This document shows, piece after piece, positions 1-47,119 of a stretch of 47,119 nucleotides of DNA. The first letter of the stretch is position 1, and each line of letters opens with the position of its first letter. A model generated the notes under the pieces. It worked only from the letters and a program-made list of their open reading frames with translations, was not told the DNA's origin and searched no databases. A program made the position numbers and the translations under genes. Source of the stretch: a virus; the IMG/VR virus record IMGVR_UViG_3300009409_000727, positions 1-47,119 of that record. One strand, given 5' to 3'.

Positions 1-640
1 CTATTTCTATCATGGCAGGTTGTTCAAAGTTACTTAATAGCTCTAAAAAATGGTTATTCCATGCATGGCGTTCTTCGTATACTGTACCTTTATTAACATG
101 TATGATACCTATTCTACAGCTAGGGCATTGTAAGTTGCAACTAGCATCTATAGCAAGGTTAATCCAATATATGTATTTGTAATCGTTTGGTTGCCATATC
201 TTAGTGCGTCCTATTCCTTCACGGCCAAGCTCAGGTCCATCTACTATTTTACCATTATCATCATATATAAACCATACATCTTCTTCCTTTACTGGGCCGC
301 AATCTCCTATACTGCAAAACTTAAACGTACTACCTTTCTCAGTACTGGCTTGTAATTTTCGCGCCACATCGTTAGTCCATATATCTTCTAATTTATTAAA
401 GTCAGTTATATGTCCAACAGGGTACGGTAAAAAAGCCGCGCATTGGCATACATAGCAATAGCCACGTAAGTCTATCGTTAAGGAAAGTTGTGGGTTATAG
501 CATTTAAAGTCTAATGGTTCTAATGCACGTTGTGGTCTATTCTTTATATTATGTGCTATAGTACTATGTACATTCTTATGTAGTGGAGTTTTCTTACCTA
601 CTGTGGGCGTATTTTTTCCGAATAACGGGTTATTAAGCAC
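1..640 (-). CDS. Radical SAM protein with N-terminal cysteine domain (partial, C-terminus outside window)
   Basis: The open frame starts at GTG 640-638 and runs off the left edge, leaving about 213 codons. The start is supported by an AGAGGAAA ribosome-binding site just upstream and by an 8-base overlap with the end of the preceding gene (stop 635-633). The radical-SAM motif is CNLQCPSC (Cys168, Cys172, Cys175 from this start), the CX3CX2C set that binds the SAM-cleaving [4Fe-4S] cluster. An N-terminal cysteine-rich segment (Cys47, Cys62, Cys65, Cys67, then Cys109 and Cys114) holds YPVGHI followed by KLEDIW, resembling the PLGNL-LEEIW signature of twitch/SPASM domains. It is the most divergent of the eight radical-SAM genes here, and the GGEP region is not reached. 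Substrate unknown; it is the last visible gene of the operon. Confidence 0.85.
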   Translation of the reverse strand, partial: MLNNPLFGKNTPTVGKKTPLHKNVHSTIAHNIKNRPQRALEPLDFKCYNPQLSLTIDLRGYCYVCQCAAFLPYPVGHITDFNKLEDIWTNDVARKLQASTEKGSTFKFCSIGDCGPVKEEDVWFIYDDNGKIVDGPELGREGIGRTKIWQPNDYKYIYWINLAIDASCNLQCPSCRIGIIHVNKGTVYEERHAWNNHFLELLSNFEQPAMIEI

Positions 641-1982
641 GGAATTTCCTCTTTAATAATCTATAATTGTAACCAATAAGTTCCGCTAAACGTGGGTCAA
701 CGTCATGTAATTTTTCGCGTCGCATCCAGTCAACCTTAAAGATTTGATCCAATAGGTAGCTCTTATCGTGTTCTGGGTCGTCTACCTTATGCGTATACAT
801 GTAGTCCACAATGCTCTTAATCTGTGTAAGGAACTCGTCTCGTAGTTTAAACGCCGTTAAGCGGTCCACAGCATTCCAGTTCCAATGTAATAAGCCGTAT
901 GCTATCTCATCCTTAGCATCGTCGGGTAGTATACTAATGTTAAAGTGTCCGGGTTGATGCATTAAGTTTAAGTACCATGTATCCAAGTTTTCTATATGAC
1001 GTACCCATTCCTGTAACTTAATTAAACTGTTTATGTTAAACAAGTTAATGGTAGTGCATATTTCTGTCGTCATGTTGGGTAGTTTATTATTGCATATATA
1101 GTTTATATTATAGTTAACCTCATCCCAATTAGCACCATAACGTTGGTATTCAAACTTTTTCTCTGTATCGTCTATACTAAAGGATGCTTTAACACCTTTA
1201 AAGTGTGGCCATATGTTCTCTAATGCGTGTATAGGTAACTGTGTTCCATTAGTATTGTAGTGTACATATATGTTCTTAGCATATCCATCCTTAACTGCTT
1301 TCTCTAATACTTCGAAGTGTTCATTAATAAGCCAAGGTTCGCCTCCAGTAAACTCTAGGTGTACTACGTTGGGTAATATATCTTCTAAGTTACTCCAGAA
1401 CGCATCGTTTGTACGTGGCCACTGTCCATCCTTTTGCCACTTATATGCTTGTAAGTCTTTAATATCTTTCTTTTGTACCCCTTCGAACTTAACTGCAATG
1501 TCCATTTCATCCTGGGCCCACTTACTACTACTCATAGGACCGCATATGCGACACTTTAAGTTACATATTGTACCTAACTTTAAGTCCAAATAAACTAAAT
1601 TTTTATCAGTTACCTCATTAGTAAACACATAATCTAACTCAGGATACTTTTGTGAGAACTGTTCTGCCCATACTAATCTCTTACTAGTAATGCCAGTATC
1701 TTCTTCGTCCCAGCATTTTTTACAGTTAGTAGGCTTTTTACTGTCTAGGAAGTCTTTCCGCATTTGTTTCATATGTGTACTATTAAACGCATCCTTTAAA
1801 GTACATGTAGATAAGTTATATGGTTTGTTATTATCGTCTAATACTGGACCTTCAGTCATACAACATGGCTTAACATCTCCTATAGCGGATGCCTCTAAGT
1901 GTATAAACGGTAAGTAGCATAGAGTGGGTATAGCTTTAAATGCTGGATTACGTATACGTCCTAAGTCGTCTTTGGTAGCCAT
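633..1982 (-). CDS. N-terminal-twitch radical SAM protein (pair A, short member)
   Basis: A 449-residue radical-SAM enzyme. The N-terminal twitch-like domain has Cys22, a CC pair at 40-41 and CxxC at 87-90, expected to hold an auxiliary Fe-S cluster. The catalytic CNLKCRIC follows (Cys140, 144, 147), and FTGGEP (about 211-216) is the usual SAM-binding GGE motif. Placing the auxiliary domain before the radical-SAM barrel matches the family NCBI calls twitch domain-containing radical SAM protein (from memory). The C-terminus has R-x-E-K-L-x-D-V-D-P-x-L. It is clearly paralogous to the gene just upstream (YNTNGTQLPIHA and YQRYGANWD occur in both). ATG 1982 overlaps the upstream stop by 22 bases, so translation is probably coupled. 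The reaction and substrate cannot be read from sequence. Confidence 0.9.
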   Translation of the reverse strand: MATKDDLGRIRNPAFKAIPTLCYLPFIHLEASAIGDVKPCCMTEGPVLDDNNKPYNLSTCTLKDAFNSTHMKQMRKDFLDSKKPTNCKKCWDEEDTGITSKRLVWAEQFSQKYPELDYVFTNEVTDKNLVYLDLKLGTICNLKCRICGPMSSSKWAQDEMDIAVKFEGVQKKDIKDLQAYKWQKDGQWPRTNDAFWSNLEDILPNVVHLEFTGGEPWLINEHFEVLEKAVKDGYAKNIYVHYNTNGTQLPIHALENIWPHFKGVKASFSIDDTEKKFEYQRYGANWDEVNYNINYICNNKLPNMTTEICTTINLFNINSLIKLQEWVRHIENLDTWYLNLMHQPGHFNISILPDDAKDEIAYGLLHWNWNAVDRLTAFKLRDEFLTQIKSIVDYMYTHKVDDPEHDKSYLLDQIFKVDWMRREKLHDVDPRLAELIGYNYRLLKRKFRA

Positions 1983-3625
1983 AATTGAGCCATTTCTTTA
2001 TAATCGTATTGTAGTACTGACGCTAACCATGGGTCAATGTCTTGTAAGTTTTCTTTTCTTAAGTAATCGTGTTTATATATTTTACGCCGCGCTTTCGCGC
2101 GAAGAACCGTGAGATCTATATTGTGACTCGCATCCGGGTCAATTATCACATTTGAATTCATATACTCAACAACATTTAATATATTATGGTTAAATGCATC
2201 TTGTAAACCGTATCCTGTCGTGTGTGATGGTAAAAGCCAATTGTAGTTAGTTAAACTATGTTCTATGCTTGCCTTAGCTCTGTCTGGTAACAAACTTATA
2301 TTTAAATATTCTGGGGAATGTAATAAGTTTATATACCAATACGACTTGAGATTACTAATCTCAGGAGCTTCCATAAAGTTTGGGAGTGTTCTTAACCAAC
2401 GATGTATGTCTGGTAAGTTCATAATATTTAATATGTTTACTGTAGTAGTAACTTCCATGTATACATTGTCTGATTTATTGTTTAACATATAAGTTATATT
2501 GTTATGTACATCATCCCAGTTAGCACCGTATCGTTGATATTCATAACGTTTGCCTACATCATCAATGCTAAATGATAGTCTAACTGAGTTAAACTGTGGC
2601 CAAAGGTTCTCTATAGCATGTATAGGCAATTGTGTTCCATTCGTATTATAACTAAGATGTATGTTTTTAGCCAAGCCATCATCAACTATTTGTTGTATTA
2701 ACTTAAACTGTTCTTGTATTAATAAAGGTTCTCCCCCAGTAAATTCTAAGTACTTGAGGTTTGGCAATACATTTTCTGATATATCGTTCCAAAAGTTTTT
2801 ATTCTCGTTAGGCCAATTGCCTGATTTTAATCGTCTATACGGAGCCATTGTTTTAGTTTTAGCTTTAGATATACCGTCAAAAATTATTAATGAATCTATA
2901 TCCTCTTGTGCCCATTTACTACTACTCATGCTATTACATATACGGCATTTTAAATTACATACATTGCCTAATTTTAAATCTACATACTGTATATTTTTCT
3001 CAGTAACTGGGTCAGTGAATAATGTATCAGGTATTGTATCATCTCCACTAAAATGCTCAGCAAAACTAATTCTTTTACTATTAATACCAGCATCTTCTTC
3101 ATCCCAACACCGACTACAATTTGTAGGTTTCTTTCCATTACGAAATTCATCTCGTAATTTATGCATAAATTTTCCTAGGAATGCATCTGTAATAGTATTA
3201 TCTTCTAGATTCCAATGGCCGATATCTTTTTCACCAACCCGTAATAATGGTATATTAAACTCGCGTTCAACGTTGTGTTTTACTAACTTAACATTGTATA
3301 ACATAGATACATCTGATAAGTCCATGAGATTATCTAATTGCATCAGGTCTTTTAATTTTAATAATGCTTCACTCTTTTCACCTGGTAACCAGTCTTGCGT
3401 ACCATCACTATCAATATCATCTAATAATTCTGATAACCTCTCTGGCGCAATTTCAGAATAATCACGCAGTATAGCACCAGTGGCCATACAACACTGTTTA
3501 CATTCACCAGTCGTAGCTGCTTCTATATGCATAAAAGGCAAATAACATAACGTTTGTATCTCTTTAAATATAGGAGCATTACGTTGTATACGTTTATTTG
3601 CTTCTCTTAATTCTTGTTCGTTCAC
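1961..3625 (-). CDS. N-terminal-twitch radical SAM protein with insertion in the cysteine domain (pair A, long member)
   Basis: About 554 residues from GTG 3625, chosen because GTGA overlaps the upstream stop (TGA 3624-3622). A TTG one codon earlier would add one residue. Catalytic CNLKCRIC lies near residues 223-230 and FTGGEP near 295-300. The auxiliary domain has the same frame as its paralogue (one Cys, a CC pair, then CxxCWDEED), but CC and CxxC are 124 residues apart instead of 46. The extra roughly 78 residues are acidic and leucine-rich (about 50-135) with no motif I recognise. The gene looks more AT-rich than its paralogue: a 60-base sample at 2881-2940 has 17 G/C, against 28 at 1501-1560. 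Function unknown. Confidence 0.9.
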   Translation of the reverse strand: MNEQELREANKRIQRNAPIFKEIQTLCYLPFMHIEAATTGECKQCCMATGAILRDYSEIAPERLSELLDDIDSDGTQDWLPGEKSEALLKLKDLMQLDNLMDLSDVSMLYNVKLVKHNVEREFNIPLLRVGEKDIGHWNLEDNTITDAFLGKFMHKLRDEFRNGKKPTNCSRCWDEEDAGINSKRISFAEHFSGDDTIPDTLFTDPVTEKNIQYVDLKLGNVCNLKCRICNSMSSSKWAQEDIDSLIIFDGISKAKTKTMAPYRRLKSGNWPNENKNFWNDISENVLPNLKYLEFTGGEPLLIQEQFKLIQQIVDDGLAKNIHLSYNTNGTQLPIHAIENLWPQFNSVRLSFSIDDVGKRYEYQRYGANWDDVHNNITYMLNNKSDNVYMEVTTTVNILNIMNLPDIHRWLRTLPNFMEAPEISNLKSYWYINLLHSPEYLNISLLPDRAKASIEHSLTNYNWLLPSHTTGYGLQDAFNHNILNVVEYMNSNVIIDPDASHNIDLTVLRAKARRKIYKHDYLRKENLQDIDPWLASVLQYDYKEMAQLWLPKTT

Positions 3626-4869
3626 CAATCAAACTCCGGGAATGTTTCTTTAAAATTTTCGCTACGTATGCCATCTAATTGTGTAGTTAATCGTTTAAAC
3701 TCATCTAACAATGCACTATTACTTGGTTGTTTTATAAAGTTAATAGCACTTTGGTAACCGTTGGTTGCACGTTGTAATGAATCTAATGGAGAGATATAGT
3801 CTATATGCGCCTGATACTTTTCTATAACTAGTTCTTTATAACTCTCAGGTAAATTATCTATACGATAGTGTGGCGGATTCATTAGTATATTAATATTAAA
3901 GTCTTGAGCCTTTATAAATCCTTTGTTAATCCAATTACGGTGAAAGTCTGGCATATGTAAACTGTTTAGAATGCTTAATGTACAACTAATATAGAAGTCA
4001 ACGTTAGGACAAATGCGTAACATCTCTTCTCTATTACGTTCCGTTTGTTCCCAATCAGTTTCCTTTCGTATATATTCCCCACGATCACCCATACCATCTA
4101 ATGATGCGCCTATGCTAACACTATCAAATAATTTCCACATGTCTAATACATTGTGTTGTTTAAATTTTAACTCGCTGAAGTTAGTATTATAAATTAACTT
4201 AACATCGAAACGCTCTTGCTTTATTAGTTCTTCAATTATATTCCAGTGCTCAACCATCATTAAGGGTTCGCCACCAGCAAAGTATATCTGTTCTACGTAT
4301 GGTATATGGCGTTTAGCTTCATTATAGAAGTTCTTATCATCACTACAATGTATTACTTTAGGATGATCTGGCTTACTACCATGCAATGCTTCATAGTCTT
4401 GGTACCAATTGGAACTAAACAATGGCCCACATGTTCTGCAACGGAAGTTACATAGGTTACTAAACCGAACATCCCAGTATACTATCTCAAACTCTGGATC
4501 CATACTGCGAGCCTTTGCTATATGGTGTCCGAAATGTTTATTCGCTGATACCCGGCCACTCATAAAGCCATTCTTATCTTGTTCATAACACTTAGTACAC
4601 TCTTGCAATGCATTACCGTTAACCATTCTATTACGTATCTCCACCATGCGCTCACTATGCCAAATCTCTTCTAGAGTATTGTCGTTTAGATTACCGAGTG
4701 GCATATCCATATCACTCATACAGCATAGGTGAACAGTACTGTCAGGGTAGGCGTGTATATGCGTCCATGGGTACATACAAAAGGTTGGATTCTCTGTTAA
4801 TACCAATTGGTCATATATTGGTAAATCTTCTAACTTAACCTTTAACGGCCGCTTATCATTATAGTCCAT
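3622..4869 (-). CDS. N-terminal-twitch radical SAM protein (pair B)
   Basis: A 415-residue protein. The N-terminal domain shows the clearest twitch/SPASM pattern of the set: Cys31 before PWTHIH, CC at 49-50, PLGNL-x-x-x-TLEEIW at about 57-70, then CTKC at 91-94. The radical-SAM site is CNFRCRTC (Cys140, 144, 147) followed by GPLFSSNW, and FAGGEP lies near 197-202. The C-terminus ends with R-x-E-N-F-x-x-x-F-P-x-F, shared by other members. It is a close paralogue of the gene immediately upstream. ATG 4869 overlaps that gene's stop by 11 bases. Family membership is certain; substrate is not. Most characterised SPASM/twitch enzymes act on peptides or sugars, but their auxiliary domain is C-terminal, so transferring that function would be a guess. 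Confidence 0.92.
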   Translation of the reverse strand: MDYNDKRPLKVKLEDLPIYDQLVLTENPTFCMYPWTHIHAYPDSTVHLCCMSDMDMPLGNLNDNTLEEIWHSERMVEIRNRMVNGNALQECTKCYEQDKNGFMSGRVSANKHFGHHIAKARSMDPEFEIVYWDVRFSNLCNFRCRTCGPLFSSNWYQDYEALHGSKPDHPKVIHCSDDKNFYNEAKRHIPYVEQIYFAGGEPLMMVEHWNIIEELIKQERFDVKLIYNTNFSELKFKQHNVLDMWKLFDSVSIGASLDGMGDRGEYIRKETDWEQTERNREEMLRICPNVDFYISCTLSILNSLHMPDFHRNWINKGFIKAQDFNINILMNPPHYRIDNLPESYKELVIEKYQAHIDYISPLDSLQRATNGYQSAINFIKQPSNSALLDEFKRLTTQLDGIRSENFKETFPEFDW

Positions 4870-6178
4870 AGTTTTTCCATAATCCTTTTAACTCTGGGAA
4901 TACTCTATGGAAATTCTCATTACGGAACCTATCATACTTGTTTATTTCGTCTTGAAACTTTGGTATAAGGTCCGTTCTATCTTCACTATACATAAAATTG
5001 ATTGCACTCTCAAAGCCATTAGTAGCTCGTTTAATATCGTCAGCGTCTGCTATACTACTTATGTGTTCTTCGTATAGTGATTTAACTTCTGCCTTCATAT
5101 TCTCTGGTAGTATACTGAGTCTATAATAATCCGGACCTTGTAATATGTTAACATGAAAGTCGTATACGCCTATAAGGCCACGCTCTACCCAATCGTTATG
5201 GAAGTCTGGTAGGTGGTATGCGTTTAATACTTGTAATGTGGCACTGGGAAAAAAGTCTACGTCAGGGCACACGTCAAGCATGTCGTAACGGTTCTTTAGT
5301 ATAGTATCCCATACCGTTCCCTTACGTATATACTCTGCTCTATCACCCATACCGTCTAATGATGCGCCTATGCTAACGTCATTGAATAACTTCCACATAT
5401 CGAATACAGAGCGTCCTTTATACTTGACTTCAGAGAAATTTGTGTTATATACTAACTGAACATCAAACATTTCGCGTTTAACTAACTCATCCATTATACG
5501 CCAATGCTCTTCCATCATTAAAGGTTCACCACCGGCCCAGTATATCTTATGTAAGTTGTCTATATAAGGAGCGACCATGTCCCAGTTAAGTTGTTTATTG
5601 CCACGAGTGTAATCAATCTTTAATGAGTCGCCGCCATACATAGCATTATACTCGTTTACCCAATTAGAACTAAACGCTGGCCCACACATACGGCATTTAA
5701 AGTTACATAGATTGGTAAAGCGAACGTCCCAATAGATTGGATTAACAGTAGAGCTACCATCAGGAGTGGTGGTGATATCCTTTATACTATATGCAAAGTT
5801 TCTATTACTCTCATTACGGAGACTATAGAAGCCATTGCGTTCCTTCTCATAACACTTAACGCATTCCTTACTGGGTCTATCGTTAAGCATATTGAGTCGC
5901 ATAGTCCTATAGGCCTTATTATTCCATACCTCTTCCAATGTATTGTCGCGTAGATTACCTATAGGCTCATCAGGGTCGGACATACAGCACGGGTAAGCAT
6001 TACCATCGGACCATCCGTGTATATGGACCCACGGTAGCATACAGAAGTTATTACTATTAGTGAGTAAATCATGCTCCTCTATAGTAAAGAAGTCTATAGG
6101 CAACGATTGTTTATTACGATCCAATAACAGTGTAGTAGTGTTAAACGGTGTATCTTTGTTAAGGTAACCTTTATCCAT
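4859..6178 (-). CDS. N-terminal-twitch radical SAM protein (pair B)
   Basis: A 439-residue paralogue of the next gene downstream. Auxiliary cysteines: Cys46 (before MLPWVHIH), CC at 64-65, CVKC at 106-109, with EPIGNL and TLEEVW between them. Catalytic CNFKCRMC is at Cys158, 162, 165 followed by GPAFSSNW, and WAGGEP is at about 214-219. The C-terminal R-x-E-N-F-x-x-x-F-P-E-L is near the end. The start overlaps the stop of the CmoA-like gene by 8 bases (ATGGATAA), a layout repeated across this operon and typical of translational coupling. Compared with its paralogue it has a longer linker between the auxiliary domain and the barrel (about 130-147). Function unknown beyond radical SAM chemistry. 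Confidence 0.92.
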   Translation of the reverse strand: MDKGYLNKDTPFNTTTLLLDRNKQSLPIDFFTIEEHDLLTNSNNFCMLPWVHIHGWSDGNAYPCCMSDPDEPIGNLRDNTLEEVWNNKAYRTMRLNMLNDRPSKECVKCYEKERNGFYSLRNESNRNFAYSIKDITTTPDGSSTVNPIYWDVRFTNLCNFKCRMCGPAFSSNWVNEYNAMYGGDSLKIDYTRGNKQLNWDMVAPYIDNLHKIYWAGGEPLMMEEHWRIMDELVKREMFDVQLVYNTNFSEVKYKGRSVFDMWKLFNDVSIGASLDGMGDRAEYIRKGTVWDTILKNRYDMLDVCPDVDFFPSATLQVLNAYHLPDFHNDWVERGLIGVYDFHVNILQGPDYYRLSILPENMKAEVKSLYEEHISSIADADDIKRATNGFESAINFMYSEDRTDLIPKFQDEINKYDRFRNENFHRVFPELKGLWKNYGL

Positions 6179-6860
6179 CTGCTTCTTTAATACAGAGCAT
6201 ACCTACAAAATTAAAATTTTGCCAAAATGTTTCGACTATTTCAAAACCCGCAAGCCTGCACATTTCATCTAATTCGTCTATAGTTAAAGGTTCCATCATA
6301 TGTCGTAGAGTTTGTTCCTTATCTAACAATTCCTCTGCACTATAAAACTGACGTTTATAATCGTAATAACAAAACTGCATCATTTCTTGTAACTGTGCGT
6401 GTTCACTATAAATCTTTTCAGCAAATATAAATGCCCCACCCTTCACTAGTGAGTCATAAACATGTTCAATAATAACCTGTCTATTTCTTTTTGGTACAAA
6501 TTGTAATGAAAATATTGATGTGGTGAAACAGTTATTCTCTGCTTCCGCTGTCCACTCAAAAGACCTAACATCTGTTTTATAAAACTTTAGATTTTTTTCA
6601 TCTATTAATTCTGAGAAAAAATCTTTCTCAATTTCAATACCCTTATACTCTACCTCGGGTGCAAACTTATTATTCTGTAATTTCATCGCCTTCAAAAGTT
6701 TTCCTGTTGAGCAACCGATGTCAACTACTGTGCAACCATCTTCTACAAAGTATTCTGAAAACTTTAGAATGTCACTCCAAAGATTAGAATACCCACGAAT
6801 AGATTGGTCGATATGTTCATCGAACCCTTCTTCTGCTTGTGCAAATGTAAATTTAGTCAT
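6171..6860 (-). CDS. CmoA-like class I SAM-binding protein (carboxy-SAM synthase homologue or methyltransferase)
   Basis: 229 residues from ATG 6860, chosen because ATGACTAA overlaps the upstream stop by 8 bases and GAGG lies about 10 bases before it; ATG 6875 is the longer alternative. Similarity to E. coli CmoA extends end to end by eye: FDEHID and GYSN near the N-terminus, SAM motif I VVDIGCSTG (45-53), SLQF (118-121), GGAFIFAEK (141-149), DYKR (167-170) and F-W-Q-N-F-N-F (212-218). CmoA converts SAM plus prephenate to carboxy-SAM for tRNA wobble-uridine modification. Its carboxylate-binding arginine (Arg199 in E. coli, from memory) falls opposite Glu182 here, so carboxy-SAM synthesis is doubtful and ordinary methyl transfer or another SAM analogue is possible. 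No CmoB was seen. It sits between radical-SAM genes in one operon, suggesting shared chemistry. Confidence 0.8.
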   Translation of the reverse strand: MTKFTFAQAEEGFDEHIDQSIRGYSNLWSDILKFSEYFVEDGCTVVDIGCSTGKLLKAMKLQNNKFAPEVEYKGIEIEKDFFSELIDEKNLKFYKTDVRSFEWTAEAENNCFTTSIFSLQFVPKRNRQVIIEHVYDSLVKGGAFIFAEKIYSEHAQLQEMMQFCYYDYKRQFYSAEELLDKEQTLRHMMEPLTIDELDEMCRLAGFEIVETFWQNFNFVGMLCIKEADG

Positions 6861-8217
6861 GGGGTAATGCCTCATACCATAGTTTTAAGTTAGGGAAAGT
6901 ATCTGTAAAGTTCTTACCTCTACGCTCGTCGTATTGCTTATAGAAGTGATAGAAGTCGTTCTTTAATGCAGCTGGTTCGAACGTATCACTGTGTGGTTTC
7001 TCTACAACGTTTAAGTAGTCTAATAGACGCAGTATGTGGTTGCGTTCCATCTCATGTAGTTGCTTTTCGTTTAACACGAGCCAATACGCTAAGTCGTCTC
7101 TGTATGATTGTAGTATGGGTCGCGGTAGCACTAACGGTGATTGGAATGATGGAAACCTTAATATGTTTAAAGTAAACGTAGGAAAGTCCTTGCCGTATAC
7201 ATCTTTAAAGCTCATTACATGGTCTAAGAACTTAGGCAACGAGTCTAAGCATAAACTGTTAACAGTACACATCATATGAAAGCCTTCTAAGTTACCGTCT
7301 CTACACACACGATGGCAGTTATTAACCCAAGTATCCCACTCTAACCCGTCTCTAATATACTCTGCTTGTGCGCCAAATGCTTCACAAGATGTATATAGGT
7401 GTAAATGCGGAACATGTTGTGCGTTCTCTATAAAGCGATCTATAAGATCGTCTTTAGCACCTAAGTTAGAGTTAATAGCGAGCCGCATGTCGGACTTCTT
7501 ATCCGTTGTTTTAAACCAATCGAACAACTTCCATATCTCGCCTGCCATCATAGGTTCACCACCAGTAATGCGTAGTTCGTCTAACGTGTCGTGTAGCTCT
7601 AACTCCCACCATTTCCAAAAGGCTTCTACGTATGGGTTAACCTCATCGTGCTTATACAACTGTGCTTCGTTGTGTTCGTGTGTAAAATGGTTACGTCCAT
7701 CTGACTTTAACTGTGTATACTCACCGTTGTTCTTTATATCTTTAACCCAAGTACTACTAAAGGCGGGATTGCAATAAGAGCAACTAAAATTACAAGTCCT
7801 ATCAAAGGCAATTTCAAGTGTACGTAAAGCAAAATTCTCTGTAGGTTCTTCATGTTTAACATAATGTACATCCTCTTCGTCGTATATAACAGACTTGTGG
7901 ACACGATCGGAGATAGCATCGGGTCCAATGTCTTCTATCTTCCAGCAATACTCACAGCCTGGTGGACGTTCGCCCGCAAGCATTTGTGTTCTATCCTGCT
8001 TCTTTTGCTGTGTGTTGTGTATAGCGGCAGGGTTTGATGCTAGTTCTTTAATGTCTATCTTATGTGCAGGCGGATGGTGGCAACTGGTAGTCATACCACT
8101 GCCTAACCATATAGTAGCATTGCGCCATTTAGCCATGCAGAAGGATGGACTTACTGTGTCGTTAAGCCATCGCTTAATGTCTAAATCTGTTTCCCTTCCT
8201 GGCGTTCTTAACGTCAT
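6853..8217 (-). CDS. N-terminal-twitch radical SAM protein (pair C)
   Basis: A 454-residue protein. The auxiliary domain differs from pairs A and B: after SPSFCMAKW (Cys27) the CC pair is replaced by C-H-H-P-P (Cys46), then CEYC at 88-91. The catalytic motif is CNFSCSYC (Cys142, 146, 149) followed by NPAFSSTW, and ITGGEP is at about 217-222. The C-terminus carries RGKNF-x-x-x-FP-x-L. Its paralogue is the gene at 9606. The start forms an ATGA overlap with the SufT-like gene. The CHHP change probably alters how the auxiliary Fe-S cluster is bound; histidine ligation is an inference. Substrate unknown. Confidence 0.92.
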   Translation of the reverse strand: MTLRTPGRETDLDIKRWLNDTVSPSFCMAKWRNATIWLGSGMTTSCHHPPAHKIDIKELASNPAAIHNTQQKKQDRTQMLAGERPPGCEYCWKIEDIGPDAISDRVHKSVIYDEEDVHYVKHEEPTENFALRTLEIAFDRTCNFSCSYCNPAFSSTWVKDIKNNGEYTQLKSDGRNHFTHEHNEAQLYKHDEVNPYVEAFWKWWELELHDTLDELRITGGEPMMAGEIWKLFDWFKTTDKKSDMRLAINSNLGAKDDLIDRFIENAQHVPHLHLYTSCEAFGAQAEYIRDGLEWDTWVNNCHRVCRDGNLEGFHMMCTVNSLCLDSLPKFLDHVMSFKDVYGKDFPTFTLNILRFPSFQSPLVLPRPILQSYRDDLAYWLVLNEKQLHEMERNHILRLLDYLNVVEKPHSDTFEPAALKNDFYHFYKQYDERRGKNFTDTFPNLKLWYEALPHD

Positions 8218-8549
8218 AGTATTCCCATCTCTAGTTTAGCATGTTCTGGTATCATCATAGGACCCCAAGGTGGGTCAAACGTCATATCTACTTTAATGTT
8301 ATTAAGACTACCAACCTCACATGCTTCATTTACTTGTTGATATAACATGTCGCCAACAGGGCAAAACGCCGATGTTAACGTCATTGTTACTGTTAAGTTT
8401 AAATCCTCTGTAATATCTATATCATATATTAAACCTAAGTCGTATATATTGATGTTTATTTCAGGATCATATACATGTCGTAAGTTGTTTACTATCTGAT
8501 CTATTATAGGATCAGTGCCTTGTTCATATGTTGTTGCGTGTGTTTTCAT
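8214..8549 (-). CDS. SufT/MIP18-family (DUF59) Fe-S cluster assembly protein
   Basis: A 111-residue protein, nearly all one MIP18/DUF59 domain. It has DPE followed by YDLGLIY (28-42), a strand-rich middle, the conserved Cys63 in AFCPVGD and DPPWGP (92-97). Family members (SufT, PaaD, eukaryotic MIP18/CIA2) help load or mature [4Fe-4S] proteins. It overlaps both neighbours by ATGA and is flanked by radical-SAM genes. The natural reading is that it helps deliver Fe-S clusters to the many [4Fe-4S] enzymes of the operon, which together would need two clusters each. That role is inferred from context; the family call is strong. No other Suf or Isc gene is in the window, so host machinery would supply the scaffold. 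Confidence 0.9.
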   Translation of the reverse strand: MKTHATTYEQGTDPIIDQIVNNLRHVYDPEININIYDLGLIYDIDITEDLNLTVTMTLTSAFCPVGDMLYQQVNEACEVGSLNNIKVDMTFDPPWGPMMIPEHAKLEMGIL

Positions 8550-9613
8550 AATATACCTGTTATATTACGATGTTTGTTTAAAATGCTATCTTGTAATAAG
8601 AATTCATCGTATATTTTTTTGTCAAACTTGTATTCTATTAAACTTTTTATAATATAATCTACATGTTTCTTAAATGTAATATCTTTATACGCATTAGTAT
8701 TTTTTATTTTATGCATGTTTACTAGTGCATCATCTTTAAATGGAAAATTAGTAAAGTAATATATTTTAGGATCTTCCAAAATATTTAATAAAATAACACT
8801 ATCGCTATAATTTTCTTCTATCCATTCTACTAATAAATGTAAATTACTTACATTATAGTTCATTACAGTTATATTAAAACATATTGATTTACTAAATCCC
8901 TTATATATTTCCAGGTTTTTAATAAATTTTTCCCACTTATTAGGGTATCGTATATGTTCATATACTTCATCATATCCATCACAACTAGCAATAATGTGTA
9001 TGTTATTAAATAATTTTAATTTATCTATTAAGTTTTTACTGTTGGTAGAGCAATTAGTATTAAATTGTAACTTGACATCTAATTGATCTTGTTGTATGCA
9101 TTTATCTAATAAGCCTTCTAGTTCAGGATTTAAAAATGGTTCTCCTCCTGCCATATATAAATGCTCTATTGTATCTATATTAATAATATCTAATGTAGCA
9201 ATTGAGGGAGATTTGATATAGTCTCGCGCCAATGCTACCCATTCTTTTTGTTTAGTAGTACTATTAATAGGATTACACATACGACAACTTAAATTACAAG
9301 TGTCATCATTGCGTAAGTCGTATGATACTAATTTTATTTCGCCATTGGCGAGAACATTGCCGTCAGTATTAGCATGTTGACGAGGACTTACTCTATTCTT
9401 TTCTTCCAAGTCCCAGCAATAACTACAAGCGTCAGGTTTATCTCCATATGACATAGCATGACGCACGTTAGTCAATTGTTCATTACGGTACCAATTAAAT
9501 GTATTATCATATTTCTCTACAGGTTTTGCCCAACAGCAAGGGCGTATATCATTGTATTGATCTATATGTAAATGACTAAATGCTTTAACACAATACGTAT
9601 CACTCCTACCCAT
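8546..9613 (-). CDS. N-terminal-twitch radical SAM protein, short and AT-rich
   Basis: At 355 residues this is the shortest complete radical-SAM protein of the set. Auxiliary cysteines: Cys8, CC at 26-27, CSYC at 63-66. Catalytic CNLSCRMC is at Cys106, 110, 113 and MAGGEP at 154-159. The N-terminus is trimmed (the first Cys is at residue 8), and the C-terminus ends at HRNITGIL, where relatives continue through an NF-x-x-x-FP motif. Composition differs sharply from neighbours: 60-base samples at 8701-8760 and 9001-9060 have 13 and 11 G/C, against 26 at 8041-8100 and 25 at 9721-9780. This suggests a separate, perhaps recent, acquisition. The start overlaps the upstream stop by 8 bases, so it is well integrated in the operon. 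Confidence 0.9.
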   Translation of the reverse strand: MGRSDTYCVKAFSHLHIDQYNDIRPCCWAKPVEKYDNTFNWYRNEQLTNVRHAMSYGDKPDACSYCWDLEEKNRVSPRQHANTDGNVLANGEIKLVSYDLRNDDTCNLSCRMCNPINSTTKQKEWVALARDYIKSPSIATLDIINIDTIEHLYMAGGEPFLNPELEGLLDKCIQQDQLDVKLQFNTNCSTNSKNLIDKLKLFNNIHIIASCDGYDEVYEHIRYPNKWEKFIKNLEIYKGFSKSICFNITVMNYNVSNLHLLVEWIEENYSDSVILLNILEDPKIYYFTNFPFKDDALVNMHKIKNTNAYKDITFKKHVDYIIKSLIEYKFDKKIYDEFLLQDSILNKHRNITGIL

Positions 9614-11039
9614 GTGACAACCTCTTGCACTCTTCCCACCAGTCTATCATCTCTGGGAATGTTTTTATAAAATTAGTACCACGACGGTTGTCGTGCTCGT
9701 TAAAAAAGCGATAAAAGTCTGCTTTACAGTTGTCTACATACATTGGATCTAACTTACTACCTTCCTGCCACCATGCTAAGTCTCTATGCATACGTTGAAT
9801 TTCATAATCTTTAAAGCCTTTAAAGCGAGATTTCTCGTCTTCCATGTTATCTAACATCCAACATGTGTTCTCTTCGTGTATATCTTGGTATGGTTCAGGC
9901 AATAACTGTATGCTTTGCCAAGCAGGCTGTCGTAATAGCGGTGTATCAAACCATACACGTTGATAAGTTTCACTATATGCTTGTCGCAAACCGTGTATAT
10001 AGCCTAATAACTTATCCATTCCTGTAATACTTAAATTGTTATATGTTATAATAAACGTTAAAGAGTTTCTGTACGGAACTTCCGTTAAGTATGTGTTGAT
10101 ATTATCGCACATCTTATTAAAGTCTAACCCATTACGTATATACTCGGCTTGTTCCAGCCAACTGTCTACACTAACGTATTGCATAAAGTGTTCTACTTTC
10201 TCTTCCAAGCATATGCGTTTAACTTTTTCTAAGTATTTGTCAAACAATTTGTTGTCTACTGGACTAAAGTTACTTGTAACGTTTACATGTAAGTCGCTTT
10301 TGGGGTTGTCTATAATGTAATCAAATACTTTATATGTATTCTTATCCATCATAGGCTCACCACCAGTCATACGGAAATGCTTTAAGTCTTTATATAAGTC
10401 AGGCCACCATTCCCAAAACGCTTCTACATAAGGATTATACTTGCTATGTGGTATACAAGGGTTAATCTCAAAGTGTTCAGGTGCGTTATGTGGTTTAGAT
10501 GTAGGCCAGGCACCGTGCTGTTTCATTTCTTTATCCCACGCAGTACTAAACTGTGGACTACAGTAACTACATTTTAAGTTACAGTTGTGATTAAAGTTTA
10601 CTTCTACATAACGTGGGTTCTTATCTGCATCCCACGGAGCATTAACTACATCGTCAAAGTCCATTGCGGCCCACGGCTCACCACTTCTGTAATGCCTATC
10701 GCTTAAATGTCCAGTATCTTCTATGTTCCAACAGTACTGGCACTCGCTAGGGCGCACGCCTTCTAACATAAGTTTACGCATTTCTTTCTTATGTTGAGTG
10801 TTATGTAATGCTGATGGAGTGCCTAACTCCATTTTATGTAGCGGTGGGTGATAACAACTGTTGTTTAATCCAGTTGGTAAATGTAAACTAACTTGGTTCC
10901 ATTTCGCAAGACAAAAGGATGGCGATACAGAGTCTAACTGTACTTTAATATCCTCGGCACTTTTATAGAAATCTGACTTAAACTTACCATCTTTAACTTC
11001 TATTTTATCGCCTTTATTATCCTTGTATAGTTGATTCAT
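9606..11039 (-). CDS. N-terminal-twitch radical SAM protein (pair C)
   Basis: A 477-residue paralogue of the gene at 6853. It has about 40 extra N-terminal residues before SPSFCLAKW (Cys43), then C-Y-H-P-P (Cys62), CQYC (100-103), catalytic CNLKCSYC (Cys153, 157, 160) and MTGGEP (224-229). The C-terminal R-R-G-T-N-F-x-x-x-F-P-E-M is conserved. As in its partner, the usual CC of the auxiliary domain is C-[HY]-H-P-P. ATG 11039 overlaps the upstream membrane-protein gene by 23 bases. It is the first radical-SAM gene of the cluster in the direction of transcription. Radical-SAM assignment is certain; substrate is unknown. Confidence 0.92.
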   Translation of the reverse strand: MNQLYKDNKGDKIEVKDGKFKSDFYKSAEDIKVQLDSVSPSFCLAKWNQVSLHLPTGLNNSCYHPPLHKMELGTPSALHNTQHKKEMRKLMLEGVRPSECQYCWNIEDTGHLSDRHYRSGEPWAAMDFDDVVNAPWDADKNPRYVEVNFNHNCNLKCSYCSPQFSTAWDKEMKQHGAWPTSKPHNAPEHFEINPCIPHSKYNPYVEAFWEWWPDLYKDLKHFRMTGGEPMMDKNTYKVFDYIIDNPKSDLHVNVTSNFSPVDNKLFDKYLEKVKRICLEEKVEHFMQYVSVDSWLEQAEYIRNGLDFNKMCDNINTYLTEVPYRNSLTFIITYNNLSITGMDKLLGYIHGLRQAYSETYQRVWFDTPLLRQPAWQSIQLLPEPYQDIHEENTCWMLDNMEDEKSRFKGFKDYEIQRMHRDLAWWQEGSKLDPMYVDNCKADFYRFFNEHDNRRGTNFIKTFPEMIDWWEECKRLSHG

Positions 11040-11340
11040 GGTTATGGCTACTATCCATTTCGTGATGGTTCTTATTTAATGAATAAAATATTACTGTTGC
11101 TATTACAGCGCCTACAATTACTCCTTGTGTAAATCGTTTAATAGTTTTCCAATTACGTGTTCGTTGTTCTGCACTAAAGTTTTGCCACTTCTTGTATCCT
11201 TTCCAAAACTTCCACATTGAGTATACAGTTAAAATTACTGCTATACCTATGAGGTAAGGTGTGTAAGGACTATCTATAGATAATATACCTACACTAATTA
11301 ATAAGGCGATTAAGCCATTTACCCAGCAAATTGGACACAT
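11017..11340 (-). CDS. Small membrane protein with CPIC N-terminus and His-rich C-terminus
   Basis: 107 residues, not recognised. It starts with MCPIC and has three likely membrane spans (about 8-22, 28-45 and 73-88). Between spans 2 and 3 lies a basic, aromatic stretch (WKFWKGYKKW). The tail is rich in histidine and acid residues (HHEMDSSHNHE, about 92-102). The CPIC plus His-rich tail could bind a metal, but this is only a pattern. The start codon shares its A with the stop of the Lys-rich mini-ORF (TAATG), and the 3' end overlaps the first radical-SAM gene by 23 bases. The operon position suggests a link to the radical-SAM cluster. Confidence 0.7.
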   Translation of the reverse strand: MCPICWVNGLIALLISVGILSIDSPYTPYLIGIAVILTVYSMWKFWKGYKKWQNFSAEQRTRNWKTIKRFTQGVIVGAVIATVIFYSLNKNHHEMDSSHNHESTIQG

Positions 11341-11503
11341 TACTTAGGCTTCTTCGGTTTTTTCTTTTCTTTCTTAGGTTTGTCTCTGTTTTTACCTTCC
11401 ATCCTTGCCTCCCTGTTTTTCTAGTTGTATCTACTTCTCCAAACTCTCCCATGCTTTTACCGTGTAGTTTAGTTCTACTAAAGTTATAAAGGTCATGGTT
11501 CAT
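11294..11503 (-). CDS. Small hypothetical protein, C-terminal half doubtful
   Basis: ATG 11503-11501 shares its A with the stop of the upstream glycosyltransferase (TAATG), which supports this start. The first half (MNHDLYNF, then GKSMGEFGEVD) looks like real coding sequence. The second half (RKKRKNRR, then SLSNVSNLLGKW) runs 47 bases into the membrane-protein gene and reads like out-of-frame sequence. The 20-residue Lys-rich frame in the same DNA fits the junctions better. I therefore trust the start but not the end. Function unknown. Confidence 0.45.
   Translation of the reverse strand: MNHDLYNFSRTKLHGKSMGEFGEVDTTRKTGRQGWKVKTETNLRKKRKNRRSLSNVSNLLGKWLNRLIN
11340..11402 (-). CDS. Lys/Pro-rich mini-ORF (20 residues)
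   Basis: ATG 11402 to TAA 11340 encodes 20 residues, about half lysine, with repeated K-K-P-K. A strong Shine-Dalgarno GGGAGG sits 5 bases before ATG, and the stop overlaps the next start as TAATG, the junction used elsewhere here. Both suggest it is translated. It could instead be the true C-terminus of the upstream ORF reached by a -1 frameshift or after a base error in AAAAA near 11416-11420. No function is known. Being basic and next to a radical-SAM cluster, it could be considered as a peptide substrate, but nothing more supports that. Confidence 0.45.
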   Translation of the reverse strand: MEGKNRDKPKKEKKKPKKPK

Positions 11504-12429
11504 TACCAACCCTCTATTTGTCGTATTACATCCAATTCTTGTATCATTATATCATAGTTTGTGTGCTTGCTGTAATGTGTTTTAAAGAACTTACTTGCTT
11601 CAGCATCCATTTCGCATATAGGCATACCTAATTTGTTCTGTAATATTTCTCCTATACGCTCTGCTTCATCCCATGGGTTTTGCATTTCGTATTCTCCATG
11701 ATATATCTCATTGAGGTATGTAAAGTCTCTTACATTAACATAATCCCAATCAGTAAGCATAGTTAAATACGTGCCTAAACGTGAGCCGTATATACTCCAT
11801 ATGCCGTGCTCAACATCGCGTCCTACAGTTTGCCATATACATAAGTTATCTAAATTGCGAGCATGTATTTGTTCCTCAAATGTTTTTAAGTCAGGTTTAG
11901 TTCCTTTGTTTAAAACCATTTTAACACCTTCTCTAAACCCAGCACGCCATGCGTGTAATGCTGAACCATTTGGGTATGTTGTGCTATAGCAGTTATGCAT
12001 TGGTCTATAGTTGTCGTCAAAACAAAACTCTACTAATGTTTCATCACTACCATCAGTGTTCTCATGTGTAGTCATATTTAATACAAAGTCCACAGGCCAA
12101 CAACTTAACCCACCATTGCCATACATTAGTCCGTTTATAATATTACGACCCTTCCATCTAAACACACAATGTTTAGTAACATCATCCAATGTTAATTGTA
12201 AGTTAAAAAACTCTGGGTCGGGTAAGTTATCACCGTCTATTAAAACAAATCGTCCTGAAGGAGAAGCTCTAGCCGCGGCCTTGTGCGCGGCATCTGATCC
12301 TTCTACACCATCAATGTGTATTGCCCAAGGCACCATGTTTAGTATCTTGGCCCAAAACTCATCCTTTTGCGGCTCATCATATGTTAGGTATATACAATCT
12401 AAGTCAGCAATATCAACTATTTCAGTCAT
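11503..12429 (-). CDS. GT-A fold glycosyltransferase (GT2-like)
   Basis: 308 residues from ATG 12429 (MTEIVDIADL). This start is chosen because AGGAAGGA lies immediately upstream and it overlaps the previous stop; the open frame continues to 12537 but that part looks non-coding. Glycosyltransferase features: G-x-x-G-S-D-A-A-H-K-A-A-A (about 41-53), then VLIDGDNLPDPEFF (62-75) with the metal/nucleotide-sugar DxD at Asp65-x-Asp67. This matches family 2 GT-A enzymes. A later W-R-A-G-F-R-E-G segment may be the acceptor side. It would transfer a sugar from a nucleotide donor to an unknown acceptor. It is one of three glycosyltransferases between the operon promoter and the radical-SAM genes. Confidence 0.7.
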   Translation of the reverse strand: MTEIVDIADLDCIYLTYDEPQKDEFWAKILNMVPWAIHIDGVEGSDAAHKAAARASPSGRFVLIDGDNLPDPEFFNLQLTLDDVTKHCVFRWKGRNIINGLMYGNGGLSCWPVDFVLNMTTHENTDGSDETLVEFCFDDNYRPMHNCYSTTYPNGSALHAWRAGFREGVKMVLNKGTKPDLKTFEEQIHARNLDNLCIWQTVGRDVEHGIWSIYGSRLGTYLTMLTDWDYVNVRDFTYLNEIYHGEYEMQNPWDEAERIGEILQNKLGMPICEMDAEASKFFKTHYSKHTNYDIMIQELDVIRQIEGW

Positions 12430-12721
12430 ATTCCTTCCTAAACATATCAAGACAGATTCGATAGTTAATACATTTTGGATAAAATGAGTTTGTTTGTTCG
12501 TATGTTCTCGCAAGTAATTCTTTTCTACATATAGCATCCATACGTAAATTAGGATTAAAGTTCTGGAATATACGATGTGTAGTCATTATATCTTGCGCCG
12601 CACCCCGACACTCTCCTTCCGAATGCATTCGTATTTGATACCAAACATCATTCTCACCTTGGTACTGTCCACTAAATGGACCTACACTTAACATTATCAT
12701 TAACAACCATGGTTCCCACAT
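12422..12721 (-). CDS. Small hypothetical protein with hydrophobic N-terminus and four cysteines
   Basis: 99 residues from ATG 12721; AAGGAAATAACA just before it supports this start over the longer frame to 12754. The N-terminus WEPWLLMIMLSVGPFSGQYQ is hydrophobic and could be a signal peptide or anchor, though it lacks a basic n-region. The rest has four well-spaced cysteines (in GECRG, AICRK, PKCIN, RICLD) that could form disulfides if exported. No family recognised. It overlaps the downstream glycosyltransferase start by 8 bases. Confidence 0.65.
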   Translation of the reverse strand: MWEPWLLMIMLSVGPFSGQYQGENDVWYQIRMHSEGECRGAAQDIMTTHRIFQNFNPNLRMDAICRKELLARTYEQTNSFYPKCINYRICLDMFRKEYD

Positions 12722-12731
12722 TGTTATTTCC

Positions 12732-12959
12732 TCAAGGGTTAAATGCCTTCTCAAACTTATTTGCTTCTGTTTTTGTCTTAAACGATACTCTTACACCTAA
12801 TGCATACACAGTGTCATCTAATATATATTCCTTTTTGCAATTTTCTTCACACCATGTTTTAACGTTTTTATAAATTTTAATTGCTTTTTTAAACTCTTTA
12901 TTTTTAATTACCTCACCCTTCTTTATTTTCCAAGGGAATTTAGCATGTTTTACAATCAT
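12732..12959 (-). CDS. Small hypothetical basic protein
   Basis: 75 residues, lysine-rich (K-I-K-K-G-E, K-E-F-K-K-A-I-K), with a WCEENC motif near 36-41. No family recognised. ATG 12959 forms an ATGA overlap with the upstream stop, and the downstream gene follows after 10 bases with its own ribosome-binding site. It is AT-rich relative to the adjacent glycosyltransferase. It is probably cytoplasmic, with no membrane segment. Confidence 0.65.
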   Translation of the reverse strand: MIVKHAKFPWKIKKGEVIKNKEFKKAIKIYKNVKTWCEENCKKEYILDDTVYALGVRVSFKTKTEANKFEKAFNP

Positions 12960-13390
12960 TTTTTCTCCTGTTGTAATTGATAATAATTTTCATCCTTATT
13001 GAATTTTACTTTATCAGCAGTAATAACTTGTTTAATAATCCTATGATCCTTGTCTGTAACATATACAGGCAAGTCTGGATCCAATTCTGTTGCGTGTGTT
13101 ACTTTAGTATATTTTCTTAAACGGTTGTATACATCATGTTTAACTGGCTCCAACTTACCATTAACTATTACCCAATCAGTAATATGATTAGTATCTAACC
13201 ATTTAGAAGGTATTTTAATGTGACTACGTAATTCATCTACATATGTAGATGCTTCATATATAGTGCCGTTATCATGATGATATAAGCAGTAATCTGCTTT
13301 AGCAACATCTAGATCAACTTGAGTCTCAATTGCTTCTATTAAATCGTCTAGGCCTTTTATACTTTTGTTTAATGGTTTAATTCCTTTCAT
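12956..13390 (-). CDS. Hypothetical protein
   Basis: 144 residues with mixed alpha/beta character and no motif I can name. It contains DYCLYHHDNGTIYEAS near residues 33-48 and ends with a charged, glutamine-rich tail. It overlaps the upstream glycosyltransferase by 14 bases and the downstream ORF by ATGA, so it is part of the same polycistron. The absence of hydrophobic stretches suggests a soluble protein. Nothing in the sequence fixes a function. Confidence 0.7.
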   Translation of the reverse strand: MKGIKPLNKSIKGLDDLIEAIETQVDLDVAKADYCLYHHDNGTIYEASTYVDELRSHIKIPSKWLDTNHITDWVIVNGKLEPVKHDVYNRLRKYTKVTHATELDPDLPVYVTDKDHRIIKQVITADKVKFNKDENYYQLQQEKK

Positions 13391-14240
13391 AGTATTCTAT
13401 TGTTTTGTCTGCTAGGTACTCTTTACATTCTGCACCATGCACTGGATATATTTGTGGCTCTACACCTAATATTAATCCAACATCATCACTATATTCTATG
13501 TTAATAATGTCTTCTATCTTATGTGACTCTGGCCAACCTAGTATACTGTTCTTCATATGTACAAATGTTGGATAGTCTAACACATTGTTTGTATGCGTGT
13601 ACTCTGCTTCTTGTAATACTAATGCTATTGCCAACGCAACATCAGTTGTAGGCTTTTCATCCCTACAGTTCTTTAATTGCTCTGATACTTCATCCCAATT
13701 TTTATAAACCCATTTTAATGTTTTAAATAGGTTTAGACTATCTTCACCATAACGGAAGTACATAAACCCACTATAAGTGTTAGGTAAGTTGTTGATATCA
13801 AAGAGTTTTCTGTATTTGCGTGAGTTAGATATAGAACCGTCTAGTTTGCGAACATTAGTCGCAATCATTACTTCCTGCTCACGCATAAATGTCCACCAAT
13901 GATCTATGTTGCGTGTGAACACAATATCGCAATCTAACTTAACTGTCTCTTTAAACGGCGTTATTGACCACGCCTTCCATTCATTACCTAGCTTCCATGA
14001 GTCATCCTTACTATCATCGCCCCACGGAATGTCTATTACATAGTCAAATACTTTGTAATGCTTTTCTACTAATTGTTCTTTAGTTGGTTTATCTACAGCG
14101 ATAGCAAACTTGTTTATAGTTTGTGTTGCTTTTAGACTTAATCCACAGGCATATGCTAGTTTTAAATAGTCAGTACTATCGTTATTTTGAACAAATGTGA
14201 AATATCCAATTTGTTCATCATGCTCTTTGGTGCGTTTCAT
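13377..14240 (-). CDS. GT8-like GT-A glycosyltransferase
   Basis: 287 residues. The N-terminal strand GYFTFVQNN resembles the start of nucleotide-sugar-binding folds, and V-K-L-D-C-D-I-V-F gives a DxD motif (Asp103-x-Asp105) as in GT-A families such as GT8. Near the C-terminus, PQIYPVHGAECKEYL may form the acceptor/donor side. It resembles the next gene upstream in length, DxD position and the preceding I-T-P-[FY]-x-[EK]-T segment, so the two are probably distant paralogues. The start forms an ATGA overlap with that gene. Donor and acceptor unknown. Confidence 0.6.
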   Translation of the reverse strand: MKRTKEHDEQIGYFTFVQNNDSTDYLKLAYACGLSLKATQTINKFAIAVDKPTKEQLVEKHYKVFDYVIDIPWGDDSKDDSWKLGNEWKAWSITPFKETVKLDCDIVFTRNIDHWWTFMREQEVMIATNVRKLDGSISNSRKYRKLFDINNLPNTYSGFMYFRYGEDSLNLFKTLKWVYKNWDEVSEQLKNCRDEKPTTDVALAIALVLQEAEYTHTNNVLDYPTFVHMKNSILGWPESHKIEDIINIEYSDDVGLILGVEPQIYPVHGAECKEYLADKTIEYYERN

Positions 14241-15073
14241 GTTTGAATAAATGTATGCGTTATAGTTGGTTGTGTGGCATATTGTAATATTTCATCTGTA
14301 TGTTCTAATATACTATATTTGTTCATAATATGAATATTAGTATTTTTTATGTATGTCACTTTATCATCAAACCCATATGTAACAACACCATCTTCTTGTA
14401 CAGTGTTAATTGAATATTGTGAAGGGAGAGTAAAGAGTGGATCTAGAAAATAATAATCTAAACTTAATAAATTATATGCAATACTTATAGCATAATCATT
14501 TCTATATGGACCCATCTTGAAATTATACAATTTATAATAATATTGATAGTTGTCTTGTACTAATTTAACTAGGTTAAAGAACTCTCTTGCTGTATCATTT
14601 TTAGTAAAATACAACACAGTTGCCCATAACATTGGAATACTACTCCAATGTAGCATTTTATCATCAATAAAACTATCTTTTTCTGTAATATCATATACAG
14701 TATTATGACATAATAATTCTTTATCAGACTGAAATAGCCATTGCAATGAGTTATTAAACATAAGATAATCTACATCTAACAGTAATGTTTTCTCATAAGG
14801 GGTTATATCATATGCTTGAGGGCGAGTTTTATTATGCCAAGTAACTTCTTCTGTTTTTCCATCAGGAGTTCTAAAAGTACGACGATTACTATCACCCGCT
14901 TCAAGTATGATAACATCGTCAAAAGGACCTTCAATAAGGTTATCAGTGACTAATGTAACCCCTGTGTTAGGTAAGTGTTTGCGTACAAGTAACGCACAGA
15001 GCTTGGCGAGTTCTGTATATTTTATAGATTCGTTATTGTAAGCAAATAATAATACGCCATTTTCGGTAGGCAT
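14237..15073 (-). CDS. GT8-like GT-A glycosyltransferase
   Basis: 278 residues. It begins NGVLLFAYNNESIKYTELA, typical of GT8-type phage proteins that scan a host or phage acceptor. T-L-L-L-D-V-D-Y-L-M-F supplies the DxD (Asp100-x-Asp102), preceded by ITPYEK as in its neighbour. The middle is aromatic-rich (YQYYYKLYNF, about 175-184). The gene is AT-rich. The start shares its A with the upstream stop (TAATG). It is the second gene after the operon promoter. Likely role: glycosylating phage DNA, a virion protein or host glycan; the sequence does not choose between these. Confidence 0.6.
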   Translation of the reverse strand: MPTENGVLLFAYNNESIKYTELAKLCALLVRKHLPNTGVTLVTDNLIEGPFDDVIILEAGDSNRRTFRTPDGKTEEVTWHNKTRPQAYDITPYEKTLLLDVDYLMFNNSLQWLFQSDKELLCHNTVYDITEKDSFIDDKMLHWSSIPMLWATVLYFTKNDTAREFFNLVKLVQDNYQYYYKLYNFKMGPYRNDYAISIAYNLLSLDYYFLDPLFTLPSQYSINTVQEDGVVTYGFDDKVTYIKNTNIHIMNKYSILEHTDEILQYATQPTITHTFIQT

Positions 15074-15423
15074 TAAATTTGTTCGGGTTTTCTTGTTGCT
15101 CTGATTGTTTTGATATCTTCGAGATATTCGTTATTGACTTCATAGTATCGTTGCCACAGTTTCTCGGTAAAGTCTCGTGGATCTTCTATTAATATAGGAT
15201 TATCATAAGAATCTAATACTACTGTGGGATTTGCTTCTAAATCTGCTGATTGTGCTATAGCGGCGCGTAGCGACATTAACTCGGCAAAATTAATTAATTC
15301 TCTTGTTATTTTAAATAAGCCGCTGTTATAAGGAAGGGATAATAAACCTAAAGTGGCCTCACGCTTTGTTGCGTGAGCCACCTTTTGGTTAAATTTCTTT
15401 TTAACTGTATCTTTCACATTCAT
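15073..15423 (-). CDS. Hypothetical protein, first gene of the accessory operon, probably leaderless
   Basis: 116 residues, unrecognised. The basic N-terminus (MNVKDTVKKKFNQK) is followed by helical segments and an acidic region (IEDPRDFTEKLW, about 83-94). ATG 15423 lies 8 bases from the -10 box of a perfect sigma-70-type promoter, with no Shine-Dalgarno sequence, so the mRNA probably begins at the start codon. If a leader is required, the first downstream internal Met is too far in to be attractive (near residue 50). It leads a polycistron that continues through the glycosyltransferases and radical-SAM genes. Confidence 0.7.
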   Translation of the reverse strand: MNVKDTVKKKFNQKVAHATKREATLGLLSLPYNSGLFKITRELINFAELMSLRAAIAQSADLEANPTVVLDSYDNPILIEDPRDFTEKLWQRYYEVNNEYLEDIKTIRATRKPEQI

Positions 15424-15430
15424 ATATAAT

Positions 15431-15459
15431 ATTATACATGAATAACTTTATTATGTCAA
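15431..15459 (-). promoter_or_regulatory. Consensus sigma-70-type promoter of the accessory operon
   Basis: On the minus strand TTGACA (15459-15454), exactly 17 bases, then TATAAT (15436-15431): a perfect match to the bacterial housekeeping consensus. Seven bases separate the -10 box from ATG 15423, so the predicted transcription start coincides with the start codon. No later gene boundary down to the left edge shows a comparable promoter, so this may drive the whole 15-kb unit. Confidence 0.85.
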
Positions 15460-15462
15460 CTA

Positions 15463-16377
15463 TTATGTTTGAGCAAAACTACCTACTAATGCATATGCTG
15501 GCACCGCACTCCAACTAGCATTATTCAATGCTGTTGTGTTTGGTGTCCGATGTGTAATAGTATTAGTAACAGTACCATCTACTGTATCATTGAATGCGTC
15601 AGAAGCTGCATCTACCCAACTAATTTTCATAGTAACTACACTACCTTTATCAACATTTGAGCCCTGTGTTCCATTTGATTTTGATTCACATATAATATAA
15701 CTGGCTGTGTAAGGACTTGTACCTTCAAATTGTCTAAATAGTGTTTGATATGAGGTTGTCATGTCATGATAACCAATTGTTGTTGCTTGGGTATCTACAG
15801 AACCGGATCCGCCTGACTTTGTTGTACCTTGTGCGGCAAAAACTTGAGTGCCACATGCTGTTGCCAATGCAGTCCATTCTGTGTTCTTTGTATGTGATGT
15901 ACCACCCGCTCTTGCAAAACTCAAGCGAGTTGACCCGCCTGCATTATAGTAATATCTTGCCGCATCACCGCTTGCAAACGTTAAAGTAAATTCATGTATT
16001 GTACTAGTTGTCCAACTACCAGATCCACTACCAGTACTAGTAGTATCAGTGTAGTTACCAGAGTCAATATTAAATCTATTTGTATCAAGTAATGCTGTAT
16101 TTGCAGCTAATGCTGTAAATGCACTAATTGTGTCGCCTGCGCTTGGTGAAGTAATCGATGTTAGTGAAGTGCCTTGGTGTGTCGCGGCACTAGTTTCTCT
16201 TGCTAATAGTGTTGACCATTGGGTGGCAGTAACAGTATCACCTGCTGAGACTGAGGAAAGTGTATTTGACTGGCCGTAGCCTTTGTCGCTTGTTCCTGTG
16301 CCCCAATTGGTGTTGAAATCAGATACGAAACTGTTATAGTGTGTTGCTAGTATCGTATCACCTGATGTATATGCCAT
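15463..16377 (-). CDS. Virion structural protein, tail-fibre-like
   Basis: 304 residues rich in Thr, Ser, Ala and Gly, typical of phage fibre or appendage proteins. The N-terminal half has a repeated unit with AGDT-[IV]-[TS]-A followed by ATQWSTLL or similar (S-A-G-D-T-V-T-A-T-Q-W; S-A-G-D-T-I-S-A). The C-terminal half is beta-rich with no catalytic motif. AGGAGA precedes ATG 16377. An upstream TAAATA-type late box (16447-16454) and a hairpin (16423-16439) lie in the 93-base gap. It is probably an accessory virion protein near the distal tail; its exact place is not known. Confidence 0.65.
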   Translation of the reverse strand: MAYTSGDTILATHYNSFVSDFNTNWGTGTSDKGYGQSNTLSSVSAGDTVTATQWSTLLARETSAATHQGTSLTSITSPSAGDTISAFTALAANTALLDTNRFNIDSGNYTDTTSTGSGSGSWTTSTIHEFTLTFASGDAARYYYNAGGSTRLSFARAGGTSHTKNTEWTALATACGTQVFAAQGTTKSGGSGSVDTQATTIGYHDMTTSYQTLFRQFEGTSPYTASYIICESKSNGTQGSNVDKGSVVTMKISWVDAASDAFNDTVDGTVTNTITHRTPNTTALNNASWSAVPAYALVGSFAQT

Positions 16378-16422
16378 ATTCGATTTCTCCTAGGATATCT
16401 AATCGTTTTTTCTTTCTCGAGA

Positions 16423-16439
16423 ATAACGTATATCGTTAT
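16423..16439 (-). repeat. Small hairpin in the 5' leader of the fibre-like gene
   Basis: ATAACG and CGTTAT form a 6-bp stem around a 5-base loop, in the 93-base gap between two structural genes. There is no T-tract directly after it in the direction of transcription. It lies downstream of the putative late box, so it would be in the leader of the 16377 transcript, perhaps stabilising the 5' end. Confidence 0.4.
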
Positions 16440-16446
16440 GTATCTA

Positions 16447-16454
16447 TATTTAGC
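16447..16454 (-). promoter_or_regulatory. Putative T4-type late promoter box (GCTAAATA)
   Basis: GCTAAATA matches the core of the T4 late consensus TATAAATA at six of eight positions and lies 69 bases before ATG 16377. The same TAAATA core is found ahead of other structural genes in this window. AT-rich context makes chance matches common. Confidence 0.4.
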
Positions 16455-16470
16455 AAAAGCGGTTATTTTC

Positions 16471-18015
16471 CTAAACTACTTTAACAATACACATAACTAA
16501 CGTAATATGCGTTTCCTCTTTGTCAGTGTCGTTTTGTAGTACCCGACCAATAACATTCCAAGGAGTACATTCTTCTTTAGAAGCTTTCCTTGCTGTGCCA
16601 TTACCTGCTGAAACTAATCTATCACCTTTAGTGACAGTACCTGTTACTTTAACTGGTACACGACCTGCAATTGCTACTGAAACACCATCTTCTTCACTAT
16701 TCATTAAGTATGCTGGATATGAACTAACAACGCCTAATACATCTTCTGATGCGTCATTTTCACACATTGTAACTTCTTTCTGTCCACCAATTTGTAATAC
16801 AGTGCCTGGATCATATGCATAATCTGCTGTAAAGTTTTCTGCCAAGTCAGCATATTTTGCTGATGTTGAAAGACCTGTTAATGTAGCACAATGCATATTA
16901 GCATAAGAACTTATAGTAACATTGCCTGCTGTAGAACCTGTTTCAGTTGTATTAACTGCGGCCCATTCATCTGCTGTTTCATCCCAAAAGAAACCAGTAT
17001 TAGCACTAGAGCCACGCTCTACTATGATACCGGCGTCAAATGCTGGAGTACCAGTTACATTTTTAGCAACAACAATTAAAGGATCTTCTACTAGTAAGTT
17101 ATTTGTATCAAGTGTAGTAGTTGTACCACTAACTGTTAAGTCACCTGCTATAGTTACTGAGTTTGTTGAACCGCTAATAGTAATAGCAGTTGCTGGTGAA
17201 CCACCTTGGTTAATACCTAATAATATGTTACCGTTACTTGTAACGTTCTTAATTGTTACGTCATTACCAGATACACTCATTGACAAGTCTGAGTCAACAC
17301 CAACAGTTACGCCGTTGTCGTTGAGAACACCTAGTGTTCCACTTGTTGTATCGTTAGCGTTTGAACGCAAATAGTTTGCCGCCGCAACACCACCCAAAGC
17401 ATCTGAGTCTGTTGCTGTGCCTTTATATTTTGCACCTGTTACGCTTGTGTTTAAATTATAACCTGGACTTACTGTTGCAAATCCTGTAATAGCAACGTTT
17501 GGTGTAAAAACACTATCTTTAGAAACAATTGCTACCAATGTATTCGCAACATATACATTTACTACTGTATGTGTTACTGATGCATTGTCTACTATTGTAC
17601 CTACTATTGCTCCACTTAATACACCGCCCGAATAACTAGGTCCAATAACAATCCAAGCTGAACCATTGTATGCTTTTAATTGATCATTTGTAGTATCATA
17701 CCATAAATCACCTTCTGTAGGACTTGCTGGTGCAGAAGTTGATGATGTAGTACCACCTGATTCTACCCACGCAGCTCCGGTATATACTTTTAGTGCTGTG
17801 TTAGTTGAGTCCCACCATAGCTGGCCAGCGAGTGGTGTAGACGGGGCGGAGGAATTAGCAAAGTTTTCTAATAATTTTACAAAATTTTCGTTTTGAACTT
17901 CACCATAACCAGCATAATTTTTACCGATTAATGTCAAGTTAGTAGTAGTGTCTAATGTACCATCCGCAATTACGGATAAGACCGCACCACTCGTTTTGTT
18001 AACTGTATATGCCAC
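16471..18015 (-). CDS. Tail fibre-like virion protein
   Basis: 514 residues. Near the N-terminus, G-Y-G-E-V-Q-N-E-N-F-V-K-L-L-E-N-F is followed by two short repeats of G-[QD]-L-W-[WY]-D-[ST]-T with a following A-W (about 64-83 and 96-121), common in T4-like marine phage fibres. The middle is Thr/Val/Gly-rich beta repeat. The C-terminal domain begins with AKYADLAENF and PGTVLQIGG and contains GVVSSYPAYLMNS and KGDRLVSAGNG. This module is frequent at the ends of cyanophage-type fibre proteins. It probably contacts host surface or other fibres. A late-type box (18068-18075) and TCTCTCC-complement (GGAGAGA) ribosome-binding site precede ATG 18015. Confidence 0.75.
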   Translation of the reverse strand: MAYTVNKTSGAVLSVIADGTLDTTTNLTLIGKNYAGYGEVQNENFVKLLENFANSSAPSTPLAGQLWWDSTNTALKVYTGAAWVESGGTTSSTSAPASPTEGDLWYDTTNDQLKAYNGSAWIVIGPSYSGGVLSGAIVGTIVDNASVTHTVVNVYVANTLVAIVSKDSVFTPNVAITGFATVSPGYNLNTSVTGAKYKGTATDSDALGGVAAANYLRSNANDTTSGTLGVLNDNGVTVGVDSDLSMSVSGNDVTIKNVTSNGNILLGINQGGSPATAITISGSTNSVTIAGDLTVSGTTTTLDTNNLLVEDPLIVVAKNVTGTPAFDAGIIVERGSSANTGFFWDETADEWAAVNTTETGSTAGNVTISSYANMHCATLTGLSTSAKYADLAENFTADYAYDPGTVLQIGGQKEVTMCENDASEDVLGVVSSYPAYLMNSEEDGVSVAIAGRVPVKVTGTVTKGDRLVSAGNGTARKASKEECTPWNVIGRVLQNDTDKEETHITLVMCIVKVV

Positions 18016-18067
18016 TTTATTATCTCTCCTGAGTCGACTTTATGTATCTATAAAATACGTATATTTC

Positions 18068-18075
18068 TATTTATC
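18068..18075 (-). promoter_or_regulatory. Putative T4-type late promoter box (GATAAATA)
   Basis: GATAAATA differs from the T4 late consensus TATAAATA only at the first base, and lies 52 bases before ATG 18015, leaving room for a leader with a GGAGAG ribosome-binding site. A perfect 20-base palindrome abuts its upstream side. Confidence 0.55.
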
Positions 18076-18095
18076 TATTAAAGTATACTTTAATA
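18076..18095. repeat. Perfect 20-base palindrome
   Basis: TATTAAAGTATACTTTAATA reads identically on both strands. It lies directly after the stop of the 18097 gene and directly upstream of the GATAAATA box. It could be a protein-binding site or form a weak AT-rich stem at the end of the upstream transcript; it lacks the GC-rich stem of a classical terminator. Confidence 0.6.
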
Positions 18096-18096
18096 G

Positions 18097-18771
18097 TTAT
18101 GTTGCACTACTTAGATTCGTTAGTGTTTGTATCCTTATTGTGTAGTCTATCTGAATTAGACGATTAAGTGATTTCTGTACTGGGTGAAATACTACATGTG
18201 TTAATAAGTTTCCAGTAGCAATACCACCTACTTCCCAACTTTTTAATCCTAATTCATCAAAAACATATGTCCCATCTAGTGCTGATGAGTTATCAAATGC
18301 CTCTTGTCCTGCAGGCTCCCCATAATCAAGCAAACAAGTTACTAGTAAGTCTGTATAAATTGTACCACTAGTGTGGGTTATTGTCATTTTATTTCTTGTA
18401 GGATCTGTATTTGATGAACTACTTCCATCAACTACTTTATAATAAGTTTTATTATATAAATCCGAAGAAGCGCCTGAGTTGTTGGCTGGCAAATAAGTTA
18501 TGATACCAGTTGTTGATACTGATGTACCACCATTGCCAAAGTGCATTTCATGTATAAATCCAGTAGTTTGGTTAGATATACTGTCCGCCAATGCTTTAGA
18601 AAAGTTTTCATAATGAATAGCGTTACGTTGTTCTACAAATACTTCCTCTGTATTTGGGTCAAATATCTTAATGAACCCCTCAACGTTTACGCCTGGAATT
18701 TCGTTAGGTTGTTTCTCTTGCATTTCTTCTTGTTCTTCACTAGTGTCTTGCTTGATTTCGTTGTTTTCCAT
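18097..18771 (-). CDS. Virion structural protein, probably leaderless
   Basis: 224 residues. The N-terminus is acidic and low in complexity (Q-D-T-S-E-E-Q-E-E-M-Q-E-K-Q, about 8-21), followed by a compact beta-rich domain containing VNVEGFIKIFD and HEMHFGNGG. No catalytic motif. I recognise it only as a type of protein encoded next to the large baseplate gene in marine T4-like phages. There is no Shine-Dalgarno before ATG 18771, and a GATAAATA box lies 6 bases upstream, so translation may be leaderless. It ends at the palindrome at 18076-18095. Confidence 0.6.
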   Translation of the reverse strand: MENNEIKQDTSEEQEEMQEKQPNEIPGVNVEGFIKIFDPNTEEVFVEQRNAIHYENFSKALADSISNQTTGFIHEMHFGNGGTSVSTTGIITYLPANNSGASSDLYNKTYYKVVDGSSSSNTDPTRNKMTITHTSGTIYTDLLVTCLLDYGEPAGQEAFDNSSALDGTYVFDELGLKSWEVGGIATGNLLTHVVFHPVQKSLNRLIQIDYTIRIQTLTNLSSAT

Positions 18772-18777
18772 CTGAAG

Positions 18778-18785
18778 TATTTATC
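18778..18785 (-). promoter_or_regulatory. Putative late promoter box (GATAAATA) six bases before a start codon
   Basis: One mismatch to the T4 late consensus. Its distance to ATG 18771 would place transcription initiation at or within a few bases of the start codon, matching the absence of a ribosome-binding site. Confidence 0.45.
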
Positions 18786-18788
18786 CTA

Positions 18789-21700
18789 TTATATTACCTT
18801 GGGAGTTGATAGCGGTGCCTCTTTAAGGAACGTTACTTGTTTAGACGTTGCATTACCTAATCCTTCACCATTTGTGGCTGTTAATGTTCCTTGATCATAC
18901 CAAACTTTAGTATGAACATCTGTACCTGGTATTAATTGTTGATTACTACCATCTACTACTTCGCTTCCAGAAGCGAGGGTACTATGAGCACCCGTGCCCC
19001 ATGTGCCACGACGTATTCGTTTTAGTTTATTACCATCTATTTCCCAATATTCTATACGCTCGCCATTAATGAATATTACACCTGGCGTTGCTGTTGTAGT
19101 AACAGGCGTCAATAATTTAGTTGCGTCTGTTACGTTAATTTCTATATCTGTTAATGTCAATGCCGTAGATAATGTTGTTGTATTTGCTGTAGCAATTCTA
19201 TAATAAGACGTGTTGTCAAACATATCTTTCCAAATTCTAAAAGCAATACCATGCCGTTGTTCTGCTTTACGCATACCACTTACAGTAATCATATCTGTTG
19301 CTAATATGCCTCCCACAGCTGCTGGAGTCATTACTAAATTATTACCTGTAATATAATAATCATGGTTAGCAATCTGTGGTATACCATTTAACCATACCCA
19401 TACGTAATTTATATTCTTTTCTAATGCGGATATATCGTAAATTGGCGTTGAGATTGACACACTAACATCACCAGCATACCCACTAGCATCAAAAATTACT
19501 GCATCAAATCTTTCTAGTGAAGTTGATGTTGCAACTGATGTGCCTTTTATTACAACTGTTTTTCCTTTACTGTATCTCTGATTAGCAAATGATTGTATAT
19601 ATAATTTGTCACCCGTGGCAATTGTACCAGCAGTAACAGATACACCACTACCATTTTCAAGTATAACTTTGTAATCATCTGTAATCCAATATTGACCATT
19701 TCTAACTGTAATTCCTATTTCTGCGCCTGTTGCAGGAATATTACCAACAGTAAATGTTATTTGGTCACGTGCAGGTGATCCACCAGTAAATGTATAATGT
19801 GTTGTAAGTGTTTGCAATACACCATCTACATGTACTTGCACATCAGCATCAGTTACTGATCCATATGCAATAGTTGGATTAGCTGGACCATTATATACCG
19901 CTAATACTCCATCACCAGTATAATATTCTGTATCTGGTGGATTTAATCGTTGGTTGTTCAAATATACAAATGCTTTAGCGGCATCAGGACCAAATTCAAA
20001 GAAATTATCCTGGCCATATGTATATGTATAACTAGCAGGCCATGTTGGACTACCTGGAACTGTAATTGTTTGTTCTTCACTTTCAACTTTAACAAATGGT
20101 CTAATTGCTTCTATTTTACCACCAGTTACGATAGCAGTTGCTGTAGCAGTTGTACCACTTGATGGACTTGTCATAGTAACTGTTGGTGCTGAAGTATATC
20201 CACTACCTGCGTTTGTTATATGAAATCCACTCACATTACCATTATTATTAACAACTGCTGTTGCGGCGGCCGCACTACCACCACCTCCGCTAAATGATAC
20301 TGTTGGTGCAACTACTCCATAACCAGTTCCTGCATTTGTAATTGTTAATCCTGATTTATTAAATGTATGCACTCGTATGCGGGCACCATTTGACGGTGCT
20401 GCCGCAAAGGTTATTTTTGTTTTCTTATAGTAACTAGACGGTGTATAACTTACCGAGTCTGCGAATCCATTTATTGTTATATACAAGTATTGTGCATATT
20501 CCAATGGAACATTTACAACATATTGTGTTGTTGAACCATCGCCAGTAAAATCTTGTTTGTATGCAGTAATATTTTCACCACCTGTTTCAATTAATGTAAA
20601 ATGTATTAATTGGCCAGCCGGAACAGGAGTTATCATTGTTATTTGATTGCGTTTCACATTAACTGTATAATTTGTTGTTAATTTTTGTAATATTCTATCA
20701 ACATATACTTCAATACCTTCAACGTTTGTAGGTATTCCACCGTTACCACTGACATCATACGTTACAGTGGATCCATTACCTTCAAATGTATATTTTTTAA
20801 TAGTGACACCAGTATCTCGTGGTGATGGCATTTCGTATACTTTAATGTCTAATGTATCAAATACACGACCAGGTACTTGTTCTTCTGGTGCATGTGATGT
20901 ATATTCTGTTACAAAACCGTCACCATCAACAGTAATATTAGCAGGATCTATACCACCAGTTGTGCTAAAATCACCACCGCTTAAATCAGTGTCAACACTT
21001 GAAATAACTTTTACACCTTCTGGACTTATTTCAAAATCATCAAATTTTGATGACGCAAACGATGCTCTGTCATAACCAGGCTCCATGTCAAATGTAGCAC
21101 CAATTACTTTATTTGCTTTATATTGTAATCCAGAATCTGCTATAACTGTATCATATGTTGGAATGTTTGCTGTTTTATTATCCCAGGTTTTTGTACTACC
21201 TGTGCCTGGTTGGCCGCCAGCATAATATAATGTTAAGCGATCGCTGTGCTTTTTAGCGGCCGCCCCATGTGCTGTTTCCAACTTATTATAGGAGAAGTCG
21301 GAAACTGTTGCTGTTGCTGTAGCCGCTCCGCTACTAAATGCTACAGTTGGTTCGGCACCATATCCTGTGCCTCCTTGTTCTACAGTAACCGCTGTTACTG
21401 CCCCACCGGAAATAACCGCTTTGGCACTTGCGCCAACGCCCGTTGTATCTCCTGCGGCATTTGTTATCGTTACCGTAGGTGCTGAGGTATATCCACTACC
21501 TCCAGCAGTTACGGCAATAGTTGTAACGTGTGATGGTGCATCAACACGATCAAACTTAATTGTTTCTTTAAGGTCTCTTACTTTATAATTTTCTAAATTA
21601 GCATAAGCAGTTGCACCACTACCACTACCACCTGAGATAGTTACTTTCGGAGTAGTTACATAGCCTGTGCCGACATTTGTTACTGTAATAGATGATACTG

Positions 21701-24700
21701 TATCTAAACCAGGTGTTGCCATTACAGGAACAGCAGTAGCACCAGTACCATCTCTATGTGTGCCATCTTCCAATGCTGAGAACCTAAAGTAACCATAACC
21801 TAGGTTACTTGGATCGTGTTGTTGAAATGTATACGTTGAACCTCTATACAAAATAAGGTTAGGACGTTCTATACCATCAATATAATAGTTTGGACTACCT
21901 GTGCCATCTAATACTACAGTTACGGCATATGTTTTGCTTTCATTTACTGTTAGTTTAGGTTTTATTGTAACTTTCCAACCCATGTCCTTCCATTGAGTAG
22001 TGCTTTGTTCAGTACCACTATAGTACCATAACGTATCTGGACTATGTTCTGGTACAACAAGAACAGCATTGGCAGTTGTCGCACCAGGTACTGTGTCTAT
22101 AGCATATGAGTAACCTAATTCCCATTGTGCGCCACTTGAGATAGTAACTATTGGTGGTGATGCTAAAGTTGCACTATAATCATAACCAGTAATATCATAA
22201 CCAACTGCATCATATGTGGATGTTGATGTTGTGGAATAACCACTACCAGCAGTTAACAATATAATATTATCTATTTTCTTTGTATAATGATTATACCAAT
22301 CAACCCAAGGTGTTGTTTGCATTTTAACATCATCATCTGCTTCATATACATTAGGTGATCTAAACAGTTTGTCTGTTGTGTCATAGTAACCTGGTAAATC
22401 AAAATCACTATTTCCTATTTGTGGTAATTCAGTATAATCATAACGATATACATATTCTCTAATATTAGTTCTATATGGTTTTGCTTCATTAATATAATCT
22501 TTAATACTGTCCTGTACGTCGTAACTATAATTTACAAGTTCAGAAAGTTTACGCACTGTTTGATTAACTGTTACAAAACTAGATTTAAATGCCCAATCTA
22601 CTTGTAAATTTTGATCATATAAAACAAATTGTACTAGTTCAAACCATAATTTATTAAATTCAACTTCTAATAAGCCTACAAACAGTTGCGTATTTAAAGC
22701 GTCAACAATATAACGCAACTCTGTCAGTGGAGTCGTCGTCGTATATAATGTTGTTTTAAATTTAATTGTAGCATTTTCTTGTCCAACTACTTCATATGTG
22801 TCAGTAGTTGTAGCACTTGTATTTTTATATAATACCCATTTATTTTGACCATCGTTAAGGACTTTAACAACGTCATTAAGTTTAGTATCTAATTTATCAA
22901 CATCATTATTTGTTGCAACAGTATAATTAATAATTGTATTAGCACTATAACCAGTTGCATACCAGTCAATATAATCCCAATATTTTGTAGTATCATATTT
23001 CTGTTTTAGTCCGATATTCCAACGACTTGTAGCAACTTCCCAAGTATAAGTAGTCCAATAATTTCCTTGCGTCTCATCTTTTGTTACTATTACTTTATGT
23101 CCATCAGTGATGGTTAAAGTATTGATATAATTTAATTCTGCTTTACTTGCTACTGTTTCATTATAACCATGTGTTGATACTTTTTCTGCTGATGAAATTT
23201 TTACTAGACTGTAGTCTAATGCTATTTTGTGTTTAGCAAATACAGCATTACAGAAGTTTACTAATACTTTAATAGCACCAAATCTATCAACAAACATGTT
23301 TTGACGAGGATATTCCATTATACCATATCGTGATCCAACATGTACATCTGGATCTGGCACAAGGTTTTCTTTAGCATCCTTTCCTGCTAAACTATCACCA
23401 AGTTTAGTAATTAAATAACTATTTGGTTTTGATAGTGGATTATTCTTTTGTACTAGTTGCCATTCTGTATGTAACGGTATATCATTTTTAACAGTATCAT
23501 ATTCAATACTTAAAATAATATTATCGGCAGTTAAATTTGTTTGTAAATTATGCCCAACAAATGCATTCTGCGCGGCAATACCTATGTATTTTAATCCATA
23601 TGCTGTAGGATTTGTTAGTATTGTTGCGACAGTTTTTCCTGGCAATTTTCTTGTAGCAGCTGGAATAAAACTTTTTAATTCAAGTTCTTTACCATATGCC
23701 GCAAACTTAATTTGTCCATTAGTATCTAAATATGCTTTAGAAATTTCAGGTACTGATGTTCTATTCTTAACCCAGTAGTAATAAATTGATTCTAAAGAAC
23801 TTGTTGCAGTACTATACTTTTGATATTCAACATATGCAGTATCACTTGCAAATTTTGGAGTACCATCACCTCCTAATGATACGTATGCTGACGGTAATGT
23901 GTCACTTTCTACCCATTCATATATATTAATTTGTGTGCCAGGAAATAGTTTACCCCAGTTAAGGCGTCTGTATTCTAGTTCACCTTGTTCATAATCAATA
24001 TATTTTGTATTAGTTAAATCCCACCACAATGTACCAACTTCATTTGGACCCCAGTGGTTGTTTAAGTCTTTAACTACTGTCGTATTTGTTGTAATGTTAT
24101 ATACTGCTGGATCATATAATGTTTTAAAACTAATTTCTTCATCTGCAATACCAGGTATTTTACCTTTAATTGGATCTAAATAATCTATGTAATCAATAAA
24201 TGTATTAGTTGATTTGTTATATGAGATAACTTTATTGATTGCACTAATGTCTATTTTATTACCCTCTGTGCGATTACTATTCCAAGAAACTTTATTTCCT
24301 GCATTAGTTGCTTCCATTATTGAACCAGTATTCTGTGTAAATTTCTTAACTGCTATTACTGATGTTGCAACAGGGATTACTGTAAATGTTAATGTGCTAT
24401 TTGGTGACGCATTGTCACTACTATATTCTGATTGTAACATTACCCTGCCATTCATTGTAATTTCTAAATCAGTAGTAGCAAATTGTCCTGTTAACGCATA
24501 TACGGCAGTTAATCCTGTTCCAGTGAGTGTTTGTGTTACATAATAGTCATCACCTGGAGAACCGATCAATGCTGTATTGCCAACCATTGCTAAACCTGTG
24601 CCAAACTTATCAAGTTTTCTACGGTTTGCCCAATCTACTCGCTGTATTAGTGAGTAAGACAAGTCAGTATTAATATCATATATTAGTGCGGACCCTGCGT

Positions 24701-27700
24701 CAGGTTGTACGTCAGCAATAATAGTGTTATTCTTATCAAATGTTGTGAGATCAGTATCTAACCGCATTTGATATTTGCTTGAACTTGCTGGACTACCAAT
24801 TATAATGTTAGTTGCTGTATTATTAAATGCAATATGTTCACCATAATAAGCATTTTGCGGACCATCTGGATGGCGCAAACCTGATTTGTATGTGTATAGT
24901 GTTAAGCCTAATGCTGTAAACACCACACCACCATTTGTTGTGCCCGGACGTATTGTAAGTTTAGCATTTGCATCTGTTTTTGTGCTAACAATTTTTAATT
25001 TATTATCACTTGTAGCAGACGCAGTTATATGTGGAATTGCTTTAGTAGTAATATCACCTACCATATTAGATAATGCTGTGCCAGTAAAGGTTACTTCAAC
25101 ATTATTAATAACGAGTTTATCGCCAATACTCACAGTTGGATTGGCAACCGTACCAATTACTGTGCCACTATGTTTGGCATTATCTATCCAACATTCTACC
25201 TCACCAGAATTGTTTGCTGATACAGTTGAGTCTGTTACAATAATAAAATCAGTGCCTGGTGAACCAATAGCAATTATATGTCCATCTACCCCACATTCAA
25301 TTTCCCTACCAAAATTCTCATTTAAATCTGTTACGTTGCTCTTAATATCTTGTATTTTAAAATAAGTGTCTGTGGGTGTTTTACCCCAAACTTCAATAGC
25401 ACCTGCTGATAGTATTGTGCTATCTGCTTTATTTGGTTGGCCAATATAAGCAATAGTACCGTCATCACTTATAGCAACACTACGTCCAAAGTCTGTACCT
25501 GATACACCAGTAAATGTTTTAATTGCACTATAATAATTTCCTTTTCTTATATGGATATTATTAGTACCAGTTGGGGGAATAGTTATAAATGTAACCTGTG
25601 TAGCACTTAATGTATAATCTAACGTTTCAATTTTAATTTGGTCATCTACAATTACGGTTATTTCATTTGTGTTACTATGTGTTGTTGTAGAGAATGTAAA
25701 CACATTAGTTGAACCGTCACCATTAAAATATTCATTATTTGCTGTAACACCAGTGCCTAATTTATACATGTATGCTTTAAGTTCACCCGGAGCACTTACT
25801 AATACATATGTGCCATTTTTACTTACTGCAATATCATAACCAAACAGTCCGTTTGTTGTTGGACTTGGTGAGCGCATAATATCAAATGGTTCATATGTTT
25901 TGTCTGTTTTCTTTTTAAGCACGATAGCATAGCCTTGCCCGCTATTACTATTTGGCGCACTTGTTACAATGTAATCGTCTGTGCTTGCAGTATCAAACTG
26001 CCAACCTGCCCAACCACTATTCTTTAATTTGCTACCATCTACGACAGTATTACTATATGTAAAGTCTCCAGGTGTTAATGCAACTGTTAGTGCATTACTG
26101 CCACCTTGATCTACTGGTACTGTGTCTGTTTCTAATGTTGGTATCTCTTTGTATGTTGGACCAATAATATAAGGATACACGACTGTTCCGTCACTCTTAA
26201 TTGTTAGGAAGTAAGCATAAGTTCCATCAGGATAATCTGGCGTTACGCAATAACGACCATTATGCTTATCCAATGTTCCTGCACCTACAGCAACACGATA
26301 GTCTTGTATAAATGTTCCTACAGGATATTCGGTGTATGTATAACCACGACCTGAAACTGGCTCAGGCCAAGTTTGCCAAGTAGATGTTTGACGTGTTAGC
26401 GTGGTTGTTGAATCAGTGGCAGTTTGGTAGCCGTATGGGCCATAGATTGGATAACCATCATATGCATAGCCTAGGATTTTGGAGTGACCGTCAGTGTGCC
26501 TCCAGTGGTCACCACTATAATTGGTGCCTTGATAATATGTATTTGCTTGATATACATGGTAATCCCATTGGCTTAAAAATTTGCCGCTGTGGTAATGGTA
26601 CTGATTATCTTCTTGTGGATGCCCATGTGATGTATCCATACCAACTGCCGTTGCGTTTACTACGCCATTCCATACAAATCCTGTTGGAGCAACACCTTTG
26701 GCTGGGCCATTATCGTTTGGTAGTGTTGCCGTTGCTGAAGGATTTGCAAATATAACGCCATTTGCCGCAATGCCAATACCACCAAGTGGTACTGCTATTT
26801 GTGGCGCCGCTGTAGTATTTGTTCCTACACGAGTTTTAATCGTGTGTTTATAAGTTCGAGATACAACTCTATTTGGATTTTTACCATCTACTGTGGGAAA
26901 TGTTCCAAATGGTGCTGGATGTGGCAACCCATCACTTTCTATTGTTAGTAAGTAACCTGAAGTACTTAATGTCCCTGCGGTCTTTGAAGTGCTGTCACTT
27001 ACAAATATACTTTTAACATCAAATACTGTTTTAACATTACGTGTCCATTGCTCAATGCTACCTGCTGATGTTGTATCATATACTGCACCAACTAATATTG
27101 TTGACAGGTCTTTATTGCCTGCAACACCTTGTCCAAATCCTGTATTAGTTGTTTTACTATTAGGAAATAATTGTTTTCCTAACGTATATGGATCTTTCTT
27201 TTCAAGCATTGCCCATTTGCTTGTATTATTATGGTTATCAATCCAAGCATAATCTCCATCTAACCAACCAAATGTTGGTGATGTTCTATTAAGTAATGCT
27301 GAAGTATTTGCATATCTTGCACTTTCTAATTTTAAAAATTCACCACGAATTACTTCACTAACGGTGGTCAACTGTGAAAATGCAATACCGAAAGCAGTAC
27401 TGGTGTTTGCATATAATACGAGTGCATTAACGCCAGTACTTGTTAAGTTAACTTTTACTTTATAAATTCCACTATAGTCATGATCATTATCAGCGGCATT
27501 AATACATCGTCGTAAAATAATATAATCATTTGCTAATATTGTACCTATAGGATTTTCAAAAGTTACAACGACTTCATTATCGGTAAGTTTAAATATAGTA
27601 CTTGGAGCATTATTAGTACTACTAATTCTATATACATTCCAATCATTAGAATTCTCTGAATATGTTGGAGGATACGTATTAGAATTTGCACACCAAAGTT

Positions 27701-30700
27701 TGTCACCTATCTTAAAGGAATTTAAATATTTTGATTTTTCTGTTAGTTGTATAGAATCATCTACGCCTGTTACGATATAGGATCCAGTTCGATATGATGC
27801 AGGTATAGTATATGAATCACTAAATTGTACTACATCGCCAGTTGTTAAAGTTACAATTGGTCCATCTGTTGTAGTATAAGAATTTTTTCCAATAAGTTGT
27901 GTGTCAACGTTAAGTTCTTCTCCAATAATTATAATACTATTAGGAACCCATTGTTCTAAACTTAATACTTTATGTTGTACATCATCTAAACGAACATAGC
28001 CAGCATTAGGTAATGAATCTCGTGTGTTGATATTTTCTGTTAATTTTTTAAATACATTTTTATCAAATTGTCTTGGTTCTAATGGCTTTTGATATAAATC
28101 AGCAGGGCGATGTGTAATATTTGTATTTTTGTATTGTTCAGAAGAATTTATAATCTCAATTAATTCTGGATTATCTGTAAACTCATCTTCATTTAATTTA
28201 AATTCAATTACTTGTGAACTTGCTACAGAGCCATACTCACCGACCCTAAATGCCCACTCTTCATATAAGTTGAGTGTGCTGTCTATTGCTGGCAATTTTG
28301 CTCTTAATAATTTATTAACAACTGATGATGTACCTTTCTCTTTAATAAATCCTTGATAGAATTTCTTTTGTGATATTTCTTCAATTTGCAAATTTTCTAG
28401 AAACTTTCTCTTTTGAAATCCAATTAAATTAGATGCTAATGATGATACATCAGCTGTCCTTGCGTCTTCTTCAAAGTCATAAAATCCTCTAAAGTCATCT
28501 GCTTTAGTATCTAAATTGCTTAATAAACCAGTTCTTACTTTATCTAATTGTTTCCATTTACTATAATCAAATTTATTTGCTTCTGTTAAATCACCAGGTG
28601 TATGTGCTATATTATTTGCATAAAATTTACTTTTAAATTTTACAATGTCGCCCAATTTATAACTTAAATTGATATCCCATTCATCTACTGTATCATCTAA
28701 TAATACATAGCCTGGTAACTGTTGTGATCCATCCCACAATTCTGTTTTGTATCCGACTAATTTAATTCTATTTTGACGACTACCTGTCATTTGTGACCAA
28801 ATTACATCTTTAAACACAGTTTCATTTTCAATAATTAATAAGTGCTCTGTTTGTATTGGATTTAATAGTGTTGAATATATACCATCAACATCTGGACTTG
28901 CACTTAATTCAAAAATATTATCTACTCTGCTATAAAATAAATCAGTTACTGATATTTTTTCTTTATTTTGATTTAATACAGAAGATGGTAGCATATTATT
29001 TGCTAAATTTTCAATTTGAGAGTTTGTTAGATTAAGTTTAATTTTATTACTACCAGCACTTAACGTAATTAATGAACCAACATTAAAATTGCTCATTGTC
29101 CAAAATAAAAATTCGTTTGCCGTATTGTGCCAATCTTCTATTATCCCATGGCCAGGTGATATATTATCAAATACAAATCCAATACTTTCTAGATATCGAG
29201 CATAACTTATAATAAAATCATATGTTTCTTGTATTGATGTAAATTCCTTACCATATTGGATGACTGTAGATACTGACTCAAATTCCTCATAACGTATTAC
29301 ACTAACACCACCGGTTTTTGGCAATGCTTCTAATTTATAATAATTGCCTCTATCTACTTCAAAATCAGATGCTGTAAAATCAGTTGTTACCATATAAAAT
29401 ATGTCACCAATTTTTATTACATCAGTAGCTCTGTATGTTTGTCCAGTAATATATTCATGGAAGGTTGACTCTTTACCACCCATTGATACTGTGGTTCTTA
29501 ATGGACTGGTAATAACACTAGGTAATATTTTAAATTGTGGTCTGTCTTTAGTGTAACCATCTACCTTATAACCATTAAGTGTTTTCTCAATTATTATACC
29601 ACTATAATTGATACTTTGTATAGGACTACTTTCCATTAAATGGAAATTATAATCTTCTTGTGGTATAAAAATATCTGTTGTTGCTTTAGATGGCGATATT
29701 TGTTCTAGTATAATTTTTAACTTATTTTTATCAGTAAATCCTGACATTTTATAAGCTAGATTCATATTTAAAGCATTTAGTTGTTTATGAAATGTTGTAG
29801 TGCTAACACCTAAGTATTTTGAGTAGTCTACTATCCAGTTATTATAGCCTGATGTATGATCAATTGATGCATCGGTATTAACATATGAATTAGTTTTTGT
29901 ATTATTAGGCACAACCGGCATCGCAGTTAACTTATCTACGTAATGTGATAATGTATTAAGTGATAATTTACTTGTATCAAACATAAGTTCAAAATATTTG
30001 GCTGGCTTTGTTAATGCTAATACTAATTGCACAGCAAATGGATAATAACTTGATCTACGCCATGAAGTTTCTGCAGGAGCATGGTCTCCAATTTTCCAAC
30101 TAGCGGCAACATCAGTATCAACTGCTCCTAGAATACCAACGTCTCGTGGTGATTTTAAGTTGCCAGTAGCATCAGTTGGAATATAATTAGCAACCATACC
30201 TGTGCGTTTATATTCATCATACGTGCCTGCTCTGGTACCACTTACAATTTTTCCTTCTTCTAAGTCTGCCCATAGCACTAAATTATCTCCGGTGTATGGC
30301 GCAGGACCGTAAGTTGTTTCCCACCAACTTGGTTTAATAGTAAACCCAAGCATTTCCCAAGGATGTGAATGTGGACGATCTGTGTCGTAAAAATACTTAT
30401 AGATGCCACGCCAATATCCTGGCAATGCTTCTGTTCCACCAAATCTGTCTTTTACTTGTCCATAATTCCAAGTGCTATTATCCGTACCGCTATACGTTGT
30501 ATTTTTAGCATAATCAACATTGAAGTTGTTTGACCACTTACTAAATTGTATTGCTAAAATATTATTAATTTGTGCTGTTGTATATGATGTTTGCCTATAT
30601 TTTGCAGAAAATGTATCAGTCAATTTAATTAATTTAGAATCATATACTGCTTTTATATTATTGTAAATTCGTTTTTCTAATTCTAATAATATGTCATCTT

Positions 30701-33356
30701 TATAGTCATTATATGCTGGTGTAATAGAACCATCATGCCCTTGTATTACATTAATGGCTGTTACATAACTATCATCAGAATATTTACTTGGAATATATTT
30801 AGGATATAATCCTAATTTAGTTGGTGTTGGTGGGATAAAATTACCACCAGTGTTTATATACTCAACAATTTTAATAACATCATTCTCTGCTAATGTAACA
30901 GTGCTTGTTAAAGTTACAAAAGGAGTAGTTGTTGAGAAAGTATAGTCTTGATCCTTTAACAACATTACATCGTTTTTATAAACTAATACTGCTGTTTGCC
31001 CAGGAACTGTGTCATTATATGTTTTATTGAGTTCAAATTGTTTATTGTCAATATCAAATACTGTATATGATAATGTTGTTATATCTGTTGAAAATGGCAC
31101 CATATCACTATCATAATATGACATTGTGCTACTTTTACCCGAGAACATTGATTGTAAGATGTTATCAACGAACTTTGACGTGTTTGTTAATTGTGTAAGG
31201 TTGGCGGCTTCATTTAAAAATTGATTTTTAAATCTATTATATTCATTACCAGCATAATCTACTGCTTGAAAAAAATTATAATTTTTATTAGACAACATAT
31301 AACCTGCTTTGAGTAAACTGCTTGTGTGTTGAATAACTTTAGTGCCTAATGACGAAATACTTCCAATATCTCGGATATTATTGCTTCCTAGTGTAGCACC
31401 CGAAAAGTCTAAACTATTTTCAATACAACTGCCAATATGTTCTCTAACTTGCCCTAACGTAAAATTCGTAGTAATAGACATATTATTAAATGGGTTATTA
31501 CTCATGTTAATTGGCATAGTATAAAATTCACCAGTAGTTAGATTTTCAATACTAGTATCAGTATGAGTTTTAATAACTAAAATATCACCAACAATTAAAT
31601 TACTTGTAAAATTAACATACTGGAATCCAGAAGAATTTGTAATAAAGTAATCCTTAGTTGTTGTACTACTTGTGCCTTTTTCTTTTAATTTACCATTTAC
31701 TGTAACAATTAAATTCTTTGCATTAGTTTCTGTTCTTGGAACAGTTGTTACTTTAAAAACTTTAAGTTCAGAACCTACAACAATGGTTTGTTGTATAAAT
31801 TGTCTACTTTCAAATGGTGCTTTCGCCCAGTTAGAAAGTGTGGAATAAGTGGTTAGAGCTGTGTTCTTATGTAAAAATCCTGTAGCAAGTCTTACGGATG
31901 TTGTAGTGCCTGCTTTGGCATCAGAAGTGTATGAAAAACTATCTTTGACTAAATTGTCATTAAAGACAATGTCACCAATGTTAGTGAAGTTTTTATATGT
32001 TAGGGCAATGCCTAATTCTGTGTCAACAGTACCAGCACTAGATACAGCATAACTAAAAATGTTTGATCCAGCAAATGTGCTACTTGCGTATGTTGATAAA
32101 CTACTACCACTTTTATCAAATACATCAAATAATGGTGCTTGGTTTAATCCAGTTTTTACTTGTCCTTTATTCCATTTGCTATTTTTATAATACCACGGCG
32201 TGCCTTTATTAGCAACACCTGATTTAACAATAATAGTATTGTCAGTTGCAGGATCTGCCACTGTAGTATTTTTTTCTAAATGTATTACATTTTCACCACC
32301 AATGGATACAAGTTGTATGTCATATATATAACCATTGACTAATGGATCAGTGTCAGCAGTAAATGCAACTTGTTGCCCAGCTGCTAATGCAACACCGTCA
32401 ATGTAACCACCAGGCTTGCCTTCTAATTCTGTAAAGGCGTCTGTAAAAATACTATCAATTAAATCAATTGTTGTTAGTTGTTTTGTGCCATAATTATATA
32501 ACTTAATGTCATCATCAAATTCTATAATTGGTCGTTTTGCTCTTACTGCTGAATTATAATTGGCAACATCTTCATTATATATTGCTGTTGCGCCAATAAT
32601 ATCCTCATGAAACCAACGGTTATTATTACTCCATTGGTTACCATCAATCGCACCTCGTTTAATAGTTAAGTAATCCTTACCTAGGGTAAACACAGCAGAT
32701 TCTGGTGTGTATAATTCACTTAGCGGAATTAATCTAATACCCTCCATTGTACCTACGTCCGCAACAATATAGTCAATGTTTGCTTGTGTTGACGGCGTAA
32801 CTGTACCAGTAAATCTTACTTTAAGTCCTGTTGAAAACTTTAATGTTTTAAGTCCATCTAAAGATGTATATGTATAAGTTTTCTTCCCTACAATATCACT
32901 AATGGTAATCGGATCGGTAATGTCACATCTATCTGGACCTGATGGTAACCAATAGTATTTTGTGTAGTTAATAGTTTTATCATAGTCAATTGGTGGTGAC
33001 CACACGGTATATTCACTACTAAACAATTTATTGTGATCATAATTGTCGCCACCAGTGGCTTCAATTGAGTTAACTATATCAATATATGTTGATGCAAAAT
33101 CATATTTTGTTTCTGATAATTCTTTTTTAATAGTAATTGTTGGTTCTAATTGATAATTTTTTCTATCATTATCTGTTTCAATAATATATGCGTCTGTAGT
33201 TTTAAAATTATCAACATCTCGCCGTCCAACAAATCCATTTAGTACATCATTTGTACCAGGAGATGTTAACTGATCTAATGTAGCATTCAAAAACTTTTTA
33301 TTTACATCAGTTTGAAACTGCTGTGGTAACAGGTTTACAGTTTTACGTATTGCCAT
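18789..33356 (-). CDS. Giant virion structural protein (4855 residues), gp7-position baseplate protein with YHYH and FG-GAP-like segments
   Basis: One unbroken 14.6-kb frame. It follows gp6, the position of gp7 in T4 (1032 residues), but is nearly five times longer. N-terminus: TVNLLPQQFQTDVNKKFLNA, a start seen in large structural proteins of marine T4-like phages. Around residues 2170-2400 is a YHYH-type domain (HGHPQEDNQYHYHSG; DGYPIYGPYG). Around 2520-2940 several FG-GAP-like blades occur (FGRSVAISDDG; IAIGSPG; FGTGLAMVGNTALIGSPGDD), suggesting a beta-propeller. From about 3880 to 4420 glycine-rich repeats recur (NAGSGYTSAPTVT; GGSGYTSAPTVT), mixed with [FY]-x-G-[DN]-G-S-T units. It probably builds the baseplate periphery and adhesive surface. 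ATG 33356 has GGAAAT upstream. Assignment to gp7 is by position, not by clear similarity. Confidence 0.8.
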   Translation of the reverse strand: MAIRKTVNLLPQQFQTDVNKKFLNATLDQLTSPGTNDVLNGFVGRRDVDNFKTTDAYIIETDNDRKNYQLEPTITIKKELSETKYDFASTYIDIVNSIEATGGDNYDHNKLFSSEYTVWSPPIDYDKTINYTKYYWLPSGPDRCDITDPITISDIVGKKTYTYTSLDGLKTLKFSTGLKVRFTGTVTPSTQANIDYIVADVGTMEGIRLIPLSELYTPESAVFTLGKDYLTIKRGAIDGNQWSNNNRWFHEDIIGATAIYNEDVANYNSAVRAKRPIIEFDDDIKLYNYGTKQLTTIDLIDSIFTDAFTELEGKPGGYIDGVALAAGQQVAFTADTDPLVNGYIYDIQLVSIGGENVIHLEKNTTVADPATDNTIIVKSGVANKGTPWYYKNSKWNKGQVKTGLNQAPLFDVFDKSGSSLSTYASSTFAGSNIFSYAVSSAGTVDTELGIALTYKNFTNIGDIVFNDNLVKDSFSYTSDAKAGTTTSVRLATGFLHKNTALTTYSTLSNWAKAPFESRQFIQQTIVVGSELKVFKVTTVPRTETNAKNLIVTVNGKLKEKGTSSTTTKDYFITNSSGFQYVNFTSNLIVGDILVIKTHTDTSIENLTTGEFYTMPINMSNNPFNNMSITTNFTLGQVREHIGSCIENSLDFSGATLGSNNIRDIGSISSLGTKVIQHTSSLLKAGYMLSNKNYNFFQAVDYAGNEYNRFKNQFLNEAANLTQLTNTSKFVDNILQSMFSGKSSTMSYYDSDMVPFSTDITTLSYTVFDIDNKQFELNKTYNDTVPGQTAVLVYKNDVMLLKDQDYTFSTTTPFVTLTSTVTLAENDVIKIVEYINTGGNFIPPTPTKLGLYPKYIPSKYSDDSYVTAINVIQGHDGSITPAYNDYKDDILLELEKRIYNNIKAVYDSKLIKLTDTFSAKYRQTSYTTAQINNILAIQFSKWSNNFNVDYAKNTTYSGTDNSTWNYGQVKDRFGGTEALPGYWRGIYKYFYDTDRPHSHPWEMLGFTIKPSWWETTYGPAPYTGDNLVLWADLEEGKIVSGTRAGTYDEYKRTGMVANYIPTDATGNLKSPRDVGILGAVDTDVAASWKIGDHAPAETSWRRSSYYPFAVQLVLALTKPAKYFELMFDTSKLSLNTLSHYVDKLTAMPVVPNNTKTNSYVNTDASIDHTSGYNNWIVDYSKYLGVSTTTFHKQLNALNMNLAYKMSGFTDKNKLKIILEQISPSKATTDIFIPQEDYNFHLMESSPIQSINYSGIIIEKTLNGYKVDGYTKDRPQFKILPSVITSPLRTTVSMGGKESTFHEYITGQTYRATDVIKIGDIFYMVTTDFTASDFEVDRGNYYKLEALPKTGGVSVIRYEEFESVSTVIQYGKEFTSIQETYDFIISYARYLESIGFVFDNISPGHGIIEDWHNTANEFLFWTMSNFNVGSLITLSAGSNKIKLNLTNSQIENLANNMLPSSVLNQNKEKISVTDLFYSRVDNIFELSASPDVDGIYSTLLNPIQTEHLLIIENETVFKDVIWSQMTGSRQNRIKLVGYKTELWDGSQQLPGYVLLDDTVDEWDINLSYKLGDIVKFKSKFYANNIAHTPGDLTEANKFDYSKWKQLDKVRTGLLSNLDTKADDFRGFYDFEEDARTADVSSLASNLIGFQKRKFLENLQIEEISQKKFYQGFIKEKGTSSVVNKLLRAKLPAIDSTLNLYEEWAFRVGEYGSVASSQVIEFKLNEDEFTDNPELIEIINSSEQYKNTNITHRPADLYQKPLEPRQFDKNVFKKLTENINTRDSLPNAGYVRLDDVQHKVLSLEQWVPNSIIIIGEELNVDTQLIGKNSYTTTDGPIVTLTTGDVVQFSDSYTIPASYRTGSYIVTGVDDSIQLTEKSKYLNSFKIGDKLWCANSNTYPPTYSENSNDWNVYRISSTNNAPSTIFKLTDNEVVVTFENPIGTILANDYIILRRCINAADNDHDYSGIYKVKVNLTSTGVNALVLYANTSTAFGIAFSQLTTVSEVIRGEFLKLESARYANTSALLNRTSPTFGWLDGDYAWIDNHNNTSKWAMLEKKDPYTLGKQLFPNSKTTNTGFGQGVAGNKDLSTILVGAVYDTTSAGSIEQWTRNVKTVFDVKSIFVSDSTSKTAGTLSTSGYLLTIESDGLPHPAPFGTFPTVDGKNPNRVVSRTYKHTIKTRVGTNTTAAPQIAVPLGGIGIAANGVIFANPSATATLPNDNGPAKGVAPTGFVWNGVVNATAVGMDTSHGHPQEDNQYHYHSGKFLSQWDYHVYQANTYYQGTNYSGDHWRHTDGHSKILGYAYDGYPIYGPYGYQTATDSTTTLTRQTSTWQTWPEPVSGRGYTYTEYPVGTFIQDYRVAVGAGTLDKHNGRYCVTPDYPDGTYAYFLTIKSDGTVVYPYIIGPTYKEIPTLETDTVPVDQGGSNALTVALTPGDFTYSNTVVDGSKLKNSGWAGWQFDTASTDDYIVTSAPNSNSGQGYAIVLKKKTDKTYEPFDIMRSPSPTTNGLFGYDIAVSKNGTYVLVSAPGELKAYMYKLGTGVTANNEYFNGDGSTNVFTFSTTTHSNTNEITVIVDDQIKIETLDYTLSATQVTFITIPPTGTNNIHIRKGNYYSAIKTFTGVSGTDFGRSVAISDDGTIAYIGQPNKADSTILSAGAIEVWGKTPTDTYFKIQDIKSNVTDLNENFGREIECGVDGHIIAIGSPGTDFIIVTDSTVSANNSGEVECWIDNAKHSGTVIGTVANPTVSIGDKLVINNVEVTFTGTALSNMVGDITTKAIPHITASATSDNKLKIVSTKTDANAKLTIRPGTTNGGVVFTALGLTLYTYKSGLRHPDGPQNAYYGEHIAFNNTATNIIIGSPASSSKYQMRLDTDLTTFDKNNTIIADVQPDAGSALIYDINTDLSYSLIQRVDWANRRKLDKFGTGLAMVGNTALIGSPGDDYYVTQTLTGTGLTAVYALTGQFATTDLEITMNGRVMLQSEYSSDNASPNSTLTFTVIPVATSVIAVKKFTQNTGSIMEATNAGNKVSWNSNRTEGNKIDISAINKVISYNKSTNTFIDYIDYLDPIKGKIPGIADEEISFKTLYDPAVYNITTNTTVVKDLNNHWGPNEVGTLWWDLTNTKYIDYEQGELEYRRLNWGKLFPGTQINIYEWVESDTLPSAYVSLGGDGTPKFASDTAYVEYQKYSTATSSLESIYYYWVKNRTSVPEISKAYLDTNGQIKFAAYGKELELKSFIPAATRKLPGKTVATILTNPTAYGLKYIGIAAQNAFVGHNLQTNLTADNIILSIEYDTVKNDIPLHTEWQLVQKNNPLSKPNSYLITKLGDSLAGKDAKENLVPDPDVHVGSRYGIMEYPRQNMFVDRFGAIKVLVNFCNAVFAKHKIALDYSLVKISSAEKVSTHGYNETVASKAELNYINTLTITDGHKVIVTKDETQGNYWTTYTWEVATSRWNIGLKQKYDTTKYWDYIDWYATGYSANTIINYTVATNNDVDKLDTKLNDVVKVLNDGQNKWVLYKNTSATTTDTYEVVGQENATIKFKTTLYTTTTPLTELRYIVDALNTQLFVGLLEVEFNKLWFELVQFVLYDQNLQVDWAFKSSFVTVNQTVRKLSELVNYSYDVQDSIKDYINEAKPYRTNIREYVYRYDYTELPQIGNSDFDLPGYYDTTDKLFRSPNVYEADDDVKMQTTPWVDWYNHYTKKIDNIILLTAGSGYSTTSTSTYDAVGYDITGYDYSATLASPPIVTISSGAQWELGYSYAIDTVPGATTANAVLVVPEHSPDTLWYYSGTEQSTTQWKDMGWKVTIKPKLTVNESKTYAVTVVLDGTGSPNYYIDGIERPNLILYRGSTYTFQQHDPSNLGYGYFRFSALEDGTHRDGTGATAVPVMATPGLDTVSSITVTNVGTGYVTTPKVTISGGSGSGATAYANLENYKVRDLKETIKFDRVDAPSHVTTIAVTAGGSGYTSAPTVTITNAAGDTTGVGASAKAVISGGAVTAVTVEQGGTGYGAEPTVAFSSGAATATATVSDFSYNKLETAHGAAAKKHSDRLTLYYAGGQPGTGSTKTWDNKTANIPTYDTVIADSGLQYKANKVIGATFDMEPGYDRASFASSKFDDFEISPEGVKVISSVDTDLSGGDFSTTGGIDPANITVDGDGFVTEYTSHAPEEQVPGRVFDTLDIKVYEMPSPRDTGVTIKKYTFEGNGSTVTYDVSGNGGIPTNVEGIEVYVDRILQKLTTNYTVNVKRNQITMITPVPAGQLIHFTLIETGGENITAYKQDFTGDGSTTQYVVNVPLEYAQYLYITINGFADSVSYTPSSYYKKTKITFAAAPSNGARIRVHTFNKSGLTITNAGTGYGVVAPTVSFSGGGGSAAAATAVVNNNGNVSGFHITNAGSGYTSAPTVTMTSPSSGTTATATAIVTGGKIEAIRPFVKVESEEQTITVPGSPTWPASYTYTYGQDNFFEFGPDAAKAFVYLNNQRLNPPDTEYYTGDGVLAVYNGPANPTIAYGSVTDADVQVHVDGVLQTLTTHYTFTGGSPARDQITFTVGNIPATGAEIGITVRNGQYWITDDYKVILENGSGVSVTAGTIATGDKLYIQSFANQRYSKGKTVVIKGTSVATSTSLERFDAVIFDASGYAGDVSVSISTPIYDISALEKNINYVWVWLNGIPQIANHDYYITGNNLVMTPAAVGGILATDMITVSGMRKAEQRHGIAFRIWKDMFDNTSYYRIATANTTTLSTALTLTDIEINVTDATKLLTPVTTTATPGVIFINGERIEYWEIDGNKLKRIRRGTWGTGAHSTLASGSEVVDGSNQQLIPGTDVHTKVWYDQGTLTATNGEGLGNATSKQVTFLKEAPLSTPKVI

Positions 33357-33364
33357 TGTATTTC

Positions 33365-36300
33365 CTAACTAGTAACAATTGTGCCACTTGCTCTAATCTT
33401 AGAAGCAGTTACGGCATCTATAATATCTACATCTTCTACTTTTGCATCGCTAATAAAAACTTCATCACTATTACTTTGTATTTCAAATAAACTACCAAAG
33501 TTTTGGTTAGTGCCTTTTGGTACAATTAAAACAGTAGCAATATATGGAGTTAGTTGATTATGTATATACGCGGCAAGTTCAGTAAAATAAAATGTCTCAC
33601 CAAAATCCCAGTTATTAATATTAAAATAATCATTAATTGCTTCTATTGTTTGTGTTTTAATTTCAGTATCTGTTACAGTTGTTGCACTATTTTTTACAAT
33701 TTTAAATGATGCCTGTAAACTACTACTAGATTTGTTACCAAATATTGGTTTATATTTGACCGGATGAAAAATAATTTCATCACTTAGCATTTTATAATCT
33801 AACAAATTGCTAAATTGTGTACTTAATTCAGTAGTAGTATTCGCTTCAGGTGTAATAACTGTGCCTGTATTATCTTGAATATATGTTGTATAAGCATTAC
33901 TATATGCTCTTGTTAATACATACATATCAATAATATTACTTAATCCTGGATTAATTCTCCTATCTGATGGTGAATTATGCTTGTAATTAAATTTAAGTGT
34001 TTTGCGTCCAGTATATATTTTATAATCTGTACTGACTAAAAACGTGCTATCAGTTTTATTAAACACTCTAAATGCTTTATCTGTAGTTAAGTAAATTACT
34101 TCCTTGTCGGTAAACAATGTTGTAGAGGCCGCAGCCAATGCTATTGCTGTAGCATATGTTACATTAACTGTTTTAGTAGTTAATTGAAATTGTTCTTCTC
34201 CACTTGCTATTGTAAATTTTTCAAAAAATACATATTTGCTTGTTGGACTAATTATTGGAGCGACAACTAGTGTAAATTGATCTGGATTGTCTGGGATGCC
34301 ATCAGCATCACTATCCAAAAATGTTACTAGTACTCTGCGTGAATTTGTTGCGCCTGAAAATTCTGTATCCAACCCATAAATTTGCCAAATATGATCTCTG
34401 TCCATTGCTGTTAATGCATCAGGTTTTGTATTAATATTTAATACATTAATTTGGTCTGTAATTGTTTTTGCTGTGCGTGAATTATAAATTTTAACGGAAC
34501 TGTCAAAATAAAAGCGTGTTTCCATATCACTTTCAAAACTATATTTTAATCCTCTATACGTTGTTGTATAAATTGTTCCATTACTTTTTAATCTAATTAA
34601 CCAACTAGAATCTTTTTTAAGTCCAGTTGTATCACCAGCATAAGCAAACGAGAATACAGAAGTTGTATCTAAGTCTGCGGCTAATATAATTACCCATGTT
34701 CTTGTTGTAGCATCAAAACGCAATCCAAATTCTTCATGTTTAAAGATTTTAGTTAACATTGATGTTTCCATACTGGATGGTAAGTCTGTTACAAATTGTG
34801 GAATAATTTCAGTAACTTCAGCACCATCACTAATTAACTCACTAATGGTTACTGGGCCTGCTCCACTTGCTAAATTGCCTGCACCGCTGTTATGCCCATC
34901 ACCTGTTACACTTTTAATCATTGCCCATATGTCTGCAAATGTATTTGGGGCACCTACACTACCTGTGTGTAAACTACCATCTGATTTAAAATACTTGCCA
35001 GCTGGTGCATTAAATTTTACCAAAGACGATGCGGCCAAATATTTTCTGTTATCTGACGATGGCGAAGCTGTTCCTATAGGAACTGATGATCCTAAACTAT
35101 TTTTAAAATACCCCGTGCTTGAATTAGTACTTGTAGTCGATTGCTCCCACGTTGTTGTACCAACTGTAATTCTATCATATTGGTCAAAATAATAATGTTT
35201 ACTACTTACATCACGTAATATTGGTTCTATTTTATCACGTATTACTCGCAATATATCCATTTCATTAGCAAATTCAAAATCAAATGTGTTGGAAAAATAT
35301 TCTCTAAATAATATTCCGTCTGTGCCAAATACATTAGTTGAAGAATATTTTGCTGTTGGATCTACGACATCTAAGTAACGAGAAATACCACTTGATGTTC
35401 TGTTTGTTGCTTTTGCTTTAATAATATCACTAGTTGTAGTAATTGGGAAAATATTATAATCTTCACCATTTACCATACGATTTTGTGTATAATAACTTTG
35501 AGGAGCCTTAGTTCTAATATCGTCTAATGTTTCTCTATTAGCGGCATTAGTAACTTCTGATTGTAGACTATATGTCATAGTTAAAGAATGTGTTATATTA
35601 TTTTTATTAACATATTGTACAATAACAGTGACATTTTGCATGTCATCTGTGCTAATACTATAATTTAAACCATTACTTTGTCTAAAATAACCTCTAAAAT
35701 TACCACGTGGTATATCGGTAAAAATACCATCACCAAAAATATATGCTATTTGATCATTCTCTCGTGAGTTAACACTGTATATTGTTCTTACATCTTTACT
35801 TAAACTATTATATATAATATTGTTACCAGTTGATGCTTGAACTTTAGTCCATAATCTATATAAATCATTATTTGAATCTAGTTCATATAACCAAACATCA
35901 TCATTATTAACGTTAGAAGAATTAATTAATACTTGCCTATTAGGTATGGTATCATCAATTGCGAAATTTGCGGCTTGTAATATACCTTGTTTAAAATATA
36001 CAAAAAATCCAGTGTTAGCACTACCATTGCCTTTCCCATCATTTCTATATAACATACCAAAAGATGAAACATTGCTAGGGGCATCTTCATAAACATAAGT
36101 TTTGTCTTTTATTGTTGCACTTACAATCTCAAAATCCATAGACATGTTGTCAATTGACTCTGTAAATGAATATACTGGTAATATACCTGCGGGTATATTA
36201 ATTTGGTATTGTTCTGTTTTAACATTGTTAATAATACTAGATAAATTGGGAGTACCAACTTTTTGTGTTGTAACCATGGCGGCATTTAATATTAAATTAA

Positions 36301-36766
36301 CTTGCTCTGCATAGTCAATATTGTTAATGTCATTCCATGTAATAGTAGTATTTGCTAAGTTTGTTCCATTAGAATCATACACATCCTCTGATGTAACCAT
36401 ACTTTGTAATTTTAGTAATCCGCTTGCGTTAACATTTCGTTTTGAATTATAACTTACTAAACGAGCTAGTCGTAAAATACTTTCTCTGCGTTCAGCAGTT
36501 GCAAGAAAGTTTTCCCTAGCATTTAAATCTATCCTATAACTAATATTTTGCCCCATATATGCAATAAGATCTATTAGTGCTATAAACTCTGAACTTTCAA
36601 TATAATCATTAAAGTCTTCAGGGTAATGTACTTGTAAATAGTCTATCATAGACTTTCGTAGTGTTTCGAAATCGTAACTTTCGAAATCTGCATTAATAAA
36701 AGATTGATATAATACTTTCCAATCTTCTGCTTCGTATATTGTATTCTGTCTTGTTGTTAACGCCAT
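33365..36766 (-). CDS. 6: Baseplate wedge protein gp6
   Basis: 1133 residues, larger than T4 gp6 (660) but in the size range of marine T4-like relatives. The N-terminal domain is diagnostic: DFETLRKSMIDYLQVHYPEDFNDY, then FIALIDLIAYMGQNISYRIDLNARENFL (approximately 34-91), the baseplate J-like domain that interlocks wedges. The C-terminal third (about 1040-1110) contains FNINNWDFGETFYFTELAAYI, also typical of gp6/J-type proteins. gp6 dimers form the inner ring that triggers sheath contraction. ATG overlaps the gp25 stop as TAATG. The extra middle region (about 500-900) is beta-rich and unassigned. Confidence 0.9.
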   Translation of the reverse strand: MALTTRQNTIYEAEDWKVLYQSFINADFESYDFETLRKSMIDYLQVHYPEDFNDYIESSEFIALIDLIAYMGQNISYRIDLNARENFLATAERRESILRLARLVSYNSKRNVNASGLLKLQSMVTSEDVYDSNGTNLANTTITWNDINNIDYAEQVNLILNAAMVTTQKVGTPNLSSIINNVKTEQYQINIPAGILPVYSFTESIDNMSMDFEIVSATIKDKTYVYEDAPSNVSSFGMLYRNDGKGNGSANTGFFVYFKQGILQAANFAIDDTIPNRQVLINSSNVNNDDVWLYELDSNNDLYRLWTKVQASTGNNIIYNSLSKDVRTIYSVNSRENDQIAYIFGDGIFTDIPRGNFRGYFRQSNGLNYSISTDDMQNVTVIVQYVNKNNITHSLTMTYSLQSEVTNAANRETLDDIRTKAPQSYYTQNRMVNGEDYNIFPITTTSDIIKAKATNRTSSGISRYLDVVDPTAKYSSTNVFGTDGILFREYFSNTFDFEFANEMDILRVIRDKIEPILRDVSSKHYYFDQYDRITVGTTTWEQSTTSTNSSTGYFKNSLGSSVPIGTASPSSDNRKYLAASSLVKFNAPAGKYFKSDGSLHTGSVGAPNTFADIWAMIKSVTGDGHNSGAGNLASGAGPVTISELISDGAEVTEIIPQFVTDLPSSMETSMLTKIFKHEEFGLRFDATTRTWVIILAADLDTTSVFSFAYAGDTTGLKKDSSWLIRLKSNGTIYTTTYRGLKYSFESDMETRFYFDSSVKIYNSRTAKTITDQINVLNINTKPDALTAMDRDHIWQIYGLDTEFSGATNSRRVLVTFLDSDADGIPDNPDQFTLVVAPIISPTSKYVFFEKFTIASGEEQFQLTTKTVNVTYATAIALAAASTTLFTDKEVIYLTTDKAFRVFNKTDSTFLVSTDYKIYTGRKTLKFNYKHNSPSDRRINPGLSNIIDMYVLTRAYSNAYTTYIQDNTGTVITPEANTTTELSTQFSNLLDYKMLSDEIIFHPVKYKPIFGNKSSSSLQASFKIVKNSATTVTDTEIKTQTIEAINDYFNINNWDFGETFYFTELAAYIHNQLTPYIATVLIVPKGTNQNFGSLFEIQSNSDEVFISDAKVEDVDIIDAVTASKIRASGTIVTS

Positions 36767-37155
36767 TATAATGTGCTCACAGTTGCTTGTGTATTGTTTT
36801 GATTAAAATCAAATAGTATACGCTCTACTTTTGCTTCTGGTATGTAGTTTAGTTCCATTTGAACTAATAAACCATTCTCATATTCCTCAACTAGTACACT
36901 ATCTGTTTCAATTCTCGGATCGTATGCTACAATTTCTTGTATATTTTCCTCAATACTGGTAATAATAACATCTGTCAATGGTTCATATAATGAATCCCAA
37001 ATGATAGATCCAAATTCTGGATTAAATAATTTCTCACCTTTACGGATATTAAAATGATTTAACAGATCTTGCTTTGCAAGTTCAAAACCACTCATTGTAT
37101 ATCCGTTGGAAAAATTCTTATTTCGTGTTGAAAATCCCTTAATTGTTGTAGCCAT
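36766..37155 (-). CDS. 25: Baseplate wedge protein gp25
   Basis: 129 residues, the usual length. The GPW/gp25 fold is shown by K-G-E-K-L-F-N-P-E-F-G-S-x-I-W-D-x-L-Y-E-P (about 39-59), the hallmark of the family, with a second-half strand region rich in charged residues. gp25 sits in the wedge core, where sheath assembly begins. It lies between gp5 and gp6, as in related phages. No ribosome-binding site precedes ATG 37155; an ACTAAATA box lies 9 bases upstream, so its mRNA may be leaderless. Confidence 0.93.
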   Translation of the reverse strand: MATTIKGFSTRNKNFSNGYTMSGFELAKQDLLNHFNIRKGEKLFNPEFGSIIWDSLYEPLTDVIITSIEENIQEIVAYDPRIETDSVLVEEYENGLLVQMELNYIPEAKVERILFDFNQNNTQATVSTL

Positions 37156-37164
37156 TACAAGTAA

Positions 37165-37172
37165 TATTTAGT
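37165..37172 (-). promoter_or_regulatory. Putative late promoter box (ACTAAATA) before gp25
   Basis: TAAATA core of the T4 late consensus, 9 bases before ATG 37155, in the only sizeable gap (44 bases) of the baseplate block. A 12-base palindrome directly abuts its upstream side, as at 18068-18095. Confidence 0.4.
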
Positions 37173-37183
37173 TATTTAAATAA
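37172..37183. repeat. 12-base palindrome upstream of the gp25 box
   Basis: TTATTTAAATAA is self-complementary and sits between the gp5 stop and the ACTAAATA box. Short AT-rich palindromes arise easily by chance; it is listed because the same arrangement occurs at 18068-18095. Confidence 0.4.
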
Positions 37184-37199
37184 TATGCTAGTATATAAA

Positions 37200-38741
37200 T
37201 TAAGTAGATATATCAGGAATTTCCACAATGTGTGGCGTTGAGCCATATGCAGGAGCTGAACTTGTTTGATGAACACGCAGATCTGGTTCGTGCATTGGGA
37301 CTCGTTCCATTGCTGTCATATATCTATATTTTCCATCTATATAATATGTTTTTGTAGCATCTTGTAAGGTAGTCCATGTATTATTATATAATGGTATATG
37401 AGATGCTTCTTCAGCCTGATTACCTGCTTCTGTATTAAGTTTAATTGGATGTTCTTTCCCACCACCACTCTTAAGAAATATACATGCCAATGATGTAATA
37501 CTAATTGCCTCTTTACTAGTAACATTAAACCAATCTGTTGTTTTAATATTATATGTACCAGTAGTAGTTTGTTTCATATTACCATTAATAAAGAAATGGG
37601 CATGTCCCTTGCCACTTACTGAACTTGGATTTGTTTCAACTCTTAAATTGTGGCCGGCAAGCATAACTAAATCCTCACCAGATTGTATATGAACATTTTT
37701 ATCTGCAAGGAAATTCATATTGCCTTCAGTATGCACACTAACATCTTGCTTACTAAAAATATCAATTTGTCCTGCGTTTGTCATCTCAACCCAGGCACTA
37801 CCTGTAGCATTGCCTATATAGATGATACCATCTGTATCATTTAATAATAATTGGTGTCCTGTGCCTGTGCGTAGTCTAATTAATCTGTTATCGCCTGTAT
37901 TATCACCATCATCCATAACAAATTGATGGCCAGCCATACGACTAGCAGGCCAGTCATATGCTTCCATTTTTGGATCAGTATTGATTATACCTTGTTTTAT
38001 TTTTGGTCCGGATGAATCCAATGGGCCAGGTGTTAAAATACCAAACACATTAGAAGGAGATTCTCGTTGAGCACCGGATGTTGTAAGTCCTCTTGCGTAG
38101 TCTAACTCTAATCCTTGTGCTAATAATGTATCATTAAATGGATGAACAGGGCGTGGAACATTTTTATAATCTAATTGTGTTTCATGACCTATTTTATTAA
38201 ATTCTGCAACTGGAACTTGTGAAGCATTTTTAGCAGGAACTTTACCATCACCAGCTGCTGAGAATTGTTTTGCTTCTTTTGTTCTTGTTGTTGAATGAAA
38301 TGTTGGGCTAACTGGTATACCTGGGATCATATGTAGCATAAATGAATCTGGCAAGTAAGCTATAACAAGGCCTTGTTCTCTATCACCTTCTACAAACATT
38401 ACTAATACTGCTGTATCTATATCTGGGGTTGGAAACCACATACCATATGATTTCATTGTGTTAGCATATTTTGTTTTATCTTTGCCTGTTGCATTTGTTC
38501 TACCATAATATGGTAATGCTAAACGACATATAACACAATTTTCAAATAATTCTGCTTTGCGGTCTGGATTTTCTTCGCTAGATGTACGTTGTCCTACTAA
38601 TGCAGGTATAAAAACAGCAACTCGACCTTGTCCAGTTTCATCTGCACCATGTTTAATTATTCCAACATAAGGACCAGCATTTGGATTAACTGATAGATTT
38701 TGTTTAGTAGTAGGTTTTCCTGCTACGTGCTGTTCTGCCAT
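37200..38741 (-). CDS. 5: Baseplate central spike/hub protein gp5-like, no lysozyme domain seen
   Basis: 513 residues. The N-terminal OB-fold (about 24-125) has GIIKHGADETGQGRVAVFIP and VLVMFVEGDREQGLVIAYLPD, typical of gp5/VgrG spikes. The C-terminal half carries the gp5-C/VgrG pattern GHQFVMDDG, then LIRLRTGTGHQLLLND, GIIYIGNATGSAWVEM and D-x-x-V-H-x-x-x-N-x-N-x-x-A-D-x-x-V-H-I repeats that form the triple beta-helix needle. T4 gp5 (575 residues) has a lysozyme domain between these parts; here the linker (about 150-235) is Pro/Lys-rich and short, with no lysozyme motif. The spike would therefore pierce the outer membrane without its own cell-wall cutting activity. Confidence 0.85.
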   Translation of the reverse strand: MAEQHVAGKPTTKQNLSVNPNAGPYVGIIKHGADETGQGRVAVFIPALVGQRTSSEENPDRKAELFENCVICRLALPYYGRTNATGKDKTKYANTMKSYGMWFPTPDIDTAVLVMFVEGDREQGLVIAYLPDSFMLHMIPGIPVSPTFHSTTRTKEAKQFSAAGDGKVPAKNASQVPVAEFNKIGHETQLDYKNVPRPVHPFNDTLLAQGLELDYARGLTTSGAQRESPSNVFGILTPGPLDSSGPKIKQGIINTDPKMEAYDWPASRMAGHQFVMDDGDNTGDNRLIRLRTGTGHQLLLNDTDGIIYIGNATGSAWVEMTNAGQIDIFSKQDVSVHTEGNMNFLADKNVHIQSGEDLVMLAGHNLRVETNPSSVSGKGHAHFFINGNMKQTTTGTYNIKTTDWFNVTSKEAISITSLACIFLKSGGGKEHPIKLNTEAGNQAEEASHIPLYNNTWTTLQDATKTYYIDGKYRYMTAMERVPMHEPDLRVHQTSSAPAYGSTPHIVEIPDIST

Positions 38742-38744
38742 TGA

Positions 38745-41700
38745 TTATTCCTTACCGCGCTCTATTTCTGGAAAATATCCCATTTCTTTCCAAGAATATG
38801 TTTTGTTTCCATATTTACTATGTATTGTTCTATTTGATTCGCTTACTGAATTGCCATTCATAAAAGCAGCTTTTGTTATCAATGGATCAGTAGTAGAAAT
38901 AATTTCCTGTCTATATTGTTTAATCAATTGATTATTTGTTTGTACGCCTGTAGAGTCTGTTGCTGTATAACTAGAAGTATTAAACATTCTTTCTGATCCG
39001 TATAGACCCTTGTTGCCTGTTTTATTGGATAATAATATACTACCAGCACTATCTACAACATGTGCTGAAATTTGTTGGCCAGATAATGTGCGTCGTGAAT
39101 TTATTCCTTGTTGTTTTAATTCATTACGACTCATTGTTTGTCTAATGCTTGTTCCACTAGCTACAACTCCATTTTCTACACTTAACACAGGATCACCTTG
39201 TTGATTAACATTAACATTAAAACCTTGATGAGGTCCAACTCTTCCTGCTATTGTTGTTGCATCTGTAGAAGTTGTTGTTACAGTTGCTATTCCAGCACGC
39301 CTTGCTTCTGCAGCTCTAAATCTTGCCGCATTTATATCTTTATTAGTTTGCGTTGCCACTACTACACTTTGTGAGTCCGTATTGTTCGTAATAGTATCTG
39401 TATTAACTGCTGAACTACTTCCAGTTGTTCCATCGAACTCTCCAGCAAATTCAGTTTCATTACCCATGTTTCGTACAGTGGCTTCTTGGTCTGCAACAGT
39501 ATCAAATGAATCTACTTCAGTACTAGCTGTACCACTAGTTTCACTACCTGGAACGCCTGAAGCCGTACTTGTTGCAGGAGTGCTGGTTGCGGTTACTGTG
39601 TCAGAACTAAAAGAATCTATTTGAGATGCAGCTTCTAATTCAGCAGGAGACATCTTTTTAGTTCTATCTTTTTCACCACCTGGTTTTGCTTCACGGAATT
39701 GATCATATATACGAGTCATTTCCAGTTGTTGTGTAAATTCCCCGCCGGTGAAACTATTACTTACTGTCCATATTCTGTAATAGCCTGACAATGTACTATT
39801 TTTAAAACGCTTATCACCTGCACTAAAGTCTACTATTCCTTTTGCGTCATCTATATCTTCAGGGGTTCTATAAATGAGATAAACGTGAGCATCTTCTAAG
39901 TCAGATAACATAGCACCATTGCTAGGATCTACTGCTTCTGATTTAGGTACTTTTAATGAGGATTTATTAGGAGTTTTCATTGCAAGAATACCATCTTGCT
40001 GTAAGTAACAAGGATCACCCACTATGTCTAATGAACAAGACATCATATCAGAACCTAATTGTCTATATAAGTTCTCCATCAGAGTACCGGCTTGTTCTTG
40101 TTCTCCAGTTGCGTGGTTAGTGGTTGAAAATTTAGCATTACCCTCTCCTTGTGCGCCACCACCAGTCATATCATCTTTAGCCTTAAGGCCGCCTGCAGAG
40201 CTGCTAGTTTTTGCTTTTATTGAGTCTTTGCTTGCACCACTATTGCCAGTTCCCTGACCAGTTATTGCCATAAAAAACGCATTTTTAAATTGTATACCTA
40301 AGTTTAAAATATCAATATTTTGTCCTGTATAAATGTATTGATAATTACGAATTGCTGGTCGTGCATTACCATCTCCAGGTTTTGCGTCTCCATCAGTAGC
40401 AACAGGATCCGTTACTAGATATGGATCAATTTGGATAATAGTATGAGATGGGTACATATTTCTTATATTATCATAATCTTTACCAGTAGGTCCACCTAGT
40501 TTTTTAACATATGTTATTTTCCACCACATTAATCCTTTTTCTGGATTTTTTAGTATTGTTCTTTCTGCAACTCCACCAGAAGTACCTGATACGTCGGCTG
40601 TAGGATCAGTTAACTGATCAGTGATGTATGTACTTTCTCGGATAAGTTTTTCTATCAAAGACAAATATGTTTGTCCTTTATCTGCAACAGTAACAAGATA
40701 ATTACCACGTATGCCAGCTTGATACCTAACAGATTCATTATGCTTATATTGCCCCGCGGGGGATGCTTTTCTGGCCGCGACAATGCCATCAATACCTTTT
40801 CCTGCAGTATTGGCGGCTGTTAGATCCATAGGCTTATTTCGTAACATTGTTTGCTCTGCTACTCGCGGAGTAACAAACGCCTTAGCAATCACAGGGTCAA
40901 TAGCAAATTCAATTGTATCAGGAAATTCCTGCACTTTAGGAGTTATAACTTTTTTCTCCATCCCGACAATAGGCCCACCGCCACTGTGGTCGGCCACATC
41001 TTCACTTCGTGCCTTTTGTTCCTTAGCAAATCTTTCTTCAATTTGTTTAGCAAAATGCATTATTGAACTACCTGATAATGTTGTTAAACTTATAGTGTTT
41101 GTAATAGGATTTTCTTTAATTACACACATAGCTAAAAATTCTATACTGTAATCACAACCTTCACCTTTTACATCAAAAGCCATTGAAACTAATCTAACAG
41201 GAACATATCTTGTTGCTGGTTTTATATGCACAGGATTACTTTCTTCATCATATCCAAGAAAATCTATTTTAATAAGTAATGGTTTCTCTGTCCAATTTGG
41301 TCCATCTTCAGTTAATACTGATTCAAATCGTTCAAGTAAAGTAGCACCAATTGGTTCATGAACTTCCATAGCAAGAGTAAACAAATTAGTTGCTCTTGTA
41401 TTACTGCTCATTCCCATCATTGCTTCAGTAGTCAATGATGTAATACTAAAATCTACATTAAAATCTGGATGTCTTTGAGCAAACCCTGATGTAAATGTAT
41501 CTGATATACCACCACTTGAAAATAATGTATAACAGCCAGTACTAATAATACCAGGCATTTTTTCCCAGGTGCCATTCTCCACCATGTTATTATAATCTCT
41601 CATACTTTTAAAACTTAATACAGATATTTTATAGGTATAATTTGTATAATTGTGAAGAATATTATCAGCAGTTTGTGGCCCTAGTTTATTTTTGTTTACA

Positions 41701-41843
41701 GAAGTAGTGCCTGTAATAGGGTCGTTAGCAGGAGCTGCGTTGTTTTGTTTGTTTGGGTTTTTCCAAGCAGGTGCTGTAGTGCCACTGCCACTACTACTAT
41801 CCGCCGTTGTTTTCTTTTCCTCGGTCGGCCTTATCAAACCCAT
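38745..41843 (-). CDS. Large baseplate hub-region structural protein
   Basis: 1032 residues. After a disordered Ser/Thr/Asn-rich start (1-65) comes a folded region beginning NYTNYTYKISVLSFKSMRDY. A Gly/Ser/Ala-rich stretch (about 530-590) splits the protein, and a long low-complexity Ser/Thr region (about 730-880) precedes a C-terminal segment with SRNELKQQGINSRRTLSGQQ. No enzymatic motif is visible. It lies between gp53 and gp5, where related phages encode a hub or hub-associated virion protein (gp27-like role is possible). Its size and domain layout do not match T4 gp27 (391 residues), so I leave it unnamed. It is followed by gp5 after 3 bases. Confidence 0.6.
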   Translation of the reverse strand: MGLIRPTEEKKTTADSSSGSGTTAPAWKNPNKQNNAAPANDPITGTTSVNKNKLGPQTADNILHNYTNYTYKISVLSFKSMRDYNNMVENGTWEKMPGIISTGCYTLFSSGGISDTFTSGFAQRHPDFNVDFSITSLTTEAMMGMSSNTRATNLFTLAMEVHEPIGATLLERFESVLTEDGPNWTEKPLLIKIDFLGYDEESNPVHIKPATRYVPVRLVSMAFDVKGEGCDYSIEFLAMCVIKENPITNTISLTTLSGSSIMHFAKQIEERFAKEQKARSEDVADHSGGGPIVGMEKKVITPKVQEFPDTIEFAIDPVIAKAFVTPRVAEQTMLRNKPMDLTAANTAGKGIDGIVAARKASPAGQYKHNESVRYQAGIRGNYLVTVADKGQTYLSLIEKLIRESTYITDQLTDPTADVSGTSGGVAERTILKNPEKGLMWWKITYVKKLGGPTGKDYDNIRNMYPSHTIIQIDPYLVTDPVATDGDAKPGDGNARPAIRNYQYIYTGQNIDILNLGIQFKNAFFMAITGQGTGNSGASKDSIKAKTSSSAGGLKAKDDMTGGGAQGEGNAKFSTTNHATGEQEQAGTLMENLYRQLGSDMMSCSLDIVGDPCYLQQDGILAMKTPNKSSLKVPKSEAVDPSNGAMLSDLEDAHVYLIYRTPEDIDDAKGIVDFSAGDKRFKNSTLSGYYRIWTVSNSFTGGEFTQQLEMTRIYDQFREAKPGGEKDRTKKMSPAELEAASQIDSFSSDTVTATSTPATSTASGVPGSETSGTASTEVDSFDTVADQEATVRNMGNETEFAGEFDGTTGSSSAVNTDTITNNTDSQSVVVATQTNKDINAARFRAAEARRAGIATVTTTSTDATTIAGRVGPHQGFNVNVNQQGDPVLSVENGVVASGTSIRQTMSRNELKQQGINSRRTLSGQQISAHVVDSAGSILLSNKTGNKGLYGSERMFNTSSYTATDSTGVQTNNQLIKQYRQEIISTTDPLITKAAFMNGNSVSESNRTIHSKYGNKTYSWKEMGYFPEIERGKE

Positions 41844-41863
41844 TGTTTTGCCCCCATATTAAC

Positions 41864-42163
41864 CTAAATTTCCAAGGTATTTTCTAATGTTCTTTTTTGT
41901 GGAAGATAAATGCTAACACCAGTTACAAAGTCAAATACAGGATCAACTAATATATCTGGATTGCGTACAGAAAATACCCACCACCAACCTGATTGACCGT
42001 ATATGTCATATGCTAATAAATCTGGTCTATTATTATATGTAGGATCTATTTCGTATATTAAATCATCTGTTTCATGTGGAAAAGATCTCTTTGATAAAAG
42101 TCCTAACTTTCCATTTGATTTTTGTGTATTAGAATATGGACTTGTTGCACTATAATTAGCCAT
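41864..42163 (-). CDS. 53: Baseplate wedge protein gp53
   Basis: 99 residues. The signature is clear: N-R-P-D-L-L-A-Y-D-I-Y-G (about 46-57) followed by W-W-W-V-F-x-V-R-N-P-D and a DPVFDFVTGVSIYLP strand, as in gp53 LysM-like wedge proteins. T4 gp53 is about twice as long (196), but short versions are normal in marine T4-like phages. gp53 joins wedges around the hub. It overlaps the upstream cap gene by one base and lies directly upstream of the large hub-region gene. Confidence 0.9.
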   Translation of the reverse strand: MANYSATSPYSNTQKSNGKLGLLSKRSFPHETDDLIYEIDPTYNNRPDLLAYDIYGQSGWWWVFSVRNPDILVDPVFDFVTGVSIYLPQKRTLENTLEI

Positions 42164-42909
42164 TAAATAAATCCTTTCTTCATTAAGTCACCTTTTGCAA
42201 ACCTATTCAATCCAAAATCTCTTGATGTCGAGGCTCTTGAGTATGCTGGTTTCAAGGTAGTTGTTATTATAGCATTAGCTGGCATCATAGATTTACCATC
42301 AGATGTTGGAATATAATCAACGGTTGATTGAAATTCCATCGTAAACGCTACTAAAACCACAGGAACATTTTTCATAACATATTCCCCATATGCATTTAAC
42401 CTCAGCACTGGGGGCGGAGTACCAGCAACCGGACTGCTGTCTTGTCCAAAATACATCTTACTTACTGTTCTTAGAAAATGCATAGACGCTCGCATATAAT
42501 CAGCTTCTTTTGTGCTGTTAGCAGTAAATGTTCCAGTACATTGTATTTCACCAACGTTATGTTGATCAAATGCTGGATGGTCATAATTGGTGTGTGTTAA
42601 TCCACCACCACCATATGATGCGGTGTGTTGGATAAAAATTGCAGGCGTGTAAGGAAAAATAATACCACCTACACCTTTTAATAATCCCATAGGCCCTGAA
42701 GCTAATAAACCTCTTGCACCAGACCCAAGTGTGAGTTTTGCTCTCCAATCAAATCTACCCGACGCTCCGCCGCTAGTAACATTTACCGAAGGTCGTCCTA
42801 TACTTCCAAATAATTGCGCGCCAAATGGAATTACACCACGTCTGGTTGCACTCTTACTGGGAAGATCTTCACCTCCATCTAATGCATCGTCTCGACCTTC
42901 TGGTTCCAT
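42163..42909 (-). CDS. Baseplate tail-tube cap/initiator protein (gp48/gp54-like)
   Basis: 248 residues. A disordered acidic start is followed by a Gly-rich stretch and then GIIFPYTPAIFIQHTASY, LTHTNYDHPAFDQHNVGEIQ, S-M-H-F-L-R-T-V-S-K-M-Y-F-G-Q-D and GTPPPVL (about 80-170), the conserved core of gp48/gp54-type proteins in marine T4-like phages. These cap the baseplate and start tail-tube polymerisation. Which of gp48 and gp54 it is cannot be decided by eye. It is the first gene of the minus-strand virion block. AGGAAAA precedes ATG 42909, and an AATAAATA box lies 23 bases upstream. Confidence 0.8.
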   Translation of the reverse strand: MEPEGRDDALDGGEDLPSKSATRRGVIPFGAQLFGSIGRPSVNVTSGGASGRFDWRAKLTLGSGARGLLASGPMGLLKGVGGIIFPYTPAIFIQHTASYGGGGLTHTNYDHPAFDQHNVGEIQCTGTFTANSTKEADYMRASMHFLRTVSKMYFGQDSSPVAGTPPPVLRLNAYGEYVMKNVPVVLVAFTMEFQSTVDYIPTSDGKSMMPANAIITTTLKPAYSRASTSRDFGLNRFAKGDLMKKGFI

Positions 42910-42932
42910 AGTTTTTTCCTAATTTATAACAT

Positions 42933-42940
42933 TATTTATT
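42933..42940 (-). promoter_or_regulatory. Putative late promoter box (AATAAATA) of the virion block
   Basis: One mismatch to the T4 late consensus TATAAATA, 23 bases before ATG 42909 and upstream of an AGGA ribosome-binding site, the arrangement expected for a T4-type late gene. It lies back to back with the gp55 promoters. Confidence 0.55.
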
Positions 42941-42968
42941 TGACTTTTTAATGTATGTGTATTATAAT
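42940..42968 (+). promoter_or_regulatory. Sigma-70-type promoter for gp55
   Basis: TTGACT (42940-42945), 17 bases, TATAAT (42963-42968): one mismatch to consensus. Predicted initiation near 42975 leaves a leader of about 24 bases with GGAGCGG before ATG 42999. Confidence 0.8.
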
Positions 42969-42972
42969 ATAG

Positions 42973-42980
42973 TATAAATA
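42973..42980 (+). promoter_or_regulatory. Exact T4 late promoter motif TATAAATA before gp55
   Basis: A perfect TATAAATA lies 5 bases after the sigma-70 -10 box and 18 bases before ATG 42999. If used by gp55 itself, it would let the late sigma factor sustain its own expression. Confidence 0.55.
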
Positions 42981-42998
42981 TGATGGAGCGGATACTTA

Positions 42999-43838
42999 AT
43001 GATATACTTACGAAACAAAGATATACTAGAAGAAATACATAAATCAAAAAACAGTTATAGTAGTTATTTAACATCAACTGACAAGGATTACGATATAATC
43101 CTTCCTAATATTGAAAAAATAAACATACGTTCTGTTGCACAGGCAAAGCGAAATAAAGCTGCAAAAATAGCAAAGGTAAATCATGCTGTTGCAGTTGCTG
43201 AAAATACAAATAAAAAGAAAAAACCTAGACTAATAGATTATCAATTTAATTGGAAAAAAGTATTAAAAAAAGATTTAGTGTTTAGGATAATGTCATTTGA
43301 GCATATACCACTACAACACGGCAGAGTCAAAACACCCAAATCTGTTGCAGATCATTATGAGAAATTACCTTTCCCGCCTTTTCAACACTTTCGTTTTGAT
43401 GGTAATAGTAAAGAAAGTGAATTAGATTGTGTTGGTAAGAGTCATTGGAACGGTGATTTGGAAATTGGTGAATATTGTAAAGAACACGGAGATATGACCG
43501 ATACATTAGCACGAATGTTTATTAAACTATGTGATAGATACGGAACACGTTCTAATTGGCGGGGATATACCTATAATGATGAAATGCGTGGACAAGCAAT
43601 ATTACAACTTGTACAAGTAGGATTATTGTTTGACGAAAGCAAAAGCCAAAATCCATTTGCTTATTACACAGCAATAATTACTAATTCTTTTACTAAAATA
43701 CTAAACACAGAAAAGAAAAATCAAAACATTCGTGATGATATTTTAGAAATGAATAATATTGCACCAAGTTATACAAGACAAAATCAAAATTCAGCTGCTC
43801 GCACAGTACCAGTACCAAGTAAACCAGTTACTACTTGA
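42999..43838 (+). CDS. 55: Late-transcription sigma factor gp55, enlarged
   Basis: 279 residues, against 185 in T4. The N-terminus YLRNKDILEEIHKSKNSY resembles gp55 of marine T4-like phages. The sigma region 2-like part is near the C-terminus: R-S-N-W-R-G-Y-T-Y-N-D-E-M (184-196), then Q-N-P-F-A-Y-Y-T-A-I-I-T-N-S-F (217-231) with N-T-E-K-K after it, the segment that in sigma factors contacts core polymerase and the -10 DNA. Between them, residues about 45-175 hold a Lys-rich linker and a domain with FEHIPLQHGRVKTPKSVADH, F-P-P-F and VGKSHWNGDLE that accounts for the extra length. GGAG lies 10 bases before ATG 42999. Role: recruits host RNA polymerase to TATAAATA-like late promoters, with phage sliding clamp and gp33. 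Confidence 0.85.
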   Translation: MIYLRNKDILEEIHKSKNSYSSYLTSTDKDYDIILPNIEKINIRSVAQAKRNKAAKIAKVNHAVAVAENTNKKKKPRLIDYQFNWKKVLKKDLVFRIMSFEHIPLQHGRVKTPKSVADHYEKLPFPPFQHFRFDGNSKESELDCVGKSHWNGDLEIGEYCKEHGDMTDTLARMFIKLCDRYGTRSNWRGYTYNDEMRGQAILQLVQVGLLFDESKSQNPFAYYTAIITNSFTKILNTEKKNQNIRDDILEMNNIAPSYTRQNQNSAARTVPVPSKPVTT

Positions 43839-43863
43839 CAATTTACTTTAAGTGCGTTATAAT
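43835..43863 (+). promoter_or_regulatory. Consensus sigma-70-type promoter for gp47-gp46, leaderless geometry
   Basis: TTGACA (43835-43840), 17 bases, TATAAT (43858-43863): a perfect consensus whose -35 box contains the gp55 stop codon. Seven bases separate the -10 box from ATG 43871, exactly as at 15431-15459. Confidence 0.85.
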
Positions 43864-43870
43864 AATATAG

Positions 43871-44896
43871 ATGAGTACGGATAATTTATTCAATAAAATA
43901 GCAGTATGTACAGACATTCATTTTGGTAATAAAAGCAACTCTTTAACACATAATAAAGATTGCGAAGATTTTGTAGATTGGTTCATAGCAACCGCACAAG
44001 AAAACAATTGCGAAACTGCCATATTTTTGGGAGACTGGCACCATCATAGGGCCAGTATTAATGTTAGTACATTAAACTATAGTCTGCGTAGTTTGGAAAA
44101 ACTAGGCACTTCGTTTGATAATTTTTATTTTATCACGGGCAATCACGACTTATATTATCGAGATAGGCGTGATCTCAATAGCGTAGAATTTGCTAGTAGA
44201 TTCACTGGTGTAACAATAGTAAATGAACCGTTTAGTGCGGGGAATTGTGCTATTGTGCCTTGGCTTGTGGGTGATGATTACAAAAAACTAAAAAAAGTAA
44301 AAGCAAAATATATCTTTGGACATTTTGAATTACCACATTTCTATATGAATGCAATGATACAAATGCCCGAAACTAATGAATTACATGCTGAGGATATGCA
44401 TAAAGCAGATTATGTTTTTAGCGGTCATTTCCATAAGAGGCAACAACGTAATAATGTTGTATATGTAGGCAATTGTTTCCCACACAATTATAGTGATGCT
44501 TGGGATGATGATCGTGGCATGATGATGCTGGACTGGGATGGAGAGCCAGAATTTGTTGCGTGGCCTGACGCACCATCGTATAAAACATTAAAATTATCGC
44601 AGTTATTAGAAGATCCAGGATATCATTTAACCGAAAAAACGTATGCTCGAGTTGTTATGGATATTGACATTACTTACGAGGAGGCAAACTATATCAAGGA
44701 AACATTTGCTGAACAATTTAAAATGCGTGAGTTAAGTTTATTACCCAACAAAGAGAAACTAGATTTAGATATATTAAATGAAGATATAGAGTTAAATTTT
44801 GACAGCATTGACTCTATAGTTATAGACCAACTTTCTAATATTGAGAGTGAACATTATGATCCACAAATGCTACTAGACATATATAGGAGCATTTAG
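43871..44896 (+). CDS. 47: Recombination endonuclease subunit gp47 (Mre11/SbcD-like)
   Basis: 341 residues, as in T4 (339). Metallophosphoesterase motifs appear in order: D-I-H (Asp15, His17), GDWHHH (54-59), GNHD (90-93), and later GHF and SGHFHKRQ (near 185-190), which bind the two catalytic metals. With gp46 it forms a nuclease-ATPase that resects DNA ends for recombination-dependent replication and degrades host DNA. A perfect sigma-70-type promoter lies immediately upstream and there is no ribosome-binding site, so a leaderless mRNA is likely. It is followed by gp46 with a one-base overlap. Confidence 0.95.
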   Translation: MSTDNLFNKIAVCTDIHFGNKSNSLTHNKDCEDFVDWFIATAQENNCETAIFLGDWHHHRASINVSTLNYSLRSLEKLGTSFDNFYFITGNHDLYYRDRRDLNSVEFASRFTGVTIVNEPFSAGNCAIVPWLVGDDYKKLKKVKAKYIFGHFELPHFYMNAMIQMPETNELHAEDMHKADYVFSGHFHKRQQRNNVVYVGNCFPHNYSDAWDDDRGMMMLDWDGEPEFVAWPDAPSYKTLKLSQLLEDPGYHLTEKTYARVVMDIDITYEEANYIKETFAEQFKMRELSLLPNKEKLDLDILNEDIELNFDSIDSIVIDQLSNIESEHYDPQMLLDIYRSI

Positions 44897-46653
44897 TGCT
44901 CACGTTAAAATCTTTAACAGTTAAAAATTTCATGAGTGTGGGTAATCAAACCCAAGCAGTAAATCTAAACAGACAAGATCTCACATTAGTATTGGGTGAA
45001 AATTTGGACTTGGGTGGTGATGATGCTGGTGCTCGTAATGGCACTGGTAAGACTACTATTGTCAATGCGTTGAGTTATGTGCTATATGGGCAAGCATTAA
45101 CTAATATTAAAAAAGATAACCTCATAAACAAGACTAATGGTAAAAACATGTTAGTTACTGTTGAGTATGAGAAAGATGGCCTTGATTATCGTATAGAGCG
45201 TGGTAGACGGCCTGCTACATTAAAATACTTTAAGCAAGATGATGAGAGTTCAGCACAAGGCGAAAATAGACAAACTCAAGAAGAAATAGAGCGAGATTTA
45301 GGGTTAGGGCATACTATATTCAAACATATAGTAGCACTTAATACATACACTGAACCATTTTTAGCGATGCGTGTTTCGGACCAACGTGAAGTAATTGAAG
45401 AACTATTGGGTATAACTTTGCTGAGTGAGAAGGCAGAAAGTTTAAGAGAAGTAGTTAAAGTAACCAAAGATAAAATAACTGAAGAAGAATACGCAATAAA
45501 AGGCATAATAAAAGCAAATGAAAGTATAGAGACAACAATAAACAGTTTAAGATTAAAACAAAAAGTATGGGAAGACTCTAAAAATATAGAAATAGATAAA
45601 TTAAACAATGCTATTGATAAATTAGTAGCAGTGAATATAGAGGATGAATTAGCCTTACATACTAAAAAAGCAAATGTTGAAAAAATAGAATCCAAATTAC
45701 GTAGTTATGAGCGTGAACGTAAAACATCAGAGAGTTCATTAACAAAGTATGAAAGAGAACTTAAAAATTACAATACTAATTTGGCGTCAGCAGAAGAGAA
45801 AAAATGTCATGCTTGTGGACAACCATTGCATGATGAATTACATCAAGAAATGCTTTTAGATATTAACACTGAAATAAATGAACATAAAAGCACAATAAAA
45901 AAAGAAAAGAAAAAATTAAAATCTATAACTAAAAAGATAGACGAAATAGACAATACAGATCTTGGAATAGAAACTTTTTATGAAACTATAGCAGATGCTT
46001 ATAAACATGATTCAAGTTTAGAGTATTTAAAAAAGGAATTAGCAGATAAAATAAAGTCAACTGATCCGTTTAATAGCCAAATTGAAGATTTACAAGATTC
46101 AGTATTACAAGAAGTAAATTATGATAAATTAAATAATATAGTACGATTACAAGAGCACCAAGAGTTTTTATTGCGTTTACTTGTTAATAAAGATTCATTT
46201 ATACGTAAACGTATTATAGACCAAAACTTGGCATTCTTAAATAAACGGTTAAGTTATTATTTAGATAGAATAGGATTACCACATACTGTAGAGTTTCAAA
46301 ATGATTTAAGTGTGGAAATAATGGAGTATGGTCGCGACTTAGACTTTGATAATTTAAGCAGGGGCGAACGCAACAGACTTATATTAAGTTTAAGTTGGGC
46401 ATTTAGAGATGTGTGGGAACATTTATACAATAATATAAACTTATTAATTATTGATGAATTAGTAGATAGTGGGATGGATACATTAGGATTAGAAGGTGCA
46501 ATAAGCATACTTAAGAAAGTTTCTAGAGATAGACAAAAAAGTGTATTCCTAATATCCCACAAAGATGAGCTGGCAGGGCGTGTTCATAGCGTTTTGACAG
46601 TTACGAAAGAGAATGGATTCACAAATTACAGTGATGACATTGAAATAATGTAA
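44896..46653 (+). CDS. 46: Recombination endonuclease subunit gp46 (Rad50/SbcC-like)
   Basis: 585 residues (T4: 560) from GTG 44896, chosen because TAGTG overlaps the gp47 stop and ATAGGAGC precedes it. Rad50-type ATPase: Walker A N-G-T-G-K-T (48-53), two coiled-coil arms rich in Lys/Glu (about 175-300 and 315-440) joined by the zinc-hook CHAC (Cys304, Cys307), ABC signature LSRGE (487-491), Walker B LLIIDE (516-521) and the ISH switch (553-555). It partners gp47 in DNA-end resection. The one-base gene overlap argues for equal production of both subunits. Confidence 0.95.
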   Translation: MLTLKSLTVKNFMSVGNQTQAVNLNRQDLTLVLGENLDLGGDDAGARNGTGKTTIVNALSYVLYGQALTNIKKDNLINKTNGKNMLVTVEYEKDGLDYRIERGRRPATLKYFKQDDESSAQGENRQTQEEIERDLGLGHTIFKHIVALNTYTEPFLAMRVSDQREVIEELLGITLLSEKAESLREVVKVTKDKITEEEYAIKGIIKANESIETTINSLRLKQKVWEDSKNIEIDKLNNAIDKLVAVNIEDELALHTKKANVEKIESKLRSYERERKTSESSLTKYERELKNYNTNLASAEEKKCHACGQPLHDELHQEMLLDINTEINEHKSTIKKEKKKLKSITKKIDEIDNTDLGIETFYETIADAYKHDSSLEYLKKELADKIKSTDPFNSQIEDLQDSVLQEVNYDKLNNIVRLQEHQEFLLRLLVNKDSFIRKRIIDQNLAFLNKRLSYYLDRIGLPHTVEFQNDLSVEIMEYGRDLDFDNLSRGERNRLILSLSWAFRDVWEHLYNNINLLIIDELVDSGMDTLGLEGAISILKKVSRDRQKSVFLISHKDELAGRVHSVLTVTKENGFTNYSDDIEIM

Positions 46654-46678
46654 ATACAAATACCAAAGGAGTATAGAG

Positions 46679-46858
46679 ATGTCGACAATACATGAACAAA
46701 TTTTAGACCAAGTAGACAGTTATTTGAACGAATCAGCAAAATTCGAAGATAAAGGTGTTAAAGCGGCCGCCGCCCGTGCTCGTAAAGCACTAGGTGAAAT
46801 AGGCAAACTATCTAAAGCACGTAGAGCAGAAATTCAAGATAAGAAAAACTCTATGTAA
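46679..46858 (+). CDS. Small histone H1-like phage protein
   Basis: 59 residues. An acidic N-terminal helix (HEQILDQVDSYLNE) is followed by an Ala/Lys/Arg-rich half: G-V-K-A-A-A-A-R-A-R-K-A-L-G-E-I, then K-L-S-K-A-R-R-A-E-I-Q. This closely resembles the short proteins called histone-like in cyanophages (recognised from memory). Likely role: binding phage or host DNA, or serving as a small adaptor; the family is not well characterised. AAAGGAG lies 8 bases before ATG 46679. It is too short for many gene callers but has good codon structure, a ribosome-binding site and TAATG coupling to the nuclease gene. Confidence 0.8.
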   Translation: MSTIHEQILDQVDSYLNESAKFEDKGVKAAAARARKALGEIGKLSKARRAEIQDKKNSM

Positions 46859-47119
46859 TGCCTAGTAAGCAAAAAATAAAAGGCGCCACGTGGGAACGAG
46901 ATGTAGCAAAACATCTAACAGAATTATATGGTGAAACATTTATTCGAGTTCCTCATAGTGGAGCTTACATCGGCGGATTAAACAAAGTACGTAAGCAATA
47001 TCTACATGAGGGAGTAATAAGAACCTTTAAAGGCGATATTATTCCAGGGCCTAGTATGCCCTATTTAAATGTAGAATGTAAAGCATATAAAGATTTCCCC
47101 TTCCATCACTTGCTTACAG
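46858..47119 (+). CDS. PD-(D/E)xK-type nuclease/resolvase-like protein (partial, C-terminus outside window)
   Basis: The open frame from ATG 46858 (TAATG overlap with the previous stop) runs off the right edge after about 87 codons. The motifs fit a small PD-(D/E)xK nuclease: K-G-A-T-W-E-R-D-V-A-K-H-L with Glu13, R-V-P-H-S-G-A near 31-37, F-K-G-D-I (Asp59 region), and V-E-C-K-A-Y with the E-x-K pair near 73-75. Holliday-junction-resolvase-like enzymes of this type are common next to gp46/47 in T4-like phages. It probably cleaves branched or damaged DNA during replication/recombination. The C-terminal part is missing, so the exact subfamily is open. Confidence 0.75.
   Translation, partial: MPSKQKIKGATWERDVAKHLTELYGETFIRVPHSGAYIGGLNKVRKQYLHEGVIRTFKGDIIPGPSMPYLNVECKAYKDFPFHHLLT

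Follow-up and report, generated by a model that had tools for sequence, protein, structure and literature searches.

A predicted early-type phage operon of radical-SAM and glycosyltransferase-like genes with a putative role in glycan tailoring

The stretch of DNA analysed here (the window: 47,119 nucleotides of the virus record IMGVR_UViG_3300009409_000727 in IMG/VR) carries eight adjacent N-twitch/SPASM radical-SAM (rSAM) genes on the minus strand, between positions 2 and 11039, identified from a list of open reading frames and by profile searches. Much of the run is found again, in almost the same order, in other uncultivated phages, and part of it in predatory bacteria. This points to an undescribed multi-step pathway, most likely for tailoring sugar chains, and the glycan concerned is probably on the surface of the infected cell. 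The predicted transcription unit starts about 4.4 kb upstream of the rSAM run, near position 15459, and includes three glycosyltransferase (GT)-like genes.

Organisation of the unit and its promoter

The features are given from the predicted promoter downwards; group counts refer to groups of phage loci.

15431-15459, minus strand: predicted sigma-70-type promoter, TTGACA-17-TATAAT (12/12 consensus, with the -10 element ending 7 bases short of the first gene's ATG)
15073-15423, minus strand: up5, first gene of the unit, small conserved protein of 116 aa (family in 109 of 123 groups)
14237-15073, minus strand: GTb, putative glycosyltransferase (clusters with GTa by similarity; itself without a Pfam match)
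13377-14240, minus strand: GTa, putative glycosyltransferase (matches PF03407 weakly, with 17.7 bits against a cut-off of 22)
12956-13390, minus strand: gene at the up4 position, small protein of 144 aa (own cluster of 5 groups)
12732-12959, minus strand: up3, small protein of 75 aa (relatives in 10 groups)
12422-12754, minus strand: up2, small protein of 110 aa (1 group, nearest relatives only)
11503-12429, minus strand: up1, GT-A-fold glycosyltransferase-like protein (the longest ORF reaches 12537; most aligned relatives start near 12429)
11017-11340, minus strand: small protein of 107 aa between up1 and rSAM A
9606-11039, minus strand: rSAM A, core class A (NF033640 309.5 bits; model pLDDT 93.3)
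8546-9613, minus strand: rSAM B, accessory N-twitch rSAM on a long branch of the tree (NF033640 222 bits)
8214-8549, minus strand: SufT/PaaD-like DUF59 Fe-S assembly protein, accessory, between rSAM B and C
6853-8217, minus strand: rSAM C, core class C (NF033640 323 bits)
6171-6875, minus strand: CmoA-like methyltransferase-fold protein between rSAM C and D (Glu at the position of CmoA Arg199)
4859-6178, minus strand: rSAM D, core class D/E (NF033640 397.3 bits)
3622-4869, minus strand: rSAM E, core class D/E, paralogue of D (NF033640 400.5 bits)
1961-3628, minus strand: rSAM F, paralogue within core class G whose N-terminal domain carries an insertion (NF033640 314 bits)
633-1982, minus strand: rSAM G, core class G (NF033640 341.6 bits)
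2-640, minus strand: rSAM H, N-SPASM rSAM whose gene runs off the window end

All neighbours in the ten-gene run (eight rSAM genes, the SufT/DUF59 gene and the CmoA-like gene) overlap by 4-23 bases. With 222-401 bits for rSAM A to G, seven of the eight rSAM proteins exceed the curated cut-off (170 bits) of the N-terminal twitch rSAM profile NF033640. The claim of the initial annotation that eight such genes lie within 11 kb is thus borne out, the eighth, rSAM H, being incomplete at the window end, which accounts for its low NF033640 score (16.7 bits). This protein matches PF13186 (SPASM) over the cut-off and has a CNLQCPSC motif, and its full-length relatives in loci L012 and L020 measure 378 and 417 aa. 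As none of 14 control genomes gave an NF033640 match over the cut-off, a chance explanation of these matches is excluded. Searches of the window for tRNAs and RNA families found none.

The initial annotation also stated that nothing but a CmoA homologue and a SufT-like protein stands between the rSAM genes. Both do sit there, but this description misses the genes that open the unit, the GT-like ones and the small ones. On their distribution, the CmoA-like and SufT genes are accessory to the rSAM unit: among the loci compared by blastp, the CmoA-like gene is found in the window only and the SufT gene in 6 of 140 locus groups, window counted. The SufT-like protein matches PF01883 (54.9 bits, cut-off 23.5) and stays under the cut-offs of TIGR02945 and TIGR03406. 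The CmoA-like protein matches TIGR00740 with an E-value of 3e-31 and 108.9 bits, under the cut-off of 193. Aligned to 4gek, it has Glu in place of the Cx-SAM-binding Arg199, a position numbered from the chain length, which we take to be 247 residues for E. coli CmoA. In CmoA, Arg199 forms a salt bridge to the carboxyl group of Cx-SAM (PMC3663124). This replacement disfavours Cx-SAM synthesis and speaks against the identification of the protein as CmoA.

We then considered the head of the unit. The AlphaFold model of up1 (pLDDT 93.2) aligns with GT-A chains at Z 7.7-9.4 over residues 3-162, the best match (Z 9.4, rmsd 3.1 over 140 residues) being tied with many GTs and nucleotidyltransferases. 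Because nucleotidyltransferases score alike and the Foldseek matches are weak (all 50 listed have E >=1e-3 and TM <0.33), up1 is assigned from its model to the GT-A fold class only, and glycosyl transfer is putative. A conserved IDGDN motif is possibly a DxD site. Among the small genes, the 107-aa protein has no blastp relative in the loci compared. The up4-position protein of the window does not match the profile of the family found at that position in 77 groups, while one member of its cluster does (E 1e-5); the counts given for the 77-group family (gene families, promoters, length conservation) leave out the window's own gene. A RiPP precursor is not supported in either the up5 family or the 77-group family: in both, conservation extends over the whole protein and cysteines average about 1.3, which is not the pattern of RiPP precursors.

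The promoter recurs in relatives. Over a span of -150 to +30, 37 of 109 non-redundant groups have a promoter of at least 11/12 at the first gene of the unit, and 17 of them reach 12/12; a count over -90 to +10 had given 30 of 110 at the 11/12 threshold. In the mixed class "other", 43 of 1160 genes also reached at least 11/12 (17 at 12/12), as did 11 of 746 rSAM genes (5 at 12/12). In contrast, a T4-like late motif precedes fib2, a virion gene upstream of the unit, in 89 of 109 groups, and the rSAM/GT unit mostly lacks it. This seven-base motif, ATAAATA, came from k-mers before fib2 and was therefore picked post hoc on the same data. The exact sequence TATAAATA was rejected as a late promoter, with a single window site (42973, plus strand) versus 13.6 expected. 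The contrast between unit and fib2 would allow expression timing to be tested directly, and we infer that the rSAM/GT unit is an early-type operon separate from the late expression of fib2. Most loci have the virion genes fib2-fib1 ahead of the unit; their families occur in 111 and 114 of 123 groups.

Conservation of the enzymes in phages and bacteria

In loci selected with up1, enzyme A lies downstream of up1 in 45 of 49 non-redundant groups (it was not called in L142, L144, L146 and L162), and classes C, D/E, G and D' are found in 43, 40, 37 and 35 of them. The order A-C-D/E-G-D' is complete in 28 of the 49, with one swapped pair. These groups (L122-L200) have at least 9 kb downstream and come from the best 80 of at least 513 up1 stretches; the up1 search alignment was built from module-carrying loci, and we set the class score thresholds ourselves. 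Gene-family counts over the 123 groups are biased because their phage loci were drawn by scans with E, A or up1; only the 49-group count is not rSAM-selected. From this comparison, A, C, D/E, G and D' form a conserved five-class core in relatives, and D' in the window's phage would sit past the window end, as judged from L021. The accessory slots between core genes differ among close relatives, and additional N-twitch genes turn up at other places in these genomes.

The enzymes are also intact. A 15-protein alignment has 14 invariant columns, and the CX3CX2C cysteines, the GGE motif and four auxiliary-cluster cysteines N-terminal to the core are invariant in 15/15. From 547 unique rows, 502 have residues at every key column, and 498 of these keep all seven cluster cysteines: the three radical-SAM cysteines are present in 502, the four auxiliary ones in 498, and the residues G, G and E in 501, 502 and 500. 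Both cluster sites and the SAM-binding motifs are, on this residue evidence, retained, and the reading of the rSAM genes as inactive remnants is rejected. The support of the rSAM tree is uneven, several nodes being below 0.7. The initial annotation had proposed to look for co-conservation in related phages and for lost cysteines: the genes are co-conserved in near-fixed order and the cysteines are kept. Since several rSAM enzymes are both co-conserved and intact, its suggestion of a multi-step or multi-substrate pathway is supported.

Relatives of A are encoded in 422 candidate stretches of viral contigs and relatives of up1 in at least 513, the best 80 of each being taken for analysis; phage contigs with the conserved core reach 457 kb. 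In 50,697 phage records, the only matches to A are in two Vibrio phages (22% identity), and up1 has no match. A module that is common in viral contigs and nearly absent from these records suggests a common virus-host process unseen in the isolates of the collection.

The unit had been described as a phage operon. It is a phage unit, but N-twitch enzymes also occur in 14 genomes beyond phages (1-19 per genome), 13 of them labelled Bdellovibrionota-type, and all five classes are found on a single Bacteriovoracaceae contig (L205). A first scan of genome contigs had found no relative of rSAM D. Across 240 genomes of the phylum Bdellovibrionota, class A is present in 59 and up1 in 14; the two coincide in 12 of the 14 up1 genomes (hypergeometric P 1.2e-6; exceptions G192 and G247), and 47 genomes have class A without up1. 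The short fetched locus contains an N-twitch rSAM gene in 5 of the 14 up1 loci. Among Bdellovibrionota-type loci, class A lies near a GT2 gene in L214, an epimerase gene in L217 and an asparagine-synthase gene in L206. In the large bacterial clusters, N-twitch rSAM genes are numerous and stand among further rSAM genes and proteins that by eye resemble amidinotransferases, these last with no Pfam match. Genetic work may be possible in these cellular counterparts.

Possible products of the pathway

Tentatively, and a little short of even confidence, we favour the reading that an uncultivated T4-like phage uses an early-type operon of rSAM and GT-like genes to build or tailor a glycan and thereby alters the surface of its host cell. 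Along the unit (sigma-70-type promoter, up5, two putative GTs, small genes, up1, eight rSAM genes), the GT-like enzymes would place sugars and the rSAM enzymes would carry out successive radical steps on the glycan or on nucleotide-sugar precursors, with dehydrogenation, epimerisation, dehydration and C-C bond formation as candidates. Auxiliary genes may supply SAM, remove 5'-deoxyadenosine and help to insert Fe-S clusters. The target is the least certain step: the product would change the infected-cell surface, for example to keep out competing phages, and not the new virion alone, as suggested by the early expression deduced from the promoter. Because rSAM chemistry is difficult, a conserved series of at least five such enzymes implies a product beyond simpler chemistry.

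Structure and neighbourhood, including the GT2, epimerase and asparagine-synthase genes near bacterial class A, speak for this glycan reading. The N-terminal domain resembles the twitch of the aminocyclitol enzyme BtrN (E 4.4e-8), and the top Foldseek match of the rSAM A model is the sugar-nucleoside enzyme BlsE. A carbamoyltransferase cluster lies near the unit in 37 of 123 groups (one representative confirmed by Pfam) and an NAD-epimerase cluster in 13 groups (L024 member confirmed); DegT aminotransferase, GFO/IDH/MocA and PIG-L genes lie within about 20 kb of it in L034, L041 and L025. SAM synthetase and PNP_UDP_1 nucleosidase (phosphorylase superfamily) clusters occur in 5 and 9 groups.

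Other observations weigh against a glycan. The sugar-pathway neighbours concern a minority of relatives and none is inside the window; inspection by eye showed no glycan genes close to class A in several bacterial loci (L213, L216 and L256); the assignment of GTa and GTb is weak. Most characterised twitch/SPASM rSAM enzymes have peptide substrates, and the RiPP maturase SkfB ties BlsE in the structure comparison of rSAM A (Z 14.2 and 13.6). As for the host surface, the position of fib2-fib1 before the unit also fits virion modification, and read-through from a late promoter is possible.

These points bring in a post-translationally modified phage protein, either a tail protein (fib1, fib2 or a 4855-aa protein) or a small protein of the operon, on which rSAM enzymes would install crosslinks, epimerised residues or C-linked groups and the GT-like enzymes would add sugars. 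The fold neighbours SkfB, SuiB, PqqE and EpeE of rSAM A, all peptide-acting, speak for it, as do the virion genes upstream in most loci and a weak likeness of up1 to the peptide S-glycosyltransferases SunS/ThuS (Foldseek E 1e-3 at best, Z 8.3-8.7). We nevertheless hold it unlikely, if worth serious attention: a sigma-70-type promoter belongs to the unit itself, where the fib2 late motif is mostly missing, the up5 and 77-group families do not behave as RiPP precursors, and class A occurs in 59 of 240 Bdellovibrionota genomes, with no fib1 or fib2 relative found by blastp in the Bdellovibrionota-type loci examined. Another candidate product is a small molecule or cofactor that diffuses (aminocyclitol-like or amino-acid-derived, for instance), is later attached by a GT and serves phage or predator as a weapon against competitors or hosts; it would suit the mixed bacterial clusters and the antibiotic-pathway origin of BtrN and BlsE. 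It is quite improbable, as the window's unit contains no recognised gene for a scaffold synthase, an exporter or resistance, and its order and content are tied to GT-like genes.

Two further alternatives were considered. The varying slots and scattered N-twitch genes could reflect a chance gathering, within a hypervariable host-recognition region, of unrelated enzymes that act on separate substrates, which we regard as very unlikely and reject for the core, given the order common to 28 of 49 groups and the contig with all five classes. Hypermodification of phage DNA or tRNA by the CmoA-like protein and the rSAM enzymes, comparable to CmoA-CmoX-CmoY acting on cytosine, is prompted by the CmoA homologue and by a report, as given in parts of PMC12783734, that a phage CmoA produces Cx-SAM for DNA carboxymethylation. 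We judge it highly improbable: in addition to the Glu at Arg199 and the restriction of the gene to the window, neither CmoX (a C5-methyltransferase homologue) nor CmoY was found among the 20 proteins scanned in the window, itself a fragment, and the unit sits behind tail genes. Returning to glycan tailoring, a bolder form of it is conceivable, on balance rather doubtful: an ancient, undescribed pathway of five consecutive N-twitch rSAM enzymes and GT-A enzymes, shared and exchanged between uncultivated giant phages and predatory Bdellovibrionota, producing a surface modification by novel chemistry, which phages would turn on early from a host-type promoter so as to alter the coat of the infected cell.

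Comparison with known systems

NF033640 defines a family with an N-terminal twitch followed by the rSAM core, as in seven of the eight window proteins, and no pathway; a multi-gene module with GT-like genes is outside its definition, and our literature search found no paper with this accession. BtrN and BlsE are single enzymes of antibiotic pathways. Both have low identity to the window enzymes, and the matching twitch stretch is C-terminal in BtrN whereas it is N-terminal here. In cultured phages, the rSAM proteins of Vibrio phage KVP40 type (relatives of phrog_14086) share at most 26% identity with rSAM E and occur at 48 places in 39 records, thus mostly one per genome.

The description of the system as undescribed needs qualification, since a T4-like ocean virus of 183 kb with 12 rSAM genes, paaD (DUF59), ATC, grx and cas4 (TARA_ERS488813_N000010) is already in print (PMC5332604). 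Compared by description only, its genes are treated there as Fe-S proteins, and the passages of that paper on this virus describe no operon, orthologue classes, promoters, GT link or bacterial counterpart. Pelagimyophages, according to parts of PMC7029224, carry rSAM cassettes in a hypervariable host recognition cluster with tail fibres and glycosyltransferases, the glycosyltransferases being proposed to modify O-chains. Their rSAM cassette is, in those parts, a variable one, whereas the relatives of the window's genes form a conserved core in other phages.

Gene layout and expression signals

The window (47,119 bases of a virus record) covers part of the genome of a T4-like phage. The closest relatives of its gp6-like baseplate protein are those of Sinorhizobium phage Phosso (38%), Agrobacterium phage Atu_ph07 and Cronobacter phage GAP32, each with a genome of more than 350 kb. 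The eight N-terminal twitch radical-SAM proteins (rSAM A to H) are encoded in a predicted unit with the following gene order:

From 15.4 kb, minus strand: up5 (small gene), GTb and GTa (putative glycosyltransferases), the small up4-position gene, up3 and up2 (small genes), up1 (GT-A-fold glycosyltransferase-like), two small genes
Continuing to the window end, minus strand: rSAM A, rSAM B, SufT, rSAM C, CmoA-like, rSAM D, E, F, G and H

In the tail region, positions 18789-33356 form one open reading frame of 4855 aa, apparently a giant virion protein.

Within the first 19 kb of the window, the sole 12/12 sigma-70-type match (15459-15431) lies directly before up5. In relatives, where promoter matches were counted from -150 to +30 of each gene, matches of at least 11/12 were found at up5 in 37 of 109 non-redundant locus groups (12/12 in 17). 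The corresponding counts were 1/112 and 0/108 for fib1 and fib2, the virion genes upstream of the unit, 5/115 for up1, 3/327 for the GT genes, 11/746 for the rSAM genes, 43/1160 for other genes and 0.5% for shuffles. Among the 61 up5 matches of at least 10/12, 56 have a spacer of 17. T4-like phages use sigma-70 promoters early and ATAAATA-type promoters late. In 89 of 109 groups, the ATAAATA motif lies no more than 60 bases ahead of fib2 (fib1, 14/113); it is rare at this distance in the unit (up5, 1/109; up1, 0/115; GT genes, 1/327; rSAM genes, 4/746). Given this contrast between up5 and fib2, the glycosyltransferase-like and rSAM genes appear, from sequence, to constitute a separate early-type unit downstream of the late virion genes.

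In many loci, about 6-7 bases separate the ATG from the end of the -10 element of the up5 promoter (window 15423-15459), as with a leaderless transcript, and four loci (L095, L096, L106, L109) carry a GC-rich palindrome inside the -35/-10 spacer. Elsewhere, the window has a single TATAAATA site (42973-42980), which directly precedes the gene at 42999 (by eye, gp55-like), vs. 13.6 sites expected from shuffles; this suggests that the sequence is strongly avoided in the window.

Conservation and integrity of the radical-SAM series

The run of eight radical-SAM genes reported in the initial annotation was confirmed: seven of the eight proteins pass the cut-off of NF033640, the N-terminal twitch radical-SAM family, and rSAM H is truncated, yet retains a SPASM match. 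The model of rSAM A (pLDDT 93.3) matches radical-SAM structures with Z of 10-14, including SkfB (Z 14.2, rmsd 3.4 over 231 residues), BlsE (Z 13.6), SuiB (Z 12.9) and MoaA (Z 12.5). An alignment of 15 proteins contains 14 invariant columns, namely four N-terminal Cys, the CX3CX2C motif and its Asn, GGE, plus three more residues. From the 547 unique proteins aligned from the loci, we retained the 502 with residues at every key column; all seven Cys are kept in 498, and the second twitch Cys is changed in all four exceptions. The genes are thus not inactive remnants with lost cysteines.

Relatives of rSAM E were found in 15 viral records, all with NF033640 matches above the cut-off; at E ≤0.001, 16 matches were found in a record of 322,647 bases and 15 in one of 201,690 bases. 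In 15 large virus records (194-457 kb), there are 6-12 matches per record at E ≤1e-40, G268 and G269 sharing nearly identical ones. To avoid selection on rSAM genes, loci for co-conservation were fetched with up1. Of at least 513 stretches, the best 80 were used, and these gave 49 non-redundant groups whose downstream sequence extends for 9 kb or more. In these 49 groups, the core classes A, C, D/E, G and D' are present in 45, 43, 40, 37 and 35, respectively, and the full order A-C-D/E-G-D' in 28; in one other group a pair has changed places, another lacks all of the classes, and the remainder are ordered partial sets. Co-conservation across related phages, on which the initial proposal of a system depended, is thereby upheld within this sample.

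The slots between core genes are variable, with B and SufT in the window, SufT alone in L011, L020 and L021, and other rSAM genes in L009, L012 and L014. In four loci (L157, L165, L190, L192), up1 accompanies a single, A-like N-twitch gene. Single N-twitch genes also occur among core phage genes (L023, L027, L028), e.g. beside clamp-loader-like or SbcC-like genes, and PurC-, PurE- and GatB/YqeY-like genes lie downstream of the unit in L014, L015, L016, L021 and L022 (all by eye).

Bacterial counterparts

In a tree of 143 proteins, phage and bacterial members group together within class C (support 1.0), class D' (1.0) and class G (0.99), and with weaker support also within A and D/E. A Bacteriovoracaceae contig (L205; 83,861 bases) carries C, D', G-like, E-like, G, A and C on one strand and, after them, an additional A-like gene on the opposite strand; the E-like gene of this contig branches as sister to D/E (support 0.77). 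The class-A scan reached 14 genomes with 1-19 NF033640 genes each, 13 of them Bdellovibrionota-type by title. Among 240 Bdellovibrionota genomes, 59 have class A and 14 have up1, 12 of the latter also carrying class A. In six loci (L214, L264, L265, L267, L268, L272), up1 adjoins an N-twitch gene or is separated from it by one up1-like gene, and L265 has the order GTa, small gene, up1, rSAM.

Seven other MAG contigs (L201, L202, L204, L210, L212, L218, L222) also contain fib genes and resemble phage sequence that was placed in bacterial bins. In the Bdellovibrionota-type loci, no fib relatives were found. L212 and L218 are phage-like contigs (153 and 335 kb) within a Neomarinimicrobiota MAG, with up1, A-like and fib genes. 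A bacterial cluster (L253, L254; G019:C1:745513-774880) has 13 N-twitch genes in about 30 kb, intermixed with other rSAM genes. The initial observation holds in a stronger form than claimed: the module stands as conserved and intact, has a predicted promoter of its own and has a counterpart in bacteria.

Candidate substrate and comparison with known systems

The high-confidence model of up1 has a GT-A-like fold. Some relatives have, alongside the unit, a carbamoyltransferase, NAD epimerase, DegT aminotransferase, GFO/IDH/MocA, PIG-L, 2OG oxygenase, SAM synthetase or PNP_UDP_1-family nucleosidase. The last two are both present in L024, and would meet the needs of a heavy SAM user. Argued from context, these neighbours favour sugar chemistry without proving it, and we tentatively favour a glycan as the substrate.

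E. coli CmoA uses Arg199 to bind the Cx-SAM carboxyl group (PMC3663124). Because Glu occupies this position in the CmoA-like protein of the window, a methyltransferase of a different kind is more likely, judging from this residue. The DUF59/SufT gene fits Fe-S cluster delivery.

The earlier literature considered here comprises PMC5332604, PMC7029224, PMC7678222, PMC3663124 and PMC12783734. In titles and abstracts, subscription papers and preprints being mostly outside this scope, we recognised no description of a conserved N-twitch series or of such enzymes in Bdellovibrio. The SufT/DUF59 gene of the window parallels paaD of a virus with 12 rSAM genes, as reported in PMC5332604.

Follow-up and report, generated by a model that had tools for sequence, protein, structure and literature searches.

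Leaderless transcripts of phages are known from few cases. In the Thermus phage phiYS40, the middle and late genes are largely expressed as leaderless mRNA which is translated by the host (PMC3594737), and the cI mRNA of phage lambda is the textbook example of a leaderless phage transcript (cited in PMC9031893). In Deinococcus-Thermus, expression of the "-10 region adjacent to ORF" genes is affected by the distance to the start codon (PMC12340547), and in the jumbo phage AR9 the 5' leaders are 26–491 nt long (PMC5312081). In the present work, we have analyzed a 47-kb fragment of a marine giant phage from IMG/VR (47,119 nucleotides; hereafter the window), in which a sigma-70 promoter closely precedes an ATG at position 15423 on the minus strand. 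Our analyses indicate that this is very probably a strong promoter from which the host housekeeping polymerase makes a leaderless mRNA, and one member of a promoter class found throughout a clade of related phages.

The window is a fragment of a jumbo T4-type phage that is distantly related to Pseudomonas phage PA5oct. Its gp55-like protein matches those of jumbo T4-type phages, the best matches being PA5oct-like Pseudomonas phages (46% identity), and the order of the gp55, gp47, gp46, and baseplate genes is common to this phage and PA5oct (Arenbergviridae). A single ORF of 4855 aa occupies positions 18789–33356, a structural region, and a giant virion protein is found in the same relative place in PA5oct.

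The promoter and start codon at 15423

On the minus strand, the locus reads TTGACA, a 17 nt spacer (TAATAAAGTTATTCATG), TATAAT, the 7 nt ATTATAT and the ATG at 15423, with the promoter spanning 15459..15431 (Table 1). The hexamers match the sigma-70 consensus at 12 of 12 positions around a spacer within the 16–18 nt range. The predicted +1 coincides with the start codon or is only a few nt from it, and would be the A of the ATG or a base not more than 1–2 nt away. No Shine-Dalgarno (SD)-like motif is present in the 20 nt preceding this ATG. The perfect promoter, the 7 nt distance and the lack of an SD motif described in the initial annotation of this DNA are confirmed by the sequence at 15459..15423. 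An in-frame TAA is found 27 nt upstream of the ATG with no ATG, GTG, or TTG in between; hence, 15423 is the first possible start and a longer N-terminus is impossible. None of the later in-frame starts of the 116 aa gene (codons 3, 15, and 50) has an SD motif. An Rfam search of the window gave no match, so that no RNA element is recognized at this site.

Table 1. Features of the 15423 locus and of the other promoters discussed (window coordinates).
Feature	Position	Strand	Basis or remarks
-35 hexamer TTGACA	15454..15459	-	Sequence; invariant in 13 orthologous loci
Spacer, 17 nt	15437..15453	-	Length kept, sequence diverged (52% pairwise identity)
-10 hexamer TATAAT	15431..15436	-	Sequence; invariant in 13 orthologous loci
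Gap ATTATAT, -10 box to ATG	15424..15430	-	7 nt; 6–7 nt in all orthologues
Lead gene, 116 aa, predicted leaderless	15073..15423	-	First ORF of the operon
Rest of operon (twitch radical SAM, SufT-like, methyltransferase-like, weak GT-like)	633..15073	-	Family matches
Second perfect promoter TTGACA-17-TATAAT	43835..43863	+	Overlaps stop codon of gp55-like gene
gp47/SbcD-like gene, predicted leaderless	43871..44896	+	ATG 7 nt past -10 box, no SD
Contrasting 11/12 promoter	42940..42968	+	30-nt leader, SD (GGAG), gp55-like late sigma gene at 42999

That this arrangement is maintained by selection is indicated by its orthologues. In 13 viral contigs (sizes of contigs with the lead gene are, for example, 322, 235, and 202 kb), the lead gene is found behind a promoter in which TTGACA, the 17 nt spacing, and TATAAT are identical, and the ATG is located 6 or 7 nt downstream of the -10 box in 13/13 loci. 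Pairwise comparison of five distinct versions shows the hexamers to be identical at 120/120 positions and the spacers at 88/170 (52%), while the differences in codons 2–30 of the lead gene are mainly synonymous and run right up to the ATG. The invariance of the hexamers, spacing, and ATG beside a divergent spacer indicates joint selection on the promoter, its spacing, and the start codon. L097, the fourteenth relative and a remote one (32% identity, starting at residue 21), has no such promoter.

The comparative data are stronger evidence against chance than the counts within the window. Perfect TTGACA-(16–18)-TATAAT sites occur twice in the window vs. 0.21 expected, and 5 of 100 shuffles also reach two, so that in DNA of 35% GC the hexamers alone are only mildly surprising; promoters scoring 9–10/12 are no commoner in the window than in shuffles. 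An AT-rich genome might on this basis be supposed to yield functionless consensus promoters with an ATG at such a distance. However, conservation beside a divergent spacer, together with the enrichment across the clade reported below, leaves this reading disfavoured and hardly credible. Both perfect promoters of the window are located exactly 7 nt before the start of an ORF on their own strand. The earlier prediction of a leaderless mRNA at 15423 is strongly supported by the conserved promoter, spacing, and ATG, the drifting spacer, the mainly synonymous changes that reach the ATG, the lack of an SD motif at later starts, and the recurrence of the arrangement before about a dozen other gene families.

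A class of promoters adjoining start codons

Promoters were scanned in the window and six related contigs (G001 and G003–G007), several of which are closely related to one another; redundancy was removed by similarity rather than from a tree, and gene calls in the relatives are simple ORF calls. In these seven contigs, an ATG lies 5–8 nt downstream of 19 of the 32 perfect promoters that are non-redundant, against 3.0 expected (P = 3e-12). The corresponding figure for the named jumbo relatives (viz. RaK2, Salicola phage SCTP-2, PA5oct, and Atu_ph07) is 3 of 65 (Fisher P = 5e-9 between the two groups), RaK2 and Salicola phage SCTP-2 having many perfect promoters and almost none with an ATG so close; one of the three is that of the annotated exonuclease gene of PA5oct. 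The site singled out in the initial annotation is thus real, but it does not stand alone and is one member of a promoter class.

A set of strong promoters, in which one mismatch was allowed and the ATG lies 4–9 nt from the -10 box, reveals the spacing in more detail. All 15 of the non-redundant ORFs of at least 40 aa in this set begin at 6 nt (nine) or 7 nt (six), whereas ATGs that open only shorter ORFs are spread over 4–9 nt, with 8 of 29 at 6–7 nt (Fisher P = 2e-6). Two of the 15 ORFs (G001 211132 and G005 225149) are apparently orthologues that have diverged, which leaves about 14 gene families in the class. Gene starts found 0–60 nt behind strong promoters fall into two modes, one at 6–7 nt without an SD motif and the other at about 20–45 nt, often with one; two apparent starts at 0–1 nt belong to genes of the 6–7 nt class and are ATGs further upstream in the same frame. 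SD-like motifs are found before 0 of 26 leaderless-class genes, the orthologues among which are not independent, vs. 31–37% of other genes, and before 0 of the 15 non-redundant class genes (P about 0.002).

The spacing also bears on where transcription would begin. RNA polymerases are able to start 5–9 nt downstream of the -10 box, an A is present 2 nt upstream of the ATG at 15423 (within ATTATAT), and in some relatives the gap before the gp47 ATG is 12 nt. It could accordingly be proposed that the promoter is used but that transcription starts 2–5 nt ahead of the ATG. The mRNA would then have a very short leader and no 5'-terminal AUG, and its translation would rely on A/U-richness or ribosomal protein S1 and not on leaderless 70S initiation. 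We consider this unlikely. The 6–7 nt mode is sharp, with no non-redundant coding ORF at 4, 5, 8, or 9 nt, and the base preceding the ATG is T in 11 of the 15 non-redundant class genes, which favours A as +1. Polymerases favour a pyrimidine-purine step at this position. For the leaderless reading, a start-site shift of 1–3 nt, and hence a leader of 0–3 nt, is possible. Nor is the spacing strictly kept, some relatives having the ferredoxin ATG at 9 nt and that of gp47 at 12 nt.

The genes of the 6–7 nt class include the operon leader, gp47, an IMP dehydrogenase (IMPDH)-like protein, nucleoside deoxyribosyltransferase, ThyX, a Toprim (primase-like) protein, a PD-(D/E)XK-like exonuclease, a 4Fe-4S ferredoxin, and several unknowns. 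The promoter arrangement of gp47 is also present in G001 and G005. Judged from their sequences, the genes headed by the class appear to be those of nucleotide, DNA, and redox metabolism, and by analogy most of these functions are the ones expected early in T4-like infection. Early-type functions coupled with a sigma-70 consensus make early reading by the host polymerase plausible, also for the operon at 15423.

At some perfect promoters, the ATG at 5–8 nt opens a very short ORF only, so that an ATG near +1 may partly reflect start-site preference; an AUG at this place may have a role, or reflect a bias, beyond coding. At G001 314190 and 313673 minus and at G005 7832, a perfect promoter is followed by an ATG at 5 nt that opens an ORF of 7–9 codons, and the short ORF at 313673 is followed 1 nt later by the start codon (ATG) of a longer gene and may thus encode a leaderless leader peptide. 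At 5583 minus in L098 (G001), 22433 in G005, and 167821 in G003, a perfect promoter precedes a conserved stretch (AGTGCTCAATTGGGAGGC...) with tiny ORFs only, which is perhaps a small RNA; an Rfam search of G001 gave no match above the cut-off.

In an IMG/VR-wide comparison, among the matches listed, ORFs are opened by 68 of 128 ATGs located 5–8 nt from a perfect promoter and by 22 of 114 located at 13–16 nt; the arrangement is therefore probably wider than the present clade. A habit shared by host genomes was considered and rejected. Eleven alphaproteobacterial genomes were picked by ferredoxin similarity and may not include the host of the phage; ten of them have 0–1 perfect promoters, none with an ATG at 5–8 nt. 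In the remaining genome, a MAG that carries L429, such promoters are located on contigs which, at least in part, match the phage clade and look like contaminating phage. L484–L491 of this public Candidatus Pelagibacter MAG appear to be jumbo-phage contamination that shows the promoter arrangement described here.

The accessory operon and its proposed expression

The initial annotation placed a 15-kb operon behind the promoter, and 17 minus-strand ORFs are indeed found between 15423 and 633 (about 14.8 kb), most of which abut or overlap; the contig end may cut the operon short, its remainder lying beyond. Relatives retain the gene order of the operon, apart from genes gained or lost locally. 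The description of this operon as a radical SAM and glycosyltransferase operon holds for its first part, since six of its proteins are assigned to NCBIfam N_Twi_rSAM (twitch-domain radical SAM) and a seventh ORF (6853–8217) has a weak Pfam radical SAM match; the glycosyltransferase label is weakly supported, one of the two candidates having a glycogenin-like match at E = 0.14. The 116 aa lead gene has no match in Pfam, PHROG, or PADLOC. The six to seven twitch-domain radical SAM proteins, with the SufT-like and GT-like proteins (633–15073), adjoin tail genes. A reading of the operon as a defence system was rejected, as one radical SAM protein shows weak viperin-like similarity and nothing more.

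The upstream tail gene ends at 15463 with its TAA 3 nt before the -35 box, leaving an intergenic gap of 39 nt in which no terminator-like site was found; hence, the operon could also be read from the tail genes. Such compactness might by itself have set the -10 box against the ATG, the operon being expressed mainly by read-through from the tail genes and coupled translation. This explanation is improbable. Among orthologues, the hexamers are invariant beside a drifting spacer, and many unrelated loci have the same geometry, which indicates that the promoter itself is under selection.

In the leaderless mechanism that we favour, the host housekeeping RNA polymerase would read the strong sigma-70 promoter at 15459..15431 and, with the -10 box so near the gene, would begin transcription at the A of the start codon, give or take one or two bases; the ribosome would then begin at the 5'-terminal AUG of the 116 aa gene. 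Most internal genes of the operon lack an SD motif, which makes translational coupling the likely route; translation of the downstream radical SAM genes would depend on such coupling where genes overlap and on a few internal SD sites. No internal promoters above the shuffle expectation were found within the operon. The remaining genes behind strong promoters would be expressed from leaders of about 20–45 nt, often with an SD motif.

The two modes of gene starts also allow a more tentative proposal. The phage ribosomal protein bS21 is encoded at 5659–5814 minus in L098 (G001), 167017–167172 in G003, 23069–23224 in G005, and 170985–171143 in PA5oct, and its start is preceded by an SD motif (TTGGAG..ATG) in the clade contigs inspected. 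It has been proposed that, late in infection, phage transcripts are favoured by phage bS21 (PMC9723584). Such a late role would suggest a switch of initiation mode, in which early genes would be leaderless from host promoters and later genes SD-led, the latter being favoured once phage bS21 enters the ribosome; we regard this temporal programme as a doubtful, outside possibility. A 689 aa ORF at 193911 (+) of G003, which by eye resembles translation elongation factor G, has an 11/12 promoter and an SD leader.

Leaderless genes are easily mis-started or missed by gene finders that seek SD motifs. The present class is recognizable from sequence and conserved across a jumbo-phage clade, and it predicts start sites to the base. 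If the leaderless reading is true, these phages choose their initiation mode gene by gene.

Comparison with known systems

In the literature available, from which many subscription papers are missing, we found no description of leaderless genes that form a clade-wide set behind perfect sigma-70 promoters. A counterpart in a cultured relative is the annotated exonuclease CDS of PA5oct (158242–158907), which starts 7 nt after a perfect promoter, encodes a 42–43% identical homologue of the leaderless exonuclease of the clade, and provides a test case. Unlike the clade, PA5oct has an ATG at 5–8 nt behind only 2 of its 11 perfect promoters, the exonuclease alone being an annotated gene start, and the 11 nt between its gp55 and gp47 genes are too few for the promoter arrangement.

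As in phiYS40, leaderless phage transcripts would be translated by the host, although here they are predicted from sequence. The phiYS40 class differs in consisting of middle and late genes and in the accompanying rise of IF2 and fall of IF3, whereas the present class has perfect sigma-70 promoters and early-type-looking genes. The possibility that leaderless translation is assisted by a phage-encoded IF3 or IF1 was considered and rejected, neither gene being found in the clade contigs searched. In the Deinococcus-Thermus genes the -10 box likewise adjoins the start codon, but those genes belong to cellular genomes, while the ones described here are phage genes with a full -35 box, 17 nt spacing, and -10 box. 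The lambda cI leaderless mRNA is also made from a sigma-70 promoter; however, it represents one regulated gene vs. about 14 gene families in the present clade. Leaderless phage mRNA is already known, and what would be new is a clade-wide set of such genes behind perfect sigma-70 promoters.
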